A program made the translations under genes and the position numbers. From Rhizobium sp. ASV8 (GTDB taxonomy: Bacteria > Pseudomonadota > Alphaproteobacteria > Rhizobiales > Rhizobiaceae), in the NCBI RefSeq assembly GCF_016429255.1, contig NZ_JAELUG010000010.1, positions 1 to 64,000 of the forward strand: a stretch of DNA of 64,000 bases, given 5' to 3'. Shown here piece after piece: positions 1 through 64,000 of the stretch. The number at the start of each line of letters is the position of its first letter. Position 1 is the first letter of the stretch. Below the pieces are notes generated by a model. It worked only from the letters and a program-made list of their open reading frames with translations. It made no database searches and was not told where the DNA came from.

Positions 1-90
1 GCCGATTGCCGCGACGAGAGGGCCGGCATGCGCCACATCCGCCATCAGCCAGAAGCTGAGGACGTTCAAAATCAGAATGAGATATTTCAT
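1..90 (-). CDS. N-terminus of an exported phage tail-tip or fibre protein (partial)
   Basis: Only the first 30 codons are in the window. They begin MKYLILILNVLSFWLMADVA and continue with HAGP, which is a convincing signal peptide with an AHA-G cleavage region. The gene is the next one leftward after the DUF6950 gene in the tail operon, where related phages keep a large host-specificity or tail-tip protein. The function is inferred from position only. The gene runs off the left edge, so it is partial by window limit and not visibly broken. Confidence 0.5.
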   Translation of the reverse strand, partial: MKYLILILNVLSFWLMADVAHAGPLVAAIG

Positions 91-190
91 GGATCGCACG
101 ACCTCGATTGGCGCATGGAAAAGGATCGTCGCAACCAAGGCTGCGCCGAAATGTCACCGGTCAGGGATAAAATTGATGTCGAGGGGCTGC

Positions 191-619
191 CTAGCCGACC
201 TTGAAGGCTCGCCCGGCATCGAGCAGGTCGACAGTGCCAAGCCCGGTCTCGCGCAGCACGAAGATGCGTTCGCCATTGACGACGCCGAGCGCGTAGCCGA
301 AGGGACCCTCATGCGGGATGGCGGCGATATCGCCGATGCCGGCCGCACTCGGATGGATCTCGGGCAGCATGCTGGCGACGAGATCGGCAAGATTGTCGAA
401 GCCCGCTGCCTTCATCGTTTTCAAGGCACCCGCTGCGGTCGAGTATTCGCCACGAAACTGCGCGGCGCAATCGACGCCGGTGATCGCCAGCACCAGATTG
501 CCGGCAAGCCCCGGTCCGCAATCATGGCTACCCCAGGCAAAGGGCGTGCGCTTCAACCGATCGATCTCGGCGACGAAGCAAGCGCGCCAGTTCTTGACCC
601 TGATGAGATCGCTGTTCAT
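191..619 (-). CDS. DUF6950-type phage tail protein, probable cell-wall peptidase position
   Basis: The product is 142 residues. It has a conserved FAWGSHDCG segment about residue 30, in which Cys could be a nucleophile, and a later PHEGPFGYALG segment that could supply the His. This layout resembles NlpC/P60 and DUF6950 proteins, which sit between the DUF2163-like hub and the tail-tip protein in alphaproteobacterial phages and gene transfer agents. I chose the ATG at 619 because it overlaps the upstream stop as ATGA and follows a GGGGG-rich ribosome site. A longer in-frame start at 643 would overlap the upstream gene. Peptidase activity during DNA injection is inferred, not shown. Confidence 0.65.
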   Translation of the reverse strand: MNSDLIRVKNWRACFVAEIDRLKRTPFAWGSHDCGPGLAGNLVLAITGVDCAAQFRGEYSTAAGALKTMKAAGFDNLADLVASMLPEIHPSAAGIGDIAAIPHEGPFGYALGVVNGERIFVLRETGLGTVDLLDAGRAFKVG

Positions 620-1236
620 TTCTGCCCCCAGGGGATCTGCCAATTGGCGACGGTGCTGGAATAGAGGCCGAATTCATCGCCGCTGCGGCGCTTCTGGCCT
701 TCGTAGGAAGATTTGGCCGGGTTGGTGCGCTCCAGCATGGCGATGGCGGCGGAGATGGCGGATATTTCGATATCCCCATCCTGCCCCACGGCCGGCGTCT
801 TCACCGGCGCGCCATCGGCAACGCCGAGAAAGGCGATTTCCGGGGCCGCACTCGGCTGCCGGGTGCCGGTATCGAACGTCATGTCGTGGATTTCGATCGG
901 CGCCAGCCGCAGATCGTAGCCGCGCACAAGCTGCTGCGCGACGGGCGCGATCTGGCCGATGGTGATGGTCACGGTCTGGATCGTCAGATCGGCCGTGCGC
1001 GGTATCGGGCTCACCTTCAGATTGAGGCCGCCATAATAGGTGCGCGCCTCGGCCAAACCGGTGACGCCTGAGATGACGGTGATATTGATGTCGTCATCGC
1101 CGGTCCAGAAGCCGATCGAGGCGGGAGCGCCGCTGGCGATATCCTTGCCGGTGATCCAGACGAAACGACGGGGCACAAGCCCCTTGTCGCACGCGCCGGT
1201 CAGCGCCGCGAAGAAGGCAGAGGTGATGTTTTTCAT
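616..1236 (-). CDS. Phage tail (DUF2163-like hub) protein
   Basis: The product is 206 residues and starts MKNITSAFFAALTGACD. The C-terminus has the pattern RRSGDEFGLYSSTVANWQIP, which is common in tail proteins lying two genes after the tape measure. The position (tape measure, tail protein, this gene, peptidase-like gene) matches the order seen in lambdoid and gene-transfer-agent tails, where DUF2163-type proteins form the baseplate hub. It is shorter than the roughly 290 residues of the gene-transfer-agent hub, so homology is tentative. It is translationally coupled to the next gene through ATGA. Confidence 0.65.
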   Translation of the reverse strand: MKNITSAFFAALTGACDKGLVPRRFVWITGKDIASGAPASIGFWTGDDDINITVISGVTGLAEARTYYGGLNLKVSPIPRTADLTIQTVTITIGQIAPVAQQLVRGYDLRLAPIEIHDMTFDTGTRQPSAAPEIAFLGVADGAPVKTPAVGQDGDIEISAISAAIAMLERTNPAKSSYEGQKRRSGDEFGLYSSTVANWQIPWGQK

Positions 1237-1239
1237 CGT

Positions 1240-1887
1240 CTATTTCTTCTGGATGATCTTGAAGGTGGCGCCCGAGGTGATCGGGCCGCTCGCGGTGCCG
1301 GGATTGTGGCTGCCCGGCATGACCAGGCATTTGCAGGCCGGGAGCAGAAGCGTCACGCCGAGACCGGCCGCAAAGCCCGCCGGCAGATGCGGGAAGACGC
1401 CGAAGACGGGCGTCACCCCCTGCCCGTCGGCACCAACCGTTTCCGAGACTTCGAGAAAGGCGGAGCGTGCGCCGCCATAGCCGACCTGCATCTTGTCGCC
1501 GACCGTCAACCGATAGCCGGCCGGCAGGCCCTTGAGACTGAGCGAGGCATTGTCGGCCCCGAGCGCTGCGACACTGACCGCAGCGCTCCCGAGCTTCGTC
1601 CCATCGGGGTCGGCCTGCGGATATTTCGACAGCGGATCATAAAGAAAAAGCGCCTCCTGGGCGCCGTGTAGCTTGCGGATGCGGGCGGCGATCTGTTTCG
1701 CCTCCGCATTGTACATGTCGGAGAGCGTCACCGTGCCGGTCCAGAGCGGCGGCGCCAGCTCCGCCTGCCAGACCCGGCCATCGCCGGAGCCGGAAAGCTC
1801 GTCGTTACGCTGAATGTCCCAGACGATGCTGGAGATCTTCAGAAGATCGGCAAAGGCCGGCAAGCTGTAGGGATAGGAAACGGCCAT
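1240..1887 (-). CDS. Phage distal tail protein
   Basis: The product is 215 residues, beginning MAVSYPYSLPAFADLLKISS. It is rich in beta-type segments and short Gly/Ala turns, as expected for a distal-tail structural protein. Its start overlaps the tape-measure stop as TGATG and follows a GGAGG ribosome site, so the two are coupled. The place directly after the tape measure is where distal tail or DUF2460-like proteins occur. I do not see a diagnostic motif, so the specific family is uncertain. Confidence 0.6.
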   Translation of the reverse strand: MAVSYPYSLPAFADLLKISSIVWDIQRNDELSGSGDGRVWQAELAPPLWTGTVTLSDMYNAEAKQIAARIRKLHGAQEALFLYDPLSKYPQADPDGTKLGSAAVSVAALGADNASLSLKGLPAGYRLTVGDKMQVGYGGARSAFLEVSETVGADGQGVTPVFGVFPHLPAGFAAGLGVTLLLPACKCLVMPGSHNPGTASGPITSGATFKIIQKK

Positions 1888-4541
1888 CAGCGCCTCCGGG
1901 GATTGCGGTTGATCTGCGCGACGCGATCGGGAAGCTGCTGATTGAAATCATTCAGCCCCTGCCGCGTCGAACTCTGCGCTTCCGATTGCGCGACATTCTT
2001 CACATAGGCCTTGAGATTGCCGTCCTCATCGACGGAAACGCCGACCGTGACATGCACGCCGGAAGCGGAGCCGATGCCATCGTTCTGGTTGTCGGCCCGG
2101 AGGCGACGGACGGGAACGGCAGCATCCGGCTGCGCCGGCACCAATTGCGGCCCGACCTCGCCGACCACCCCCCCATCGGCATAGCCGCGCCGCCCAAGCC
2201 GCATTGCCTCGACGACGCCGACGCCGCCTGCCCGGGCGATATCCTTCTGGCTCCAGACGACCTCGCCGGCATGAACGATGCCGACTGGCTCATAGACGCC
2301 GCCATAGCCGGTGTAGCCACCGTTTGCAAATCCGCTGGGGCGTGGCATCGGGATCGGAATGTTTGAGCCGGTTGGCAAGGTTACCTCGCTCCCTCCTCCG
2401 AACCCCAACAAATTGAGAAGGCCACCGAAGAAACCGCCACCTCCGCCACTGCCAGCAGCACTGTTGACCTGGAACAGACTGTTGAGCACATCGTTCAGCA
2501 ACCTGTCGGAGATCTTTTTGAGTACGGTGACCGCAGCGTTCCCCATGGACTTCCAAAAACCCTCACCGCTGCGCAAGCCGTTGACCAGCGTCGTGGTGAA
2601 ATCGCCGGCAAGCTCGCGGGCATATTTCAGCTGTTCGTTATAGCGAATGATATTGGCCGAGGCCGAATTCATGTCGACCGGCAGGCCATATTGCTTCTGT
2701 GTCGAAGCAACCGTCTGATCGATGGTCGAGCGGCCCATCTGTTCCTGCTGGAGCTGGATATCGCCCGCGAGCTTGGCATTAGCGGTTGCAGTCGCCAAAG
2801 CATTGTACTGTGCAATTTTGTTCTTGATATCTTGTATTTGGCCGGGCGCTGCAGCATGAGACTTGTCTTCTGTCGCGCGCAAAAGCTCCAAATTCATTTT
2901 CAAGGTTTCGACGGCAATGCTGTTAAGCCCGATAGTTTGTGCTTCCGTGTTCATTTGTTCGATACGCGACTCGACAGATTTTTGCAGAGTATCGTATGCG
3001 CTCGTAGCCTCCTGGGCCGGGCGAACCATGTCACGGTTGGAGCCGCGCGCTGATCCTCCGTCGGTAGTTGTTGACGGCTGAAATGCCTTTTTTTGTGCGT
3101 TCAGACGTTCGCGTATATCGCTGTATTTGAGAGGAGTACCAACATCTGGACCAAATCGATCATCGAAGTTTTTTACGCGCCTAACCGTTTCCTCTTGGGA
3201 GTATCGGCTGAAATGAGGCGTCGTACGCACCGCGTTGTCTAAACCTTGAACATTCTTCATTGCTTGTAGGGCGATCAAACCAAATTGCCGAATTTCCTCC
3301 AAAGCCTGAGAGAGATCAGGATGAGCGTTACTAAGTTCGCGGATTTTCTGATTCAGTTCTTCTGCACTGCTTTGATTTGCTTGCAAATTTCGAAAAAGAT
3401 CCTCAAGCACCCGTTGAGGTTCCTGCAGTTTACTTGCACCAAAGGGATTTATTCTATTAACCTTATCCTGCATCTCGGCAAATGCCTGTGCAACAGGGTC
3501 GATCTTATCACGCAAGACCGATAGTTTACTTTGAGCCGCAACTGCGCTGCTCGAGTATTCTCGCAGCTTTCCCGCAACTTCCTCTGTTATTTTACCGGAA
3601 TTCTGAAGCTCAATTATCTCATTCTGAAATTCTATCGCCTTTATCTTCCCAGATTCAATCGATTTATTGAATCTGTCGATGGCTTCTATCGCCGGATCAA
3701 AAGTAGTTGGCGGTATATATACTATCTGATCGGCGTAAGGCGCTTGCTGCCCAAGCATATCCGCAAGAATTGAACGAGACGCCTTTTCACCCTCGGCTTT
3801 GAGCGTCTTCTGGGCGTTTTTGTAATCGTCTTTCAGATTGGCGCTTGTAATAGCTGGGCCTAGCTTTAAAGCCTCTTCTTTTTGCTCGTTCATTTTCTGA
3901 TAAGTCGGCCCGAGCTCTGCTATATGCTCTGCATGTTGCTTCAGTATCTCGTCAACGCTCTTAACGTCTCGGCCAGCATTTAAAAAATACTGAACTACGG
4001 CAGCTCCTGCGAAGGTGAGCGCCTGCGTTACTAAACCTATGGGATTAAGCATGGTTAGAAATGCACTGCCTAAACCCTTCACAAGCCCAGTAAGTCCCCC
4101 CGCTCCACTGAGCATTTCACCCAATTTTCCGCCTTGTTGAAGGGCAATCATAAATGGGGAGTCGCCACTTGCCATTCGGGTACCCATTTCAATGAGGACA
4201 TCCTTCAGGTCTTTCGCCTTTATGCTCAGCGCCTCGATTGAATTCTGGTTGCCCTGGCTTTCTGCAATCATGCTGGTGAGTGAACCCGCAACCCTGTCAA
4301 CGGCTCCCGCTGTAGAAGAATAGCTATTCTTCCATTCTATCATGCCAGCCGTCGCTTTGCCGATCGCTCCTGTGTTTGAGGCCGCTTTGACGCCTAGCGT
4401 GCTAATCGCGCGAGCCGCCGCCCCTACTTCCATCTCAACGTTGCCTGCCGCAACAGCAACACGATTTATCCCTGCAGCAGCCTGATCGACACCAACGATC
4501 GTGAACTTCACACCCAAAGTTGCAATATCTGTCACTGGCAT
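1887..4541 (-). CDS. Phage tail tape measure protein
   Basis: The product is 884 residues, the longest in the tail operon. Its residues 1-150 resemble the prophage tail length tape-measure domain (TMP_2), including a DSPFMIALQQGGKLGEMLS segment near 128-146. A hydrophobic stretch follows at about 155-190. The middle is helical and rich in Gln, Glu and Lys, and a Gly-rich hydrophobic patch lies near 695-720. The protein would set tail length and pass through the membrane during DNA entry. By eye the part encoded at about 2800-4540 is clearly AT-richer than the 3' third, suggesting a mosaic gene whose N-terminal portion was exchanged together with the adjoining AT-rich cargo. Confidence 0.9.
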   Translation of the reverse strand: MPVTDIATLGVKFTIVGVDQAAAGINRVAVAAGNVEMEVGAAARAISTLGVKAASNTGAIGKATAGMIEWKNSYSSTAGAVDRVAGSLTSMIAESQGNQNSIEALSIKAKDLKDVLIEMGTRMASGDSPFMIALQQGGKLGEMLSGAGGLTGLVKGLGSAFLTMLNPIGLVTQALTFAGAAVVQYFLNAGRDVKSVDEILKQHAEHIAELGPTYQKMNEQKEEALKLGPAITSANLKDDYKNAQKTLKAEGEKASRSILADMLGQQAPYADQIVYIPPTTFDPAIEAIDRFNKSIESGKIKAIEFQNEIIELQNSGKITEEVAGKLREYSSSAVAAQSKLSVLRDKIDPVAQAFAEMQDKVNRINPFGASKLQEPQRVLEDLFRNLQANQSSAEELNQKIRELSNAHPDLSQALEEIRQFGLIALQAMKNVQGLDNAVRTTPHFSRYSQEETVRRVKNFDDRFGPDVGTPLKYSDIRERLNAQKKAFQPSTTTDGGSARGSNRDMVRPAQEATSAYDTLQKSVESRIEQMNTEAQTIGLNSIAVETLKMNLELLRATEDKSHAAAPGQIQDIKNKIAQYNALATATANAKLAGDIQLQQEQMGRSTIDQTVASTQKQYGLPVDMNSASANIIRYNEQLKYARELAGDFTTTLVNGLRSGEGFWKSMGNAAVTVLKKISDRLLNDVLNSLFQVNSAAGSGGGGGFFGGLLNLLGFGGGSEVTLPTGSNIPIPMPRPSGFANGGYTGYGGVYEPVGIVHAGEVVWSQKDIARAGGVGVVEAMRLGRRGYADGGVVGEVGPQLVPAQPDAAVPVRRLRADNQNDGIGSASGVHVTVGVSVDEDGNLKAYVKNVAQSEAQSSTRQGLNDFNQQLPDRVAQINRNPRRR

Positions 4542-4580
4542 ACCTTTTCAAAACATGCGAAATACAACCCTGCGCTTTGA

Positions 4581-5036
4581 ATGGGGGATTTCGTGATTAG
4601 ATTGTGGAGATTGGTGAGCGTAGCTTTTTTGCTGCCAGCCATTGGCGGCTGTAGCTCTTCTGAATCGAAATTGGTGACCGTGTGCGAAGAAGTTTTGAAA
4701 TTGAGACTTTTAGCACCGGGAGGATACAAGCGGGTCGAAATTGAAGAATCCAAAGAGCCTCTCGGCCGCGACGACTACAAACGTTATTTGGCCGGGGACG
4801 AATATGGGCCGCTCATCCAGGGAGCCAGGATGAAGGATTTTGACCAAGGCCGGGTAAAACCTCTGATGTTTGAGGTTCTTATAACTTACGATGCTCCTAA
4901 CGCTTATGGCACACCAATTCGCGGCACCTCCAGATGTCAGTATCCAACTGACAATGAAGACACCTCCAAAGCGGATCGTCTCTACGTAATGGTTGACGGC
5001 AAAACGAACGCTGAGTGGTTAGTGACGCAGCGTTAA
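4581..5036 (+). CDS. Putative prophage-encoded lipoprotein (moron)
   Basis: The product is 151 residues with a lipoprotein signal peptide: a basic start (MGDFVIRLWR), a hydrophobic core, and a lipobox LPAIGGC that puts the lipidated Cys at residue 24. The mature part is hydrophilic and unrecognised, with a few Tyr-rich segments and a second Cys pair. It lies 39 bp from the tape-measure start but runs in the opposite direction, inside the tail operon, and is AT-rich like the next two cargo genes. Such lysogenic-conversion genes often encode envelope proteins that exclude other phages, but that role is a guess from position. Confidence 0.7.
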   Translation: MGDFVIRLWRLVSVAFLLPAIGGCSSSESKLVTVCEEVLKLRLLAPGGYKRVEIEESKEPLGRDDYKRYLAGDEYGPLIQGARMKDFDQGRVKPLMFEVLITYDAPNAYGTPIRGTSRCQYPTDNEDTSKADRLYVMVDGKTNAEWLVTQR

Positions 5037-5053
5037 CAGGCACGGTAGTGACA

Positions 5054-5320
5054 ATGAAGCCTCAACTACTTCTGACTGCATTCTTCGCATGTACAATCAT
5101 CACCCAAGCCTTAGCTGACGACGAGCACAAGCGTCTTCAGCTGACCGGTAAAGTCATTGATGGTGTGAACGTGAGTTTCATGATTGCTTATCAATGCCGC
5201 GATGCGCTTGGCCCAACATACTACAATGCAATTCGGACGTATGCCGAGAAGGTGTTTCAGCAAATCGGCTTGTCACCGGAAATGGCGGCACAACGAGTTA
5301 ACAGACTTGAATTACGGTGA
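5054..5320 (+). pseudogene. Secreted moron protein truncated by a RAYT element
   Basis: The ATG at 5054 opens an 88-residue frame with a signal peptide (MKPQLLLTAFFACTIITQAL, then ADD). The mature part aligns with the intact 131-residue protein at 6129..6524: MIAYQCRDALGPTYYNAIR against LIAYTCRDALGVAYYNAVR. The alignment stops at NRLE against DTLE, and the last codons (TTA CGG TGA) belong to the left inverted repeat of the transposase element. About 45 residues of the C-terminus, including a conserved second Cys, are missing and no remnant follows the element. It could still make a short secreted product, but I regard it as broken. Confidence 0.75.
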
Positions 5321-5329
5321 CAGTGCACT
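5311..5329 (+). repeat. RAYT left inverted repeat
   Basis: attacggtgacagtgcact is a perfect 19-bp inverted match to 6038-6056. It contains the TGA that terminates the upstream truncated gene. Confidence 0.9.
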
Positions 5330-5361
5330 CAATAGACTTTCAAATCTAACCAACACATCCA

Positions 5362-6039
5362 ATGGCCCGTCTCGCTCGTATCGTCGTCCCTGATATTCCA
5401 CATCATGTTACACAACGCGGCAACGGGCGGGCGCAAACCTTCTTTTGCGATGATGACTATGCGCTCTATCGCGATCTCCTGGCCCATCATTGTCGTGCCG
5501 CCGGTGTAGAAGTCTGGGGCTGGGTGTTGATGCCCAATCATGTTCACCTCATCCTTGTTCCAGCGGATGCTGACGGTATTCGCCGCGCACTATCTCGCAT
5601 TCATCGCACCTATGCCGGCCATATCCATGCAAGGCTGCGCCGGACCGGCCATTTCTGGCAGGGTCGCTTCGGTTGTGTCGCCATGGATGAAGAGCATCTG
5701 GCGGCGGCGCTCCGCTACGTCGCCCTCAATCCGGTGCGCGCCCGCCTTGTCGAGCGGGTCGCCGATTGGCGATGGTCGAGTGTCGCGGCCCAACTTGGAC
5801 TGATTGAGGATGACGGCGTCACGACCACAACACCGGTTCGCGCTCGCTTTCCCGATTTCGCCGCCCTCCTCACTGCCGGAGAAGAAGAGATGGCGTTTAC
5901 CGCGCTTCGCCGAGCCGAAAGCATCGGCCGCCCCATCGGCAATACCAACTTTCTCGACCGGCTCGAAGACGTCACCGACGCCGCGATCAAGCCGGCTCGC
6001 CGCGGCCGCAAAGCCAAGGTCGTCGTTGAAGGAAATTAG
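5362..6039 (+). CDS. REP-associated tyrosine transposase (Y1_Tnp family)
   Basis: The product is 225 residues. The N-terminus has HHVTQRGNGRAQTFF, then the metal-binding HVH motif within MPNHVHLILVP at residues 58-67, and the helix RYVALNPVRARLV with the probable catalytic Tyr at 119. This is the IS200-like TnpA fold used by RAYT proteins, which nick and rejoin single-stranded REP DNA. The basic C-terminus (PARRGRKAKVVVEGN) is also typical. The gene is GC-rich, unlike the AT-rich genes on both sides, which marks it as a later insertion. All motifs appear intact, so it may be active. Confidence 0.9.
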   Translation: MARLARIVVPDIPHHVTQRGNGRAQTFFCDDDYALYRDLLAHHCRAAGVEVWGWVLMPNHVHLILVPADADGIRRALSRIHRTYAGHIHARLRRTGHFWQGRFGCVAMDEEHLAAALRYVALNPVRARLVERVADWRWSSVAAQLGLIEDDGVTTTTPVRARFPDFAALLTAGEEEMAFTALRRAESIGRPIGNTNFLDRLEDVTDAAIKPARRGRKAKVVVEGN

Positions 6040-6056
6040 TGCACTGTCACCGTAAT
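6038..6056 (-). repeat. RAYT right inverted repeat
   Basis: agtgcactgtcaccgtaat is the exact reverse complement of 5311-5329. It includes the transposase stop codon region. Confidence 0.9.
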
Positions 6057-6128
6057 CCCTCAATCCTAAGCTTTCCTTTTTGGTGAATCTCGCCCTATTA
6101 TTAGAGAGGGACAATCAGAGGTATATAA

Positions 6129-6524
6129 ATGAAGACGTCGCGAACTATATTGGCGATTTTTACTTTGGCATTTACCACGGAGACATCGGTCGCTGCAGAT
6201 CAAAAGTGGATTCAGTTGCTGCAAGATGTTAGCGACAGAGCTTCAACGGCGTTCTTGATTGCATATACGTGCCGTGATGCTCTTGGAGTGGCCTACTATA
6301 ATGCAGTTCGAGCATATGGAGAGCAGGCGTTGCGGCAAAGTGGCGCTTCACCAGAAGCAATTAAGAATAAATTCGACACCCTTGAAAGCAATTTTAAGTT
6401 TGACGAAAACCTGTTGCACGAAGGAGACGCAATAAAGTGCGTATGGATGACAACCGAGGCTAACAGAGTTTTTCACGCATCGGTGACCGCCTTTGCCGAT
6501 TATAATCTCTCTACAAAACCGTGA
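6129..6524 (+). CDS. Small secreted moron protein, intact paralog
   Basis: The product is 131 residues with a signal peptide (MKTSRTILAIFTLAFTTETSVAA) and a mature domain of about 108 residues containing two Cys: one in YTCRDALGVAYYN and one in DAIKCVWMTTEAN. They could form one disulfide in the periplasm. It is clearly paralogous to the truncated protein encoded at 5054..5320. AT-rich composition and orientation match the lipoprotein gene at 4581, so the three formed one cargo cassette before the transposase arrived. The family is unknown to me. A periplasmic immunity or superinfection-exclusion role is possible but unsupported by motif. Confidence 0.7.
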   Translation: MKTSRTILAIFTLAFTTETSVAADQKWIQLLQDVSDRASTAFLIAYTCRDALGVAYYNAVRAYGEQALRQSGASPEAIKNKFDTLESNFKFDENLLHEGDAIKCVWMTTEANRVFHASVTAFADYNLSTKP

Positions 6525-6692
6525 ATTGTTCTCGATTCATTAAAATGTGTAGATGAAACAGTCTCACTGCGATACCGACTCGTCTCTCACGTCGCAAGTT
6601 GACACCACCGTGGATGGGCCGACTTCGCTTGAGTGGAGTTACAGCAACATGAAGTCACATTGGGGTCATTTGTAGCGGAGCGGCCAGACCCC
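6525..6692. other. Short gap between cargo cassette and tail genes
   Basis: This stretch separates the rightward cargo genes from the leftward tail-chaperone genes. I see no gene, and no strong terminator for either direction. It marks the junction between AT-rich cargo and GC-rich phage core. Confidence 0.4.
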
Positions 6693-7058
6693 CTACCCCG
6701 CCTCTCGCGCCCTGATCGCCTCTGTCTCCTCCTCCACCGCCTGGCAATAGCGCCCGTCCATCGCCTTCAGCACGGCGATGTCCTCACGGCGCAGGAGATT
6801 GCCGGTCAGTTGCAGCCAGGCCAGTATTTCCTGGTGGGAGAGCGGCGCCGGGCCGGAAAAGCCGGGAGCCTGCGCCGAGCGCAGGTCCCAGAACCAGTCC
6901 CAGAGCGCATGGCCGGCCTCCGGCACCTCGGCCTCCGGGCTTAAAAGCTCGAAGGCCTCGTTGCGTTCGCGTCGGGTCTCGCCGTTTGTATCGCGCACGC
7001 AATCATAGCGCGCAACGATCCCTACGGCTTCTGAAAGCCCTTCGGCAAGCTCTTCATA
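6693..7058 (-). CDS. Tail assembly chaperone, -1 frame extension (gpT-like)
   Basis: This open frame has no convincing start of its own. It encodes about 121 residues (YEELAEGLSEAVGIVARYDC and onward, with WDWFWDLRSAQAPGF later) and overlaps the end of the preceding chaperone gene in the -1 frame. At the overlap the zero frame reads GCA AAT TTT ATG, containing the slippery heptamer A AAT TTT. A -1 slip there continues directly into this frame, giving a fusion of about 243 residues. That is the G/GT arrangement known from lambda-type tails, in which the T part binds the tail tube protein. The 5' limit given is the slip point. Confidence 0.75.
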   Translation of the reverse strand, partial: YEELAEGLSEAVGIVARYDCVRDTNGETRRERNEAFELLSPEAEVPEAGHALWDWFWDLRSAQAPGFSGPAPLSHQEILAWLQLTGNLLRREDIAVLKAMDGRYCQAVEEETEAIRAREAG

Positions 7059-7423
7059 AAATTTGCGCGGTCCTCCGAGGCGCCGGCCACCTGATCGTAG
7101 ATCCAGCCGGCGTCCTCGACGACTTCGCGGGCCTTCTCGAAGGAGAGCACCGGCTGCTCGCCCTTCCACTGCTGCTCGCCCCAGTTCCAGGAAGCGATGG
7201 CGGCGGCCGCTTTGTCGAGATATTCGGCCTCGACCTTACTGGTGGTCAGCTTCTTCTTGCGGCTGGCGAGAAAGCGGTCGCTATGCTGGCGAACGATCTT
7301 CTTCACCTCGTTGCTCTCGGCCGAGCGGATCATGAAGGAGATGCCGAGCGGCTCCTCGGTGGCCGGATGCAGGAGCTGCAGCTCGAAGAGATCTTCGGAA
7401 TTGACGAGACTGGAGATATCCAA
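7022..7423 (-). CDS. Tail assembly chaperone (gpG-like)
   Basis: The product is 133 residues starting MDISSLVNSEDLFELQLLHP, with a charged middle and SWNWGEQQWKGEQPVLSFEK near residue 85-105. It lies between the tail tube gene and the tape measure, the standard position of the tail assembly chaperone. The zero-frame stop is TAG at 7022-7024. Most ribosomes would stop there and a minority would shift into the -1 frame at 7058-7064. The chaperones coat the tape measure and recruit tube subunits, and they are absent from the finished particle. Confidence 0.75.
   Translation of the reverse strand: MDISSLVNSEDLFELQLLHPATEEPLGISFMIRSAESNEVKKIVRQHSDRFLASRKKKLTTSKVEAEYLDKAAAAIASWNWGEQQWKGEQPVLSFEKAREVVEDAGWIYDQVAGASEDRANFMKSLPKGFQKP
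7058..7064 (-). other. Probable programmed -1 frameshift site (A AAT TTT)
   Basis: On the minus strand the heptamer AAATTTT fits X XXY YYZ in the reading frame of the upstream chaperone (codons AAT and TTT). It sits 12 codons before that gene's stop and within the overlap with the -1 frame. In this GC-rich gene an A/T heptamer in exactly this phase is unlikely by chance. Downstream sequence is GC-containing and could form structure, which I did not compute. Confidence 0.75.
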
Positions 7424-7506
7424 GGAAACACCTTATCGGTTGGGAGATGTGAAGGTAGCTCCGCGCCGCGGGAGAGCGACGCGGGCAAGGTTCCGTAAGA
7501 TCGCGC

Positions 7507-7992
7507 TTACGGCGTGGTGACGGGATCGACGCGGATCGGCAGCTGGTTGAGGCCGACCTTGAACTTCTCCAGATCGAAATCGTCGGAGCCGCCGCCGGGA
7601 TAAAGCGGGCCGGAAACGACGCCGCGCGAGTAGAACACCGTGTTGGTCTTGCCCTGCGGCGCGTCGTTGCGCTCGACCTTGATCGCCATATTGTTGACGT
7701 TGAGGGGGTTGCCGAAGGTGCGCAGGATCTCCTGGCCGGGATCGTCGGCGATGGAGGCGACCTCGAGTTCCGGATCGCCGGCGTTGGAAACGCCCTTCTG
7801 CTTCTGCTGCACCGGCTCATCCAGCGTATTGTAGTTGTTGATGGTGGATTCCGAGCCGAAATCGCCGACCTTGCCGACCTTCCCCACCTGCACCCAGGTC
7901 AGCGCGGCATAGGCGCTGGCCGTCAGGTCGGTATTCTGGGGCGTCTCGCATACGTAGACTTTCGAGCCCTTCTTCGTACTTTTATTCGCCAT
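7507..7992 (-). CDS. Phage major tail tube protein
   Basis: The product is 161 residues, beginning MANKSTKKGSKVYVCETPQN. It has the size and beta-rich, Gly/Val-rich character of a siphophage tail tube subunit. It lies after the tail terminator and before the tail chaperones, the canonical tube position. A GGAGA ribosome site precedes the ATG at 7992. The tube polymerises around the tape measure. I base the call on order and size more than on a sequence signature. Confidence 0.7.
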   Translation of the reverse strand: MANKSTKKGSKVYVCETPQNTDLTASAYAALTWVQVGKVGKVGDFGSESTINNYNTLDEPVQQKQKGVSNAGDPELEVASIADDPGQEILRTFGNPLNVNNMAIKVERNDAPQGKTNTVFYSRGVVSGPLYPGGGSDDFDLEKFKVGLNQLPIRVDPVTTP

Positions 7993-7995
7993 GGA

Positions 7996-8427
7996 TCATG
8001 TCTCCGGTTCAAAGGCGGTGTAGGGAATGGTGACCGGTATCTGCACCCGGTCATCCTCTTGGATCGGGCCTGCGGCCCACGGCTCGCCGCTGATCGTGAT
8101 CTTCACGCCAGAGGCGAACAGCGTCTTGTTGTTGAAATGGTCGATGACCTGGCCGGCGGCATCGAGTGGCTTGATCAGCCCGCCGCCGGCCTTCCAATAG
8201 ACGGAAACCTGCAGAAGCCCGAGCTTCTGCTGCGGATCGTCGCCAAGCGTCACCTGCCGGGGACGGTTGGGCAGGTAGCTGACGGCCAGATAGTTATCCG
8301 GCTTAGCTTGCCCCGCCGGCGGAAAGACAATGCCCGGCTGCGCCACCGGCAATGGCGGCTGAAATTGGAGTGCTGCCAGATGATCCAGCAGTGCCGCCAG
8401 AATAAGAGCGTCCGTCGCCGTCGCCAT
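7996..8427 (-). CDS. Phage tail terminator (DUF4128-like)
   Basis: The product is 143 residues, beginning MATATDALILAALLDHLAAL, with an amphipathic helix followed by YLAVSYLPNRPRQVTLGDD and a beta-rich second half. This matches the tail-terminator fold described for phages (DUF4128/gpU-like). It would cap the tail and join it to the head. It sits between the gp10-like connector and the tail tube gene with only 3 bp to the latter. Confidence 0.65.
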   Translation of the reverse strand: MATATDALILAALLDHLAALQFQPPLPVAQPGIVFPPAGQAKPDNYLAVSYLPNRPRQVTLGDDPQQKLGLLQVSVYWKAGGGLIKPLDAAGQVIDHFNNKTLFASGVKITISGEPWAAGPIQEDDRVQIPVTIPYTAFEPET

Positions 8428-8463
8428 GCGTCACCTTGTCTATGATGTTGAAATTTCTAAGGG

Positions 8464-8856
8464 TTAGTCCGCCGTTTCGCGCGCGGTACTTGCGACGATG
8501 TCAGGCCATGCCTGTGCCGCGAGCCGCACCATGCCCTGCCCCGCCTGGCCATCATTGCCATATTCGACGGTGGCGGCATGAGGGGCAGTGAAACCCATAT
8601 GTATCAGACCGCCCAGCGACACGCCGAGGCCGGCCAGATCGACCTGACGGCCCTCACCCTCGCCCTCAGCATCCTCGCGTTGCAAAGGCAAAGCCGAAAC
8701 CTGAAAGGAATTGACAAGCTCGCCCGTGGCGGCAGGCGTCGCCTCGACGATCGCCTCGGCCAGCCGCTGCGTGGAGAGGTTCACCACCTCTTCCATGCGC
8801 TTCTTGGTCCGTTCGGCCCAGGCCGCGATATCGGCGGAGAAATTGGAGGAAGCCAT
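8464..8856 (-). CDS. HK97 gp10-like head-tail connector or neck protein
   Basis: The product is 130 residues, beginning MASSNFSADIAAWAERTKKR. It has the helix-rich N-terminus and the TPAATGELVNSFQVSA segment typical of HK97 gp10-like or minor tail proteins, followed by HAATVEYGNDGQAGQGMVRL near residue 93-112. It lies just before the tail terminator. The exact role in the neck is inferred from order. Confidence 0.65.
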   Translation of the reverse strand: MASSNFSADIAAWAERTKKRMEEVVNLSTQRLAEAIVEATPAATGELVNSFQVSALPLQREDAEGEGEGRQVDLAGLGVSLGGLIHMGFTAPHAATVEYGNDGQAGQGMVRLAAQAWPDIVASTARETAD

Positions 8857-8877
8857 ATCGATTGCCCCTTGATAAGA

Positions 8878-9105
8878 TCAGGCGTCATCGGCGGCGTCGC
8901 CCGGTGAAGAGCCAAGCCGCTCGAAATTCAAAAGTGTGAGATGGCCGTAACGGGCACGAACCGCAGGTCTGGCCGTTGGGGGTTCGGCCCCGACCCCGCC
9001 ACTCCTCTCAATTCCCGGCAATGGCGAGACACGGTTGAGCAGCAGGATGACGCGCGCCAGCAGCCAGAGCGTGAGGATCGTCTTGAAACGCACAAGCGCC
9101 GTCAT
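8878..9105 (-). CDS. Small phage protein with a hydrophobic N-terminus
   Basis: The ATG at 9105 overlaps the stop of the preceding head gene as ATGA, giving 75 residues. The N-terminus (FKTILTLWLLARVILLLNRV) is one possible membrane helix. The remainder is polar with PPTARPAVRARYGHLTLLN. A longer frame with an upstream start exists but would overlap the head gene, so I prefer the coupled start. No function is apparent. Its tight spacing in the operon supports it being a real gene. Confidence 0.55.
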   Translation of the reverse strand: MTALVRFKTILTLWLLARVILLLNRVSPLPGIERSGGVGAEPPTARPAVRARYGHLTLLNFERLGSSPGDAADDA

Positions 9106-9458
9106 CGCCGCACCTGCAGCTGCCAGAACACGACCGTCCCACCCGGCGACAGCGGCTGGAGATCGACAATCGAATGCTCGATATCGCCAATCAGCACCTT
9201 GTCGGCCAATGTCGGCGTGATCGACAGTCCCTTGGTCGACAGATAGACCACGCGATCCCCACGCTGCACCAGCGTGTCGGCAACATGCATCTGGCTCTGA
9301 TCGAGATCGACGAACGAACACGCAAAATCCTCGCTCGTCTGTACCGGATCGTAATCGGGGCCGGAATTGACGATGCGTCGCAGACTTCCCCGCTGGCCGA
9401 ACTTCGCGATCAACCGCTCCGCAGTCGCCCGCGCCTTGCCGTAATCGAAAGCGTCCAT
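9102..9458 (-). CDS. Phage head closure or stopper-like protein
   Basis: The product is about 118 residues with the sequence MDAFDYGKARATAERLIAKF at its start, then a beta-rich domain ending GGTVVFWQLQVRR. The length, order and start helix fit the head-closure proteins that bind the connector below the portal. The ATG at 9458 overlaps the upstream stop as TGATG. A GTG one codon earlier is an alternative. Family assignment is from context. Confidence 0.6.
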   Translation of the reverse strand: MDAFDYGKARATAERLIAKFGQRGSLRRIVNSGPDYDPVQTSEDFACSFVDLDQSQMHVADTLVQRGDRVVYLSTKGLSITPTLADKVLIGDIEHSIVDLQPLSPGGTVVFWQLQVRR

Positions 9459-9955
9459 CACACCACCAGAATGCCCGGCAGCACCGGACGCAGGAGGGGA
9501 TAAAGCAAGCCGTCGAGCATCGTCAGCACCGGCTTGGCGGAAGCGATCATCTCGTCGCTCGTGGCGGCGACGGCATATTCCGTCTCCAGCGGCCCCACCT
9601 TCTCGCGCTTGACGGTGCGGGCCGCGACAATGACCGGTGTCAGGCCGCCGGGCTCCGAAAGCTCAAGCGCCGCCGCCTCATAGGCGGCATGTGTTACAGC
9701 CAAGGGCGTCACGTCGCCGGCAACAATCTCGCCGTTGACCGTTACCGCTCCGACGCGCGGCCATGACAGCGCCTGATCATAACCACCGGCACGCTGTCCG
9801 CTAAATCTGGGCTCATAGAGACTGTCGATCGCCTGCGACCCGCGCACCAGCGCCGCCAGGCGATCGCCATCGCTTGCCGCGGCCCAGGCAACATTGCCAC
9901 GGTCGACAAAATAGGCATCGGCGGCAGCAAGCGTGCCGTAAAAGGATGCGGACAT
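9458..9955 (-). CDS. DnaT-like head-tail adaptor protein
   Basis: The product is 165 residues from the ATG at 9955, which has a GGAG ribosome site. An upstream ATG at 9976 lacks one. The sequence MSASFYGTLAAADAYFVDRG followed by helical segments (RLAALVRGSQAIDSLYEPRF) is characteristic of phage proteins annotated as putative DnaT-like, which act as head-tail adaptors. It directly follows the major capsid gene, which agrees with that role. The DnaT name is historical and I see no reason to infer DNA replication. Confidence 0.7.
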   Translation of the reverse strand: MSASFYGTLAAADAYFVDRGNVAWAAASDGDRLAALVRGSQAIDSLYEPRFSGQRAGGYDQALSWPRVGAVTVNGEIVAGDVTPLAVTHAAYEAAALELSEPGGLTPVIVAARTVKREKVGPLETEYAVAATSDEMIASAKPVLTMLDGLLYPLLRPVLPGILVV

Positions 9956-10027
9956 GAAAGCTCCGATGTCGATCATTGGGAAGAGGAGAACCCTCTCCCC
10001 GCCGCAGCGGAGAGGGGGAGATCAGGC

Positions 10028-10999
10028 TCAGGACGCGACGGCGATCTTGTCGCCATAGGCCATGGCCGCCGGCAGACGAACTTCGGTACCGCCGGTGCGG
10101 GCGATGATGCCGGTCTCGAAACTCATGATCGACTTTTGGCGCGGCTGCAGCACGCGGCGCGGCATCGGCAGATGGAAGCGCAGTACTTCCGGATCACGGC
10201 GATAGACCACCATGCGGCCACCGCCATCCTGCGACGCCGTCGCAAGCTCGCGCAGCGGCTGGATATCGAGCGGCTGGCCCGTTTCGGCCGTGTAGACGTT
10301 GCCGCGCCGCAAGAAGTCCAGCACGGTGATGTAGCCATCGCCGTCGGCGAGCCGTTTAGTGGCAATCAGGCGAAAGGCCTCGGGCGGCAGGCGGAGACTG
10401 TCGATCCACTCGACTTCGCCGGTCCGCTTGCGCACGCCGCCGATAAGATCGTTGACATCGCGCAACATCTGGTCGGCCGTCTTGGCGGACCAGAGAGTCG
10501 AGCCGCCCGTACCATCGGCAGCGACATCGACGCGCGACACCTTCGGATCGTTGACGAAACCGGTCCAGCCCTTTTCCGTCGAGCCGGTCATGGCGACGGA
10601 ATTGAGCAGGCGTTCGATCTTATCGGCGGCGAAAATGGCGTTGGAGGCGTTGAGATCGAGATTGTAGAGCGCCGCCTGGTTGACCTCCTCGAGGTTCCAC
10701 TCCCAACCGGAGCCGATCATCGCGAAGTCATGGCTGGCGCTGTCGCGGGTCGACTGGTTGAACGGCATGTCCGTACCAGCGGCCGAGAGGAACTTCGCCT
10801 CGCCGGCGCTGTCGACCGTGAAGAACGTCGTGCCGGAGGCCCATTCATTGCCTTCGGTGACAACCGGAACATGAAGGCCATAATTGAAGGTCGGATAACG
10901 GCGCTGGTAGATGCGGGTTTCGATGTTGCGCCCTTGCGCAATGACGAAGGAATAGGCGGCCTGGGCATCGGTGAACTGCTGTCGAACGAATTGGTTCAT
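10028..10999 (-). CDS. Phage major capsid protein (DUF2184 family)
   Basis: The product is 323 residues, starting MNQFVRQQFTDAQAAYSFVI. The sequence has the DUF2184 pattern: an N-terminal Y/R-rich arm (RIYQRRYPTFNYG), a middle with DKIERLLNSVAMTGSTEKGW, and a C-terminal PMPRRVLQPRQKSIMSFETG. DUF2184 proteins are HK97-fold capsid subunits. It lies next to the cement and protease-scaffold genes. A GGAG ribosome site precedes the ATG. This would be the most abundant virion protein. Confidence 0.85.
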   Translation of the reverse strand: MNQFVRQQFTDAQAAYSFVIAQGRNIETRIYQRRYPTFNYGLHVPVVTEGNEWASGTTFFTVDSAGEAKFLSAAGTDMPFNQSTRDSASHDFAMIGSGWEWNLEEVNQAALYNLDLNASNAIFAADKIERLLNSVAMTGSTEKGWTGFVNDPKVSRVDVAADGTGGSTLWSAKTADQMLRDVNDLIGGVRKRTGEVEWIDSLRLPPEAFRLIATKRLADGDGYITVLDFLRRGNVYTAETGQPLDIQPLRELATASQDGGGRMVVYRRDPEVLRFHLPMPRRVLQPRQKSIMSFETGIIARTGGTEVRLPAAMAYGDKIAVAS

Positions 11000-11002
11000 G
11001 GA

Positions 11003-11473
11003 TTAGGCGCTCCTGTGCTTGAGCGAGATTTCGACGATGTCGCCGTTGCTGCCGCTCGTATCGAAGAAACAATCGGGAATGGGGCCAACGATGCCGGTGC
11101 CGGCTGCATTGACGTAAGCGTCAGTCGTCGGGTTGTAGTAGACGGTGTCGCCATCCGAGACGACGCCGCCGGCCCGCACATACATCTGACCAGAGGTCAG
11201 GAACGCGCCTGTGACGAACTGGGCATAGCCACCGGCCGGCGCTACATCGGGCAACACGTTCGGTGTGAGTACGGCAATGCCGATAAATTTGCCGCCAGCG
11301 GCAAAGGGCGCCACGCCATGATCGGCGAGACCGCGCTGCACCGGCTGCCCGAACTTGATGCCGGCGGCGGCTTCAACCGTGCGGCTGATCTTGTTGGCCT
11401 TTTCCTCAGAAGCGATCTGCCCGTGCAGGCCCTTCCGAGGAGCGTTTCCATAGGTGGTCTGATAAGTCGCCAT
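11003..11473 (-). CDS. Capsid cement or decoration protein (Gp24/DUF2190-like)
   Basis: The product is 156 residues, starting MATYQTTYGNAPRKGLHGQI. The motif GLHGQIA at the start and the beta-rich core with AQFVTGAFLTSGQMYVRAG resemble structural cement proteins found beside DUF2184 capsids. The gene is 3 bp from the capsid gene and has an AGGAGA ribosome site. It probably stabilises the capsid lattice. Confidence 0.7.
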   Translation of the reverse strand: MATYQTTYGNAPRKGLHGQIASEEKANKISRTVEAAAGIKFGQPVQRGLADHGVAPFAAGGKFIGIAVLTPNVLPDVAPAGGYAQFVTGAFLTSGQMYVRAGGVVSDGDTVYYNPTTDAYVNAAGTGIVGPIPDCFFDTSGSNGDIVEISLKHRSA

Positions 11474-11500
11474 TGAAGCGTCTCCTTTTCGTTGACCTGG

Positions 11501-12616
11501 TTAAGTGGGATTGGCGGCCAGATGCGCGCTCTCAAGATCGCGCACCATGGCGGCGTAAGCGGTAAAGGCCAGGGATGTGGATGGCTGCGCCGAGGTGATG
11601 CCGTCTTTGACGGCATCGGCGAAAAGATCCGGCTTCTTGTTCAAGCCTTCGGTCAGCATGTCGAAACGCGCGTCGACATATGCATCCGATCGACCTTGTA
11701 CCGCACCCTCGCCTGCCTTGGCGATCACCACGGCCTTGCGGATCGCAGCATCAGAAAGACCGGATGTCTGGACATTCGCGGCAATCGCCTTGGCAAGAAC
11801 GATCAGGTCGGCGCGTGCCTCAGCACGGCGTTCGATCTCCGCCTCATCGAGAAGCGTCGCCTTCAGTGTGTCCAGTTCCGCATCCCGGATTGCAATAGCC
11901 TTCTGATGGCTGATCTCGGTATCGGCAAGGCGTTGGCGCAATGCCGCAATGATCTCTGCAGCCTGATTGGAGACCTCAATCTCAATGCCGTCGATCATGA
12001 TCGTCTTCGTGGGCATCATTCCTTCCTTGCTGTGGTGATGATCGGAAAGGGGGCGTGGGGCTGCGAGAGGAGAGCAGCCCCACGGTGCAGCCACATCGCC
12101 GATGCGGACTTTCGAGCCCGCACGGCCACGGCGCACAATGGCGATATGATTGATGCGAATGTTACGCTGAACAGCGTCGTAGGCTTCGCCTGAAGGCGTG
12201 ACGCCAGCGGTGAAATCGACATCGCAGACATAGCCGGCGGACAGCTCCTGCTTGCCACTTTCGATGTCCTGGATGGCGTCCTCATCGCTGACCATCAGCG
12301 GCACGCGGAGGAAGATGCCTTCACCGATGATCTCGTCCCCGGTCTGACCGACGGCGTATTTCTTCCAGTTTTCCGAGGTGACCATTTCCGGCGGATGCTC
12401 ATTTGTCACCGGACGGTGAGCGGCACTCTTGAGCGTGTCTTCGGAAAAGACTTCGCCCCCAGGCCGATAGATGCGCACGGAGGACATTTCGGGTTTACCG
12501 ATCTCAGCGCCACTATAATTTTGAACGCCGGTACGAGCGATCCGGGCGTCGGCGACAAGATAGCCGTCTCCGGTCCGCCGCGTGCCCGCGACGGTGACAA
12601 TGTCTGTGAAATTCAT
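11501..12616 (-). CDS. Prohead protease fused to scaffold protein (DUF2213)
   Basis: The product is 371 residues. Residues 1-175 are a DUF2213-type prohead protease, with VTNEHPP (His74) and ELSAGY (Ser126) as likely catalytic positions. Residues 201-371 are a charged helical segment rich in Ala, Glu and Arg, as in scaffolds. Between them is a low-complexity linker (APRPLSDHHHSKEG). Met200 and Met201 are preceded in the mRNA by AAGGAAGGA, so the scaffold part could also be made separately from an internal start, as in lambda C/Nu3. The protease would cut the scaffold after prohead assembly. Confidence 0.8.
   Translation of the reverse strand: MNFTDIVTVAGTRRTGDGYLVADARIARTGVQNYSGAEIGKPEMSSVRIYRPGGEVFSEDTLKSAAHRPVTNEHPPEMVTSENWKKYAVGQTGDEIIGEGIFLRVPLMVSDEDAIQDIESGKQELSAGYVCDVDFTAGVTPSGEAYDAVQRNIRINHIAIVRRGRAGSKVRIGDVAAPWGCSPLAAPRPLSDHHHSKEGMMPTKTIMIDGIEIEVSNQAAEIIAALRQRLADTEISHQKAIAIRDAELDTLKATLLDEAEIERRAEARADLIVLAKAIAANVQTSGLSDAAIRKAVVIAKAGEGAVQGRSDAYVDARFDMLTEGLNKKPDLFADAVKDGITSAQPSTSLAFTAYAAMVRDLESAHLAANPT
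12016..12031 (-). promoter_or_regulatory. Internal ribosome binding site and start for the scaffold domain
   Basis: On the minus strand GCAAGGAAGGAATGATG gives a strong Shine-Dalgarno core (AAGGA) about 7 nt before the second ATG. The codons encode Ser-Lys-Glu-Gly-Met-Met at the protease/scaffold boundary. Internal initiation here would yield a 171-residue scaffold protein in frame with the long product. This is inferred from sequence and from known phages that use nested scaffold genes. Confidence 0.55.
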
Positions 12617-12721
12617 GTTGAGATTTCTCCTGGCCGAAGCCGATCAGGGTCGGATAAAAGGCCGCTACCACGGTGAAACGGGTCTATTGGCGGCTAAGGG
12701 GCAGCCGATCGTTGGGTTACT

Positions 12722-14056
12722 TCAGAGCCCCGTTTCGGATTGCTCGACATCCCTATTCGGCTGATCTGTCGTCTTCGCCGCTACCTCCAATCCCGGCAGC
12801 GATCCATCCTCCACAAAAGCATTCAACAGCGCTTCGGAGAGCGCTAAGCGGGGAATGATCTCTTCTCCTGAAGCCGAGCCGAATAGAGACCGGGCCGCTT
12901 CTGCCTTTGTCTTGAAAATATCGGCCCGCTCCTTCTCGCTCATCTGTTCCAGCGGAGCCCAGGTCGCATAGATCGCGGGATCGCGAGCGCCAGTGGCGGA
13001 GCGGATGACGCATTCGTCGAGCCGAGACATGGCCGGCGTGTAGTCGAGCTCTTGAATGGCCTGTATCCGATCGTGATAGTTTTTCATGTCGGCCGTGCCT
13101 GTGGCGTTCATCCCGGCGGGAGACTGCCCCAGCAATCGGGTGACGGGAATATCGGCTGCGCCGGCGACGATCTGCAGGAACGCCATCAGAATATCCGTAA
13201 GGCCGGAGAGCGGCGCACTCTTGCTCTCGTATTCCTCCTCGGAGTCGAGGATCAGCGTGCCGTTGACGCCTTTAATGGCATTGGCAAGCGTGTAGCGACG
13301 CAGTACGGCGTCCTCATAGGCCTGATTGCCGATATTGGCTGAAAACTGCGGTACTTTGATAATATCGATCTTTGCTTCAAAGACGAGGCTGGCAATGTTT
13401 GCGGCCGTACTGTCCGCGTTTTTGATCGCATCGAGCGTCGCGGTAAGCACGCTCTCGCCCCAGGCGTGATTGTCCATTCCGCCAAATCCCTGATCAGGTG
13501 TCATGGCGCCCTTGAAGACCACCAATCTCGATGGGTGGATGACAACCTGCGTTCCGTTGGCACCTGTCAGCGTATAGAATTTCGGTTTCCCGTGCCATTC
13601 CGAGGCCGGATCACCATCCATGTCGCCGGCCGCGAGCTGGCAGCGTGTCAGCACCGTCAAATGCTTGAGGCCGCCCTTTTCAATTGCTTCCAGATCGAGC
13701 GGTAGCGCAGGATCGGCATCGTCGACGCCGATGAACAGAGCAGCACCTCCAAAGAGACGCGCTTTGGTAGAGGCTTCAAGCACCTTGCCACGCAGATTGA
13801 GCCTGCGCTCCTCGGCTTCGATCGATCCGATCTGATCGCCCGCGGCCTGCCAGTTTCGCCATTTTCTGCAGCTGTCCAGCGCAGGAATATCGACGATCTT
13901 GCGCGGCAGCCAGGAGCCGCGATAGGCTGCGATAATCTGCTCGTCCGTCAGGATCGGTTGCGTATAAAAAACCGAGGTCGCCTTGTCGCGCTCGGTGCCC
14001 ATGCGGGACGCGAGGCTCACCAGTCCGTCGCGAACCATCGAGAATATCTGCCCCAT
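12722..14056 (-). CDS. Phage portal protein (DUF1073)
   Basis: The product is 444 residues from the ATG at 14056, which has an AAAGGA ribosome site. A longer frame starts at 14098. DUF1073 features include the N-terminal AAYRGSWLPRKIVDIPALDS, GWSVFKG-like SRLVVFKGAMTPDQGFG and the C-terminal IPVTRLLGQSPAGMNATGTA. The dodecameric portal is the DNA entry pore of the capsid. It lies between the large terminase and the protease gene as expected. Databases sometimes label this family anti-CBASS Acb1-like. Length and context here argue for the structural portal. Confidence 0.85.
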   Translation of the reverse strand: MGQIFSMVRDGLVSLASRMGTERDKATSVFYTQPILTDEQIIAAYRGSWLPRKIVDIPALDSCRKWRNWQAAGDQIGSIEAEERRLNLRGKVLEASTKARLFGGAALFIGVDDADPALPLDLEAIEKGGLKHLTVLTRCQLAAGDMDGDPASEWHGKPKFYTLTGANGTQVVIHPSRLVVFKGAMTPDQGFGGMDNHAWGESVLTATLDAIKNADSTAANIASLVFEAKIDIIKVPQFSANIGNQAYEDAVLRRYTLANAIKGVNGTLILDSEEEYESKSAPLSGLTDILMAFLQIVAGAADIPVTRLLGQSPAGMNATGTADMKNYHDRIQAIQELDYTPAMSRLDECVIRSATGARDPAIYATWAPLEQMSEKERADIFKTKAEAARSLFGSASGEEIIPRLALSEALLNAFVEDGSLPGLEVAAKTTDQPNRDVEQSETGL

Positions 14057-14104
14057 GGATTGTCCTTTGATATCGATGTGATGAAAGGTCCGCTTCAAGC
14101 GAGC

Positions 14105-15646
14105 CTAGAAATTGTTGAAACTGAAGGAGGAACCCAGCGCGAGTTCGTTCAACGCGTCGGCAAAGGCGTCGACCTGATCGTCGAACTGCCCGTTCGGAAA
14201 GGCGCAAATCTCGTCGAGGAATGCCTCATTCCAATCCCCGCGCAAAAGCTTCACGTTTCCCGCCTCCGCCTGTGCCGATGCCGGCTTGGCGCGCGTCGCC
14301 TTGTCGCCGGTCGGAGACACCGTTTTGGTCGGGAAGCCCGCCAACAGCTTGACCTTCGTTTCCGCATCGGCCTTGCCAGCAGCACCCGGATCCTGTGGCA
14401 TGCGGATCGTCACCGTTGGCCCATCCTGTGACGCCATGTTCTTCAGATTGCGCACGACCTCGGCTGGCGACCAGCGGCCCCGAGCGATGGTCTCGATGTA
14501 GAAAACGCCGCCGACCCATGCCATGCGCAGGCCGACTGTCCAGTCCGGCTGCCGCCCCGCGCGCGCCTTCGACGCCGCGAAATCCCAGGCCCGGCAGCGC
14601 TTTGCGCCGGCAGGCACCGCCTCGACAATCTCGAAATCGCCGCGCTGGAAAAGGCCGCCCGACCGTGGTGAGGGTCGTTGCTGAAATTGTCCGGCAACCG
14701 CATAGGATCCGAGCGGTATCTTGTCCCGTTCGACCACGGCGCGGGGAAAACGCTGCGGAAACAGCAGCTCTCCTTCCTCCGTCCGCGGATCGATGAAGCC
14801 GATCGACGTCCGACAACGGCGCTCCGGTTCATACTCCATCGGCAGCATCAGGTGCTCATAGCCAAGCCCGAGCGCCAGGATCGCGCCGGAGACATCGGCC
14901 TCATGCAACCGCTGCATCACGACGACGATCGCCGAACGTTGAGGATCATTGAGCCGCGTCGGCACGGATTCTCGAAACGTCCGCACCGTCGACAGTCGCT
15001 CCGCCTCGGATTCGGCTCCGTCGACCGAATGAGGGTCGTCGATAATCACTCGGTCGCCTCGGCCACCGGTCAATCTCGAGAACGGCACACCTTGCCGCGA
15101 GCCCGTTCGAACATTGGCGAATGCCATCTCTCCGGTTCTCGTCAGCTTGACCTGATCGCCCCAAAGCGCCTGATACCATTCCGAGGCGACGAGATCACGC
15201 ATTCGCCTGTTGTCGCGCTTGGCATAGTGTTCGGAATAAGAGGCACCGAGATAGCGCATCTGCGGCTTACCTTTTGGCCCCCATTCCCAGGCAGGCCAAA
15301 AGACGCCGCAGAGAAGCGACTTCATCGTACCTGGCGGCACGTTGATCAATAGTCGCGTGATCTCGCCCGAGGTGACGGCTTCGAGATGAAGACAAATCGC
15401 ATCGATATGCCAGCCATGGACATAATCGACGGAGGGCTCGACAACATGCCAAGCCTCCCGGACGAAGCCCGCCAAGGACCGGCAATTGGCGCGAATACGC
15501 TCCGCATCCTCGGCGATCTGCTGGGCGAGCGCAGCGTCTGCACGCTCAACCGCCCGTCTCACCCTCTCCTCTCGGATCGCCGCCATCATCCTCGCCGGAT
15601 CCGGCAAGCGGAGCGAAGAGGGTTTCGAGTATCGCAAGCTGCTCAT
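14105..15646 (-). CDS. terL: Phage terminase large subunit
   Basis: The product is up to 513 residues. A Walker A-like NVPPGTMKS lies at 102-110 and Walker B VIIDDP at 200-205. The C-terminal RNase H-like nuclease has WDFAASK near 346 and FDDQVDAFADAL near 490. It packages DNA into proheads. The start is uncertain: the ATG at 15646 overlaps the small-terminase gene by about 100 bp, and ATG codons at 15589 and 15586 would reduce the overlap. None has a strong ribosome site. Confidence 0.9.
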   Translation of the reverse strand: MSSLRYSKPSSLRLPDPARMMAAIREERVRRAVERADAALAQQIAEDAERIRANCRSLAGFVREAWHVVEPSVDYVHGWHIDAICLHLEAVTSGEITRLLINVPPGTMKSLLCGVFWPAWEWGPKGKPQMRYLGASYSEHYAKRDNRRMRDLVASEWYQALWGDQVKLTRTGEMAFANVRTGSRQGVPFSRLTGGRGDRVIIDDPHSVDGAESEAERLSTVRTFRESVPTRLNDPQRSAIVVVMQRLHEADVSGAILALGLGYEHLMLPMEYEPERRCRTSIGFIDPRTEEGELLFPQRFPRAVVERDKIPLGSYAVAGQFQQRPSPRSGGLFQRGDFEIVEAVPAGAKRCRAWDFAASKARAGRQPDWTVGLRMAWVGGVFYIETIARGRWSPAEVVRNLKNMASQDGPTVTIRMPQDPGAAGKADAETKVKLLAGFPTKTVSPTGDKATRAKPASAQAEAGNVKLLRGDWNEAFLDEICAFPNGQFDDQVDAFADALNELALGSSFSFNNF

Positions 15647-15899
15647 CCGTGGCGTTGGTTAAGTCGATGGTGAGGCCCCGACCCGCTTTGGCTCCAGCTA
15701 CCGCACCGGTACGCTCGCTTGGCTTCTGATGAACGTAGGAGGCTGCGATCTTCGCCATTTCGTCGCGCCGTTTTTGATCCGCCTCGTCGTCACGCATCAC
15801 CTTCAGCATGTAATCGAGCGGCGTATATGCCGCAGAAACTGACTTGCGCCGCCGCGCACGCGGCTTGCGCGGCACGACTGGCTTGTCGGCATTGGACAT
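15546..15899 (-). CDS. Probable phage terminase small subunit
   Basis: The product is 117 residues from the ATG at 15899 (a longer frame starts at 16007). It starts MSNADKPVVPRKPRARRRKS, a basic N-terminus suited to DNA binding, then has TPLDYMLKVMRDDEADQKRR, a motif seen in small terminase-like proteins next to TerL, and an acidic Gly-rich tail. It would recognise the packaging site. The call rests on position immediately upstream of terL and this motif. Confidence 0.65.
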   Translation of the reverse strand: MSNADKPVVPRKPRARRRKSVSAAYTPLDYMLKVMRDDEADQKRRDEMAKIAASYVHQKPSERTGAVAGAKAGRGLTIDLTNATDEQLAILETLFAPLAGSGEDDGGDPRGEGETGG

Positions 15900-16185
15900 G
15901 CTTGAAATTTCCGATGAACCTTGAAAGAAAAAGCGGTTTAAGACATCGCTTGCGGTCAACAGTGCGTCGCTGCAACTGTTCTCATCATGCCAAAATGAAT
16001 ACCCCAATTCGGCAGGTTTGGCGACACCCCTGATGAACGATAGCTCTGCAACGAATGAAGATCTTGGCGAGGCAAGCGATTAATCCTCTGAAATAATTAG
16101 GAAATGCTGCAATCTGGCGTCCGACAAATTAAGCAGGCTTGTCGTCGGATCCCTCAAGCTGCCCAGACCACAGCGTAAGGATAAG

Positions 16186-16965
16186 ATGCAATGCCCAGCA
16201 CCGGCGAACACTTTGGCCTCGACCGACAGCGATCAATACGCACGACAGCCAATGACGCTTCTGCTGAAAAACGAGCGAGAGAACACATTGGAAGATAATC
16301 AAGGAGGGGTGGTCGACTTCGGCCGCGTACGGCAATTCATTACCGACAACCTTCCCATTCTGCCGGTTCCTGGCGTTCCGGAGATTCGGCTCCATAAAGC
16401 AGGCCCGTGCAGCGGTTTGCGTCGCCTTGCAGAAAGGGACCCACAGTTCGGATCACCTTATTGGGCGCATTATTGGGGAGGAGGCTTGGTGTTGGCCCGC
16501 TATCTTCTCGATAGGCCGGAAACCGTGGCGGGCCGCCATGTGGTCGATTTGGGCGCCGGTTCGGGAATCGTTGGCATCGCAGCGGCAAAGGCAGGCGCCA
16601 TGGACGTGTGCGCAACCGACATCGATCCCTATGCGGTCGAAGCGATCGGTCTCAATGCAAACTTGAACAATGTCGTCATTCGAACCGTCCTTGCCGATCT
16701 CACGACAGGCCGGCCACCGTCGGCGGACATTATCTGCGTCGGCGATCTATTTTACGAGGCAGCTCTTGCGGAAGATGTTACGGAATTTCTGGATAGCTGC
16801 CTGGTATCGGGCATTACGGTTTTGATCGGCGACCCATGGCGCGCCCATCTACCCGCATCGCGACTTCGTCTTCTGGCGGAATATGCCGTGCCAGATTTCG
16901 GCCTTGGCGCTGGAAGCCCTCGGCAAAGCGGCGTCTTCGCGTTTGAAAACAATGAGCAATCATAG
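16186..16965 (+). CDS. METTL20-like class I SAM-dependent protein methyltransferase
   Basis: The product is up to 259 residues. A Rossmann methyltransferase core starts with HVVDLGAGSGIVG at 118-130 (motif I), then DIDPYAVEA at 145-153 and GDLFYE at 186-191, the post-II (D/E)xx(F/Y)(F/Y) motif of the METTL20/METTL21 lysine methyltransferase group. The N-terminal VPEIRLH and PYWAHYWGGGLVLARYLLD are also typical of the Agrobacterium METTL20 homolog, known to methylate ETF-beta and ribosomal L7/L12. It faces against the phage late operon between the small terminase and DUF6362 genes. Residues 1-40 look non-conserved, so the start may be the ATG at 16252. The substrate here is unknown. Confidence 0.8.
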   Translation: MQCPAPANTLASTDSDQYARQPMTLLLKNERENTLEDNQGGVVDFGRVRQFITDNLPILPVPGVPEIRLHKAGPCSGLRRLAERDPQFGSPYWAHYWGGGLVLARYLLDRPETVAGRHVVDLGAGSGIVGIAAAKAGAMDVCATDIDPYAVEAIGLNANLNNVVIRTVLADLTTGRPPSADIICVGDLFYEAALAEDVTEFLDSCLVSGITVLIGDPWRAHLPASRLRLLAEYAVPDFGLGAGSPRQSGVFAFENNEQS

Positions 16966-17027
16966 AGAAGGCTTCAGATCGAAGCATAGCGGCAGGTGCG
17001 GGTTCGGACCGACAATGTCGCCGCAAT

Positions 17028-17693
17028 CTAGGCTTTCAACTTGGCTCGGCGGCGGTTGGCGCGCTCCAGCCGCTTGGCAAGTTCAGCGAGCTCGGGGCTT
17101 GCCGCATCGAATACGGGCCGGGCGTCGTCCGGCAGCCAATGCATTTCATGCTTGATCGTGGGCGGCTTCACTCGCTCCGAGCCGCCAGCCGAATTCGGCA
17201 TCATCGGCGCAATGCGCGACCAGTCGGGCTCCTGCAATATCGGCGAAACAGCGAGAAGCGTGCGGGCTATGTTCTGAAATTCGCTTTGGATACGCCGTTC
17301 TGCCGTACGCCGTACCCGACCGGTTCGCCCACAAAAATCCCGAAAAGATCCGGCGACAAAGGGGGCGGCGAGACAAACGGACCAGCGCGAGAGCAGAACG
17401 CGGCGCTCCTCATCGCGAACATGGATCCGCAGCCATTCCTGCAGTACCTCTTCCGCTCGGCTGATCGCGGCAGCGCTCGGACGATAGCGCACGCGGACAT
17501 CCGCATGGTCCATCTGCTCGGGCAAAACCTCCGGCCAGAGCGTACGCATTCTGTCCGGCCGGACACCGCGAACATCAAGGTGGACCATCGTATCCGCGGC
17601 CTCGATAAAGCGAGCACGGATGATGAGGCTCAAATCGGCGATTTCCGCCGCGTTGCCGGAAAGATCATCAAACCGCAAGGCGTGTCGGTGCAT
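17028..17693 (-). CDS. DUF6362-like phage protein
   Basis: The product is 221 residues from the ATG at 17693, which has a GGAGAG ribosome site and overlaps the preceding gene by 26 bp. An upstream frame to 18035 would cover that gene and is rejected. The N-terminal half (RARFIEAADTMVHLDVRGVR, then LWPEVLPE and SAAAISRAEEVLQEWL) matches the DUF6362 pattern, and a putative helix-turn-helix follows (GRTGRVRRTAERRIQSEFQN). The C-terminal ERVKPPTIKHEMHWLPDDA is a separate conserved-looking patch. DUF6362 genes occur in the early region of alphaproteobacterial phages. A role in late-gene control is conceivable but not shown. Confidence 0.6.
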   Translation of the reverse strand: MHRHALRFDDLSGNAAEIADLSLIIRARFIEAADTMVHLDVRGVRPDRMRTLWPEVLPEQMDHADVRVRYRPSAAAISRAEEVLQEWLRIHVRDEERRVLLSRWSVCLAAPFVAGSFRDFCGRTGRVRRTAERRIQSEFQNIARTLLAVSPILQEPDWSRIAPMMPNSAGGSERVKPPTIKHEMHWLPDDARPVFDAASPELAELAKRLERANRRRAKLKA

Positions 17694-18084
17694 CAAGTCG
17701 TCTCTCCAATTCCCAATAAAGCAAGGTCCGCAGCGTCGCGCGAACCGGCCACGGCCGCCGCGCCACTGCGTCCACGCGCAGTGAAGCAAGTGCGATCTCG
17801 TCGAAGGCGCCAAGTAAGTCGCCCGGGCGCTGAAGCGCCCAATCCTGGCGTTGAGCGAGAACATCGGAAACGGCACCAATCGTATCGGACCAAAGTTCAT
17901 CACGATTGTTGGCGGTCTGGCGGATACAGCGCAGCACGAAGACCAGATGACCATCGCCATAGCGCCCGCGAATTTCCTGCATCGTCCCACGCGCATGGCT
18001 CTCGGCCGGCGCGCGCCGACGATGAACCGGAACAAGCTTTATGCCGAGACCATCGAGAAGAAGATCAAGTTTGCCTTTGCTCAT
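17668..18084 (-). CDS. Uncharacterised phage early protein
   Basis: The product is 138 residues, beginning MSKGKLDLLLDGLGIKLVPV. An AGGAGG ribosome site lies 11 bases upstream. It is basic and helical, with GRYGDGHLVFVLRCIRQTAN and NNRDELWSDTIGAVSDVLAQ in the middle. I recognise this layout from rhizobial and other alphaproteobacterial prophages, where it precedes the DUF6362 gene, but know no function. It could be a DNA-binding accessory protein. Confidence 0.55.
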   Translation of the reverse strand: MSKGKLDLLLDGLGIKLVPVHRRRAPAESHARGTMQEIRGRYGDGHLVFVLRCIRQTANNRDELWSDTIGAVSDVLAQRQDWALQRPGDLLGAFDEIALASLRVDAVARRPWPVRATLRTLLYWELERRLDAPTRLAV

Positions 18085-18140
18085 TGACCCAACCGCCTCC
18101 TTTCACAGACGTCTTTGCTAGCTTTGCTGCCGGGAACCGG

Positions 18141-18428
18141 TCACGCCACGTTCCCTGAGGCTGCAGCAGCAGAGCTGGTCGATCTTGGCTTGAAAAAAGC
18201 TTCTGCTTTGGAGAGCGCCTCGACTTTCGCACCGTCGCGCAGCATCGGCGTATTCAGATAGGCGACCATCGCTTCCCCTGCGGCCGCCTTTGCAGCATCC
18301 TGCGTCGCAAAGACGATCGGCTCGCCTCGCCGATCTCTGAGAATCTCGTTCGTCGCCCGGTGGACCTTGCGAATCCAGCCGAGATAGCCGTCGGCAACGG
18401 CATCGGTTCCAATTTGAAATTCATTCAT
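18141..18428 (-). CDS. Small uncharacterised phage protein
   Basis: The ATG at 18428 follows a strong GGAGGAG ribosome site and opens 95 residues, beginning MNEFQIGTDAVADGYLGWIR. It contains EILRDRRGEPIVFATQDAAK, a substrate-like pattern, and ends in a low-complexity Ser/Ala tail. The frame continues upstream to 18611 but that would overlap the membrane-protein gene without a ribosome site. No function recognised. Confidence 0.5.
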   Translation of the reverse strand: MNEFQIGTDAVADGYLGWIRKVHRATNEILRDRRGEPIVFATQDAAKAAAGEAMVAYLNTPMLRDGAKVEALSKAEAFFKPRSTSSAAAASGNVA

Positions 18429-18510
18429 GGCAAACTCCTCCGGCCGGCAATGCCAGGCCCGCTTGTTGGATTTCGATTTTTTTGATGAAGCGACGTCGAT
18501 TATCGCGACG

Positions 18511-18720
18511 CTATTTTGCCTGGTGTACCGGCATCTTCGAATGGCTGGCACGATCTCCAGCCGCGCGAAAATGACGCTGATCACCCTCCGGGGCGCCGAT
18601 GTCCTCGTCATCCGGTATGGATGTCAATCTCGAAATGATCGACCTCACCTCGGCCAGCATCAGGCCGAAAAAGAGAGCGACTCCGAGACATGCGAGGAAG
18701 CTTTCAAGCATCACAATCAT
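18511..18720 (-). CDS. Small single-span membrane protein
   Basis: The product is 69 residues, beginning MIVMLESFLACLGVALFFGL. One transmembrane helix covers residues 4-24 and the rest is polar with many Asp/Glu and His. The start overlaps the stop of the zinc-ribbon gene as ATGA, indicating coupled translation. It could act in the envelope, for example in exclusion or lysis timing, but nothing specific is visible. Confidence 0.5.
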   Translation of the reverse strand: MIVMLESFLACLGVALFFGLMLAEVRSIISRLTSIPDDEDIGAPEGDQRHFRAAGDRASHSKMPVHQAK

Positions 18721-18923
18721 ACCAAGCTCTCCTCTCCGGATTGCTCTGGCGCAAGCATGGAGCCGAAGGTTTCCCTCGGTTTTACGGTCGCATTGCAGCC
18801 TTCACAATGCAGCTCGATGACCTCGGCAATCGACAAGGCCCGATCGCAGATCGGACAACCCCAGAAATGATCAAAGCCACTTCCCTGGAGATTTGGTCTC
18901 CTGCCGCTCCTGCTCACGCTCAT
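18717..18923 (-). CDS. Small zinc-ribbon phage protein
   Basis: The product is 68 residues with two CxxC-like pairs: WGCPICDRALS and ELHCEGCNATV. This is a compact zinc-ribbon suited to binding DNA or protein. It lies early in the leftward operon, near the repressor, and overlaps both neighbours by ATGA. The role is unknown. Early phage zinc-ribbons often regulate transcription. Confidence 0.5.
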   Translation of the reverse strand: MSVSRSGRRPNLQGSGFDHFWGCPICDRALSIAEVIELHCEGCNATVKPRETFGSMLAPEQSGEESLV

Positions 18924-19045
18924 GCCGCCACCTCTTCAAATTCAAATGTCCACCGAACATCGAGGAAACCTCCATGCTCGGCCCCGCAGCGAAATTCATC
19001 GCTCGCAGCTTGATAAACACCAATTATGTTGATAAAGATGTTCAT
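18920..19045 (-). CDS. Possible 41-residue leader gene of the leftward operon
   Basis: An ATG at 19045 opens 41 residues (MNIFINIIGVYQAASDEFRC, ending TFEFEEVAA) that finish in an ATGA overlap with the zinc-ribbon gene. The start lies within an operator-like palindrome and has no good ribosome site, so the frame may instead begin elsewhere or be untranslated. The coupling at its end is the main support. Confidence 0.3.
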   Translation of the reverse strand: MNIFINIIGVYQAASDEFRCGAEHGGFLDVRWTFEFEEVAA

Positions 19046-19064
19046 GTCAACATGATTTATGTCG
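19024..19064. promoter_or_regulatory. Operator-promoter region between repressor and leftward operon
   Basis: Contains ttatgttgataaa (19024-19036) and the palindrome CATGTCAACATG (19043-19054), then a ttatgtcg partial copy. The 13-mer ttcatgtcaacat (19041-19053) recurs in inverted orientation at 19994-20006, on the far side of the repressor gene. Spacing and repetition fit repressor operators controlling both the repressor and the leftward operon. The binding protein is inferred to be the adjacent CI-like protein. Confidence 0.65.
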
Positions 19065-19086
19065 TTAAATTTGCAAAGGTCGGAAA

Positions 19087-19875
19087 ATGCAGAGATCAAT
19101 GGGCGAACGACTGAGAGCGGCGCGAGAAGCCGCAAGTTATCCATCGGCAACGAAGGCGGCAGAAGCGCTGGGGGTGAGCCTTTCCACCTATCGCGCCCAT
19201 GAAAACGGTCAGAACGAATTCAGCGCCGAAATCGCCAATCGCTACGCCAAGAAATTCGGGACGACCGCCGGCTATCTACTGACCGGGGAAGGATCGAATA
19301 AGATTGCCCGCACGGCAGCACGCATTGTCACATCCTTCGATCCAGACGAACTCGACAACGAAGGTTTTGCCGAGGACGGCGGAGAAAACAGCTATAGTAG
19401 GGAACATTGGCAGCCGCAGATCGCCGGTGCGACGCCGGAGGTGGATGTCAAGCTCGGCGCTGGCAGCGGCGTAGTTGGAGAGGTCATCAATCTGCCTGTC
19501 GGCTCGGGGAACGTTGCCGGGCACAAGATCGTGGCGGAATGGCTTATCCCCACCGGCTATCTACGGAATGAGGCAAAGGCCTCACCGAACCACACCATCA
19601 TCATGGAAGTGATCGGTGACTCGATGCAGCCAACCTATATGCCCGGCGACCGAGTTATCGTCGACCTCTCGCAGAACCAGATGACGACCGATACCGTCTA
19701 CGCCATTAGCGACGGCTATTCCGAGCCACAGATCAAGCGCCTGCAGCGTGTGCCTTTCAGCCAGCCCGGCGAGGTCAAGATTATCTCGGACAATCCGGCA
19801 CTAGAGACTTTCACGGTAGAGCTGGCACGCCTGACGATCATAGGTCGCATCTGTGGACATATTGCCCGCAAGTAG
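19087..19875 (+). CDS. CI/LexA-like prophage repressor (HTH + S24 peptidase)
   Basis: The product is 262 residues. The HTH region (about 5-66) contains TKAAEALGVSLSTYRAHENG, and the C-terminal S24 domain has the Ser in VIGDSMQPTYMPGD (Ser179) and Lys in PQIKRLQR (Lys217), the catalytic dyad used for self-cleavage. A possible Ala-Gly cleavage site is in KLGAGSG near 125-126. It would maintain lysogeny and be inactivated during the SOS response. It is divergent from the early operon and flanked by operator-like sites. Confidence 0.85.
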   Translation: MQRSMGERLRAAREAASYPSATKAAEALGVSLSTYRAHENGQNEFSAEIANRYAKKFGTTAGYLLTGEGSNKIARTAARIVTSFDPDELDNEGFAEDGGENSYSREHWQPQIAGATPEVDVKLGAGSGVVGEVINLPVGSGNVAGHKIVAEWLIPTGYLRNEAKASPNHTIIMEVIGDSMQPTYMPGDRVIVDLSQNQMTTDTVYAISDGYSEPQIKRLQRVPFSQPGEVKIISDNPALETFTVELARLTIIGRICGHIARK

Positions 19876-19982
19876 GAATGCGCCGCTCGGTCGGCTGCAG
19901 GCTGGGCACCCGATCTCCACTTCTTCGATAGAGGCCTGGCGACCCTTCAAGGAACACCTTCAGTGTTTCTTTCGAGGCAAAT

Positions 19983-20014
19983 AAACATAAATAATGTTGA
20001 CATGAATTATGTTT
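19983..20014. promoter_or_regulatory. Operator-like palindrome downstream of the repressor
   Basis: The arms aaacataa (19983-19990) and ttatgttt (20007-20014) are exact inverted copies that surround atgttgacatgaa (19994-20006). That core is the inverted twin of the operator at 19041-19053 and contains the near-palindrome ATGTTGACAT. It lies in front of the rightward genes at 20.1-21.0 kb. A regulator, probably the repressor, would act here on rightward transcription. Confidence 0.6.
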
Positions 20015-20137
20015 GATGACAATCTCCTCTGCAGAGCCAATCGTCCCTAAGGGAATGAGCCCGAGTAAGCCCTCAACAGCTTGCGCGAAGCCCGCGAAAC
20101 CCGAAGGAGCTGTGGATAGCGAAGGAGAAGGCCATCA

Positions 20138-20206
20138 ATGCATGCAGAGATCGACACCGCTACGGCCGAACTCCCGGGAGCATCGAATAAAGAGACGGAG
20201 CAATGA
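20138..20206 (+). CDS. Possible 22-residue peptide gene
   Basis: ATG at 20138 follows GGAGAAGG and opens MHAEIDTATAELPGASNKET plus EQ, ending in an ATGA overlap with the next gene. This may be a leader peptide for translational coupling. It is too short to judge on composition, so confidence is low. Confidence 0.25.
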   Translation: MHAEIDTATAELPGASNKETEQ

Positions 20207-20589
20207 CGATGCAAACCGTGGCTTTTTCTTGCGACTATTCATTCGATGAACTCAGCATTCGTCTCTGTGATCGCTGGGAAGGTGGATTGCTGCTCTATGG
20301 GTACGCGGAGTTGACATCGGCCGGCGCCGACTATGAAGATGAGTTCTATGTCTCGGCAATCCGCCTGGAGAGCGGCGCACGCCTGACGAGACCAAACGGT
20401 CAGGCCATCGCCAACAATTTCGAAGCCGAATTGTTTCGAAGGATCGCTGCAGTCATTGAAGACGATAGAACCCACCCCGGGCGACACGCCGCCGCGTTTT
20501 TTGCCGACGAATTGGAGCAATTCAGGGAAACCGATTCCAATCGCTCCGATAAGACGAAGCGGGAGCAACGCCTCGAAGCCTCGGCCTGA
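20203..20589 (+). CDS. Uncharacterised protein at the prophage right end
   Basis: The product is 128 residues, starting MTMQTVAFSCDYSFDELSIR. It has an N-terminal beta-rich half and a C-terminal helical half (NNFEAELFRRIAAVIEDDRT and ADELEQFRETD). No family is recognised. It follows the palindromic operator region and may be a prophage gene expressed with the next gene. The GGAGCA ribosome site supports the start. Confidence 0.5.
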   Translation: MTMQTVAFSCDYSFDELSIRLCDRWEGGLLLYGYAELTSAGADYEDEFYVSAIRLESGARLTRPNGQAIANNFEAELFRRIAAVIEDDRTHPGRHAAAFFADELEQFRETDSNRSDKTKREQRLEASA

Positions 20590-20642
20590 GACCTGAGCCC
20601 CTCACTATAACGAAATAGAAAGACACGGAGGCGGCAATCGCC

Positions 20643-21038
20643 ATGGACATCGCCCAGGAAGAATTCGAGGAAATTCGTTTGCTTGAGGAGAGGCTGCATC
20701 GCTCGGAAATTCGCCAGTCTCCGAATGCAGTCGCAGAATTGCTTGCTGAAGGCTTTGTCGAATTCGGCAGCTCCGGCACGATATATGACGACCGCGAAGA
20801 GCTCATCGCGCTCCTGACCGCAGAAAAGACGGCGCAAGTCTCTCTCCCTTTGATCGCGTGCGATTACGCTTTTCGATCCATCTCGCCCGATGCCATCTTG
20901 GTGACCTATCGGACCATTCGAACAATCGATGAGAAAACGCCGCCGCGGCACGCTTTGCGCAGTTCGATCTGGCAGCGGATCGACGGCCGCTGGCAGATGA
21001 TATTTCATCAGGGAACACTCACCACACCGACCGCTTGA
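20643..21038 (+). CDS. NTF2/DUF4440-like small protein
   Basis: The product is 131 residues. LLAEGFVEFGSSGTIYDDRE near 35-55 and the ending SSIWQRIDGRWQMIFHQGT are characteristic of DUF4440/SnoaL-like NTF2 folds, in which the pattern V..L....F.E.G..G..Y.R is common. Such proteins bind small hydrophobic ligands or act as simple enzymes. It has a GGAGGCGGCAATCGCC ribosome region. It may be the first chromosomal gene beyond the prophage. Confidence 0.65.
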   Translation: MDIAQEEFEEIRLLEERLHRSEIRQSPNAVAELLAEGFVEFGSSGTIYDDREELIALLTAEKTAQVSLPLIACDYAFRSISPDAILVTYRTIRTIDEKTPPRHALRSSIWQRIDGRWQMIFHQGTLTTPTA

Positions 21039-21105
21039 TCGCAGAGGAAAATCCGGGCCGCAATACCCTGCCAGCGGCAATCGAGGCACTTAGAACGGCG
21101 CGGGC

Positions 21106-21759
21106 TTAGCGCGACCACGGAACGTTGCCGTTGCCCTTCGTGTCTGCGGCCAGTCCGAGGCTGTCGGCCATTCTGATGAGATCGGCGACGGAATCTGCGT
21201 GCATTTTACGCATAACTTGGCCGCGATGAACCTTCACGGTAATCTCGCTCAGACCGATCTCCGCGGCAATCTGCTTATTCAAAAGGCCACGCGCGACCAG
21301 AGCCATCACCTCGCGCTCGCGCGGCGTCAGCGAGGCGAAATGCTCGTGAAGGTCGACTGTGGCAGCTTGCTTTAGCAGGCGAGCCCGATCCAGCTCCAGA
21401 GCCTGCCGAATTGCGTCGAGCAGGTCCTGTTCACGAAAGGGCTTGAGAAGAAATTCCACTGCGCCCGCCTTCATGGCTCGCACAGACATGGGGACATCGC
21501 CGTGGCCGGTCAGAAAGATGATCGGCGTCAGATAGCCGGCCCTTGTCAGTTCATCCTGAAAGTCGAGACCGCTTGCATCCGGCATTCGAACGTCGAGGAC
21601 GATGCAGGCAGGGCCGCTTGAACGGGGATGCTGCAGGAAGTCCCTTGGCGAGGCAAAGCCGCGCGTATCATAGCCAACGGAGCGCAGAAGGCTGTCGAGC
21701 CCGTCGCGCACGGAGGGATCGTCATCGATCACATAAACGGCCGGTCGCTGATCCTGCAT
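21106..21759 (-). CDS. FixJ-family response regulator
   Basis: The product is 217 residues. The receiver domain (about 1-120) has the acidic pocket DDD at 12-14, the phospho-acceptor Asp56 in IVLDVRMPDASG, and the switch Lys in LLKPFREQDLL. The C-terminal LuxR-type HTH has LTPREREVMALVARGLLNKQ and IGLSEITVKVHRGQVMRKM. It is 3 bp downstream of its cognate kinase gene and probably activates transcription when phosphorylated. The signal is unknown. Confidence 0.9.
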   Translation of the reverse strand: MQDQRPAVYVIDDDPSVRDGLDSLLRSVGYDTRGFASPRDFLQHPRSSGPACIVLDVRMPDASGLDFQDELTRAGYLTPIIFLTGHGDVPMSVRAMKAGAVEFLLKPFREQDLLDAIRQALELDRARLLKQAATVDLHEHFASLTPREREVMALVARGLLNKQIAAEIGLSEITVKVHRGQVMRKMHADSVADLIRMADSLGLAADTKGNGNVPWSR

Positions 21760-21762
21760 GCT

Positions 21763-22827
21763 CTATCCCCTCGCCTTTCCGTCCAGTGGTAGGGTGAAGC
21801 CGAATACTGTCCCATGTGGAAAATTCGGCGCCGCGTACACGGAGCCGCCATGCGCTTCGACGATCGAACGACTGATGGCAAGTCCCATTCCCATACCGTT
21901 TGCTTTGGTCGTGTAGAAAGCCTCGAATATCTTATCGAGCCTGGCCGGCGCTATGCCGATACCCGTGTCGCGTACACTGACCGTAATCTTGCTCTCAGCG
22001 GCAGCAGCACTGACAAGCAACTCGCGCACGTCGGCGCTGACATCCGCCAAAGCTTCGATCGCGTTCACAATGAAGTTGAGGATCACCTGCTGAAGCTGCA
22101 CACGATCGCCGGCGACGAGAGGCAAATCACTGGCGAGCTCGGTTCGAAGCAGTATCTGGTTTTTCCGGATTTCATTGCGGACAAGCTCCAGCACGTCGTC
22201 AATCGCCTCCGCCAGATCGACCATGTCACGCGAAGGAGACGATCGCGCAACAAGCCTGCGAACGCGACCGATAACATCGCCTGCCCGACCGGCATCCGCC
22301 ACTATCCGCTCGATGGCTCTGCGAGCCTCGTCGTAATCGGCGGGTGTGGCCGCCAACCAGCGAAGCGCGGCATTGCCATTTGCCGTGATCGCGGTGATCG
22401 GCTGGCTGACCTCATGAGCTATGGAGGTACCAAGTTCGCCGACAATCATGAAACGGGACATCCGCGCAAGTTCGGATTGCGCCTCCCTCGCCCGTGCGTC
22501 GATCGTCTCGATCCTGATGGCCAAATAGGTCGTTGCGCCGATGGCGACAATACTCAGGGCACTGTTGACCAAGCCCGCCTGGGAGGCACCGTGCCGGGTT
22601 AGAAAATAGCTCAGAATGGTGAGGGCGGCACAGGCAATGCCGACGACCGCGATGGCGCCGGTTCGCCCCGAGCGAACCGCCAGCAGGATCACCGAAACAT
22701 AGAGAACTGCAAAGGCGATTTCCAAATCCGTAATGGTGTCGCCGATAAAAATTAGGCCGGCGAGAACCGAGATACCGAACCACAGCACAGGCATCTCGGA
22801 AAGATATTTCAGAAACTCGCGCCTCAT
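21763..22827 (-). CDS. Membrane sensor histidine kinase
   Basis: The product is 354 residues from the ATG at 22827, which has an AAGGA ribosome site. A longer frame up to 23055 lacks one. The N-terminus has about four transmembrane helices (residues 12-105). The H box is IAHEVSQP with His138, followed by an N box in QQVILNFIVNAIEAL, and G boxes in RDTGIGIAP and GMGMGLAIS. It lacks a PAS domain, so it may sense through its membrane segment. It forms a pair with the adjacent FixJ-like regulator. Substrate or signal not identifiable. Confidence 0.88.
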   Translation of the reverse strand: MRREFLKYLSEMPVLWFGISVLAGLIFIGDTITDLEIAFAVLYVSVILLAVRSGRTGAIAVVGIACAALTILSYFLTRHGASQAGLVNSALSIVAIGATTYLAIRIETIDARAREAQSELARMSRFMIVGELGTSIAHEVSQPITAITANGNAALRWLAATPADYDEARRAIERIVADAGRAGDVIGRVRRLVARSSPSRDMVDLAEAIDDVLELVRNEIRKNQILLRTELASDLPLVAGDRVQLQQVILNFIVNAIEALADVSADVRELLVSAAAAESKITVSVRDTGIGIAPARLDKIFEAFYTTKANGMGMGLAISRSIVEAHGGSVYAAPNFPHGTVFGFTLPLDGKARG

Positions 22828-23594
22828 GCATGTCGTCCTTGTGTCAGGGTTTCGGCACTCGCGTGCACGAATGGCAAACTGCCTCAGCCCAAATCCGAAA
22901 ACAACCGCAGCCTTCATAGGCCGCGCCGGAGCGACGGGCCTATTCATCCGCAAGCCGGCAAGGTGTTGTCGCCATTGACGTGCGAAACCGATGGAGCTCT
23001 TGACCCAAGAGCCGCCCCGGATGGGATGGGATCGGATCGGATCGGATTTGATCAAACCCCACGGTCATGGTTGTCATTTCCTGCATCGCGCTTGGGGAGA
23101 CGCCGGCCTTGGCGACGCCGGAGAATTGCAAGGCTCTTTCTGTTAAGCCATGCTGCCCAACGAAGCAGCAGGCGCGTTTGCTTCACAGACAAAAAACCGC
23201 GAAAAAACAAACGCGTAGCCGATCGCATGAGTGCATGGGCGCCCCAAAGCAACGCCAGCATGACCATCAAACCGACACGGTCCCTGACCCGTTCGGTTCG
23301 CGTCCGAGCACCACGCTTTTCGCGAGGCTGGCGGGACCTTTGCGCATCGGCTCCGTTTCGGTTGCTTCTGCTACGAGCTTCCAGGAAACGGCCAAGTTCT
23401 TCGTTGTCTCTGGGCATGATGATCCATCCCGCAGCCGGACAGGCCGCGCGAGCGCAGACCGCCCATGTTGGCGATCTGCTGGAAGCCCATGCGCTAGGTC
23501 CTGCCTTGGCTGCCTATTAATTTCCAGGGTTCAATTGGGTCGGTCGCCACCTCGGTCGGCGGCGACCCCTCTGCATCCGATCCGACCGCGTGCT
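22828..23594. other. 767-bp region without a confident gene
   Basis: Several overlapping frames are open on both strands here but none has a good ribosome site plus protein-like composition. A minus-strand frame at 23052..23417 (121 residues, one hydrophobic patch) is the most plausible but I do not accept it. The segment includes a pentamer repeat array at 23020-23054. Confidence 0.4.
23020..23054. repeat. Seven tandem GATNN pentamers
   Basis: The sequence reads gatgg gatgg gatcg gatcg gatcg gattt gatca, a degenerate period-5 array about 195 bp upstream of the kinase start. Period 5 arrays can change length by slippage. Confidence 0.6.
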
Positions 23595-24932
23595 TCAACT
23601 CGGGTTCTCCAGGGTGAACAGATCCGCATTCTCGTCATAGGCGAAGTATTCGGCGTAGCGAGCCCAGTTCGTCACGGCCTTAATGGTTGTGTCGGCGTAG
23701 TCTTCGGACATGTAGTCTTCCAGCTCGTCGCGGAACCGCCGCGCCGGCGCGCGGTGGGTCGGCCGCTCGTCGAGCACGCGACGAATATGCGCGGCAAGCG
23801 GTACATAGGTCGCCAGATGCTGCTCGAATAGCTTCTTCCGCTCATCGACATCGCTGTCGGAGAAGCGCAGGCCGGGTGCGGTCAACTTGATGTCGCCTCC
23901 TTCCAGATCGGCGAAACGCAGAAGCTGCAGTGTTTCAGCGACCGGGAAGAGATCGTCGATACCCAGATGCAGCTGGGTTGCCAGCGGCGGCAGGTCAGCC
24001 TGGCCACGATAGGGCTCTGCGGCCAACGTCTCGATCAGACCGGACATCAGGTTGGTCGAGACCCGCGGCAACTCCATGGCAATACCCGTGCCTGGGAACA
24101 GGCCTTCCCGCGATGGAGCCCCCGTTCTCACCGTCATGCGCGCATAGATGTCTTCGACCAGCATGCGGAAGGCCGGGTCGAGGCGGTTGCGCGGCTGCGG
24201 CAGATCCACTTTGATTTCGGCGATGACACGACCGGGATTCGATCCGAAGATCAGAATGCGGTCGCACATGAGGACAGCTTCCTCGATGTTATGCGTCACC
24301 ATAAGAACCGACTCGATCGGCATACGGCCTTCGCACCACAGGTCGAGAAGGTCGGTGCGCAATGTTTCGGCGGTCAGGACGTCGAGTGCGGAAAATGGCT
24401 CGTCCATCAGCAGAACCTTCGGGCGAACGACGAGCGCACGGGCAAGGCCGACACGCTGACGCATGCCGCCCGAGAGTTCCTTTGGATAGGCACTTTCGAA
24501 GCCGTCGAGGCCGATCAGGTCGATGGCGGCAAGCGCGCGCTTGCGGCGCTCCGACGAAGCGACACCCTGAGCTTCGAGGCCAAGTTCGACATTCTGCAGA
24601 ACCGTCAGCCACGGAAACAGAGCGAAGCTCTGGAAGACAACGGCAACATCGGAATTGGGTCCAGCCACGGGTCGGCCGGCAAAGGTGATCTCACCCTTGC
24701 TCGGACGGATCAGGCCGGCGATGGCGCGCAGCAGCGTGGATTTGCCCGAGCCGGAACGGCCGAGCAGACCGACGATTTCATTGGGATAGAGCTGAAGGTC
24801 GACATTATCGAGGACGACGAGCGAACCCGAGCTTCCCTTGTCGTAGGTCTGGCAAACCTGCTTGGCCAGCACCAGCGGCGCAGCTTTTACGATTTCGGCC
24901 TTCTTGGAGACGACAGCGTTTTCCATGTTCAT
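23595..24932 (-). CDS. ABC transporter ATP-binding protein with AAA-associated C-terminus
   Basis: The product is 445 residues. Walker A GRSGSGKST lies at 58-66, the signature is LSGGMRQRVGLARAL, Walker B is VLLMDEPFSAL and the switch His is in MVTHNIEEAVL. The ATPase domain resembles the nitrate/sulfonate/taurine group. Residues beyond about 290 form the AAA-associated C-terminal extension seen in a rhizobial subfamily (LETLAAEPYRGQADLPPLAT, then SEDYADTTIKAVTNWARYAE), which may be regulatory. It works with the double permease gene upstream. The substrate is unknown, and no binding protein is encoded nearby. Confidence 0.88.
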   Translation of the reverse strand: MNMENAVVSKKAEIVKAAPLVLAKQVCQTYDKGSSGSLVVLDNVDLQLYPNEIVGLLGRSGSGKSTLLRAIAGLIRPSKGEITFAGRPVAGPNSDVAVVFQSFALFPWLTVLQNVELGLEAQGVASSERRKRALAAIDLIGLDGFESAYPKELSGGMRQRVGLARALVVRPKVLLMDEPFSALDVLTAETLRTDLLDLWCEGRMPIESVLMVTHNIEEAVLMCDRILIFGSNPGRVIAEIKVDLPQPRNRLDPAFRMLVEDIYARMTVRTGAPSREGLFPGTGIAMELPRVSTNLMSGLIETLAAEPYRGQADLPPLATQLHLGIDDLFPVAETLQLLRFADLEGGDIKLTAPGLRFSDSDVDERKKLFEQHLATYVPLAAHIRRVLDERPTHRAPARRFRDELEDYMSEDYADTTIKAVTNWARYAEYFAYDENADLFTLENPS

Positions 24933-24948
24933 TTCTCCGATCTTTGAT

Positions 24949-25000
24949 TAGAGCATGATGCCGAAAAGTGTGTGCGGTTTTCGGACGACATCATGCTCTA
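24949..25000. repeat. RIME-like palindromic repeat
   Basis: tagagcatgatgccgaaaa (24949-24967) pairs with ttttcggacgacatcatgct plus cta (24978-25000), giving a long interrupted hairpin. The arms match a repeat widespread between genes of Rhizobium and relatives (RIME). It stands in the 128-bp gap between the permease and ATPase genes and might stabilise or separate their mRNA. Confidence 0.75.
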
Positions 25001-25011
25001 CTTCTTTGATT

Positions 25012-25064
25012 CTAGAGCGGATTCAGATTTTAGGTCGACCGGACCTAAAATCATCCGCCTCTAG
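25012..25064. repeat. Second palindromic mosaic repeat overlapping the permease stop
   Basis: ctagagcggat ... attttaggtc, a short centre, then gacctaaaat ... atccgcctctag form an imperfect hairpin. It overlaps the permease stop codon (25061-25063). The segment gctctacttctttga that links the two repeats (24995-25009) recurs at 52526-52540. Confidence 0.7.
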
Positions 25065-26821
25065 TCGAGGCGCAGGCGACGTTCAGCGAAAACGTAGAGC
25101 GGCCGCCAGAGCGTTCTGTTGAAGAGTGTGACGAAGATCGACATGACGACGATCCCGAGGATGACCCGCGGAAAATCTCCGGCCGCCGTCGCCTTCGCGA
25201 TGTAGGACCCCAGCCCAAACGCTTCGAGCTTCGTATCGCCCCAGCTCACCAGCTCGGCGACGATGCTTGCGTTCCAAGAGCCGCCGGAAGCGGTCAGCGC
25301 TCCCGTGACGTAGTAGGGGAAGATCCCCGGCAGGATCGCACGTCGCCACCAGGTCCAGGAACGCAGCCTGTAGACAGCGGATGCCTCACGCAGATCGGTG
25401 GGGAAGGCGCTCGCCCCGGCGATCACGTTGAAGAGGATGTACCATTGCGTGCCCAGCACCATCAGCGGCGATAGCCAGATATTGGGGCTGGCCCCCGTCG
25501 CGACGATTGCGATCACCGCCACCGGGAAGAGCACGTTCGCCGGAAACGCAGCCAGGAACTGCGCGATGGGTTGCACCCGCTCCGCGACGGCGGGCCGGAG
25601 GCCGATCCAGACACCGAGCGGAACCCAGATCACACTTGCGACCGCAATCAGAACGGCGACGCGGATGAGCGTGACGAACCCGCCGGCAAAAGCGATCCAT
25701 ACATCGCTCCACGATAGCGTCTGGCTGAGGTAGGATACGATGTCCCAGATGCTCCAGGCGCCAATAGCAGCAATCAGAGCAAACCAAACGTAGTCGATGA
25801 CCCTGCTGACAACCTGCCGCTCTCCCTGCTTGGCGGTGACAATCTTCGACGCGGGGCGCAGCCGCAGCAGAAACAGCGCATTCCAGACATTGGCGAAAGG
25901 CGCGGTCACATACTTCAGAAGACGTGTGCGCCGAATAAGCGAATAGACCCAGGAACGCGGCTTCTGCTGGCCTGCGGTCTGCTCGAAACGGAACTTGTCG
26001 GCCCAGGCGACGATCGGCCGGAAAAGCAGCTGATCGTAGAGCAGGATGACGATCCCCATGGCAAGCACGGCCCACCCGACGGCAACGAAGTCCTGCTTGT
26101 CGATGGCAACGGCGAGCCAGGAGCCGAGGCCCGGAAGCTGCACCGTGGTATCGCCGACCGTGATTGCCTCCGAAGCGACCACGAAAAACCAGCCGCCGGA
26201 CATCGACATCATCGTGTTCCAGACGAGACCGGGCGCGGCAAAGGGTGCTTCCAGCCGCCAGAATCGCTGCCAGGCTGAAAGGCCGAAGCCGCGGCTTACT
26301 TCATCAAGGTCGCGCGGAACCGTGCGCAGCGACTGATAGAAGGAAAAAGCCATGTTCCAGGCCTGGCTGGTGAAAATGGCAAAGATCGATGCGCACTCCG
26401 CCCCCATCTGGCTTCCGGGGAAAAGGCCCATGAAGAAGGTGACGGTGAAGGTGAGGAAGCCGAGCACCGGCACAGACTGCAGGATATCGAGAGCCGGAAT
26501 GATGATCTTTTCGGCACGGCGGCTCTTCGCGGCAAGCGTTGCGACCACGAAGGTGAAGATGAGCGAAGCGACGATCGCCGCCATCATGCGCAATGTCGTG
26601 CGCAGCGCATATTCGGGCAGATAGGCCGGATCCAGCGAAATCGACGCAGTGGAGAGGCCGGCGAGCGGCGCACGCATCTCGCCGACCCCGTGAAGCGTCA
26701 GGTAGGCTGCAGCAGCTATGAAGGCGAAGGCTGCGAGGTCGTAGCCGTTTGGCAGAATACGTGCACCGGCCAACGCGGCTACGGCGCTACGCTCGCGTCG
26801 ATCATTGGCAAGGAAAACCAT
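25061..26821 (-). CDS. ABC transporter permease with two fused transmembrane domains
   Basis: The product is 586 residues, about twice a normal permease. Two BPD_transp_1 modules each carry an EAA loop: SRGFGLSAWQRFWRLEAPFA near 175-195 in the first and EASAVYRLRSWTWWRRAILP near 480-500 in the second. About 12 transmembrane helices are expected. Such fused permeases pair with ATPases having an AAA-associated C-terminus in rhizobia. Substrate unknown. Absence of a binding protein suggests either a distant partner gene or direct uptake. Confidence 0.85.
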   Translation of the reverse strand: MVFLANDRRERSAVAALAGARILPNGYDLAAFAFIAAAAYLTLHGVGEMRAPLAGLSTASISLDPAYLPEYALRTTLRMMAAIVASLIFTFVVATLAAKSRRAEKIIIPALDILQSVPVLGFLTFTVTFFMGLFPGSQMGAECASIFAIFTSQAWNMAFSFYQSLRTVPRDLDEVSRGFGLSAWQRFWRLEAPFAAPGLVWNTMMSMSGGWFFVVASEAITVGDTTVQLPGLGSWLAVAIDKQDFVAVGWAVLAMGIVILLYDQLLFRPIVAWADKFRFEQTAGQQKPRSWVYSLIRRTRLLKYVTAPFANVWNALFLLRLRPASKIVTAKQGERQVVSRVIDYVWFALIAAIGAWSIWDIVSYLSQTLSWSDVWIAFAGGFVTLIRVAVLIAVASVIWVPLGVWIGLRPAVAERVQPIAQFLAAFPANVLFPVAVIAIVATGASPNIWLSPLMVLGTQWYILFNVIAGASAFPTDLREASAVYRLRSWTWWRRAILPGIFPYYVTGALTASGGSWNASIVAELVSWGDTKLEAFGLGSYIAKATAAGDFPRVILGIVVMSIFVTLFNRTLWRPLYVFAERRLRLD

Positions 26822-26857
26822 GTATAACCCCTTGAAACCAGGATGTTACCAATGTGC

Positions 26858-26894
26858 GCCCCGCCTGACGCTGCATTCGCAACGCAGCGGGGCG
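26858..26894 (-). terminator. Hairpin after the small conserved gene
   Basis: gcgccccgc (26858-26866) and gcggggcgc (26886-26894) form a 9-bp GC stem. It follows the stop of the gene at 26913 and precedes the permease. A U-tract is lacking, so partial readthrough or attenuation into the transporter operon is possible. Confidence 0.45.
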
Positions 26895-26912
26895 CTTGTT
26901 TGAAGAAAAAGA

Positions 26913-27143
26913 CTAGGCCGCCCGGCGACTGTGATCCTCATCGGAGCCGGCAGCTCCTTCAGTCGTCCAGAAGCATTCCAGCTTCCCGGTGCGAGAGTTG
27001 GTGTGCCAGACGGCAATCAGGCGCGGGCGTGGAAAGGAGGCAGCCCGAATGGGCGCCGGCGAAAACGCAACAATGTTCGATGCATTCGCCGAGGAAAATT
27101 TGGTAGCGAATCTGCGTTCGCGGAAAAGAACGATGTTGTTCAT
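26913..27143 (-). CDS. Conserved small rhizobial protein
   Basis: The product is 76 residues with a strong AAGGAGTGA ribosome site. It starts MNNIVLFRERRFATKFSSAN and has RLIAVWHTNSRTGKLECFWT near residue 43-62, a pattern I associate with small conserved rhizobial proteins of unknown function. It is basic in the first half and acidic at the end. It lies upstream of the ABC operon in the same direction and may be the first gene of it. Confidence 0.55.
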   Translation of the reverse strand: MNNIVLFRERRFATKFSSANASNIVAFSPAPIRAASFPRPRLIAVWHTNSRTGKLECFWTTEGAAGSDEDHSRRAA

Positions 27144-27825
27144 GGCTCACTCCTTGGTCTGCGTCTCGGCAGATCCTCGAGCAAGCCGGAAAGGACGAAC
27201 TAAGCCCTACCGTCGCTTGCCCGACGATTGCCGGCAGCGTTCCAGGTTATTGCAATGACCGTCCGGATTCGGGCATGGGCCGCGACCGGACAGCGGTTAG
27301 GGTAGCTGTCCATTTGCTTCTTAATTTGCTGTTTCATCCGCCATTGCTTGGTGTCGCGCAGGCAGGGTCCTCTTGTCACACCCCCTGGGATGGGTCAATC
27401 AAGCGATGGTGCAGTGCAACTATACCAAGGTATAGGTCCTGGAATTCTCCGGCGGGCGCATTCAGTCAGTCGCGACAAAAATCATGATTTGAGAAGAGCT
27501 TACCAAGCTCCGGTGTCGCGCCCCTCGCCGCCCAGAGCGTGGGAAATACCGCCGTTCGCACGCTCGGCGTTGAAGCAGAACCAAGTCTGCCACTAAAATC
27601 GGGATCTTTTTCAGTATTCTTGCGAACTTCGCGGTCCAAGCTGAAGCCGCATGCAACAGCTTCTTTTAAAATGAAGCATGCGAAGCCAGAGGTTGAATTT
27701 AGGCATGCACTAAGGAAGAAATATGGGATAAATTCTACCTGTCCTATCGGACTCAGCCTGCCCGAAACCAACGAATTTCCCCAGAAGGCGGATAATTAGG
27801 CACGAAACGAAATATAGAAGGCGCG
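27144..27825. other. 682-bp intergenic region
   Basis: No convincing gene is seen. It must hold promoters for the leftward small gene and the rightward SARP-like regulator. A perfect palindrome (ctatacc aa ggtatag, 27420-27435) is the clearest signal. A 86-codon plus-strand frame at 27539 has poor composition and no ribosome site. Confidence 0.45.
27420..27435. promoter_or_regulatory. Palindromic operator-like site
   Basis: ctataccaaggtatag is a 7-2-7 perfect palindrome in the long intergenic region upstream of the SARP-like regulator gene. A dimeric regulator could bind it. Confidence 0.4.
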
Positions 27826-29751
27826 ATGCAATTTTCACTCAGAACATTTGGAGAGCTCGTTCTTCTCGACGAAGAGGGACAGGACGTGGCATTTCCGGAA
27901 AAAGCTCTCCTGATACTTGCCTATCTACTCGCCATCGACGTGCAATACAGCAGCCGGGCGGCAATAGCGCGACTTCTGTGGGGCGAGGATGACATTGCCA
28001 ACTCCCTGACGAACCTGCGCAAGCTCATCTCCCGCATCAAGAGCAGGCAGACGGATCTCGGCGTCGAGTTCCTTGCCTTTGACGACATGGATATTCACCT
28101 TGTCAATCACTCCTTGACGAGTGACATCGTGTCCGCAGCTGCAGCGGCAACCGCGCCTCTATTAGAAAACCTTGCGACTCTTACACAGGATCTGCGCTCG
28201 ACGTTCCTTGAAAAGGCAAACTGCCAAAGCCGGATTTTCATCGATTGGCGCGAAAACGAAAGAAAGCGGCATCTGGCGCTGCTGAAGGAAATGCTGGACG
28301 CGGCTGCGAGGCTTCCCGCAACAAAAAGGGATGTCGCTCTCGCCAAAGAGGCAGCGCTCGTTCTGTTCGAAGCCGATCCTCGCGATGAAAGCATCCATCA
28401 CCTCCTGCTAAAATCATTCGAAGCCGATGGCGGCCTTGAGCAGCTCAAGAATCTGTTCGAACAGCGCAAAGGCCTGGCATCCTCCTGGATCGGAAAACTA
28501 CCGGCATCACCGCACTCGGTAGCCTCGGTCTCTCCGGACAATCTCATGAATGAAGCGGCCGAGGAACCTGACCTTGCCTCGCAAGCCATCTTGCGCATAC
28601 CGCGCGTAGCCTTGTTGCCCCCCGCCAACGATAGTACCGATGCGGCAGCAGCAATTGTGGCATCTTCGCTGATTGAGGACATCACGCTCGGCTTTTGCGC
28701 CCTACACAGCCTGCGGGTGATCGCCCCCTACTCCGCTATGCAAATGAGCCGCCAGAGCGAAAATCAGATCGCGCTCCTCCAACGCTATGATATCAATTAT
28801 GTTCTCGACACGAGGCTGAGCGGGCTTGGTGACGATCTCTCCCTATTTTCGCAGCTCATCCACTTACCGAACAGCGAGGTTGTCTGGGCCGAGCGCTTCA
28901 CCTTCGGCAAGCTGGATCTGGCTCGCAATAAGCGGGATATCTCGCGGCACATCGTTCTCGAGGTTGCCGGGCAGGTAGAGCGTCATGAGATGGCGCGTGC
29001 CTATTTCGAGAAAAATCCGGCCGCCTATCATCAATATCTGGTCGGCCAGCAATATCTTCACCGCCTGACGCTGCCAAACATGCGTCGCGCCCGCAAACAG
29101 ATGAAAGCTGCTCTCCGCGAAAGCAACGATTTCGCCCCTGCCCTCAGTTCCATCGCCCGCACCTATTCCAAGGAATGGCTGCTGACCGCCCGTGGAGATA
29201 TTGAGCTACTGAAATCGGCAGAGACTTACGCAACCCAAGCCATTGCAGTCCGCAATGATCTGGCGGACGGCTATCGCGAACTTGGCGTCGCCAAGCTGTT
29301 GCAGGGATCGATCGACGAAAGCGTCGAGGCACTGGAACTGGCGGAAGCGCTCAGCCCTCATTATGCCGACGTCATCGCCGACCATGCCGACACGCTTGTG
29401 CATTTCTCACGACCAGATCTGGCATTGCAGAAGATCGGGCACGCCATGGAGCTCAATCCCATCAACCCGGATTCCTATATATGGACGGCCGCCGGAGCTC
29501 ACTACGCACTCGGCCAGTTCCAGGCCTCGCTCGACTACATCGACCAGATGGCCGATCCGATTCTGGCAGACCGGCTGTCCGCGGCGAACTGGGCAATGCT
29601 AGGCGATAAGGAAAAGGCCAGCACCATCGTACGCAGGGTCCGTGAGGCCAATCCCGACTTTGATGTCGACCGATGGCTGTCCTTCGTTCCCGTCAAGGAA
29701 CAGTGGCACAAAGAACTCTATCGCGAAGGTTTGAAGAAGGCAGGTTTCTGA
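27826..29751 (+). CDS. SARP-type transcriptional regulator with TolB-like and TPR regions
   Basis: The product is 641 residues. Residues 1-95 form a winged-helix of the SARP/OmpR kind (MQFSLRTFGELVLLDEEGQD, ARLLWGEDDIANSLTNLRKL). Residues 100-240 resemble a bacterial transcriptional activation domain. Residues 265-385 are like the TolB-like domain in adenylate cyclase-type regulators (RIPRVALLPPANDSTDAAAA, VLDTRLSGLGDDLSLFSQLI). TPR repeats follow from about 400 (ALELAEALSPHYADVIADHA). No cyclase or kinase domain is seen. The target genes and signal are unknown. Confidence 0.8.
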   Translation: MQFSLRTFGELVLLDEEGQDVAFPEKALLILAYLLAIDVQYSSRAAIARLLWGEDDIANSLTNLRKLISRIKSRQTDLGVEFLAFDDMDIHLVNHSLTSDIVSAAAAATAPLLENLATLTQDLRSTFLEKANCQSRIFIDWRENERKRHLALLKEMLDAAARLPATKRDVALAKEAALVLFEADPRDESIHHLLLKSFEADGGLEQLKNLFEQRKGLASSWIGKLPASPHSVASVSPDNLMNEAAEEPDLASQAILRIPRVALLPPANDSTDAAAAIVASSLIEDITLGFCALHSLRVIAPYSAMQMSRQSENQIALLQRYDINYVLDTRLSGLGDDLSLFSQLIHLPNSEVVWAERFTFGKLDLARNKRDISRHIVLEVAGQVERHEMARAYFEKNPAAYHQYLVGQQYLHRLTLPNMRRARKQMKAALRESNDFAPALSSIARTYSKEWLLTARGDIELLKSAETYATQAIAVRNDLADGYRELGVAKLLQGSIDESVEALELAEALSPHYADVIADHADTLVHFSRPDLALQKIGHAMELNPINPDSYIWTAAGAHYALGQFQASLDYIDQMADPILADRLSAANWAMLGDKEKASTIVRRVREANPDFDVDRWLSFVPVKEQWHKELYREGLKKAGF

Positions 29752-29775
29752 CGATATTCGCCAAAGACAACGAAA

Positions 29776-29851
29776 TGGTGGGCCCGGAGGGACTCGAACC
29801 CCCAACCAAGCGGTTATGAGCCGCCGGCTCTAACCATTGAGCTACAGGCCC
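29776..29851 (-). tRNA. tRNA-Ile2 (anticodon CAU)
   Basis: A 76-nt cloverleaf including an encoded CCA end. The acceptor stem is GGGCCTG with CGGGCCC, and the anticodon loop is CTCATAA within CGGCTCATAACCG. The arm and variable region GCTTGGTTG match the Ile2 type seen in other bacteria, whose CAU anticodon is modified by TilS to read AUA, better than elongator or initiator Met tRNA. The T loop is GTTCGAGTC. Confidence 0.85.
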
Positions 29852-30015
29852 GGCACGAGAGAAAAGTCCCCGCACTCGCGACTCCGAAGCAATGGTTCCC
29901 CGGAAGCCGACTTGGCTCTAACCCAATTTCTCTTTTCCGACAAGGGACTGCCGTAATACCTTCACAATCAATCCGCAAAAGCGAACCCGAGGGATTATCA
30001 ACCAAGGAACGAACC

Positions 30016-30759
30016 ATGCTACTGACGAAAACCAGAGATTTTGCTCTTGCCGCCCTTGTCAGCACGACATTCTTCATGCCTGCGGCCGCCGCCTTCGCCG
30101 AAGATGCCAAGCCGCGCGAAGCCGTCATCACGGTCACCGGTGAAGGACATGCGGCGGTTGCACCCGATATGGCCGTGGTAACGCTCGCAGTCGTTCAGCA
30201 AGCAAAGACGGCGCAGGATGCGCTCGAGCAGAACAACAAGGCCATGAGCGCTGTTCTGGCGACACTGAAGGAAAGCGGTATCGCCGAGCGCGATCTGCAG
30301 ACCTCGGGCTTCTCCATCCAGCCGCAATATACCTATCCCAATGACAAGGACGGCCATACGCAGCCGCCGGTCCTGAACGGATATCAGGCGACGAACGGCC
30401 TGACCATTCGCGTACGTGACCTCACCAAGCTCGGCGGATTGCTCGATCAGGCGATCAAGCTCGGTATCAACCAGGGCGGTGATATCCAGTTCACCAACGA
30501 CAAACCGGATGCGGTCCTTGCAGAAGCTCGCAAGAAGGCAGTCGCCGATGCCGCTGCCAAGGCGAAGACCCTGACGGATGCTGCCGGCGTCAAGCTCGGC
30601 CGGGTCGTTGCGATCCATGAGGGCGGTATTGCGGCCCCGCCGCAGCCCTACATGCGCGCTATGGCCGCGTCGGCACCAATGGACAAGGCCGTCCCGGTCG
30701 CCACGGGTGAGAACGAATACAACGCGTCAGTAAGCATCACCTACTCGATCCAGCAGTAA
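30016..30759 (+). CDS. SIMPL (DUF541) domain periplasmic protein
   Basis: The product is 247 residues with a signal peptide ending AAAFAEDA near residue 29-32. The SIMPL domain follows: REAVITVTGEGHAAVAPDMA near 38-57, LKESGIAERDLQTSGFSIQP and KAVADAAAKAKTLTDAAGVK further on. The family is periplasmic or outer-surface, with roles in oxidative stress suggested in some bacteria. A GGAA ribosome site precedes the ATG, and a hairpin at 30776-30815 follows the gene. Confidence 0.88.
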   Translation: MLLTKTRDFALAALVSTTFFMPAAAAFAEDAKPREAVITVTGEGHAAVAPDMAVVTLAVVQQAKTAQDALEQNNKAMSAVLATLKESGIAERDLQTSGFSIQPQYTYPNDKDGHTQPPVLNGYQATNGLTIRVRDLTKLGGLLDQAIKLGINQGGDIQFTNDKPDAVLAEARKKAVADAAAKAKTLTDAAGVKLGRVVAIHEGGIAAPPQPYMRAMAASAPMDKAVPVATGENEYNASVSITYSIQQ

Positions 30760-30775
30760 ACATAGCATCGAGAGC

Positions 30776-30815
30776 TGGAGCGCATTGCGAGGCTGAAAAC
30801 TCACGATGCGCTCCA
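30776..30815 (+). terminator. Hairpin after the SIMPL gene
   Basis: tggagcgcat (30776-30785) and atgcgctcca (30806-30815) form a 10-bp perfect stem 16 bp after the stop. The loop is 20 nt and no long T-run follows. Its arms resemble a common rhizobial intergenic palindrome. Confidence 0.5.
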
Positions 30816-30923
30816 AACGATTCGAGGAAAGTTGCGCTGCCGCTTTCCGTTCGAGATCGAGTGAAGGCCATGGGCTGAAGTGGCGCTTGGATCTCTTGAA
30901 GAGCAAGTTGCTCCAAAAAACAA

Positions 30924-30969
30924 AACCGCCCTTCGCTCAGATCCTCGTGAGGTCGAGCAAAGGGCGGTT
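30924..30969 (-). terminator. Rho-independent terminator for the gene at 31040
   Basis: aaccgccctt (30924-30933) and aagggcggtt (30960-30969) form a 10-bp stem that continues as gctc/gagc. On the minus strand it is followed by TTTTGTTTTTT, a U-tract suited to termination of the leftward small-protein gene. Confidence 0.7.
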
Positions 30970-31039
30970 CCGCGGCCCCCGCCAATAAGGCGAAAAGTCA
31001 GACATCGAAGAGCAGGGCCTTGAGCCCTCGCAATTCTTA

Positions 31040-31393
31040 TTAGCGGCCTAGCAGCGGGCAGCCGCGAACATTTGCAAACATCATCGTATCCGGACCACGG
31101 CGACCGAAGCCATCAACGATAACGCGGCGCGGCGTCACGTCCACAACGCGGGCACGGCGCAGACCGTAGCTGCGCGCAACATCCAGCGCATCGCGCGGAT
31201 CGCAGCCGCGACGGTCGTAACCACGGCGGTCATAGCGCGGCGGCGGACGGTCATAGTCCGGCGGTGGCGGACGGTGACGGCCGGGGCCGACATAGATGTC
31301 CAAATTCTGGGCGGAAGCAAAATCCGCCGTGCCGGACAGCGCAGTGACTGCGATGGCGGCGGCGACCCCCAACTTTGCCAGCAATTGTTTCAT
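31040..31393 (-). CDS. Small secreted protein, paralog A
   Basis: The product is 117 residues from the ATG at 31393, which has a GGAGAAC site. A signal peptide (MKQLLAKLGVAAAIAVTALS) ends near ASAQN. A Pro/Arg/Tyr-rich linker is followed by a domain with one Cys in GCDPRDAL and another in RGCPLLGR, plus LRRARVVDVTPRRVIVDGFG. The C-terminal domain is clearly paralogous to the protein at 31647..31952. A disulfide is likely. Function unknown, probably periplasmic. Confidence 0.8.
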   Translation of the reverse strand: MKQLLAKLGVAAAIAVTALSGTADFASAQNLDIYVGPGRHRPPPPDYDRPPPRYDRRGYDRRGCDPRDALDVARSYGLRRARVVDVTPRRVIVDGFGRRGPDTMMFANVRGCPLLGR

Positions 31394-31569
31394 TCTGTTC
31401 TCCATAGTGCAAAAGGCTTCTCTCATAACGGCAAGATGCGTTGAGCGAGTACCCGAGAGGTAAAGGCGAGAAACTGAACGCATTCAGAATCGGCCATTCA
31501 TCCAATATTCACCTACAATGAACGCCAAGATCAAACCAGACAGCCGACAATAGCACACCAGGATAAAAT

Positions 31570-31598
31570 GAAGCCGCCTCGCTTGCCGAGACGGCTTC
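31570..31598 (-). terminator. Hairpin terminator for paralog B
   Basis: gaagccg ... ctcg and cgag ... cggcttc form a nearly perfect GC stem just downstream of the leftward gene at 31647. The minus-strand side then runs into ATTTTATCC. Confidence 0.6.
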
Positions 31599-31646
31599 GG
31601 ATTTAGCGAATAGATGTGGAAAACATGGGCAATCCAGTCGCTGCGA

Positions 31647-31952
31647 TTAGCGGCGGATCAGCGGGCAGCCCCGATCGTTGGCGAAAACCACCCGGTCAGG
31701 CCCGCGGCGACCGAAACCTTCGACGACCACGCGACGCGGCGTGATGTTGTCGATGCGAGCACGGCGCAGGCCCATGTCACGCGCCTTCTGAACCGCCAGA
31801 ACCGGCGAGCACGAACGGCCGCGATAATGATCGTAACGTGCCTGCTGGATGCCCGGATGAAAATCATTGGCCGAGGCTGTAACAGCGGTTGCAGAAATGG
31901 CGCCGAGCGTGACGAGGGCTGCAATACCTGCCTTGGCGAAAAGATTGGTCAT
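31647..31952 (-). CDS. Small secreted protein, paralog B
   Basis: The product is 101 residues from the ATG at 31952, which has a GGAGAAAC site. The signal peptide (MTNLFAKAGIAALVTLGAIS) ends near TASAND. The mature domain has Cys in RSCSPVLAVQKARDMGLRRA and RGCPLIRR, with RIDNITPRRVVVEGFGRRGP shared with paralog A. The two genes lie side by side in the same direction but each has its own terminator, so they are probably independent units after an old duplication. Confidence 0.8.
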   Translation of the reverse strand: MTNLFAKAGIAALVTLGAISATAVTASANDFHPGIQQARYDHYRGRSCSPVLAVQKARDMGLRRARIDNITPRRVVVEGFGRRGPDRVVFANDRGCPLIRR

Positions 31953-32121
31953 GGGTGTTTCTCCTTCGAATCCTAGTGCGGATTGTTGCAATCCCGTTAT
32001 TCGGCTTAAGGCCTTGGGATTGAGAACACGTTAGGTTGGCAAAGCTGAACCGAACGCGAATTGGCCATTCAGATTGTATTCATGGGGGTTAACAATTGGT
32101 TAACAACCGGAATTACAACAG

Positions 32122-32547
32122 TCAGGCCGAGAGATGCAGGACGATCTCGCGCCGATGTGGCCGGTCGCGGTGCTCGAAAAGATAAATGCCCTGCCAAGTT
32201 CCGAGCACGAGGCGACCGTTCATGACGGGAATCCCGATCGACACCTGTGTGAGCGCCGCCTTGATATGGGCGGGCATGTCGTCCGGGCCTTCCGTCGTAT
32301 GCACGATCCAGCGCATGGACGGATCGGAAGAAGGCGGCACCAGCCGACGAAAGAAGGCATTGAGATCAGTCTTCACATCGGGATCGGCATTTTCCTGAAT
32401 GAGCAGCGAACAGGAGGTGTGGCGTACAAAAACCGTCAAAAGCCCCTCGCCGCCCGCTGCCACAGTCCGAACGAAGTGCGCAGCCTGATCGGTGAATTCG
32501 TAAAGCCCCTGGCCGCGGGTGGCCAGAGTGACGACAGATTGCGGCAT
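32122..32547 (-). CDS. Secondary thiamine-phosphate synthase-like enzyme (YjbQ/UPF0047)
   Basis: The product is 141 residues from the ATG at 32547. The family pattern is clear: GLLTVFVRHTSCSLLIQENA near 36-55, DPDVKTDLNAFFRRLVP, and the ending LGTWQGIYLFEHRDRPHRR. In E. coli and other species YjbQ supports thiamine-phosphate synthase activity, although the physiological role is uncertain. The repeat-like hairpin at 32642-32663 lies upstream. Confidence 0.88.
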   Translation of the reverse strand: MPQSVVTLATRGQGLYEFTDQAAHFVRTVAAGGEGLLTVFVRHTSCSLLIQENADPDVKTDLNAFFRRLVPPSSDPSMRWIVHTTEGPDDMPAHIKAALTQVSIGIPVMNGRLVLGTWQGIYLFEHRDRPHRREIVLHLSA

Positions 32548-32641
32548 GGCTTTCCCCAGCATGCGGATGACGACCCGCATGACCTCGGGCGCAGCAGCCG
32601 GATTGTCAAGACCGCCCGACTGGTCGCCTGCGGCATCGCCC

Positions 32642-32688
32642 CGAAAATCGGAATCGATTTTCGCAAAGCCTGATGCGTAGATTCAAAG
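32642..32688. repeat. Mosaic repeat: palindrome plus shared 20-mer
   Basis: cgaaaatcggaatcgatttt plus cg (32642-32663) is a hairpin, followed by cctgatgcgtagattcaaag (32669-32688). That 20-mer occurs in reverse complement at 52535-52554, next to a similar gaaaatc/gattttc hairpin. The two sites are copies of one mosaic element. Confidence 0.7.
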
Positions 32689-32693
32689 ACGCT

Positions 32694-33047
32694 CTATGTT
32701 TCGACGATGATGTCGAAGCCGCCATAGATCATGCGTCGGCTATCGAAGGGCATGTTCTGCATCTCGTCCTTGAGGCGCGGATCGGCCATCACCTTTGCCA
32801 GGATCTCGTCCCGGCTTTGCCGCGATTCGTAGGTGATCCAGGAGAAAACCACGACCTCGTCATCCGTCGCTTGCACTGCACGCGGGAAAGACGTCAGTTC
32901 GCCATAGGGCACGTCATCGCCTATGGCCTCGACATAGCTGAGCGCGCCATATTCCCTCCAGACCATTCCGGCCTTGCGCGCCAGGGTTTTATAGGCCTCG
33001 ATGTTGTCTTTCGGAACGGCGACGATAAAACCATCTACATAAGCCAT
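32694..33047 (-). CDS. DUF1428 family protein
   Basis: The product is 117 residues from the ATG at 33047, which has a GAGGAGAT site. The motif MAYVDGFIVAVPKDNIEAYK and the C-terminal MPFDSRRMIYGGFDIIVE are diagnostic of DUF1428, a ferredoxin-like fold of the dimeric alpha-beta barrel type. Its function is unknown. It ends next to a mosaic repeat. Confidence 0.88.
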   Translation of the reverse strand: MAYVDGFIVAVPKDNIEAYKTLARKAGMVWREYGALSYVEAIGDDVPYGELTSFPRAVQATDDEVVVFSWITYESRQSRDEILAKVMADPRLKDEMQNMPFDSRRMIYGGFDIIVET

Positions 33048-33191
33048 TTTCCATCTCCTCGGTTCCACACAATGGCTTTCCAAGGACGCTCGGACAAAGC
33101 GATATCCGACATATGACACGAAATTTTTCTGCGTTGGGCGGATCGGCACAGACATAATGGAGCAGCGCCGTGGCTGCCTGCGGGAGCGCTT

Positions 33192-33584
33192 ATGCAAATT
33201 GAATACAGGGACGATCCGAATCCGGGGAACCAAGCCTTAAACGCGCTCTGGGCGCGCGCCTGGAATGCATCCGCCCCACGCGACTTCTCCACGATCCTGT
33301 CGCGAAGCCTCGCCCATGTCGGCGCATTTTCCGGATCGACACTCGTCGGTTTCGTCAACATCGCCTGGGATGGCGGCATTCACGCTTTCATTCTCGATAC
33401 CTGCGTGGATCCAGTCTTTCGAAGACAAGGCATCGCAACCGGCCTGGTCGAAAGGGCGAAGATCCTGGCGCGCGACCGCGGTGCGGAGTGGCTTCACGTC
33501 GACTTCGAACCTCGCCTTACCCATTTCTACCGTCGCATCGGCTTCACACCCACCGAAGCGGGTCTGATAAGACTGTGCAATTGA
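33192..33584 (+). CDS. GNAT family N-acetyltransferase
   Basis: The product is 130 residues. The acetyl-CoA binding loop is in VDPVFRRQGIATGLVERAKI near 77-96, with the typical Q/R-x-x-G-x-G/A pattern, followed by FEPRLTHFYRRIGFTPTEAG. It is divergent from the DUF1428 gene. The substrate cannot be told. Confidence 0.85.
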   Translation: MQIEYRDDPNPGNQALNALWARAWNASAPRDFSTILSRSLAHVGAFSGSTLVGFVNIAWDGGIHAFILDTCVDPVFRRQGIATGLVERAKILARDRGAEWLHVDFEPRLTHFYRRIGFTPTEAGLIRLCN

Positions 33585-33592
33585 CAAGCGCA

Positions 33593-34516
33593 TCAATTCG
33601 ATGCGCGGGCTTGCGAGAGCAGCCAGTTGCGAAATAGGCTGGCGGACGGATTTTGCAGTGCATTTGGCGGATAAAGCAGATTGTAGCTCACGGCAGCCGG
33701 CTGGGCCTCGACAAAGCAGCGCACCAGCCGGTTCTCGGCGATATCACTTGCGACCAGCGAGCTGCGAACCAGCGCAAAGCCTTGGCCATTGCGGCACGCC
33801 TCAAGCATGTCGGCGAAAGTTGCAAATAGCTGGCCGCTCTCCACTGCCTGCACGATATCGAAGGGCGGATCCATCTCGCTTCTTTCGCCAATGATCTGCT
33901 CATACCAGCGTTGCCAATCCAGTATCGTATGTTGCATGCCGGCATAGCGCAGCAGGGGCGCTGCCCTTATGGCGTAGCGTTGGGGCAGCTGCCTCGACAG
34001 CGCAGGTGAGCTGACCACGAACTCCTCATCCGTCAGCAGTTCCTCATGGATCAGTCCCACCTCGGCCCGGCCGAGCCAGATCGCCATGTCGAGACCAGCA
34101 GGATGAAACTCCGGACGCTGATAGCCAACGGCTATCTTCAACTCGATATCGGGATGTCGCTTGCAGAAATCCGGCAATCGGGATGCCAGCCATTGGCCAG
34201 AAAACTCAGGGGAAACGGAGATCGAGACGCTTCGGACCGAAACGCTTGCGCGCGCCTCATGTAACGCTGTCTCCAGTTCGGAAAGCGTCTCGACAATTGC
34301 TGGATGCAGGCGTGCCCCTAATGGGGTCAATCTGGCTCCATGTCGGCCTCGATCGAATAGCCGACCTCCAATCCACCCTTCCAACTGCGCGAGCTGATGG
34401 CTGACGGCGGTCTGCGTCTGACCGACCCGCTCAGCTGCACGGCCAAAGCCGCCGGTTTCGACGATGGCGCAAAATGCCTGTAGCACTGATAGAGGTGGTA
34501 GCGGCCGCCTTCCCAT
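33593..34516 (-). CDS. LysR-family transcriptional regulator
   Basis: The product is about 307 residues from the ATG at 34516 (the frame continues to 34558). The N-terminal HTH has LQAFCAIVETGGFGRAAERV and QTQTAVSHQLAQLEGWIGGR. The rest is a LysR-type effector domain (RSVSISVSPEFSGQWLASRL). It is closest in character to the GcvA/AmpR type. The regulated gene is not evident: the acetyltransferase gene ends only 8 bp away but converges with it. Confidence 0.85.
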   Translation of the reverse strand: MGRRPLPPLSVLQAFCAIVETGGFGRAAERVGQTQTAVSHQLAQLEGWIGGRLFDRGRHGARLTPLGARLHPAIVETLSELETALHEARASVSVRSVSISVSPEFSGQWLASRLPDFCKRHPDIELKIAVGYQRPEFHPAGLDMAIWLGRAEVGLIHEELLTDEEFVVSSPALSRQLPQRYAIRAAPLLRYAGMQHTILDWQRWYEQIIGERSEMDPPFDIVQAVESGQLFATFADMLEACRNGQGFALVRSSLVASDIAENRLVRCFVEAQPAAVSYNLLYPPNALQNPSASLFRNWLLSQARASN

Positions 34517-34826
34517 GAAAATCCCGCATGTTTGATTGCCGGAAGCTTCATTATACATGCCTAAATTTCATAGGCATCTGTCTATTTCGGGAGATCGCGA
34601 GGTTCGAGACAGATGAGAATAGATCATGGAAATAGCTGGATACGGTGGCTCTTCGGCAACTTGGCTCGATTAATCCCCCGGCGCGGTCATATGCGGAAGG
34701 CTTCGAGACGAGTGAATGAACGGCGCGACACACTCCAAGCGGCCAGCCTTCATTTGCTTCGGGATGTCGGTAACAGCGATGACAAGGCAGATCGACTGAG
34801 GTAGCAGAGACCGCCCCAGTTGCTCG

Positions 34827-35558
34827 TCAGCCTCGATATTGTCGTGCTCCAGCATTTCCAGCAGCTGGAAGATCAAATCGCGACGCCGAAGGACTGAGAA
34901 CCCCTCGCCTGGTCTGCAGCGACCAGACGGAAGCAAGCTCATCCGCAAGCGAATCAATCAGGCGTGGCACATCGCGGCTTGCAGAAGCATGCAAGGCTTC
35001 GGCCACGATCAACACGGATCGCGTCTTCTGATAGACTGCGGAAAGGCCACTTTGCCGGTTCGTCCAGCGCCGGGCATGCGCTTGTCCGGCAGTATCGGCG
35101 AAGATGACCTCGCGGGGTTCCGGGTGCTCCGTCTCGCCGGAAAAGGTCAAATAGGACTCGCTGCCATGCGCGTGGCACACCTCAAGGTCGCCGGAGACCT
35201 TTTCAAGGTCGAAAACAGCCACCGGAATGGCGAATGCAATGGAGATGGCGTTGCAGAGATCGACGAGCGGATGCAACTGCGGCAACGATCCTTCCTGACG
35301 AAAACGACGCAGCAAAGCCTCGGAAGCGCAGCGATATTGCGTGGGCTTCATCCCCATTTTCGAAAAAGCACGCCGCCAGGCCTGAATTTCCGGCATCTCA
35401 CCCTCAGAGCATCGCGAGAGCCGCTCAGCGGCTGTGGCATGATAAGAAGCGATGCGATCCTCAACGCTCGCATCGGCCGTGATGCCTTCAGCGAGCAGCA
35501 CGCCGGGAACCAGCTCCGGAAACGTGCTCCACATCTCGTTCGAATGACGGAAATACAT
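34827..35558 (-). CDS. B3/B4 tRNA-binding domain protein
   Basis: The product is 243 residues from the ATG at 35558 with an AAGGAGAGG site. It has the free-standing B3/B4 pattern: AWRRAFSKMGMKPTQYRCAS near 83-102 and LVDLCNAISIAFAIPVAVFD near 121-140, then a conserved Arg-rich GQAHARRWTNRQSG. The domain is related to the editing module of phenylalanyl-tRNA synthetase. Free-standing versions often sit next to AraC regulators, as here (36452..35640, 81 bp away, same direction). Confidence 0.82.
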   Translation of the reverse strand: MYFRHSNEMWSTFPELVPGVLLAEGITADASVEDRIASYHATAAERLSRCSEGEMPEIQAWRRAFSKMGMKPTQYRCASEALLRRFRQEGSLPQLHPLVDLCNAISIAFAIPVAVFDLEKVSGDLEVCHAHGSESYLTFSGETEHPEPREVIFADTAGQAHARRWTNRQSGLSAVYQKTRSVLIVAEALHASASRDVPRLIDSLADELASVWSLQTRRGVLSPSASRFDLPAAGNAGARQYRG

Positions 35559-35639
35559 GACCTCTCCTTCTGCAGTCTCGATTGGCGCCGCAGAAAACCC
35601 CGTCACCATCGCGCGGTCTTGAATGAAATTGCAGATGCG

Positions 35640-36452
35640 TCAGCAGGCTGCCGCATAGGCGCCCGGTGAGAGGCCGAAGTTGCGCACGAAGAGCCGCGTC
35701 ATGTGGCTTTGATCGGCAAAGCCACAGGCAAAGGCCGCTTCCGCCAACGGCGTACCAACCGCGATCAACCGTCGCGCCTCGTGGATACGACGTTGCAGCA
35801 GATAAGCGTGCGGCGTGAGGCCGGTCGCCTTACTGAAGGCGCGCAGGAACTGGAAATGGCTGAGCCCGCAGACATCGGCGAGCTCGGCAAGCGTGAACGG
35901 CGCGGCAGGATCGTCGTCAATCAATTGGCGGGCGCGACTGATGGCTGCGGGAATGGCGACGTCGCGCGAACCCGGCCTCCCCTCGCTCATTACCTCAGCA
36001 ATGAGCGACAGCAGCAATCCGTCCCGCAACAAGCTATCCTGCGGTGCCGATTTGCCGATCAGGAGCGGAAACAACGCCCTGAACTTCATAACCAATTCGG
36101 TGTTGCGAATGACGGGAGAGGGAAACTCGAGCTCGCCCATCCTTCCCTCGCCTATATCGCGCAGGAGCTCGGCAATGACGCGCGGCTCGAAGTAGAGCAT
36201 CGACCAAGCCCTGCTGTCGCCAACAGGCATGCCGTCATGCACCTCGTTTGGATTGACGCTGATGATATCGCCGGCCTCTGCCCGCACCATGCCTCGCCCG
36301 CTAAGCGACGCCTGGGCACCGGCCTCGATGAGGCCTATGCCAAACTGATCATGCGTATGCTTGGGAAAGCTATGACCCGTTTCCGCCCTGACGGCCTCGA
36401 CGCCGACAAGTGGAGTGCGGAATATCCTGAATTGGACGGATCTCATCCGCAT
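35640..36452 (-). CDS. AraC-family transcriptional regulator
   Basis: The product is 270 residues. The N-terminus is a cupin-type sensing domain (GHSFPKHTHDQFGIGLIEAG), and the C-terminal double HTH has LADVCGLSHFQFLRAFSKAT and FACGFADQSHMTRLFVRNFG, the typical AraC signature. It precedes the B3/B4 gene in the same direction and may control it. No inducer can be inferred. Confidence 0.88.
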   Translation of the reverse strand: MRMRSVQFRIFRTPLVGVEAVRAETGHSFPKHTHDQFGIGLIEAGAQASLSGRGMVRAEAGDIISVNPNEVHDGMPVGDSRAWSMLYFEPRVIAELLRDIGEGRMGELEFPSPVIRNTELVMKFRALFPLLIGKSAPQDSLLRDGLLLSLIAEVMSEGRPGSRDVAIPAAISRARQLIDDDPAAPFTLAELADVCGLSHFQFLRAFSKATGLTPHAYLLQRRIHEARRLIAVGTPLAEAAFACGFADQSHMTRLFVRNFGLSPGAYAAAC

Positions 36453-36553
36453 CGCTTCCTCAACGAGACAACATCCCTACTCGAGGATGCACGCAAAGCT
36501 TAGCGTGGTGACCTTATTGCTGGCAATCTCGATCCTGCGCAGCACGGGCCGCA

Positions 36554-37534
36554 TTATCGCTCCGATACTCCCGGCTCATCGTCCTGTGCCGTCGCCAATG
36601 CCGCCTGGGTATTGCCGGCAACCGCCGTCGGCAACGGCGTGCCACGTTTGCGCTCGCGCGCCAGCGTCAGCAACCCGGAGAAAATGATGAGGACGATGCC
36701 GAAAGCCATGGGCATATCGATACTGTCATTGAACAGCAGATAGCCGAAGATAATCGCCCAGAGCATTTGGCTATATTGCGGCGGGGCCACCAGATTTGCC
36801 GGAGCCATATGGGCAGCGCTCATCAACAGCACGTTTCCAAGCGCCCCCAGCAGGCCGTAGCTCGCCAGAAAGATCCATTGCGTCGCAGTCGGCGGCGTGA
36901 CCTCCGAAATCATCAGGAAGCCGCTGACAATAAGCGTGCCGAAGAGGCCAGCGCCATAGAGCGAAATGCGCTTTTCCTTCGAACCAAGCGCGCGGTTGAT
37001 GACGATCGAAATTGCAGCGGCAAGGCCGCCAACCGCCGCGCAGAAATGGCCGACAGAGAGTTCGCGAAAGCCGGGACGCAAAACGATCAGCACGCCGACG
37101 AAACCGAGAATGACCGCTGTCCAGCGCTGCCAACGCACATCCTCCTTGAGAAAGATCACCGAGAGGATCGTCACGAAAGACGGCAGCAGGAACAGTAGCG
37201 AAAAGGCTTCCGCCATCGGCAGCTTGGTGAAGGCGATGACGGAGCAGATCGCTCCGATCGCGCCGCAAATGAAGCGCAGCAGCCACATGGGTCGGTTCGA
37301 CGTCTTCACCATGTCGAGCCAGGCATCCTCCCGCCTCTTCAGGAAGGGCACCGCCGCAAAGCCGAACAACGCTCCGATGAAGGCAACCTGGTAGGAGGGA
37401 ACCACGCCATGCAGAATCTTGATCGAGGCATCGCTGAAGGCAAACACGGCATAGGCCGAGAATGCCACGAGAACACCACGCAAAGCGGAGCGGCCAGCGG
37501 CCGCGGAACTGGAATCGGCTGTAATCGAGGACAT
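36554..37534 (-). CDS. EamA/DMT family transporter
   Basis: The product is 326 residues with about ten transmembrane helices in two EamA repeats: one from ALRGVLVAFSAYAVFAFSDA and one starting near GAVGGLAAAISIVINRALGS. The C-terminus ends in a polar tail. The family exports metabolites such as amino acids. There is no adjacent biosynthetic gene to suggest a substrate. Confidence 0.85.
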   Translation of the reverse strand: MSSITADSSSAAAGRSALRGVLVAFSAYAVFAFSDASIKILHGVVPSYQVAFIGALFGFAAVPFLKRREDAWLDMVKTSNRPMWLLRFICGAIGAICSVIAFTKLPMAEAFSLLFLLPSFVTILSVIFLKEDVRWQRWTAVILGFVGVLIVLRPGFRELSVGHFCAAVGGLAAAISIVINRALGSKEKRISLYGAGLFGTLIVSGFLMISEVTPPTATQWIFLASYGLLGALGNVLLMSAAHMAPANLVAPPQYSQMLWAIIFGYLLFNDSIDMPMAFGIVLIIFSGLLTLARERKRGTPLPTAVAGNTQAALATAQDDEPGVSER

Positions 37535-37662
37535 CGGAATCTTGAGAATGTGCGATGGGAGGACACTGAATCAGTGAGATGCAGGCAATTGTATGATGAA
37601 ACGATCCGAATTTCGATTGGGGCTAACAATAAACTATTGTTTCAGCGGGCGAACATTCGGCG

Positions 37663-39108
37663 TCAGTTTCCAACGAAGCCCAATTTGTCCAGCTGGCTAG
37701 GGGAAACATGTCCTCTGACCGTATAGGAAAAGGCCGTGACCTTCAGGGCATCGCTATCCACTTCGCAAGTGAATGCCACTCTCTGCCAGCCGTTGGGGGT
37801 CTGCACGGCGACGCCATCGCCAAAGAGACTGGCATCAGAAACCATCGCTGGCGAGAGCGCGGAGTTTACGTAGCCGACCGCCCGCAAATCGGCGCGGTAT
37901 TGGAGCTTTTCCTCGGAGTTGCAAAGATACGCCACTCGCTGACGTCGCGACAGCTTCTTCCAAGCGTCGTATTCGCTCTTCGATAATCTTGCCATCTCGG
38001 CACCTGAATAGAGCTTCTTGGCCTGGATGGCCCTTTTCGGCGCAAGTGATTTAGGCGGTTGCGGCTCGGTGACCAACGCCATGCCGCCCGCCGAACCGCC
38101 TTGATTGCTCGAAGCAGATTGACTCTGAGAGCTTTGCGGTGCTGGCGACGGCTTTACTGCCGGAACAGCGATCTGCGGTGCGATTGCCTGATCCTTGGGC
38201 GGCTCGGCGGCAGATTGCTGCGGATCGGCTGTGGGCGCCTGTGCCGTCTGTAGCGCCTGCGGATTATTCTGATCGGTCGACGGTGCCTGTGGTTGCTGCA
38301 CCTGCGAATCCGAGGGCTCATTAGTCGTCAGGACATCCGGCGCCGAGGAGGAAGTTTTGGCCGTGGCGTCGCTTGCGGGCGGCGTAGCCGCATTCTCTTG
38401 CTGATCTTTGGCATCGGCCTGCTGTTGCGCCGCCTGCGCCTGCTTTGCCGCCTGCGCTTCGGCCTGGGCTTGCGCGGCAGCGGCTGCCTGCGCTTCAGCC
38501 TGTTGTTCGGCCGCCGCATCGTTCGGTGGCGTTGGCGGCGTATCGGTCGATTGAGCCTCGGCCTGCTGCGTGGTCGTCGCGTCTTTCTGATCGCCCTTCA
38601 TATCTGGAAGAGGCGTTTCCGTCGCAGAAGGCTGCTGCCCGGCCTTCTCAACAGGTTTATCGGCACTGGCGTCATCGGCCTTGGGAGCGGGCTTCTCCGC
38701 CTGTTCGTCAGGCTTATCGGCCTTGGCCTCAGCCGATTTGGCCGCAGGCTTTTCTGCCGCCTCCTTGCCCTTCGGATCGGCTTGTTTTGGCGGCTGCTCG
38801 TCCGATTTCTTTCCCTCAGGCTGCTGCGGTTCGTCCTTGTTTTCTGCCGTCTGCTGGGCCGGCTTCTCGTCAGGTTTTTGCGTAGGCTTGGGGGGCTGAT
38901 CCGGCTTCTCGTTCGCCTTCGTCGCGACTTCCTGCTTTTCCTCTTGCTGGGGAACGAGCTCTACATTGACGCTATCTTCGGACTTTGCCTGAGGTGGCGC
39001 CGGCAGCAGCGGCAACAGGAAAATCGCGACAAACAGGACGTGCAGGACGATCGACAGGACAAAGCCCGGCCGCATCTCCTTATCCCGTTTTTCCGCAACC
39101 TTCTCCAT
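37663..39108 (-). CDS. DUF930 protein with a TonB-like N-terminal region
   Basis: The product is 481 residues. One N-terminal transmembrane helix (VLSIVLHVLFVAIFLLPLLP) is followed by about 290 residues of Pro/Gln/Ala/Lys/Glu-rich low complexity, which resembles TonB and probably spans the periplasm. The C-terminal domain (about 365-480; YDAWKKLSRRQRVAYLCNSE, then VAFTCEVDSDALKVTAFSYT) is DUF930, a family found mainly in Rhizobiales. Function unknown, probably cell-envelope related. Long repeats make sequencing errors possible, but the frame is open throughout. Confidence 0.82.
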   Translation of the reverse strand: MEKVAEKRDKEMRPGFVLSIVLHVLFVAIFLLPLLPAPPQAKSEDSVNVELVPQQEEKQEVATKANEKPDQPPKPTQKPDEKPAQQTAENKDEPQQPEGKKSDEQPPKQADPKGKEAAEKPAAKSAEAKADKPDEQAEKPAPKADDASADKPVEKAGQQPSATETPLPDMKGDQKDATTTQQAEAQSTDTPPTPPNDAAAEQQAEAQAAAAAQAQAEAQAAKQAQAAQQQADAKDQQENAATPPASDATAKTSSSAPDVLTTNEPSDSQVQQPQAPSTDQNNPQALQTAQAPTADPQQSAAEPPKDQAIAPQIAVPAVKPSPAPQSSQSQSASSNQGGSAGGMALVTEPQPPKSLAPKRAIQAKKLYSGAEMARLSKSEYDAWKKLSRRQRVAYLCNSEEKLQYRADLRAVGYVNSALSPAMVSDASLFGDGVAVQTPNGWQRVAFTCEVDSDALKVTAFSYTVRGHVSPSQLDKLGFVGN

Positions 39109-39343
39109 CGTTCAGCAGATGGCTCGCGCGGTAAAAGCAATCAAGAGAACATGGCGCATCGATTCATTCGATCCCTAATGGCAGACAGATCAGCAGACTT
39201 TCAGATCGCTGACATATGGTATCCGACAACACGCCGCGAAAGGGCCATCGTCGAAATCGAACTTGTCAGGCCTCGGCACGATCCGCAATGCCGCAAAAAC
39301 AAACCTGCGTGATCTTACGATACGAAAACGAGCGCATCCACGG

Positions 39344-40144
39344 TTAGAAGAATTCGTCCAGCAACTGATAGTAGGCCATCTTTTCCGCCTGCGGCTCAAA
39401 ATCGCCGTAGACCTTCAGAAACTCTGTCAGCAGATCTTTCCCGAAGTCTTCTTGGATACTGCGGCAAGCCAGCGCAATATCCTGGTGGCGATCAGCGATG
39501 CCGAGGCGCCCGCAATCGATGTAGCCGCTGAACTTGCCGCCATCGGCCATGAAATTCGGCAGGCAGGCGTCGCCATGGGTAACGACGAAATCCTCTGTTC
39601 CCGGCCGACGCTCTTCGAGCTCGCGGAAAAGATCCTGTGCGGATTGCCCCAGCCTCTCCTCGTCGAAGTCGTCCTCATCAACATGACCGGCAAGCAGATG
39701 TGCCTTTGCCTCGACAAGCTTGTGGTCCAAGCGGTGATCGAAGGGGCAGTTCGCGATGTCGAGTGCGTGCAAGCGCCGCAACGCATACGCCAGAAGATGC
39801 ACACGCTCGATCGGCGACGTCAGCTCGTCGCTGGCGAGGTCGGAGCCTGGGAGCGCACTCATCAGCAGCCATTCGCGCTCTTCGTCCCTCTCATGGACGA
39901 TGACCTGTGGGCAGGCAAGCTTCTGCTCGGCAAGCCAGCGCAGCCTCGCAACCTCTCTCGGCAATTCGCCCAGAGGATCGATAAGTTCGGTCTTGAGGTA
40001 CATGGGCGCACGACCGACCGCCTCCATCCGGAAGACCTGCGCCGACGAGCAGCCGAGCGCATCCTGCCGCCATTCGTATCCAGCCAGCAAATCCCGCAGC
40101 CGAGATGGCAAAGATAGTTCGAAAGCCTGTGGTTTGCCTGCCAT
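39344..40144 (-). CDS. APH(3')-like phosphotransferase
   Basis: The product is 266 residues from the ATG at 40144. The kinase catalytic loop is VVTHGDACLPNFMADGG with the Asp base, followed by the metal-binding motif GYIDCGRLGIADRHQDIALA. N-terminal SSAQVFRMEAVGRAPMYLKT holds the ATP-binding Lys. This is the aminoglycoside 3'-phosphotransferase fold. In Rhizobium such genes are chromosomal and may act on other small molecules, so resistance should not be assumed. It lies in the same direction after rpoD. Confidence 0.82.
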   Translation of the reverse strand: MAGKPQAFELSLPSRLRDLLAGYEWRQDALGCSSAQVFRMEAVGRAPMYLKTELIDPLGELPREVARLRWLAEQKLACPQVIVHERDEEREWLLMSALPGSDLASDELTSPIERVHLLAYALRRLHALDIANCPFDHRLDHKLVEAKAHLLAGHVDEDDFDEERLGQSAQDLFRELEERRPGTEDFVVTHGDACLPNFMADGGKFSGYIDCGRLGIADRHQDIALACRSIQEDFGKDLLTEFLKVYGDFEPQAEKMAYYQLLDEFF

Positions 40145-40172
40145 GGCCAAAACCTCACTTCGGATTTGATTC

Positions 40173-40210
40173 CAAAAGAAAACCCGGCTCGCTTTCGCAA
40201 ACCGGGTTCG
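40173..40210 (-). terminator. rpoD rho-independent terminator
   Basis: aacccgg (40181-40187) and ccgggtt (40202-40208) form the stem with a closing tttcg-like loop region. On the minus strand it is followed by TTTTCTTTT. It lies 32 bp past the rpoD stop. Confidence 0.8.
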
Positions 40211-40241
40211 ATTTCGTGACATTGCCGGCTTGCGGCGGATG

Positions 40242-42299
<2,058 letters not shown>

Positions 42300-42699
42300 C
42301 TCTATATCGTCGCTTTCCCTGACGCTGCAAACTTGCATGCGGTAGAACATTTCAATCGCGCCGGCACGCCCTGCGCCAGCCTCGACTCACCGACCAACAC
42401 CTACGGAATGATCTTTAATGTCCGATTAACCACGATCACCTGCTCCGGAGTACAAAGCTGGATTGCGTCTAGGTTTCCGGCCATGGTATCAGGTGATCCG
42501 CTCGATCCAGTCTTACCGTTCTTTCCGAAGTCAAACGGTGATTCCCAGAATTTTGGTTCTCGTCAAGCTTTTCCAGTAAAAAAGCCCGTTAAATGCGCGA
42601 AAAAGCCTTATCCACAGGCTCGGCGCGTCATATTCAATTATTTTCCGTATTTAGGAAGTCCCCACGCGATGACAAGAGCATCCTAAAGAAACCTGTGCG
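42300..42699. other. rpoD upstream region
   Basis: This stretch holds the rpoD leader and promoter on the minus strand. I see no gene in it and no clear riboswitch. It is less GC-rich than the flanking genes. One hairpin at its right side belongs to the tdh operon. Confidence 0.4.
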
Positions 42700-42734
42700 T
42701 TTAGGGCATCGGCATGCATCACCGATGCCCTAAA
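42700..42734 (-). terminator. Hairpin terminating the kbl-tdh operon
   Basis: tttagggcatcgg (42700-42712) and ccgatgccctaaa (42722-42734) form a perfect 13-bp stem with a 9-nt loop. It begins 14 bp after the tdh stop on the minus strand. A U-tract is weak. Confidence 0.7.
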
Positions 42735-42747
42735 GCGACAATTCGGA

Positions 42748-43785
42748 TCAGTTCCAATCCATGACGACCTTGCCGGAATTGCCTGAACGCATGGCCTCGA
42801 AGCCATCACGAAAATCGTCGATGCCGATGCGATGCGTGATCAGCGGAGAGACATCGAGACCGCCCTGGACGAAGGCAATCATCTTGTACCAGGTCTCGAA
42901 CATCTCGCGGCCATAAATGCCCTTCAGGTTCAGCATCTTGAAGATGACCTTGTTCCAGTCGATTTCGAAGCCGGCCGGCGCGATGCCGAGAATGGCGATC
43001 TTGCCGCCGTTGTTCATCTTGTCGATCATGTCGCGGAAGGCCGGCGCGGCGCCCGACATTTCCAAGCCGACATCGAAGCCCTCTGTCATGCCGATGGACT
43101 TCATGACGTCGGCGAGGTTCTCCTTCGAGGCGTCGACCACATGATCAATGCCGACCTTGTGGGCAAGAGCGAGCCGGGTCGGATTGATGTCTGTTATCAC
43201 CACCTTGCGCGCGCCTGAGCGCTTGGCGACCATGGCTCCCATGATGCCAATCGGCCCGGCACCGGTCACGAGCACATCTTCGCCGACCAGGTCGAAGGAA
43301 AGTGCCGTGTGCACGGCGTTGCCGAACGGGTCGAAGATCGCGGCAATCTCATCCGGAATGTCGTCCGGGATCGGCACAACGTTCGATTCGGGGATGCAGA
43401 CGAACTCGCCGAAGGAGCCGGGACGATTGACGCCGACGCCGAGCGTGTTGCGGCAGAGGTGCCCCCTGCCCGCCCGGCAGTTGCGACATTTGCCGCAGAC
43501 GATGTGCCCTTCGCCGGAAACGCGCTCGCCGACGTGGTACTTCGTCACGGCCGAACCGATTTCGGCAATCTCGCCGCAAAATTCATGGCCAACCACCATC
43601 GGCACCGGAATGGTCTTCTGCGCCCATTGATCCCAATTCCAAATGTGGACATCCGTGCCGCAGATCGCCGACTTCTTGACCCGGATCAGGACATCGTTCG
43701 GCCCGACCTCGGGCACCGGAACATGCTCCATCCACAACCCGACCTCGGGCTTGGCTTTGACCAACGCTTTCATCATGTTCGACAT
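42748..43785 (-). CDS. tdh: L-threonine 3-dehydrogenase
   Basis: The product is 345 residues. It is a zinc-dependent medium-chain dehydrogenase: catalytic Zn site in [20 protein letters not shown] and [12 protein letters not shown], structural Zn Cys cluster in [15 protein letters not shown], and NAD site [12 protein letters not shown]. It oxidises L-threonine to 2-amino-3-oxobutanoate, the substrate for Kbl. The gene is 21 bp after kbl. The full-length protein matches the known family size. Confidence 0.96.
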
Positions 43786-43806
43786 GATCGGTTCTCTCCA
43801 ACCAAC

Positions 43807-44994
43807 TCAAATAATTCCAAGTTCTTTTCCGGCTTCCGCGAAGGCCGCAATCGCCTTTTCGACGTCGGCCTTCGAATGGGCGGCCGACATCTGCGTGCGG
43901 ATACGCGCTTGCCCCTTGGGCACGACAGGGAAAGAGAAGCCGATGACGTAGACGCCTTTCTTCAGCATCAATGCAGCCATATCCTGCGCGAGCTTTGCGT
44001 CACCCAGCATCACCGGAATGATCGGGTGATCGGCGCCGGCGAGCGTGAAGCCGAGCTTGGTCATCTCGCTGCGGAAAAGCTCGGCATTGCCCTTAAGTCG
44101 TGCCCGCAGCTCCGCGCCATTCTCGATCAGGTCGAACACCTTCAGCGACGCAGCCGCGATGACCGGTGCCAGCGTATTGGAGAAGAGATAGGGCCGCGAG
44201 CGTTGCCGCAGCCAATCGACAACCTCGCCCTTGGCCGAGGTATAGCCGCCGGAAGCGCCGCCGAGCGCCTTGCCGAGCGTGCCGGTGATGATGTCGATCC
44301 TGCCTTCGACGCCACAATGCTCCGCCGAGCCGCGGCCATTCTTTCCGACGAAACCGACGGCATGGCTATCATCCACCATGACCATGGCGCCATATTTTTC
44401 GGCCAGATCGCAAACGCCGCTGAGATTGGCGATGATGCCGTCCATGGAAAAGACGCCATCGGTCGCGATCAGCTTGAAACGGCTGCCTTCGGCCTTCTTC
44501 AATTCCTCTTCCAAAGCCGCCATGTCATTGTTGGCATAGCGGAAACGCTTGGCCTTCGAGAGCCGCACCCCGTCGATGATCGAAGCATGGTTGAGCGCAT
44601 CCGAAATGATCGCGTCCTCCTCGGAGAGCAGCGTCTCGAACAACCCGCCATTGGCATCGAAGCAGGAGGAGTAAAGGATGGTATCTTCCATGCCGAGGAA
44701 GGACGAGATCCGCGCCTCGAGCTGCTTGTGCTCTTCCTGTGTGCCGCAGATGAACCGGACGGAGGCCATGCCGTAGCCATAACGGTCAAGCGCCTTTTTC
44801 CCGGCGTCAGCGAGTTCCTCATTGTCGGCCAGGCCAAGATAGTTGTTGGCACAGAAATTGAGCACGCGCGCTCCACCGGCCACAGCGATTTCGCCGGCCT
44901 GCTTGGAGGTGATGACACGCTCGGACTTGTAGAGACCGGCTTCTTTCAAGCCGGCAAGCTCGTTGCGCAGGTGCGATAGAAATTCTGAGGTCAT
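43807..44994 (-). CDS. kbl: Glycine C-acetyltransferase (2-amino-3-ketobutyrate CoA ligase)
   Basis: The product is 395 residues and is a PLP-dependent alpha-oxoamine synthase: [16 protein letters not shown] at the N-terminus, [20 protein letters not shown] in the middle and the PLP Lys in [17 protein letters not shown]. It converts 2-amino-3-oxobutanoate and CoA to glycine and acetyl-CoA. Together with tdh it forms the two-step threonine degradation operon. Confidence 0.96.
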
Positions 44995-45257
44995 TGTCGC
45001 ATTCCGTTACTGATCATGGCGGAAACAGGCCGAGAGATATCACAGGATTAGCACAGCCGCCGCATTCATCAGCGGCAAAAATGCATCGAGCCATGACGCT
45101 GCCGCGACATGCCCCCACACAGTTCGATTACCACCGCCAACGGGACGTCTCAACGGCACATTTGTGCCATTTACGCCCACCGCTATTGCAAAAATTACTT
45201 GACTGAGTCCATTATCGTGAAAACACGACGGTCACCTGCACCTATGATAGGAATATC

Positions 45258-46028
45258 ATGAGCATATTCGAGAGATTCTCCCTGAAAGGGCGTATTGCCC
45301 TGGTTACCGGCGGCGGGCGCGGATTGGGATTCGAGATGGCCCAGGCACTGGCCGATGCGGGCGCTCACGTCATTATCAACGGGCGGACGGCGGCAACGTT
45401 GCAGGCGGCGGTCCAGACAATTCAAGCGCGGGGCTGCTCTGCAGAAGCCGCTGCCTTCGATATAGCCGACCGGGAGGCACAACGAGCGACCATGGCGGAT
45501 ATCGAGAGAAACCACCGTCGGCTGGATATATTGGTGAACAATGTCGGAGCCCGCGACAGACGCCCGCTCGCGGACTTCGACGACGAAGCGATCCTCGCTC
45601 TACTCAATACGGACCTCGCGGCCTCGATCATGCTTTCGCGCGATGCCGCGCGCTTGATGAAGCAGCACAACTACGGACGACTGATTTCGGTGACATCGAT
45701 CAGCGGCCAGGTCGTCATGCCCGGAGATTGCGTCTACCCCGCCGCCAAGCAGGGGCTGACCGGCCTCGTACGAGGCATGGCGGTGGAGTTCGGCCCCTTT
45801 GGCATCACAAGCAATGCGATCGCCCCGGGCTGGTTTGCGACGGAAACGAACGCCGCGATGGCTGCGAATGAAGAACTGACGCCTTTCGTGCGTCAACGCA
45901 TTCCGGTTCAACGGTGGGGGCGACCGGACGAGATTGCCGGTGCCGCACTCTTCCTTGCCAGCGACGCTGCATCCTTCGTCAACGGCCATGTCCTGACCGT
46001 CGACGGCGGGATGACCGTGCGCATGTAA
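45258..46028 (+). CDS. SDR family oxidoreductase, gluconate 5-dehydrogenase-like
   Basis: The product is 256 residues. The NAD(P) motif is TGGGRGLG near 17-24, with [14 protein letters not shown] and the catalytic YPAAK (Tyr about 159). The pattern [20 protein letters not shown] and [20 protein letters not shown] resembles gluconate 5-dehydrogenase/idnO-type SDRs. It is divergent from kbl and ends 41 bp from the convergent recQ gene. Substrate unproven. Confidence 0.85.
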
Positions 46029-46069
46029 CCAAAAATTCGAAGTTTTTTTTCAGATCCTTGCGCCCAATG

Positions 46070-47950
46070 TCACCGGCCGGTGAAATTCGAAATCACCGCA
46101 AGAAACGCATCGCCATAGCGCTCGAGCTTCGACTGGCCGACGCCTGAAATTCCGAGAAGAGCCTTGTGATTTTTCGGCCGCTCCGTCGCGAAGGCAATCA
46201 GTGTCGTGTCAGGGAAAACGACATAGGGCGGCACGCCCAATTCCTTGGCGATCCTCGTACGCTCGGCGCGCAGCGCGTCGAACAGGACTTGCGCCTCGCC
46301 GGAAAGACCATGGGCCTGCCGTTCCGACCGGCCGGCCTTCTTGCCGCGACGTCCTGTTTCCGGCCGGTCCTTGCGAAAGAAGACCTGTCGTTCGCGCTTG
46401 AAAACAGCCCTCGCCTCTTCTTCAAGCTTCATGGCACCGAAGGCGGTGTGATCGACGCTGAGCAACCCGCTCGCGAGCAGCTGCCGGAAGATCGACTGCC
46501 AACTGCGGGCAGAAATGTCCTTACCGGCACCGAAGACGGGCATGTCGGCATGACCGAACCGCTGCGTCTTCTCATTGATCGTACCGACCAGGACATCGAT
46601 GACATGGCCGGTGCCGAAACGCTCGCCGGTGCGGTAAACCGCGGCCAGCGCCTTGATCGCCGCCTCCGTGCCATCCCAGGTCTCGACAGGTTTCAGGCAG
46701 GTATCGCAATTGCCGCAGCCGCCGCTATGCCCCTCGCCGAAATGCGCGAGAATGGCCTGTCGCCGGCATCCCGCCGTTTCGCAGATGGCAAGCAGCGCAT
46801 TGAGCTTGGCCCGCTCAACACGCTTGATTTCGTCTGATGCACCGCCCTCATCGATCATCCGCCGCCGTTGGATGACATCCGCCATGCCGTAAGCCATCCA
46901 GACTTCGGACGGTAAGCCGTCACGCCCCGCGCGGCCCGTTTCCTGATAGTAGGCTTCCACCGAGCCCGGCAGATCGAGATGGGCAACATAGCGTACATTC
47001 GGCTTGTCGATACCCATGCCGAAGGCGACGGTCGCCACCAGGCACAGGTCCTCCTCTTTCAGGAAAGCATCCTGATTGGCGTCGCGCAGCGCCCGATCCA
47101 TGCCGGCGTGATAGGCGAGCGCGCGGACGCCCTGCCCGTTCAGCCACTCGGCCGTGTCTTCGACCTTGGCGCGGGAGAGACAATAGACGATGCCGCTATC
47201 GCCGCGGTGACCGTCGAGAAAACGCAGTAACTGCTGGCGTGGCTGATCGCGCTCCACAATCTCGTAGGCGATATTCGGCCGGTCGAAGCTGGTGGTGAAG
47301 ACCTTGGCATCGTCGAGAGCCAGCCGCTCGATGATATCGTCGCGGGTGTGAGGGTCGGCGGTCGCCGTCAGGGCAATGCGCGGCACGCCGGGAAAAAACT
47401 CGGCAAGCTTGCCGAGATCCCGATACTCCGGCCTGAAATCATGCCCCCATTGCGAGACGCAATGCGCTTCGTCGATTGCAAAGAGCGCAATCTTCGCCCT
47501 GGCGATCATCTGCTGGAAGCCGTCGGTCAGGATGCGCTCGGGCGTGACATAGAGCATATCGAGCGTGCCGTTGGAAACGGCGCGATAGATCTCGCTGGCC
47601 TCCTCACGCGACAGCGATGAGTTCAATGCCGCAGCACGTATGCCCAGCTGCTTCATCGCCTCCACCTGATCCCGCATCAGCGCGATCAATGGCGAAACGA
47701 CAATACCAATACCGTCACGGCAAAGCGCCGGGATCTGGAAACACAGCGATTTGCCCGCCCCTGTCGGAAACAGCACCACGGCATCGCCACCCGAAACAAC
47801 GTGCTCGACCACCTGCTGCTGCTTGCCGCGAAATGCCGAATAGCCATAGACGCGCTTCAGCACATCGAGCGGCGCAACCCCGCCGACGGTTTGCCCGAAC
47901 AGTGCCTCATCAGCGGAAAATCGCGGATCCAGTCTATCCGGCTGTGACAT
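46070..47950 (-). CDS. recQ: ATP-dependent DNA helicase RecQ
   Basis: The product is 626 residues. Walker A is [18 protein letters not shown], the DEAH box is in [19 protein letters not shown], motif VI is in [16 protein letters not shown]. The RQC zinc site uses Cys in [11 protein letters not shown] and GGCGNCDTC. An HRDC domain closes the protein ([20 protein letters not shown]). It unwinds DNA during repair and recombination. It lies 7 bp downstream of dnaG, in the same operon. Confidence 0.95.
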
Positions 47951-47957
47951 TCACTTC

Positions 47958-49946
47958 CTACTTTCCTGCAACGTTTTTGACGCGCCCGGAAAGAACGCCA
48001 AAGCCATCGATGATCGCCTCCTGGTTTTCGAGCCGCACCGCTTCCAGCTGTACTTCCTGCAAGGCACGCATCAATTGCTCGATAAGCTCGCCGTCGCCAT
48101 CTTCCGTCGCCTCGGCAATCGCGCCCTGCAACTCGATCTTGTGCCACCGAAGGGCCTTGGAGCGCTTGTGAAGCGCAAGCGCCTGACGATAGCCTTCGCG
48201 AGCATCCTCCATCGCGGCTTGCTCGGTTGCCGTCCAAAGCCGGGCATTGCGAACCTGCTGCTCGAGGTTCTTCAGCAGCGCGCCGAAATCCTGCTCTTCC
48301 AGCTGTTCGACCAGCCGCTCACGGGTGAGCTGTGGCCCCACCATCGCAGCAGCTATCCCAAGCACAGCCGACCAGAGGCGCTGCAACTCGCGGCTTTCGT
48401 AATCGATCGCGGCGATCTCGTCATACTCGTCCTGCAGCAACAACGGATGATTGACGATGGTCAGCGCCAAAACGCTTTCGCGCAGGCTCGGAATATCCTG
48501 ATGTCCCTTGATCATCGCCGAGCGTGTCAGGCGATCGGACGCCGTCGTGCTGACCGCCGCCCGGTCGCGTCCCTGCCCGCCGCGGCCACCAAAGGCGCGA
48601 CCGTTGCCATCACGGGAAAAGCCGCGCGCCTGCTGATTGCCTCCGCGCTGGAATTGTGGCTGGAAAAGCCCGTTCAGCCGCTCGCGCATGCTCTGTTGAT
48701 AGTGGCGCCGAACATCCTCGTCGACGATGACGGACACGATGCGCCGAAGCCGCGCTTCAAGTTCGGCCCGCGCCTCCGGGGTTTCGAAGGTGCCGCTGGC
48801 AGCCTCCCTAGCCCAGATCAGATCGGCGAGCGGCTTTGCCTGCGCCAACACCTTGTCGAACGGCGCTCGACCGTCGTGGCGCACGAGATCGTCCGGATCC
48901 TTGCCGTCGGGCAGTAGCGCGAAGCGGACGGTTCGTCCCGGCTTGATATGCGGCAACGCCAGATCGGCGGCGCGATTGGCGGCGCGAATGCCCGCGCCGT
49001 CACCATCGAAACAAAGCATGGGCTCCGGCGTCATCTTCCAGAGAAGATCGAGCTGATTTTCCGTGAGCGCCGTGCCGAGCGGCGCGACCGCATTCTCCAC
49101 CCCGGCCTGATGCAGGGCGATGACGTCCATATAGCCTTCGACGGCAATGATGGTTCCCGCACCATCGGCGCCCTGAGCGGCGCGGCGCGCCCGGGTGAAA
49201 TTATAAAGCACGTTGCCCTTATGGAAGAGCTCGGTCTCGTTGGAATTGAGATACTTCGCCGGCGCGTCCGATGCCATGGCGCGCCCACCAAAGGCGATCA
49301 CCTTCTCGCGCGATGAGAGAATGGGAAACATGATGCGATCGCGAAAACGATCGTAGGAGACGGGCACGTTCTCATGCACGACGAGGCCGCAAGCTTCGAT
49401 CTGCTCTTTCAGCACGCCTTTGCTTGCGAGATGCTCCTTCAGCGCATTGCGGCTATCGGGGGAATATCCCAGCCGAAAGGTTTCTATCGTGCGCCCGGTC
49501 AATCCACGGTCGCGTAGATAAGCACGGGCGCGCGCACCGTTGGCCGTCTGCAGCTGGTCCTGAAAGAACTGAGTCGCCATCTCCATGACATCGAGCAGCG
49601 AGGTCCTTTCCTTCTCCCTTTTCGCCTCCATGGGGTCAGCGACCGGCATGGGCACGCCAGCCATGTCGGCAATCTGCTGCACAGCCTCAGGGAAGCTCAA
49701 GCCTTCCAGCTCGGTAAGAAAACGAAAATGGTCGCCCGTCACCCCACAGCCAAAGCAGTGATAGCGGCCCTTGCGATCCTCGCAGTGGAAACTCGGAGAT
49801 TTCTCGCCATGAAACGGGCAACAAGCCCAATAATCCCCGCGCGGCACATTGGTCTTGCGCCGGTCCCAGGTCACACGACGACCGATCACGTCTGAAATCA
49901 AAACGCGGTCGCGAATCTCGTCGAGAAACGTATTGGAAAATCGCAT
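47958..49946 (-). CDS. dnaG: DNA primase DnaG
   Basis: The product is 662 residues. The zinc ribbon is CCPFHGEKSPSFHC then CFGCG near 41-70, the catalytic core has the basic SYDRFRDRIMFPILSSREKV segment and a TOPRIM region with AVEGYMDVIALHQAGVENAV and FDGDGAG. The C-terminal domain binds the helicase. It makes RNA primers at replication forks. In many alphaproteobacteria dnaG precedes rpoD directly; here recQ and other genes intervene. Confidence 0.96.
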   Translation of the reverse strand: MRFSNTFLDEIRDRVLISDVIGRRVTWDRRKTNVPRGDYWACCPFHGEKSPSFHCEDRKGRYHCFGCGVTGDHFRFLTELEGLSFPEAVQQIADMAGVPMPVADPMEAKREKERTSLLDVMEMATQFFQDQLQTANGARARAYLRDRGLTGRTIETFRLGYSPDSRNALKEHLASKGVLKEQIEACGLVVHENVPVSYDRFRDRIMFPILSSREKVIAFGGRAMASDAPAKYLNSNETELFHKGNVLYNFTRARRAAQGADGAGTIIAVEGYMDVIALHQAGVENAVAPLGTALTENQLDLLWKMTPEPMLCFDGDGAGIRAANRAADLALPHIKPGRTVRFALLPDGKDPDDLVRHDGRAPFDKVLAQAKPLADLIWAREAASGTFETPEARAELEARLRRIVSVIVDEDVRRHYQQSMRERLNGLFQPQFQRGGNQQARGFSRDGNGRAFGGRGGQGRDRAAVSTTASDRLTRSAMIKGHQDIPSLRESVLALTIVNHPLLLQDEYDEIAAIDYESRELQRLWSAVLGIAAAMVGPQLTRERLVEQLEEQDFGALLKNLEQQVRNARLWTATEQAAMEDAREGYRQALALHKRSKALRWHKIELQGAIAEATEDGDGELIEQLMRALQEVQLEAVRLENQEAIIDGFGVLSGRVKNVAGK

Positions 49947-50505
49947 GGCTACCTCTGGCTCATCTCATATAAACAGGAATGATCGGCATTGCCACGCTGA
50001 CCCGACAGGCACACACGGTATTCACAGTCCTTTCCAGGTGATTACAACGCTCTCCCTTCGATCACAACTTCGTGAAGCGGCCACCGAGATCAAGCTATGC
50101 ATATCGGCGCTATAGGTCGCCTTTTGAGCCGCCAAAACAGGCAATCGCCATGGCCCTAGTCAGGCAAACGAGACTTCAGCTCAAGTAGAAAAACAGCTGC
50201 TTTTTTAGAAAAAGCAAAGGCTTGCACATCTTGAGGTGGGTAGAAAACGCGATGCGGCGGTTCAACAACAATCGCTGGCTGCAAGCCAAGCGGGAGGTAT
50301 CTGCTCCGCCCATTCGAGCGCCGGCATCATGGTTTGTAAGCCAAACATTATTTTTTTGTAATTTGATTGTTGATGTGCAGCGCAATAGCGTTCTTCTCAC
50401 AGGACGAGACAAGCCGGCGAAGAAACTGCTTCGCGACGCGACATGCCGAGACGCCCTGACGAACCGGAAACCACAAGGTACAGGGTTTTCAGTTTAGGAG
50501 AGGAA
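49947..50505. other. 559-bp region upstream of dnaG
   Basis: This intergenic stretch contains the dnaG promoter on the minus strand and that of the secreted-protein gene on the plus strand. A 91-codon plus-strand frame at 50222 has no ribosome site and protein-unlike composition. No clear RNA or repeat is seen. Confidence 0.4.
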
Positions 50506-50739
50506 ATGCGCGTTCTTATCGTACCCCTAGCCGCAGCGGCCATCTTTGCGACAGCAACTTATAGTTCGGCCACGACGACTAACGGCAGCGAGGACAAGAA
50601 CGTACTTTATGCTGGCGCTAGATATGAGCTGCCGGCAAACGTGAAGATCCCTGCTCTTGCAGCAGGCGTAAAGGTTCAGATGTCCGGATTTTCCTCGCAG
50701 GCATTGGCCCTGCCCCGGGAAATCAGGATTCTCAGATAA
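50506..50739 (+). CDS. Small exported protein
   Basis: The product is 77 residues from the ATG at 50506, which follows a TAGGAGAGGAA ribosome site. A signal peptide (MRVLIVPLAAAAIFATATYS) precedes a 50-residue mature part (DKNVLYAGARYELPANVKIP). No Cys or motif is present. It is probably periplasmic. It is followed closely by a strong hairpin. Confidence 0.6.
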   Translation: MRVLIVPLAAAAIFATATYSSATTTNGSEDKNVLYAGARYELPANVKIPALAAGVKVQMSGFSSQALALPREIRILR

Positions 50740-50750
50740 GTTCATCAGAT

Positions 50751-50797
50751 ACTCAGGTGGGGCACCATCCCTACCCCCGGCGCCGCCCCACCTGAGT
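50751..50797 (+). terminator. First hairpin after the small exported protein gene
   Basis: actcaggtggggc (50751-50763) and gccccacctgagt (50785-50797) form a perfect 13-bp stem around a 21-nt C-rich loop. It begins 11 bp past the stop. The tract after it (gcctttgc) is a weak terminator signal, so it may be part of a longer structured RNA. Confidence 0.6.
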
Positions 50798-50811
50798 GCC
50801 TTTGCAATAGA

Positions 50812-50894
50812 CGTTTGATTTTTGGGCCCCACCCTGCGTCATCAAACGCCTGCAAAGCGCAAGAAGGCAGGAGCTCCCCCAGCTCCTGCCTTCT
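50812..50894 (+). ncRNA. Possible small RNA with two further hairpins
   Basis: cgtttgat (50812-50819) and atcaaacg (50841-50848) form one hairpin whose loop contains GGGCCCCACCC. agaaggcaggagct (50862-50875), ccccc, then agctcctgccttct (50881-50894) is a perfect 14-bp hairpin. With the hairpin at 50751-50797 there are three in 144 bp, and every loop is C-rich, a feature of bacterial small RNAs that pair with Shine-Dalgarno sequences. No gene on either strand needs a terminator at 50862. An sRNA is inferred and could also be an extended 3' UTR. Confidence 0.45.
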
Positions 50895-50993
50895 CTAATT
50901 TATAGCAACGAGAACAATCAAACCGCCAAAGCGTATGAAGCGACAGAAAAAGATCGCGACGCGCTTTGAGCAGTATCGTAACGCTGTTGATGG

Positions 50994-51015
50994 AATGTAT
51001 ATTTTTTAGTACATT
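50994..51015. promoter_or_regulatory. AATGTA-N10-TACATT palindrome
   Basis: aatgta (50994-50999) and tacatt (51010-51015) are exact inverted hexamers around an AT-rich centre. They lie about 75 bp upstream of the following gene within an AT-rich promoter-like area. A dimeric regulator could bind here. Confidence 0.45.
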
Positions 51016-51087
51016 AGTATATGCAATCTATGCGCTTGCTCTCTTCATACAATCTTGAATTTTGCTCGGTTCATCGGAGACGGCTGC

Positions 51088-51990
51088 ATGTCTTTATCCG
51101 CAAAGGAACTTGCTCAAGACCCTAATTTTTTCGCTGAAATTGTAAATTATACGCGAGAAATCCTATCCACTTACAATCAGAACCAACAGATATGCTCTGT
51201 TTTTGCCTCGCAACAGCGTTGGCTGATGGCACTCGCCGGTTTTGGATTGTATTACGGCGGCATCGACGGAGAGCCCGCCGGCATCCATGCGAATCGCTTC
51301 GCGACCTATGTCGTCGAAAACGATATCGCCAGCCACAACACCGCGCTCAGCTTCATACAGCAGATGCTGACGGAAGGATTCTTGCGCTATCTGCCCGTTG
51401 CTCCCGATCGCCGCTCGCGACCGATGGAACCCACGGAAGAAGCCGTCAAGCAGCTGGGAAAGTGGCTTCTCATTCACTTGTCGGTGCTTGACCGGCTCGA
51501 TGGCGGCAGGCGAAGCACTCTGCTCGCCAAACGCCCCGAGCTTATCGCCGCACTGCAGCCCGCCATCTCGGTCGACATCATTAACAGCGACGATCTGCGC
51601 CACCCGGGAGATACGTTCGATCTGTTCACATGGGTGAATTCCGGCGGCGTGATCATGGATTACCTGATCTCGCGCGTCGGGCTAGTGGATACGACGACGC
51701 AAAGAGTGATCGTCGGGCGAATTGCCTTCACCGACATTTGCCGGCGCTTTCTCATTTCCAGAACTAATGCAAAGCGACTGATGATCAAAGCCGCAAAGAT
51801 GCAGAGCATCGGATGGACAGGCTCCTCAGGGCGAAGCCAGCTATGGCTTTCCTGCGATTTCATCCAGGAATATCGCAACTATCAGGCCGAGAAATTCGCC
51901 ATTATCGACGCCGCCTGGAGAAACGCCTTCGGCTCGCCGCAAATTCGCGCGCCGAAGGCGAAGCAGGTTTTTACTTCAGCAGCTCCTTGA
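51088..51990 (+). CDS. Uncharacterised 300-residue protein
   Basis: The product is 300 residues from the ATG at 51088 with a GGAGACGG ribosome site. An upstream TTG start at 51055 would add eleven residues. It is helical, with segments like HNTALSFIQQMLTEGFLRYL and a probable winged-helix near the C-terminus (FTDICRRFLISRTNAKRLMI). It is likely a transcriptional regulator of unknown class, perhaps recognising the palindrome just upstream. It converges on the YqeY gene with overlapping 3' ends. Confidence 0.6.
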   Translation: MSLSAKELAQDPNFFAEIVNYTREILSTYNQNQQICSVFASQQRWLMALAGFGLYYGGIDGEPAGIHANRFATYVVENDIASHNTALSFIQQMLTEGFLRYLPVAPDRRSRPMEPTEEAVKQLGKWLLIHLSVLDRLDGGRRSTLLAKRPELIAALQPAISVDIINSDDLRHPGDTFDLFTWVNSGGVIMDYLISRVGLVDTTTQRVIVGRIAFTDICRRFLISRTNAKRLMIKAAKMQSIGWTGSSGRSQLWLSCDFIQEYRNYQAEKFAIIDAAWRNAFGSPQIRAPKAKQVFTSAAP

Positions 51991-52423
51991 GAATGCCCGA
52001 AGCCTTGGCGAAATCCATCTGACCGGCATAACGCTCACGCAGGGCGGCGACGCACTTACCCATATCCTTCAGGCCCTGCGCTCCCAGTTCCGCGACGATC
52101 GCAACGCAGATCTCGCGCACCTTGTCGTCGGACAGCTGCTCGGGCATGAAACCTTGAATGACTGTGATCTCTTCCCGCTCCTTCGCGGCCAGCTCCGGGC
52201 GGGCGCCGTCGACGTAGATCTTCTCAGACTCTTCGCGCTGCTTGATCATCTTGGCGAGCAGCTGCAGGATTTCGTCGTCGCTTGCCTGTTCCTTGCCGAG
52301 ACCGCGATTGGCGATATCCTTGTCCTTGATGGCCGCAAGGATGAGGCGCACGGTCGAAAGCCTCGCCGTATCCCTGGCCTTCATGGCGTCCTTCTGGGCA
52401 TTGGAAAGGGTTTCGCGGATCAT
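51971..52423 (-). CDS. GatB/YqeY domain protein
   Basis: The product is 150 residues. It begins MIRETLSNAQKDAMKARDTA with a helical domain, then IQGFMPEQLSDDKVREICVA, typical of YqeY proteins related to the tRNA-binding tail of GatB. It probably binds tRNA or related RNA. It has an AAGGAG ribosome site. Its 3' end overlaps that of the plus-strand gene by 20 bp. Confidence 0.9.
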   Translation of the reverse strand: MIRETLSNAQKDAMKARDTARLSTVRLILAAIKDKDIANRGLGKEQASDDEILQLLAKMIKQREESEKIYVDGARPELAAKEREEITVIQGFMPEQLSDDKVREICVAIVAELGAQGLKDMGKCVAALRERYAGQMDFAKASGILKELLK

Positions 52424-52490
52424 GTGTGTAACTCCTTGAAGCAGGGAGGCGACGATCGCCCATCCCCTTATTTCATCTTGCCAGTCTCAT

Positions 52491-52581
52491 AGAGCGCCGT
52501 GCTTCCTTTAGGAAGCACAAAGGTCGCTCTACTTCTTTGAATCTACGCATCAGGCGTCCCGAAAATCCTATCAGATTTTCG
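52491..52581. repeat. RIME-like mosaic repeat
   Basis: agagcg...gtgcttcc (52491-52508) pairs with ggaagcac...cgctct (to 52530); then gctctacttctttga and ctttgaatctacgcatcagg; then cgaaaatc (52560-52567) with gattttcg (52574-52581). Parts match the repeats at 24949-25064 and 32642-32688. It separates the YqeY and carA genes. Confidence 0.7.
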
Positions 52582-52827
52582 CGACGATGCCGTAGACCAT
52601 CAGTACCGATCAATGCAATTCCGCCAAGCCGGTCGAAACGGGGCGAATTCCCAGACAGGAAAGCAAAAGCGTGCATTGACCGGCTCGCCTTGTTTGGTTA
52701 TGTCCATCACCTGCACATTAGATCGATATGAAGATCTCAAGCCGCGACCTCGGTCGCCGGCTGTACCTTGCTACAAACATGGCGGAAGCCTACGACCTTC
52801 AAGGTCGTGCACGACGCCGGAAACGGG

Positions 52828-54042
52828 ATGACTATGACCGCGACAGCCCCATGGACCACCGAAAAGCCGACTGCTCTTCTCGTTCTCGCCGATGGCACAG
52901 TCATCGAAGGCAAGGGTATCGGCGCGACCGGCAAGGTCCAGGCCGAAGTCTGCTTCAACACCGCGCTGACGGGATATGAGGAAATCCTGACGGATCCTTC
53001 CTATCTCGGCCAGATCGTTACCTTCACCTTCCCTCATATCGGCAATGTCGGCACGAACGAGGAAGACGTCGAGGACCTGACGCCGGCTGCACGCCACGGC
53101 GCGGTCGGCGTCATCTTCAAGGCCGACATTACCGATCCATCGAACTACCGTGCCGCCAAGCATCTCGACCAGTGGCTGAAGGCCCGCGGCATCATCGGCC
53201 TCAGCGGCATCGACACCCGCGCCCTCACCGCCTGGATCCGTGAAAACGGCATGCCGAACGGCGTGATCGCTCACGATCCGAACGGCGTTTTCGACATCGA
53301 GCAGCTGAAGGCGGATGCCAAGGCCTGGAGCGGTCTTGAAGGCCTCGACCTTGCAAAGGTCGCTTCCTCCGGCCAGTCCTCGCAATGGTCGCAGACCCCT
53401 TGGGTCTGGAATGAAGGCTATGGCGAACTCGGCGCAGCCGATGCCAAGTATCACGTCGTCTGCCTTGATTACGGTGTCAAGCGCAACATTCTGCGCCTCT
53501 TCGCAGGCCTCGATTGCAAGGTCACCGTTCTGCCCGCGACCGCTTCGACCGATGAAGTGCTCGGCCTCAAGCCGGACGGTATCTTCCTTTCGAACGGCCC
53601 TGGCGACCCGGCGGCAACCGGCGAATATGCTGTGCCAGTCATCAAGGACCTGCTGAAGTCGGATATTCCGCTCTTCGGCATCTGCCTCGGCCACCAGATG
53701 CTTGGCCTCGCACTCGGCGCCAAGACGGCGAAGATGCATCAGGGCCATCACGGCGCCAACCACCCGGTCAAGGATCACACGACGGGCAAAGTCGAGATCG
53801 TTTCGATGAACCACGGCTTCGCAGTCGACTCGAACTCGTTGCCGGAAGGCGTTGAGGAGACTCACGTTTCCCTTTTTGACGGCAGCAATTGCGGGCTGCG
53901 CGTCGCCGGCAAGCCGGTCTTTTCGGTTCAGCATCACCCGGAAGCTTCACCCGGTCCGCAGGACAGCCACTATCTTTTCCGCCGGTTCGTTAACCTGGTA
54001 CGCGAAAAGAAGGGCGAACCTGCCCTGGCGGAACGCGCCTGA
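52828..54042 (+). CDS. carA: Carbamoyl-phosphate synthase small subunit
   Basis: The product is 404 residues from the ATG at 52828, which has a GGAAACGGG site; ATG at 52834 is an alternative. The N-terminal domain contains AEVCFNTALTGYEEILTDPS. The glutaminase domain has the catalytic Cys in FGICLGHQMLGLALGA and the His-Glu pair in FSVQHHPEASPGPQDSHY. It supplies ammonia to CarB for arginine and pyrimidine synthesis. carB is 8.4 kb away. Confidence 0.97.
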   Translation: MTMTATAPWTTEKPTALLVLADGTVIEGKGIGATGKVQAEVCFNTALTGYEEILTDPSYLGQIVTFTFPHIGNVGTNEEDVEDLTPAARHGAVGVIFKADITDPSNYRAAKHLDQWLKARGIIGLSGIDTRALTAWIRENGMPNGVIAHDPNGVFDIEQLKADAKAWSGLEGLDLAKVASSGQSSQWSQTPWVWNEGYGELGAADAKYHVVCLDYGVKRNILRLFAGLDCKVTVLPATASTDEVLGLKPDGIFLSNGPGDPAATGEYAVPVIKDLLKSDIPLFGICLGHQMLGLALGAKTAKMHQGHHGANHPVKDHTTGKVEIVSMNHGFAVDSNSLPEGVEETHVSLFDGSNCGLRVAGKPVFSVQHHPEASPGPQDSHYLFRRFVNLVREKKGEPALAERA

Positions 54043-54067
54043 GCACACCATTCCGTTGATTGAATTC

Positions 54068-54110
54068 GAAAGACCCCGGATTGCTTGGCAATCCGGGGTC
54101 TTTCCTTTTG
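54068..54110 (+). terminator. carA rho-independent terminator
   Basis: gaaagaccccggattgc (54068-54084), loop ttg, then gcaatccggggtctttc (54088-54104) form a perfect 17-bp stem followed by cttttg. It is the strongest terminator in the window and probably works in both directions, also protecting the leftward EVE gene's 3' end. Confidence 0.9.
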
Positions 54111-54161
54111 TGCGTCAAGTTGGGAGGTCTTTTCGTCACATCAGCTCGGCCTTGCCGAAAC

Positions 54162-54734
54162 TCAAGCCTGCAGGCGGCGCTGCTTTACCACCTCAAGCTC
54201 ACTCATCATGATTTCCTCGAGGAACTCGAAGTCTGACTGGCCGAGGGCGACAAGGCCGAATCTCAACTTGTAGCCCCAGTTCTTGTCCTGGGTGAAATCA
54301 AGCCAGCCCAGAAGCGGGCGAAGCGGCTGCTCCGGCGCATTCAGCCAATCCACATCCTTGCGATAGGCATTGCCGCACGCCATCTGACCAAGATAAGGCT
54401 CACCCTCGCGAACGAAGCCGATAGCCGTGAAGCTCTGGAAGCCATCTCTTTCGCCCATCTTCACAGACGGAGAATAATAGACGATGCCGTCACCGGGCTT
54501 GATCCGCTTCAGCGGCGCCCGCTTGCCATGGTTCACCTGCATGAAGCCATGTTGGCGGCCAAGGCGCACATGTTCGGCGCTGGCGACCGCCAGCCAATAG
54601 GATTTCTGCTCCGGCTCAGGCTGCCGGGACGAAGTATTCGCATGCGGGAAAAGGCGTACCGTCGCGCTCTGTCGAACAGTGTCTTCCCGCGAGAAAAGCG
54701 CGGTATCCGTGCGATCGCTTGCTTTGAATGTCAT
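54162..54734 (-). CDS. EVE domain protein with an N-terminal extension
   Basis: The product is 190 residues with a GGGAGACGACC ribosome site. The EVE domain (about 45-185) has [40 protein letters not shown] and [23 protein letters not shown] folds bind modified bases such as 5-methylcytosine. The first 44 residues are unusual for the family and of low complexity. In rhizobia the gene is usually chromosomal. Ligand not known here. Confidence 0.85.
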
Positions 54735-54827
54735 GGTCGTCTCCCGTCGTTGGTATGAGACAGGTATAGACGATCATGCTGTCAATTTTTGTCAGTAGTC
54801 TTGCAGGCTGAAGAGGACTTTACCGTA

Positions 54828-56225
54828 TCAGGCAGCAGCTTTTTCCGAGCGGACCAGCAGGTAGAAGCGCGTGCAGAGCATGACCGCTGCCGAACCGAGC
54901 CCCAGCAGGAAGCCGAACCAGATGCCGATGCCACCGAAGCCGAGCGGGAACGCCAGAAGCCAGGCAAGGAAGAAGCCGATCGGCCAATAGGCAATGAGCG
55001 CCATGATCATCGGCACGCGGGCGTCCTTCAGGCCGCGCAGCAAGCCGCTGGCGATCGACTGAAGCCCGTCGACAAGCTGGAACAGGCCCGCAACGACGAT
55101 GAGCGGCGCCGCGTAGGCAAGTACTTTGGCCGCATCTGGAGAGCTCACATCCAGGAACCAGCCTCCGAGCCAGGCCGGGATCGATGCGAACAGGATGCTG
55201 CCAAAGAGCGAAATGCAGCTCGAAACGACAAGCACGACGATCGCGGCACGCTTCAGTCCGAGGAGATCGCCCTGCCCGTGCGCGACGCCGACCCGCACCG
55301 TCGCTGCCTGGCTGAGGCCGAGCGGGATCATGAAGGCGACCGATGCCCATTGCAGGGCGATACCATGCGCGGCGAGCTCGATCGTACCGATCTGCCCCAT
55401 CAGCAGCGACGCCGCCGTGAACAGGCTCACTTCGGCCAGAACCGTAACGCTGATCGGGAAGCCGAGGCGAACCACGTCCCACAAGGCATGCCAATCGGGC
55501 CGCCAGAAGCGGACGAAAATCTCATAGCGGCGCGTGTCTTCATGGGCCTGGACATAGCCGACGATGAAGAAAAAGCCTGCCGTCTGCACCGCAACGGACA
55601 CGATAGCCGCGCCGTGCAACCCCATGGCCGGCAAGCCGAAATGGCCAAGCACCAGGATGTAGGCCAGCACGGCATTCATCACCAGCATGGCGATTGTGAC
55701 CTTCAGGATGATTCCAGCCCGGCCGATTGCGCTCACCAAGGCACGAATGACGTTATAGAGTAGTCCCGGCAACAGCGCGAAATGGCCGATATCGATATAG
55801 CCGCTTGCCAGTCGCGCCACCTCCGGCTTCTGCCCGGCGGCCAGAAGGATCTGCTCCGAATAGAAAAAGGCCGGCTGCGCCACCAGCCAATAGGCCGTCA
55901 CGACCCACAGGCCCATGCGCAGTGCCCGGCGGACAGAGGCCACATCGCCCTTGCCATAGGCTTGCGCCACCAGCGGCACAACGGCGATGGAAAAGCCTGA
56001 ACCGAAAATAAGAATCGTGAACAGAAACTGAGCGGCGAGCACCATTGCGGCCAGTTGCTCCGCACCGAGCCGGCCAACGATCATCACGTCAGTCGTATTG
56101 ATGCCAAGCTGCGCCAATTGCGCGCCGATCAACGGTATACCAAGCGCCAGGGTTGCACGAATGTGCGCAGACCACGAATTATTGTTGTCATGCGCGTACG
56201 GGCGCGCAGCTAACGGCATATCCAT
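54828..56225 (-). CDS. MATE family efflux transporter
   Basis: The product is 465 residues with about twelve transmembrane helices. Typical family sequence includes LGIPLIGAQLAQLGINTTDV near the start, VAQAYGKGDVASVRRALRMG and WASVAFMIPLGLSQAATVRV later. It is the NorM/DinF group and exports cationic compounds in exchange for Na+ or H+. Start is ATG at 56225 or GTG at 56228. Confidence 0.88.
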   Translation of the reverse strand: MDMPLAARPYAHDNNNSWSAHIRATLALGIPLIGAQLAQLGINTTDVMIVGRLGAEQLAAMVLAAQFLFTILIFGSGFSIAVVPLVAQAYGKGDVASVRRALRMGLWVVTAYWLVAQPAFFYSEQILLAAGQKPEVARLASGYIDIGHFALLPGLLYNVIRALVSAIGRAGIILKVTIAMLVMNAVLAYILVLGHFGLPAMGLHGAAIVSVAVQTAGFFFIVGYVQAHEDTRRYEIFVRFWRPDWHALWDVVRLGFPISVTVLAEVSLFTAASLLMGQIGTIELAAHGIALQWASVAFMIPLGLSQAATVRVGVAHGQGDLLGLKRAAIVVLVVSSCISLFGSILFASIPAWLGGWFLDVSSPDAAKVLAYAAPLIVVAGLFQLVDGLQSIASGLLRGLKDARVPMIMALIAYWPIGFFLAWLLAFPLGFGGIGIWFGFLLGLGSAAVMLCTRFYLLVRSEKAAA

Positions 56226-56373
56226 CACGAAAACTCGATCTCTAGAATCGCGCCGACCGCCCTACCCAAGGGTGCGCAAGGTAGCGGCCTTACCGCAACT
56301 TAGGGCGAAAAGCCAGCCAACAAGCCCAGAATGCTAAAGAATTCATCATATCATCAAAATAACTGATGAAATT

Positions 56374-57630
56374 CTAGGCTGCCTCTCCGGCCTGCGACTG
56401 TGAAGCGGCAACCGGCATAGTCTTGCGAACCTTGGTCAGCAACACGACGAGCGATATGGCAATGAGAATTGCGCTCATGATGAAGGGCGCGCCAGCAAAG
56501 ACCACCGGTGCAGTTGGTTCGGTGTAGTAGCTGAACAGGTATGGGAAGAGCACGGGCCCGACGATTGCCGTGATGCTCGTCAGGCTGCCAAGCGCGCCCT
56601 GCAGCTCGCCCTGCGCCGAAGGCGGAACCTTGCTGGCGGCAATGGAACGAAGCGGCGCATCGGCAACATTTTCGATGACGGTCAGGACGACGACCACATA
56701 GACCATCCAGCCTTGCCAGGCGAACGCATAGCCCAAAAGACCGAAGCATGAGAAAACCAGCCCGAGGAGCGCGGTCTTCCATTCGCCGAGGACCGGAACC
56801 ATGCGAGGCAATACCAGCCCCATGACGATGGCCGCGCCGATGCCATAAACGCCAAGGGAGAAACCGATCTGTCCTTCGCTCCAATCATAGCGATAGGACG
56901 TGACGAAGGCCCACACGGCCGGATAGACGCCATGCGCCAGCCAGTTCAGGAACATGACGACGCAGACCCAGCCAATGCCCTGATAACGTCGGATCTGCTT
57001 GAGCGCGCCAAGCGGGTTCGCCCGACGGATATCGAACGGCCGGCGATGCTTTGCATCCAGCGTTTCCGGCAGGAGGAAGTAGGCTCCGACGAAGTTCAGA
57101 AACGCCAGAGCGGCCGCGCCGTAGAAAGGTACGCGTGGGCCGAATTCACCGAGGAACCCGCCGATAACGGGCCCAAGCACGAAGCCGACGCCGAAGGCCA
57201 TGCCGATCAGACCGAAATTCTTTGCGCGGTTTTCATCGTTGCTGATATCGGCGATATAGGCCGAACAAGTCGAGAAGCTCGCACCGCTGATCCCGGCCAG
57301 AATACGGCCGACGAACAGCATCCAGTACGAGCCGGCGATGGCACAGATGAAATTGTCGATCGCAAACGTGAACACCGAAGCGAGCAGCAGCGGGCGGCGT
57401 CCGAAGCGATCGCTCAGATTGCCGATCAGCGGCGAAAACAGGAATTGCATCCCCGCATAGGCCAGAAGCAGCCAGCCGCCTTCCGTGGCCGCAGCACTGA
57501 CCGAAGCGCCGGTCAACTCTTCCAGATATTTCGGCATGACCGGCATGATGATCGCGATGCCGATAACGTCGAGAAAGAGGATTAGGAAGACGAGGAACAG
57601 CCCGCGCCGCGCAAATTTCTGATCGATCAT
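56374..57630 (-). CDS. MFS transporter, TetA/drug-exporter type
   Basis: The product is 418 residues from the ATG at 57630 (AGAAGGC site). There are about twelve helices. It has the MFS motif [20 protein letters not shown] between helices 2 and 3 and [20 protein letters not shown]-type helix 1. This is the antiporter group with TetA relatives. A LysR gene lies upstream in the same direction. Substrate not known. Confidence 0.87.
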
Positions 57631-57787
57631 GGAGTTGCCTTCTGGGGCTCCGCCTCCATGAAAGAGACAGAACGTGAACGAAAACCGTGGATGTTCCAAT
57701 ACATAAAGATTTTGGCAGAAACAATCCGTGAACGCTTCAATCTTATTGATTTATCGCCGGCTTTTTTTGATCCTTCAACCAGAACGT

Positions 57788-58699
57788 CTATCTGTCCTTG
57801 CTGCGGCGCTGCTCACGATTCAGGAAATCGACGAAGGCCCGTAGCGGTGTCGGCATGTGCCGTCGGCTGGCGTAATAGAGGAACGGGCCGGAGAAGGCTG
57901 TGTTCCATTCCTCGAGAATCGGCACCAGTTCACCCCTTTCGATCTGCGGCGCCAGAAATTCGCGAAAGGTCCTGATGATGCCGAGGCCGGCAACGGCGGC
58001 GCTGCGCTCGATATCGATGGAATTCGTGGCAACAACCATCGATGGCGCAATGACGATCGTCTCCTCGCCTCTTTCGAACTCCCAGGGCAGGACCGAGCCG
58101 CTCAGGAACCGATGACGGATGCAGCGATGCTCGAGTATGTCTCGCGGATGTTGCGGTATGCCGTTTGCGGCGAGATAGGCCGGCGCGGCAGCGGTAATGT
58201 AATGCTGTTGCCGCGGCCCGATCGGCATGGCTATCATGTCTTTTTCCAGCCTCTCGTCATAGCGGATACCGGCGTCGTAGCCGGCCGCCACGACGTCGAT
58301 GAAACTGTCCTCGGCAACGATCTCGACTGAGATCGCCGGATACTCCATTAGAAAACGGCTGATGATGTCGGGCATGACGACCGTGGCGGCAACTATCGGC
58401 ACATTCAGCCGCAAAGTTCCGCCGACGCTGTCGCGAAAGCTGTTGATGTCGTCGAGCGCCACGGCGATCTCGCTCATGGCCGGGGTCAGGCGTTCCATCA
58501 GCCGTTCCCCGGCCTCCGTCGGCGTCACGCTCCGGGTCGTGCGATTGAGCAGACGCACCGCCAGCCGCTCTTCCAACCGGCGAACCGCTTCGCTCAGCGA
58601 TGAAGCGGAAACTCCACGTTTGCGCGCCGCTTCGCGAAAGCTTCGCTCGCGAGCAACTGCGGTGAAGGCAACGAGATCAGCCAGCGGCAAGTCATCCAT
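57788..58699 (-). CDS. LysR-family regulator divergent from aldo/keto reductase
   Basis: The product is 303 residues from the ATG at 58699. The HTH is in [20 protein letters not shown] and [20 protein letters not shown], and the rest is the effector domain ([20 protein letters not shown]). The gene is divergent from the aldo/keto reductase at 58808 and probably controls it. The family with [11 protein letters not shown] is common in Rhizobium. Confidence 0.88.
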
Positions 58700-58807
58700 T
58701 GTGCGAAATTCCAAACAACCCGTTTCGATTTCCTGGGATTATCGCACAGAGACCAAAGGAGTAAAACCAGAGGGAAAACAGAAGCGCTTCCGCCAAGGAG
58801 AACGAGG

Positions 58808-59800
58808 ATGGAAAAGCATCAATTGGGCAAGACCGGACCGCAAGTCTCCGCTCTCGGCCTCGGTTGCATGGGGATGTCTGGCATGTATGGCCCATCCGAC
58901 CGCGCCGAAAGCATAGCCACCATCCATGCCGCGCTCGATGCCGGCATCAACCTGCTGGATACAGGCGATTTCTATGGCATGGGCCACAATGAGATGCTGA
59001 TCGGCGAGGCTATCAAAGGGCTGAATCGGGAAGATTTCCTGCTCAGCGTCAAGTTCGGCGCGCTTCGCGACCCCAGCGGCGCATGGCTCGGCTATGATGC
59101 GCGACCGGCGGCGATCAGGAACTTCGTCGCCTATTCTCTCCAACGGCTGGGTGTCGATCATATCGACATCTACCGCCCTGCCCGCCTTGATCCCAACGTC
59201 CCGATCGAAGACCAGATCGGCGCGATATCGGATCTCATCAAAGCCGGTTACATCAGGCATATCGGTCTATCGGAAGTCGGCGCGGACACCATCCGCCGCG
59301 CCGCCGCCGTCCATCCGATTGTCGACCTCCAGATCGAATATTCGCTGATCTCGCGCGGTATCGAGGACAAGATCCTGCCGGCGTGCCGCGAACTCGACAT
59401 CGGCATCACCGCCTACGGCGTCCTGTCGCGCGGCCTTATCAGTGGGCATTGGCAGAAGGAGAGTGCCCAGAAAGGCGATTTCCGCAGTATGAGCCCACGT
59501 TTCCAGGCCGGAAACGTGGAAAAGAACCTGCAACTGGTCGAAGCGCTGCGAGAGATCGCCGAAGCCAAAAGCGCCAGCGTCGCACAGATCGCGATCGCCT
59601 GGGTCGTTGCTCAAGGCAAGGAAATCATCCCGGTCATCGGCGCCCGCCGTCGCGACCGTCTCACGGAAGCGCTGGGAGCTCTCAAGGTCGAATTGTCGGG
59701 AGCCGACCTAGCCGCGATCGAGCGGGCAATCCCCAAAAATGCCGCCGCCGGCGGCCGCTATCCGGAGGCGCAGCTGACGCATCTCGACAGCGAAAGGTAG
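58808..59800 (+). CDS. Aldo/keto reductase
   Basis: The product is 330 residues. The N-terminal motif [20 protein letters not shown], catalytic Asp-Tyr in [13 protein letters not shown], and Lys in [11 protein letters not shown] define the AKR fold. [20 protein letters not shown] closes with the NADPH loop. It is the YccK/YdhF-like group. A LysR regulator is divergent. The substrate is unknown. Confidence 0.9.
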
Positions 59801-59852
59801 CAAGCGAATGAGGCTGCCCGCTCGCCGGTCGTCCGGGAGCGGGCAAACAGAA

Positions 59853-60773
59853 TCAAACCGGGTTATTGAGCGTATCGCAATCACTGAGCTTGCCGGAATC
59901 GAAGCCCTTCTTGAACCACTTCACGCGCTGCGCCGAGGTGCCATGGTTGAAACTGTCGGGCACGACATAGCCTTGCGTGCGCTTCTGCAGCGTATCGTCG
60001 CCGATCTGCTGGGCCGCATTCAGGGCCTCTTCGAGATCTCCAGCCTGCAAGATGCCCTTCTGCTGCGTGAACTTGCCCCAGATGCCTGCAAAGCAATCGG
60101 CCTGCAGCTCGATGCGCACCGACATCTTGTTGGCATCCACCTCGCTCATGTTGCGGCGAGCCTGATTGAACTTCGGCAGGATACCGAGCTGATCCTGAAC
60201 GTGGTGGCCGACTTCATGCGCAATGACATAGGCCTGGGCGAAATCGCCCGACGCACCGAATTGATCCTTCATCTGCTTGAAGAAGGCCATATCAAGATAG
60301 ATCTTCTGGTCGCTCGGGCAATAGAAGGGTCCGGTCGCAGCCGAAGCTTGTCCGCAGGCCGAAGGGAAGCTGCCGGAAAACAGCACCAGCTTCGGATCCG
60401 TGTAGGTCTGCCCCATCGACTTGAAAATGCCGGTCCAGGTGTCTTCCGTATCGGCAAGAACGGTGGCGACAAACTGCTTCATCTCGTCGTTGGCAGCTTG
60501 GCCGCCGCCACTGCCAGTTGAGGTGCTTTGCTGATATCCGGAACCGCCACCCTGCAGCACGCCGGTCTGCTGGAGCAGGCCCATGACGTCGACGCCCATG
60601 GCCTTCAAGACCAGGAAGATTACGACAAGGACAATGATGGTACGAAAGCTCAATCCGCCGCCGCCGATGCCGCCGCCGGGGAAGCGAAAGCCGCCACCAC
60701 CCCCGCCGCTCATCGGCGATGAGCCGCGCTCGTCCTCGATATTGTCGGATTGCCGACGTCCCTTCCAATCCAT
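59853..60773 (-). CDS. Neutral zinc metallopeptidase (YpfJ-like)
   Basis: The product is 306 residues from the ATG at 60773 with a CAGGAGG site. A Gly-rich start (GGGGGGFRFPGGG) is followed by one transmembrane helix (TIIVLVVIFLVLKAMGV), then the zinc site VIAHEVGHHVQDQLGI and a third ligand in ELQADCFAGIWGKF. The peptidase domain faces the periplasm. The family has an unclear substrate. Confidence 0.9.
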   Translation of the reverse strand: MDWKGRRQSDNIEDERGSSPMSGGGGGGFRFPGGGIGGGGLSFRTIIVLVVIFLVLKAMGVDVMGLLQQTGVLQGGGSGYQQSTSTGSGGGQAANDEMKQFVATVLADTEDTWTGIFKSMGQTYTDPKLVLFSGSFPSACGQASAATGPFYCPSDQKIYLDMAFFKQMKDQFGASGDFAQAYVIAHEVGHHVQDQLGILPKFNQARRNMSEVDANKMSVRIELQADCFAGIWGKFTQQKGILQAGDLEEALNAAQQIGDDTLQKRTQGYVVPDSFNHGTSAQRVKWFKKGFDSGKLSDCDTLNNPV

Positions 60774-60866
60774 AGTGCACCTCCTGGCGATGCCTAAAAT
60801 CAAAGTCCCTTGAGGCATTTATATATCCAGGAGGACGAACAAAGCCAGTTGGCTATCGACAGAAGA

Positions 60867-61358
60867 TCAGCTTAAACGGCGGCGATGCCATATTTCTTTC
60901 GACAACTGCCAGAGAAGCACGATCGCAATACCTGCGGTTACAATGAGCGGTGCGATTTCATCGCCGCTGAAGGCGACTTTGTTCATGATGCGGCCAGGGA
61001 TGAATGTGAATAAGCCGGCGCCAACAATCCCGACAAAATAGATGCCTTTAACGATGCGCTTGTGAGCTTCGATATCACCCTTGCGGGCATTGACGATGGC
61101 TCCCCAGCAACCGAAGAGGACATAGGCGGACAGCAGATGGATGGGGCTGAAGCCGTAAAACATCTTGATCTGGTGAATGAAGAAGCTCGACAGCGCCGTG
61201 ATCACCATGAGGCAAAGCCAGATTTTGCCAAGCAGCCGATGTCTCGGCGTTCCTTTTGGTTGCAGAAGAAGATAGGCGCCGAGCACGGCGGCCGGGACGA
61301 CCGCCGCAACGTGAATCTGAATTGCGATGGAAGCATGAAGAAGCGGCTCGAAAGTCAT
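60867..61358 (-). CDS. DUF2306 membrane protein
   Basis: The product is 163 residues with about five transmembrane helices: HVAAVVPAAVLGAYLLLQPK, SFFIHQIKMFYGFSPIHLLS and VGIVGAGLFTFIPGRIMNKV. The pattern HXXXAVXAXXLGXXXLXXPKGXXXHRXLG-like is DUF2306. Function unknown. It is divergent from the LytTR regulator, which probably controls it. Confidence 0.82.
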   Translation of the reverse strand: MTFEPLLHASIAIQIHVAAVVPAAVLGAYLLLQPKGTPRHRLLGKIWLCLMVITALSSFFIHQIKMFYGFSPIHLLSAYVLFGCWGAIVNARKGDIEAHKRIVKGIYFVGIVGAGLFTFIPGRIMNKVAFSGDEIAPLIVTAGIAIVLLWQLSKEIWHRRRLS

Positions 61359-61423
61359 GGCGGGGATCCGGTTGAGTTTGTCGAGCCTTTCCGCGATATT
61401 GTCTCTCTCTCAATTGAAATTGC

Positions 61424-62269
61424 ATGGAAAAACGGGAAAATTTCGTGGATCACACCTTTCTGCAATCCACGCTTCGCGAATTGCAGGCCGTCTGGCGCTC
61501 GCCGCGGCTTTGGGGAACCTTCATAACGGTCGTCTTGATCTTTGCCGTAACAGGTCCCTATGGCACCTTTTCGCGCCTGATGCCGGGCGCGCGGCTGGGC
61601 TACTGGCTCGTTCTTCACGCCATGGCCTGGTCCATCGCTATCGTCTTCTCCATTATTGCTGAAATCCTCCTGCGCCAATGGATGAGCAGCTTGTTCGTCC
61701 GAATGATGACCGGATCGATCATCGCGGCACTCCCGATCGGCTTCGGCATCAGTCTCGTCGATCTGGCATTCTTCGGAACCGTGCCCGGCTTGGCAGACAG
61801 CCTGCGCCAGTCGCTGACCTCACTGCCGCTTTGCCTGCTCTTCTGTTTTCTGACCTATTTGACGATGCACCAGCAAATCGCGACTGCGGCGGCGGGATCC
61901 ACCGAGGAGAACCCGGGTCCAGCCCCAGTCAAGATATCCGAAATCAAAGACCCGCCAACACAAGCACCTATCGTGACGCGCCTGAAACCGGAAAATCGCG
62001 GAGCTCTCGTCAGGCTCGCTGTTCGAGACCACTATACCGAAGTCATCACGAGCCGCGGCCGTGAACTTGTGCTGCTGCGCTTCGGCGACGCGTTGATGGA
62101 AATCGGCGATACCGAAGGCATGCGCCTGCATCGATCTCATTGGATTGCCGCAAGCCATGTGGCTGCATTGAAACGCGACAACGGCAAGCTTTTCATCATA
62201 GCCCGCGACGGTACGGAAATGCCGGTGAGCCGCCCCTACGCCGAAGCCGTTCGCCGCCGTTTCGGCTAG
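61424..62269 (+). CDS. Membrane-bound LytTR transcriptional regulator
   Basis: The product is 281 residues with four transmembrane helices in the first half (FITVVLIFAVTGPYGTFSRL, LVLHAMAWSIAIVFSIIAEI and others) and a C-terminal LytTR DNA-binding domain (LVRLAVRDHYTEVITSRGRE, GMRLHRSHWIAASHVAALKR). It is divergent from the DUF2306 gene with a 65-bp gap. Membrane-anchored LytTR regulators often control an adjacent membrane protein, which the layout supports here. Confidence 0.87.
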   Translation: MEKRENFVDHTFLQSTLRELQAVWRSPRLWGTFITVVLIFAVTGPYGTFSRLMPGARLGYWLVLHAMAWSIAIVFSIIAEILLRQWMSSLFVRMMTGSIIAALPIGFGISLVDLAFFGTVPGLADSLRQSLTSLPLCLLFCFLTYLTMHQQIATAAAGSTEENPGPAPVKISEIKDPPTQAPIVTRLKPENRGALVRLAVRDHYTEVITSRGRELVLLRFGDALMEIGDTEGMRLHRSHWIAASHVAALKRDNGKLFIIARDGTEMPVSRPYAEAVRRRFG

Positions 62270-62438
62270 CGCGGGCAAAGTATGCAGAATTCATGTCGAT
62301 TCCGCCATTTATGGGGTTCCGTTTGCAAATACATTTGCCTATAAGCCGCTTCTAGCCTGAAAATATTGCCCATGCGCCCCGACCGGTGATCTCCCACCCT
62401 GGCCGGCTTTTTGCGCAACAAAAAATGGATGTGAGCCC

Positions 62439-64000
62439 ATGCCGAAGCGCCAAGATATCAAATCGATCCTCATTATCGGCGCAGGACCGATTGTTATCGG
62501 CCAGGCTTGCGAATTCGACTATTCCGGCACCCAGGCCTGTAAGGCACTCCGAGAGGAAGGCTACCGCGTCATCCTCGTCAATTCCAACCCGGCAACGATC
62601 ATGACCGACCCGGGTCTTGCGGATGCGACCTATGTGGAACCGATCACGCCTGAGGTCGTCGCCAAGATCATCGCCAAGGAGCGCCCGGACGCGCTCTTGC
62701 CGACCATGGGCGGCCAGACGGCACTGAACACGGCGCTCTCGCTAAAGCGCATGGGCGTGCTCGATCGCTACAATGTCGAGATGATCGGCGCCAAGCCCGC
62801 CGCCATCGACATGGCCGAAGATCGCGCCCTCTTCCGCGAAGCCATGGCCCGCATCGGCCTCGAAACGCCGCGCTCCATGCTGGCGAATGCCACCGACATC
62901 AAGGATGCCGATCGCAAGACCCACGAGGCGGAGCGCAGCAAGCTGAAGGCGTCGCTGTCAGGCGCCGAGCTCGACAAGGCGCTCGATACACTGGAAAACC
63001 AGTGGAACCTCGGCGAGAGCGATCGCAAGCAGCGCTATATGAGCCACGCGATGGCCGTAGCCGCGCAGGCGCTTGACCATGTCGGTCTGCCCGCGATCAT
63101 CCGTCCATCCTTTACGCTCGGCGGCACCGGCGGTGGCATCGCCTACAACCGCTCGGAGTTCTTCGAGATCATCGGCGGCGGCCTCGATGCCTCCCCGACC
63201 ACCGAAGTGCTGATCGAAGAATCGGTTCTCGGCTGGAAGGAATTCGAGATGGAAGTGGTCCGCGACACGGCGGACAACTGCATCATCATCTGCTCGATCG
63301 AAAACATCGATCCGATGGGCGTCCACACCGGCGATTCGATCACCGTTGCCCCGGCCCTGACGCTGACGGACAAAGAATACCAGATCATGCGTAACGCCTC
63401 GATCGCGGTCCTGCGCGAAATCGGCGTCGAAACCGGCGGCTCGAACGTGCAGTTCGCGGTCAATCCGAAGGATGGCCGTCTCGTCGTCATCGAAATGAAC
63501 CCGCGCGTGTCGCGGTCTTCCGCCCTCGCCTCGAAGGCCACCGGCTTCCCGATCGCCAAGATCGCCGCAAAGCTCGCCGTCGGCTACACGCTGGACGAGC
63601 TGGAAAACGACATCACCGGCGGCGCGACCCCGGCATCTTTCGAGCCGTCGATCGACTATGTCGTCACCAAGATCCCGCGTTTCGCCTTCGAAAAATTCCC
63701 AGGCGCTTCCCCGGTTCTGACCACCGCCATGAAATCGGTCGGTGAAGTCATGGCCATCGGCCGTACATTCGCCGAGTCGCTGCAGAAGGCATTGCGCGGC
63801 CTCGAAACCGGCCTGACGGGCCTGGACGAGATCGAAATCCCCGGCACTGAGGAAGGCGAAGGCAACCGCAACGCCATCCGCGCCGCCATCGGCACCCCGA
63901 CACCGGACCGCCTGCGCATGGTCGCCCAAGCGCTGCGCCTTGGCCTGACGCCGGAAGAGGTGCACGAAGGCTGCAAGATCGACCCCTGGTTCCTGGAGCA
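62439..64000 (+). CDS. carB: Carbamoyl-phosphate synthase large subunit (5' part)
   Basis: The first 520 codons are in the window, starting [20 protein letters not shown]. The ATP-grasp region has SYTEEGYRV-like sequence ([20 protein letters not shown]) and [20 protein letters not shown], then a long second part with [20 protein letters not shown]. It uses bicarbonate, glutamine and ATP with CarA to make carbamoyl phosphate. It runs off the right edge, truncated by the window. carA is 8.4 kb upstream. Confidence 0.96.

Follow-up and report, generated by a model that had tools for sequence, protein, structure and literature searches.

The envelope-gene cassette at positions 4581-6524 of the window, the whole analyzed stretch of 64,000 nt, is one allele of a hypervariable block that comprises residues 1-560 of the tape measure protein (TMP) and envelope genes from two families, named here A and B, mostly one to four of them and in one case at least six. 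In related loci, the envelope gene proximal to the TMP tracks the TMP type and the distal gene does not. Taken together, the data make it probable that the cassette is an allele of a tape-measure/exclusion locus, whose envelope proteins would block a TMP of the matching type and whose arrays would grow by displacement. The cassette and the surrounding late gene cluster contain the following features.

191-1887, minus strand: distal tail genes (PHROG distal tail protein, tail protein and phrog_2134), conserved left border of the block
1887-4541, minus strand: TMP, 884 aa (Pfam TMP_2, PHROG tape measures)
4542-4580, no strand: divergent start-to-start intergenic region between the TMP and lipoprotein genes, 39 nt
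4581-5036, plus strand: family A lipoprotein, 151 aa, lipobox IGGC with Cys24
5054-5320, plus strand: family B protein with a signal peptide, cut short at codon 88 by the transposon
5311-6056, plus strand: RAYT-like element, 746 bp, with perfect 19-bp terminal inverted repeats at 5311-5329 and 6038-6056
5362-6039, plus strand: Y1 tyrosine transposase, 225 aa (Pfam Y1_Tnp)
6129-6524, plus strand: family B signal-peptide protein, 131 aa, intact, predicted to be helical
6693-7169, minus strand: tail assembly chaperone, second frame (Pfam Phage_TAC_18), conserved right border of the block
7022-7423, minus strand: tail assembly chaperone, first frame (TAC1; PHROG phrog_313)
7507-16007, minus strand: tail tube, terminator, connector genes, major capsid, head protease, portal, TerL and TerS-like gene
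19087-19875, plus strand: HTH/S24 (CI-type) repressor adjoining the element

An endolysin gene was also present in the element. The plus-strand envelope genes oppose the late operon between the chaperones (6693-7423, minus strand) and the tape measure (1887-4541, minus strand), which confirmed the arrangement given in a preliminary description of this DNA. Its account of a lipoprotein and two paralogous signal-peptide genes held for the lipobox, the signal peptides and the paralogy of the genes at 5054-5320 and 6129-6524 (39% identity over 86 aa), but the middle gene turned out to be truncated by a transposon, and the RAYT-like transposase within 5311-6056 had been missed among the three envelope genes. 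The cassette genes are AT-rich, as had been claimed, with a GC content of 0.46-0.49 compared to 0.61 in the head genes and 0.63 in the TAC and tube genes. The low-GC block extends beyond the cassette and takes in TMP residues 1-560, the GC content being 0.487 in this part and 0.602 in the remaining TMP. The scan of the intergenic region 4542-4580 revealed no sigma-70-like site on the plus strand and two on the minus strand, compared to 2.2 expected by chance; the promoter and terminator scans gave results at chance level.

The RAYT-like element truncates the middle gene, the reading frame of which stops in the window where the element starts. This gene has 88 codons compared to 131 in its intact relative on the one contig of L012/L020, with 92% identity over 86 aa. 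The transposase passed the Pfam Y1_Tnp cut-off (36.3 bits, cut-off 23) and scored under the curated RAYT cut-off of NCBIfam NF047646 (REP_Tyr_transpos; 75 bits, cut-off 80). In the whole genome, the 19-mer repeat was confined to the two element ends. Close relatives of the transposase were found in 9 of the 148 genus genomes, one in each; seven lie within the cassette by coordinates and two on short contigs with family A and B genes.

In agreement with the preliminary description, which could name no family for the mature domains, none of the three envelope genes was covered by a family in Pfam, NCBIfam or PADLOC. A single sub-threshold transporter match, limited to the middle gene, appeared in Pfam at E ≤ 1, and the PHROG matches were to families of unknown function, phrog_20018 for the lipoprotein (E = 4.8e-6) and phrog_27949 for the paralogs (E = 0.032 and 0.004). 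Family A proteins carry a lipobox with the cysteine at position 17-26 in 25 of 43 cases, the rest being N-terminally anchored or having a plain signal peptide. Invariant in this family are C35, E36, Y49, R51, G90 and P94, and nearly so C119 (window-protein numbering). Its structural model (pLDDT 83) has a predicted helix and a four-stranded sheet, and the family B model is helical (pLDDT 86.5). Neither model had a Foldseek match in the PDB at E ≤ 0.001. In the viral library, Foldseek yielded one match at 6.9e-4, and a lipoprotein of a Gordonia phage followed at 1.8e-3; the TM-scores were 0.35-0.47. The best VIA hit for family A, the family searched in this way, was an Affimer with a Z of 6.8, within the chance range, and the profile search of PDB sequences gave two matches, both at chance level. 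The PDB searches yielded no solved structure that would relate either family to an exclusion protein already described.

In the genus sample, family A was found in every one of the 23 genomes that carry the element and in 1 of the 125 others, which does not support a core chromosomal enzyme, an outcome that the preliminary description had named as refuting. For family B, five weak matches (E 1e-10 to 1e-12) lay outside the element, with no phage gene within 3 kb in those contexts that were inspected by eye, and no relatives were found in viral contigs or the phage collection. Outside the genus sample, the family A homologs L006 and L007 are situated directly downstream of HTH/S24 repressors, and gene 2 of the free temperate phage RcWaterboi, also a family A homolog, lies downstream of the annotated immunity repressor. 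In L005, from another genus, the homolog and a divergent TMP_2 gene are 33 nt apart; the family A gene of L004 had no recognised phage neighbor within 3.4 kb. Of these homologs, the one in L005 recurs at a comparable position, divergent from the TMP, and those of RcWaterboi, L006 and L007 are beside the repressor. Both positions fit lysogenic expression and exclusion.

To keep their choice independent of what the cassette contains, the relatives of the locus were retrieved via the tail chaperones. The median identity to 20 relatives was 43% for the TMP and 81-98% for the other late genes tested, and the TMP reached at least 85% identity in only 3 of the 20. Residues 1-80 were at most 35% identical in 17 of 20 relatives, and residues 1-560 were replaced in 17 of 20, whereas residues 801-880 remained 81-96% identical, the end of the TMP (about 801-884) being conserved. 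On the other side of the cassette, the second-frame chaperone 6693-7169 retained 89-100% identity in all 20. Among 53 sequences, 13 had no TMP in reach and 15 repeated the gap of another, which left 25 different gaps between TMP and chaperone; G330 was set aside for its broken TMP, and the other 24 arrays were analyzed. On their plus strand, family A accounts for 43 genes and family B for 23, next to 9 RAYT genes and two ORFs that fell into no class, of which one sits in the RAYT remains of L115. The number of envelope genes per array ranged from one to four in the 24 loci. The gap of G436, exceeding 7 kb, comprises six envelope ORFs, a fragment and IS copies, thus at least six genes. One fixed three-gene moron, as originally proposed, was rejected on account of this variation. 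Duplication in place was considered as the main source of the arrays and is disfavored because the arrays mix two families and their genes match the first genes of other TMP types. The TMP reading frame was intact in 23 of the 24 arrays; a split TMP was seen in L038. Purifying selection acts on the envelope genes, with an omega of 0.12-0.35 (8 groups, n = 2-8).

Across the 24 loci, TMP residues 1-400 fall into 11 types, and their distances correlated with those of the TMP-proximal gene (Mantel r = 0.72, p = 0.0003, 3000 permutations) but not with those of the chaperone-proximal gene (r = 0.06, p = 0.18). In the chief exception to the pairing, G313, a 187-bp TMP remnant of the window type, 97% identical, directly precedes a window-type lipoprotein gene. 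Fragments of the TMP 5' part, weak ones included, were detected in 13 of the 24 loci, all in the orientation of the TMP and none on the other strand. Seven remnants were strong (≥60 bp, E < 1e-15), and in five of them the next gene was of the same type. As for the other two, the gene after the L106 remnant is a chimera that resembles the expected type at 80-90% over its first 50 residues and another type at 89% over the rest, and the gene after the L026 remnant has no close relative. Considering all remnants with a downstream gene, and with three rows at the locus's own TMP start dropped, the same type followed in 8 of 16; G436 supplies two further pairs of a remnant and a same-type gene. The pairing could partly be linkage alone, the nearest gene being expected to track the TMP best. 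We argue for more than linkage because of the TMP remnants and because the older genes are retained at an omega of 0.12-0.35. The loci have a conserved carrier, a variable part and a neighbor that is "cognate" in the co-varying and not the functional sense, together with orphan genes accompanied by remnants of displaced variable parts. By analogy, the pattern can be read as the sequential displacement of T6SS immunity arrays.

The surroundings of the capsid gene were fetched in 16 genomes, 13 with a capsid identity of at least 93% and three with at most 79%. The right flank (methyltransferase and S24 gene) was common to all 13 clade genomes of the first group and the left flank (isomerase) to 12 of them, the contig of the remaining one ending; the flanks differed in the other three. 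The presence of the element at the same site in 13 of 13 clade genomes examined speaks against an ordinary recent prophage, and the prophage-derived cluster looks chromosomally fixed in a group of Rhizobium species rather than being a free prophage. TAC1 occurred at ≥92% identity in 23 of 148 genus genomes. Sixteen further genomes have the S24 gene (≥85%) without TAC1, of which 11 retain TerL at the site and 5 have neither, and family A was absent from all 16 genomes that lost the tail genes. The S24-bearing genomes without TAC1, 11 of them with TerL, suggest an old insertion of the element followed by repeated loss. No integrase or replication genes were found among the main ORFs scanned in the element. 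The capsid has no close counterpart among known free phages: in 50,697 phage records, the best match had 55% identity and none reached 60% (462 records).

Synonymous divergence was analyzed in 14 genomes. Median dS lay at 0.97-1.00 in TerL, portal and the S24 gene, at 0.20 in the tube, at 0.11 in TAC1 (the lowest), at 0.27 in the TMP C-terminus and at 0.27-0.37 on the TMP C-terminal side. The correlation of dS with that of the S24 gene was 0.5-0.6 and dropped to about 0 at the block. We take the fall of dS at the edge of the block, together with that of the correlation, to indicate that the block was exchanged horizontally by way of its conserved borders, in a cluster otherwise passed on vertically. 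The late genes had an omega of 0.04-0.25 in the same genomes, showing purifying selection on the particle genes.

A second, more distant phage group (chaperone identity 54-69%, 42 loci) has a comparable arrangement. In 38 of the 42 loci, a gene with a hydrophobic N-terminus starts 10-61 nt from the TMP in divergent orientation. The families of this TMP-side gene vary; seven match family B, and family A was not detected in these loci. The correlation with the gene was r = 0.57 for the TMP N-terminus and r = 0.36 for the C-terminus, and among the 257 pairs whose TMP N-termini are similar, only 85 also share a similar gene. Rhizobium phage RHph_TM3_3_3 carries a 94-aa N-anchored gene 59 nt from the TMP, likewise divergent.

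Several described systems, compared here through excerpts of the cited papers, share features with the locus. Ltp of Streptococcus phage TP-J34 is an exclusion lipoprotein that acts on the TMP of the incoming phage (PMC10883804, PMC3952083) and is overcome by TMP changes (PMC10883804), its proposed site being the C-terminal end region of a TMP (PMC3952083). As far as it is described there, Ltp is like family A a small temperate-phage lipoprotein, encoded beside the repressor as in RcWaterboi, L006 and L007. The window lipoprotein gene, in contrast, adjoins the TMP and not the repressor of a lysogeny module, and the arrays are mostly TMP-side, with several genes per locus and in Gram-negative hosts. 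Family A is predicted to be alpha/beta, whereas Ltp is described with repeat domains, and no sequence link between them was found. The prophage-encoded membrane protein gp15 of HK97 blocks injection and is escaped by hybrids with the tail tube and TMP genes of another phage (PMC10883804). Unlike the array described here, gp15 is a single gene. The gp15 gene also adjoins tail genes; to our knowledge, no array or displaced TMP fragments accompany it.

SNIPE is a membrane defence acting on the siphovirus TMP at injection, with susceptibility following the TMP type; escape changes fall at TMP residues 100-150, and a further region that differs lies at 300-400 (PMC13190303, excerpts). It is a membrane nuclease, whereas no match to a nuclease was obtained for either family A or family B. 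In the T6SS arrays of Vibrio cholerae, older immunity genes are retained with remnants of displaced effectors and horizontal exchange takes place, according to the excerpted text of PMC5361080. As described, these and the CDI/Rhs orphan arrays resemble the present locus in having a conserved machine, a variable part, a neighbor gene and retained older genes. They differ in that the part that varies here lies at the 5' end of a tape measure gene and is not a 3' toxin domain, and in that the neighbors are predicted envelope proteins and not cytoplasmic or periplasmic toxin inhibitors. Vertically kept particle genes and a lysis gene, with no integrase recognised among the main ORFs, are features that the element has in common with PBSX-like and GTA-like particles and the tailocin rhizoviticin; unlike rhizoviticin, the element has head genes. 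A text search of the rhizoviticin paper gave no hit for "tape measure" or "immunity". No description of this locus was found in the open-licence PMC literature (titles and abstract starts), nor any open-licence PMC paper treating an immunity gene, a tape measure and a tailocin together.

In the reading that we consider probable, the lipoproteins or anchored periplasmic proteins of family A and the secreted, helical proteins of family B would be located in the carrier's envelope and stop particles of the matching TMP type. Binding of the TMP on its entry into the periplasm or inner membrane would be the most likely way. Each incoming TMP 5' part would bring along its own envelope gene and displace the old 5' part, the older envelope gene being left behind, so that the arrays would grow outward from the TMP. 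The TMP-related action described for Ltp, HK97 gp15 and SNIPE is in line with this reading. We infer the envelope location beyond the signal peptides, the binding to the TMP, the exclusion and the expression in the uninduced cell. The scarcity of strong hydrophobic segments, found in only 5 of the 24 TMPs, counts against the proposed TMP blocking, as do the missing plus-strand promoter match, the missing structural link to an exclusion protein, the L004 gene with no phage neighbor, the same-type count of 8 of 16 over all remnants and the weaker pairing in the second phage group; by analogy the proposed Ltp site at the TMP C-terminal end would count against exclusion via the variable N-terminal part. 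The earlier proposal of lysogen-expressed exclusion proteins is retained as far as homologs adjoin CI/S24 repressors or the TMP, and needs revision with respect to the hypervariable allele, the broken middle gene and the fixed element.

The opponent may be a free phage or the carriers' own domesticated particle; fixation and purifying selection favor a role of the latter. A tentative extension, possible though below even chances, is that a domesticated headed particle is used between Rhizobium strains, with the TMP N-terminus setting which cells can be breached and the carriers stacking envelope immunity genes, one per TMP type once present in the lineage. The stack would then be a heritable record of past types, comparable to the orphan immunity arrays of CDI, Rhs and T6SS. 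Considerably less likely than the main reading, in our judgment, are ordinary superinfection-exclusion morons directed against free phages of the same lineage, the carrier's own particle being irrelevant (dead or never released). The arrangement does occur in free temperate phages, with the gene beside the repressor in RcWaterboi and beside the TMP in RHph_TM3_3_3, and older genes kept in the array would still pay off against phages. However, no phage capsid at least 60% identical to that of the element exists in the records searched, the late-gene omega is unexpected in a dead particle, and the absence of family A from the 16 genomes without tail genes speaks against morons as well, though the array may have gone with the deletion.

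Linked hitchhikers with an unrelated envelope function, such as lysozyme inhibition or envelope stress, moved together by recombination tracts, are an unlikely explanation. Linkage alone predicts the observed decay of the TMP correlation with distance, and the weaker pairing in the second phage group agrees with it; on the other hand, just two families occur, on the plus strand throughout, in 24 of 24 arrays, unrelated exported proteins occupy the same divergent position in other phages, and TMP-type remnants adjoin orphan genes. It is very unlikely that the arrays are junk kept by chance in a decaying prophage island and broken by transposons, given the low omega of structural and envelope genes, the TMP frames intact in nearly all arrays and the dS valley centred on the block. 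What decay would account for is the RAYT insertion into the middle gene, the tail genes missing in 16 clade genomes (11 with TerL), the broken and split TMPs of G330 and L038 and the IS copies in G436.

If the locus does pair tape measures with exclusion proteins, the tape measure would be a polymorphic compatibility determinant beyond its function as a ruler and injection conduit, accompanied by a readable stack of candidate resistance genes, and a hypervariable tail gene inside an otherwise conserved cluster would be accounted for. The 11 natural TMP types in 24 loci would provide ready matched and mismatched pairs, through which the recognition of tape measures by envelope exclusion proteins could be approached directly. 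It would also suggest that symbiotic Rhizobium strains may compete by means of particles and stack immunity genes against them.

At the right end of the element, the tie of the repressor 19087-19875 to the element is uncertain because it is also kept in the 16 clade genomes without tail genes. The ORF 17028-18035 was dropped as a flank marker, having in-frame stops in almost all other genomes, and the methyltransferase, isomerase and S24 genes were used in its place. In the same region, the genes at 17668-18084 and 18141-18611 match PHROG families of unknown function, so this stretch may itself be old prophage DNA.

The features considered here are as follows; L-numbers denote sequences of relatives, with their own coordinates.

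Window 5311-6056: RAYT-like transposase element whose two ends form perfect inverted repeats of 19 bp
L281:8857-16390: largest envelope-gene array found, ~7.5 kb
L025:11927-12730, minus strand: 268-aa protein with a family A domain, present also in relatives
L160:13144-18594: large tail-tip protein, with counterparts in relatives
Window 19087-19875: HTH/S24 CI-type repressor

The RAYT-like element was present in 9 of the 148 genus genomes, as a single copy in each, some of them truncated, and these copies were located exclusively within or together with the envelope-gene arrays. The largest array contained six envelope ORFs, one fragment, RAYT remains, and further transposase genes. In the 268-aa protein and its relatives, an N-terminal anchor and an additional cysteine-rich part were fused to the family A domain; by eye, the L025 anchor resembled the lone gene of Rhizobium phage RHph_TM3_3_3.

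Strong strain-to-strain variation was also observed in the large tail-tip protein (37-79% best-segment identity, 12 others versus genome G361), perhaps reflecting receptor-binding variation.

The repressor was retained in 39 clade genomes, with tail genes present or absent, and its neighbors (window 17668-18084 and 18141-18611) matched PHROGs of unknown function. Eleven genomes, including L203 and L205, were deletion derivatives that had lost the tail genes and retained TerL (88-91% identity), adjoining the flanking isomerase.
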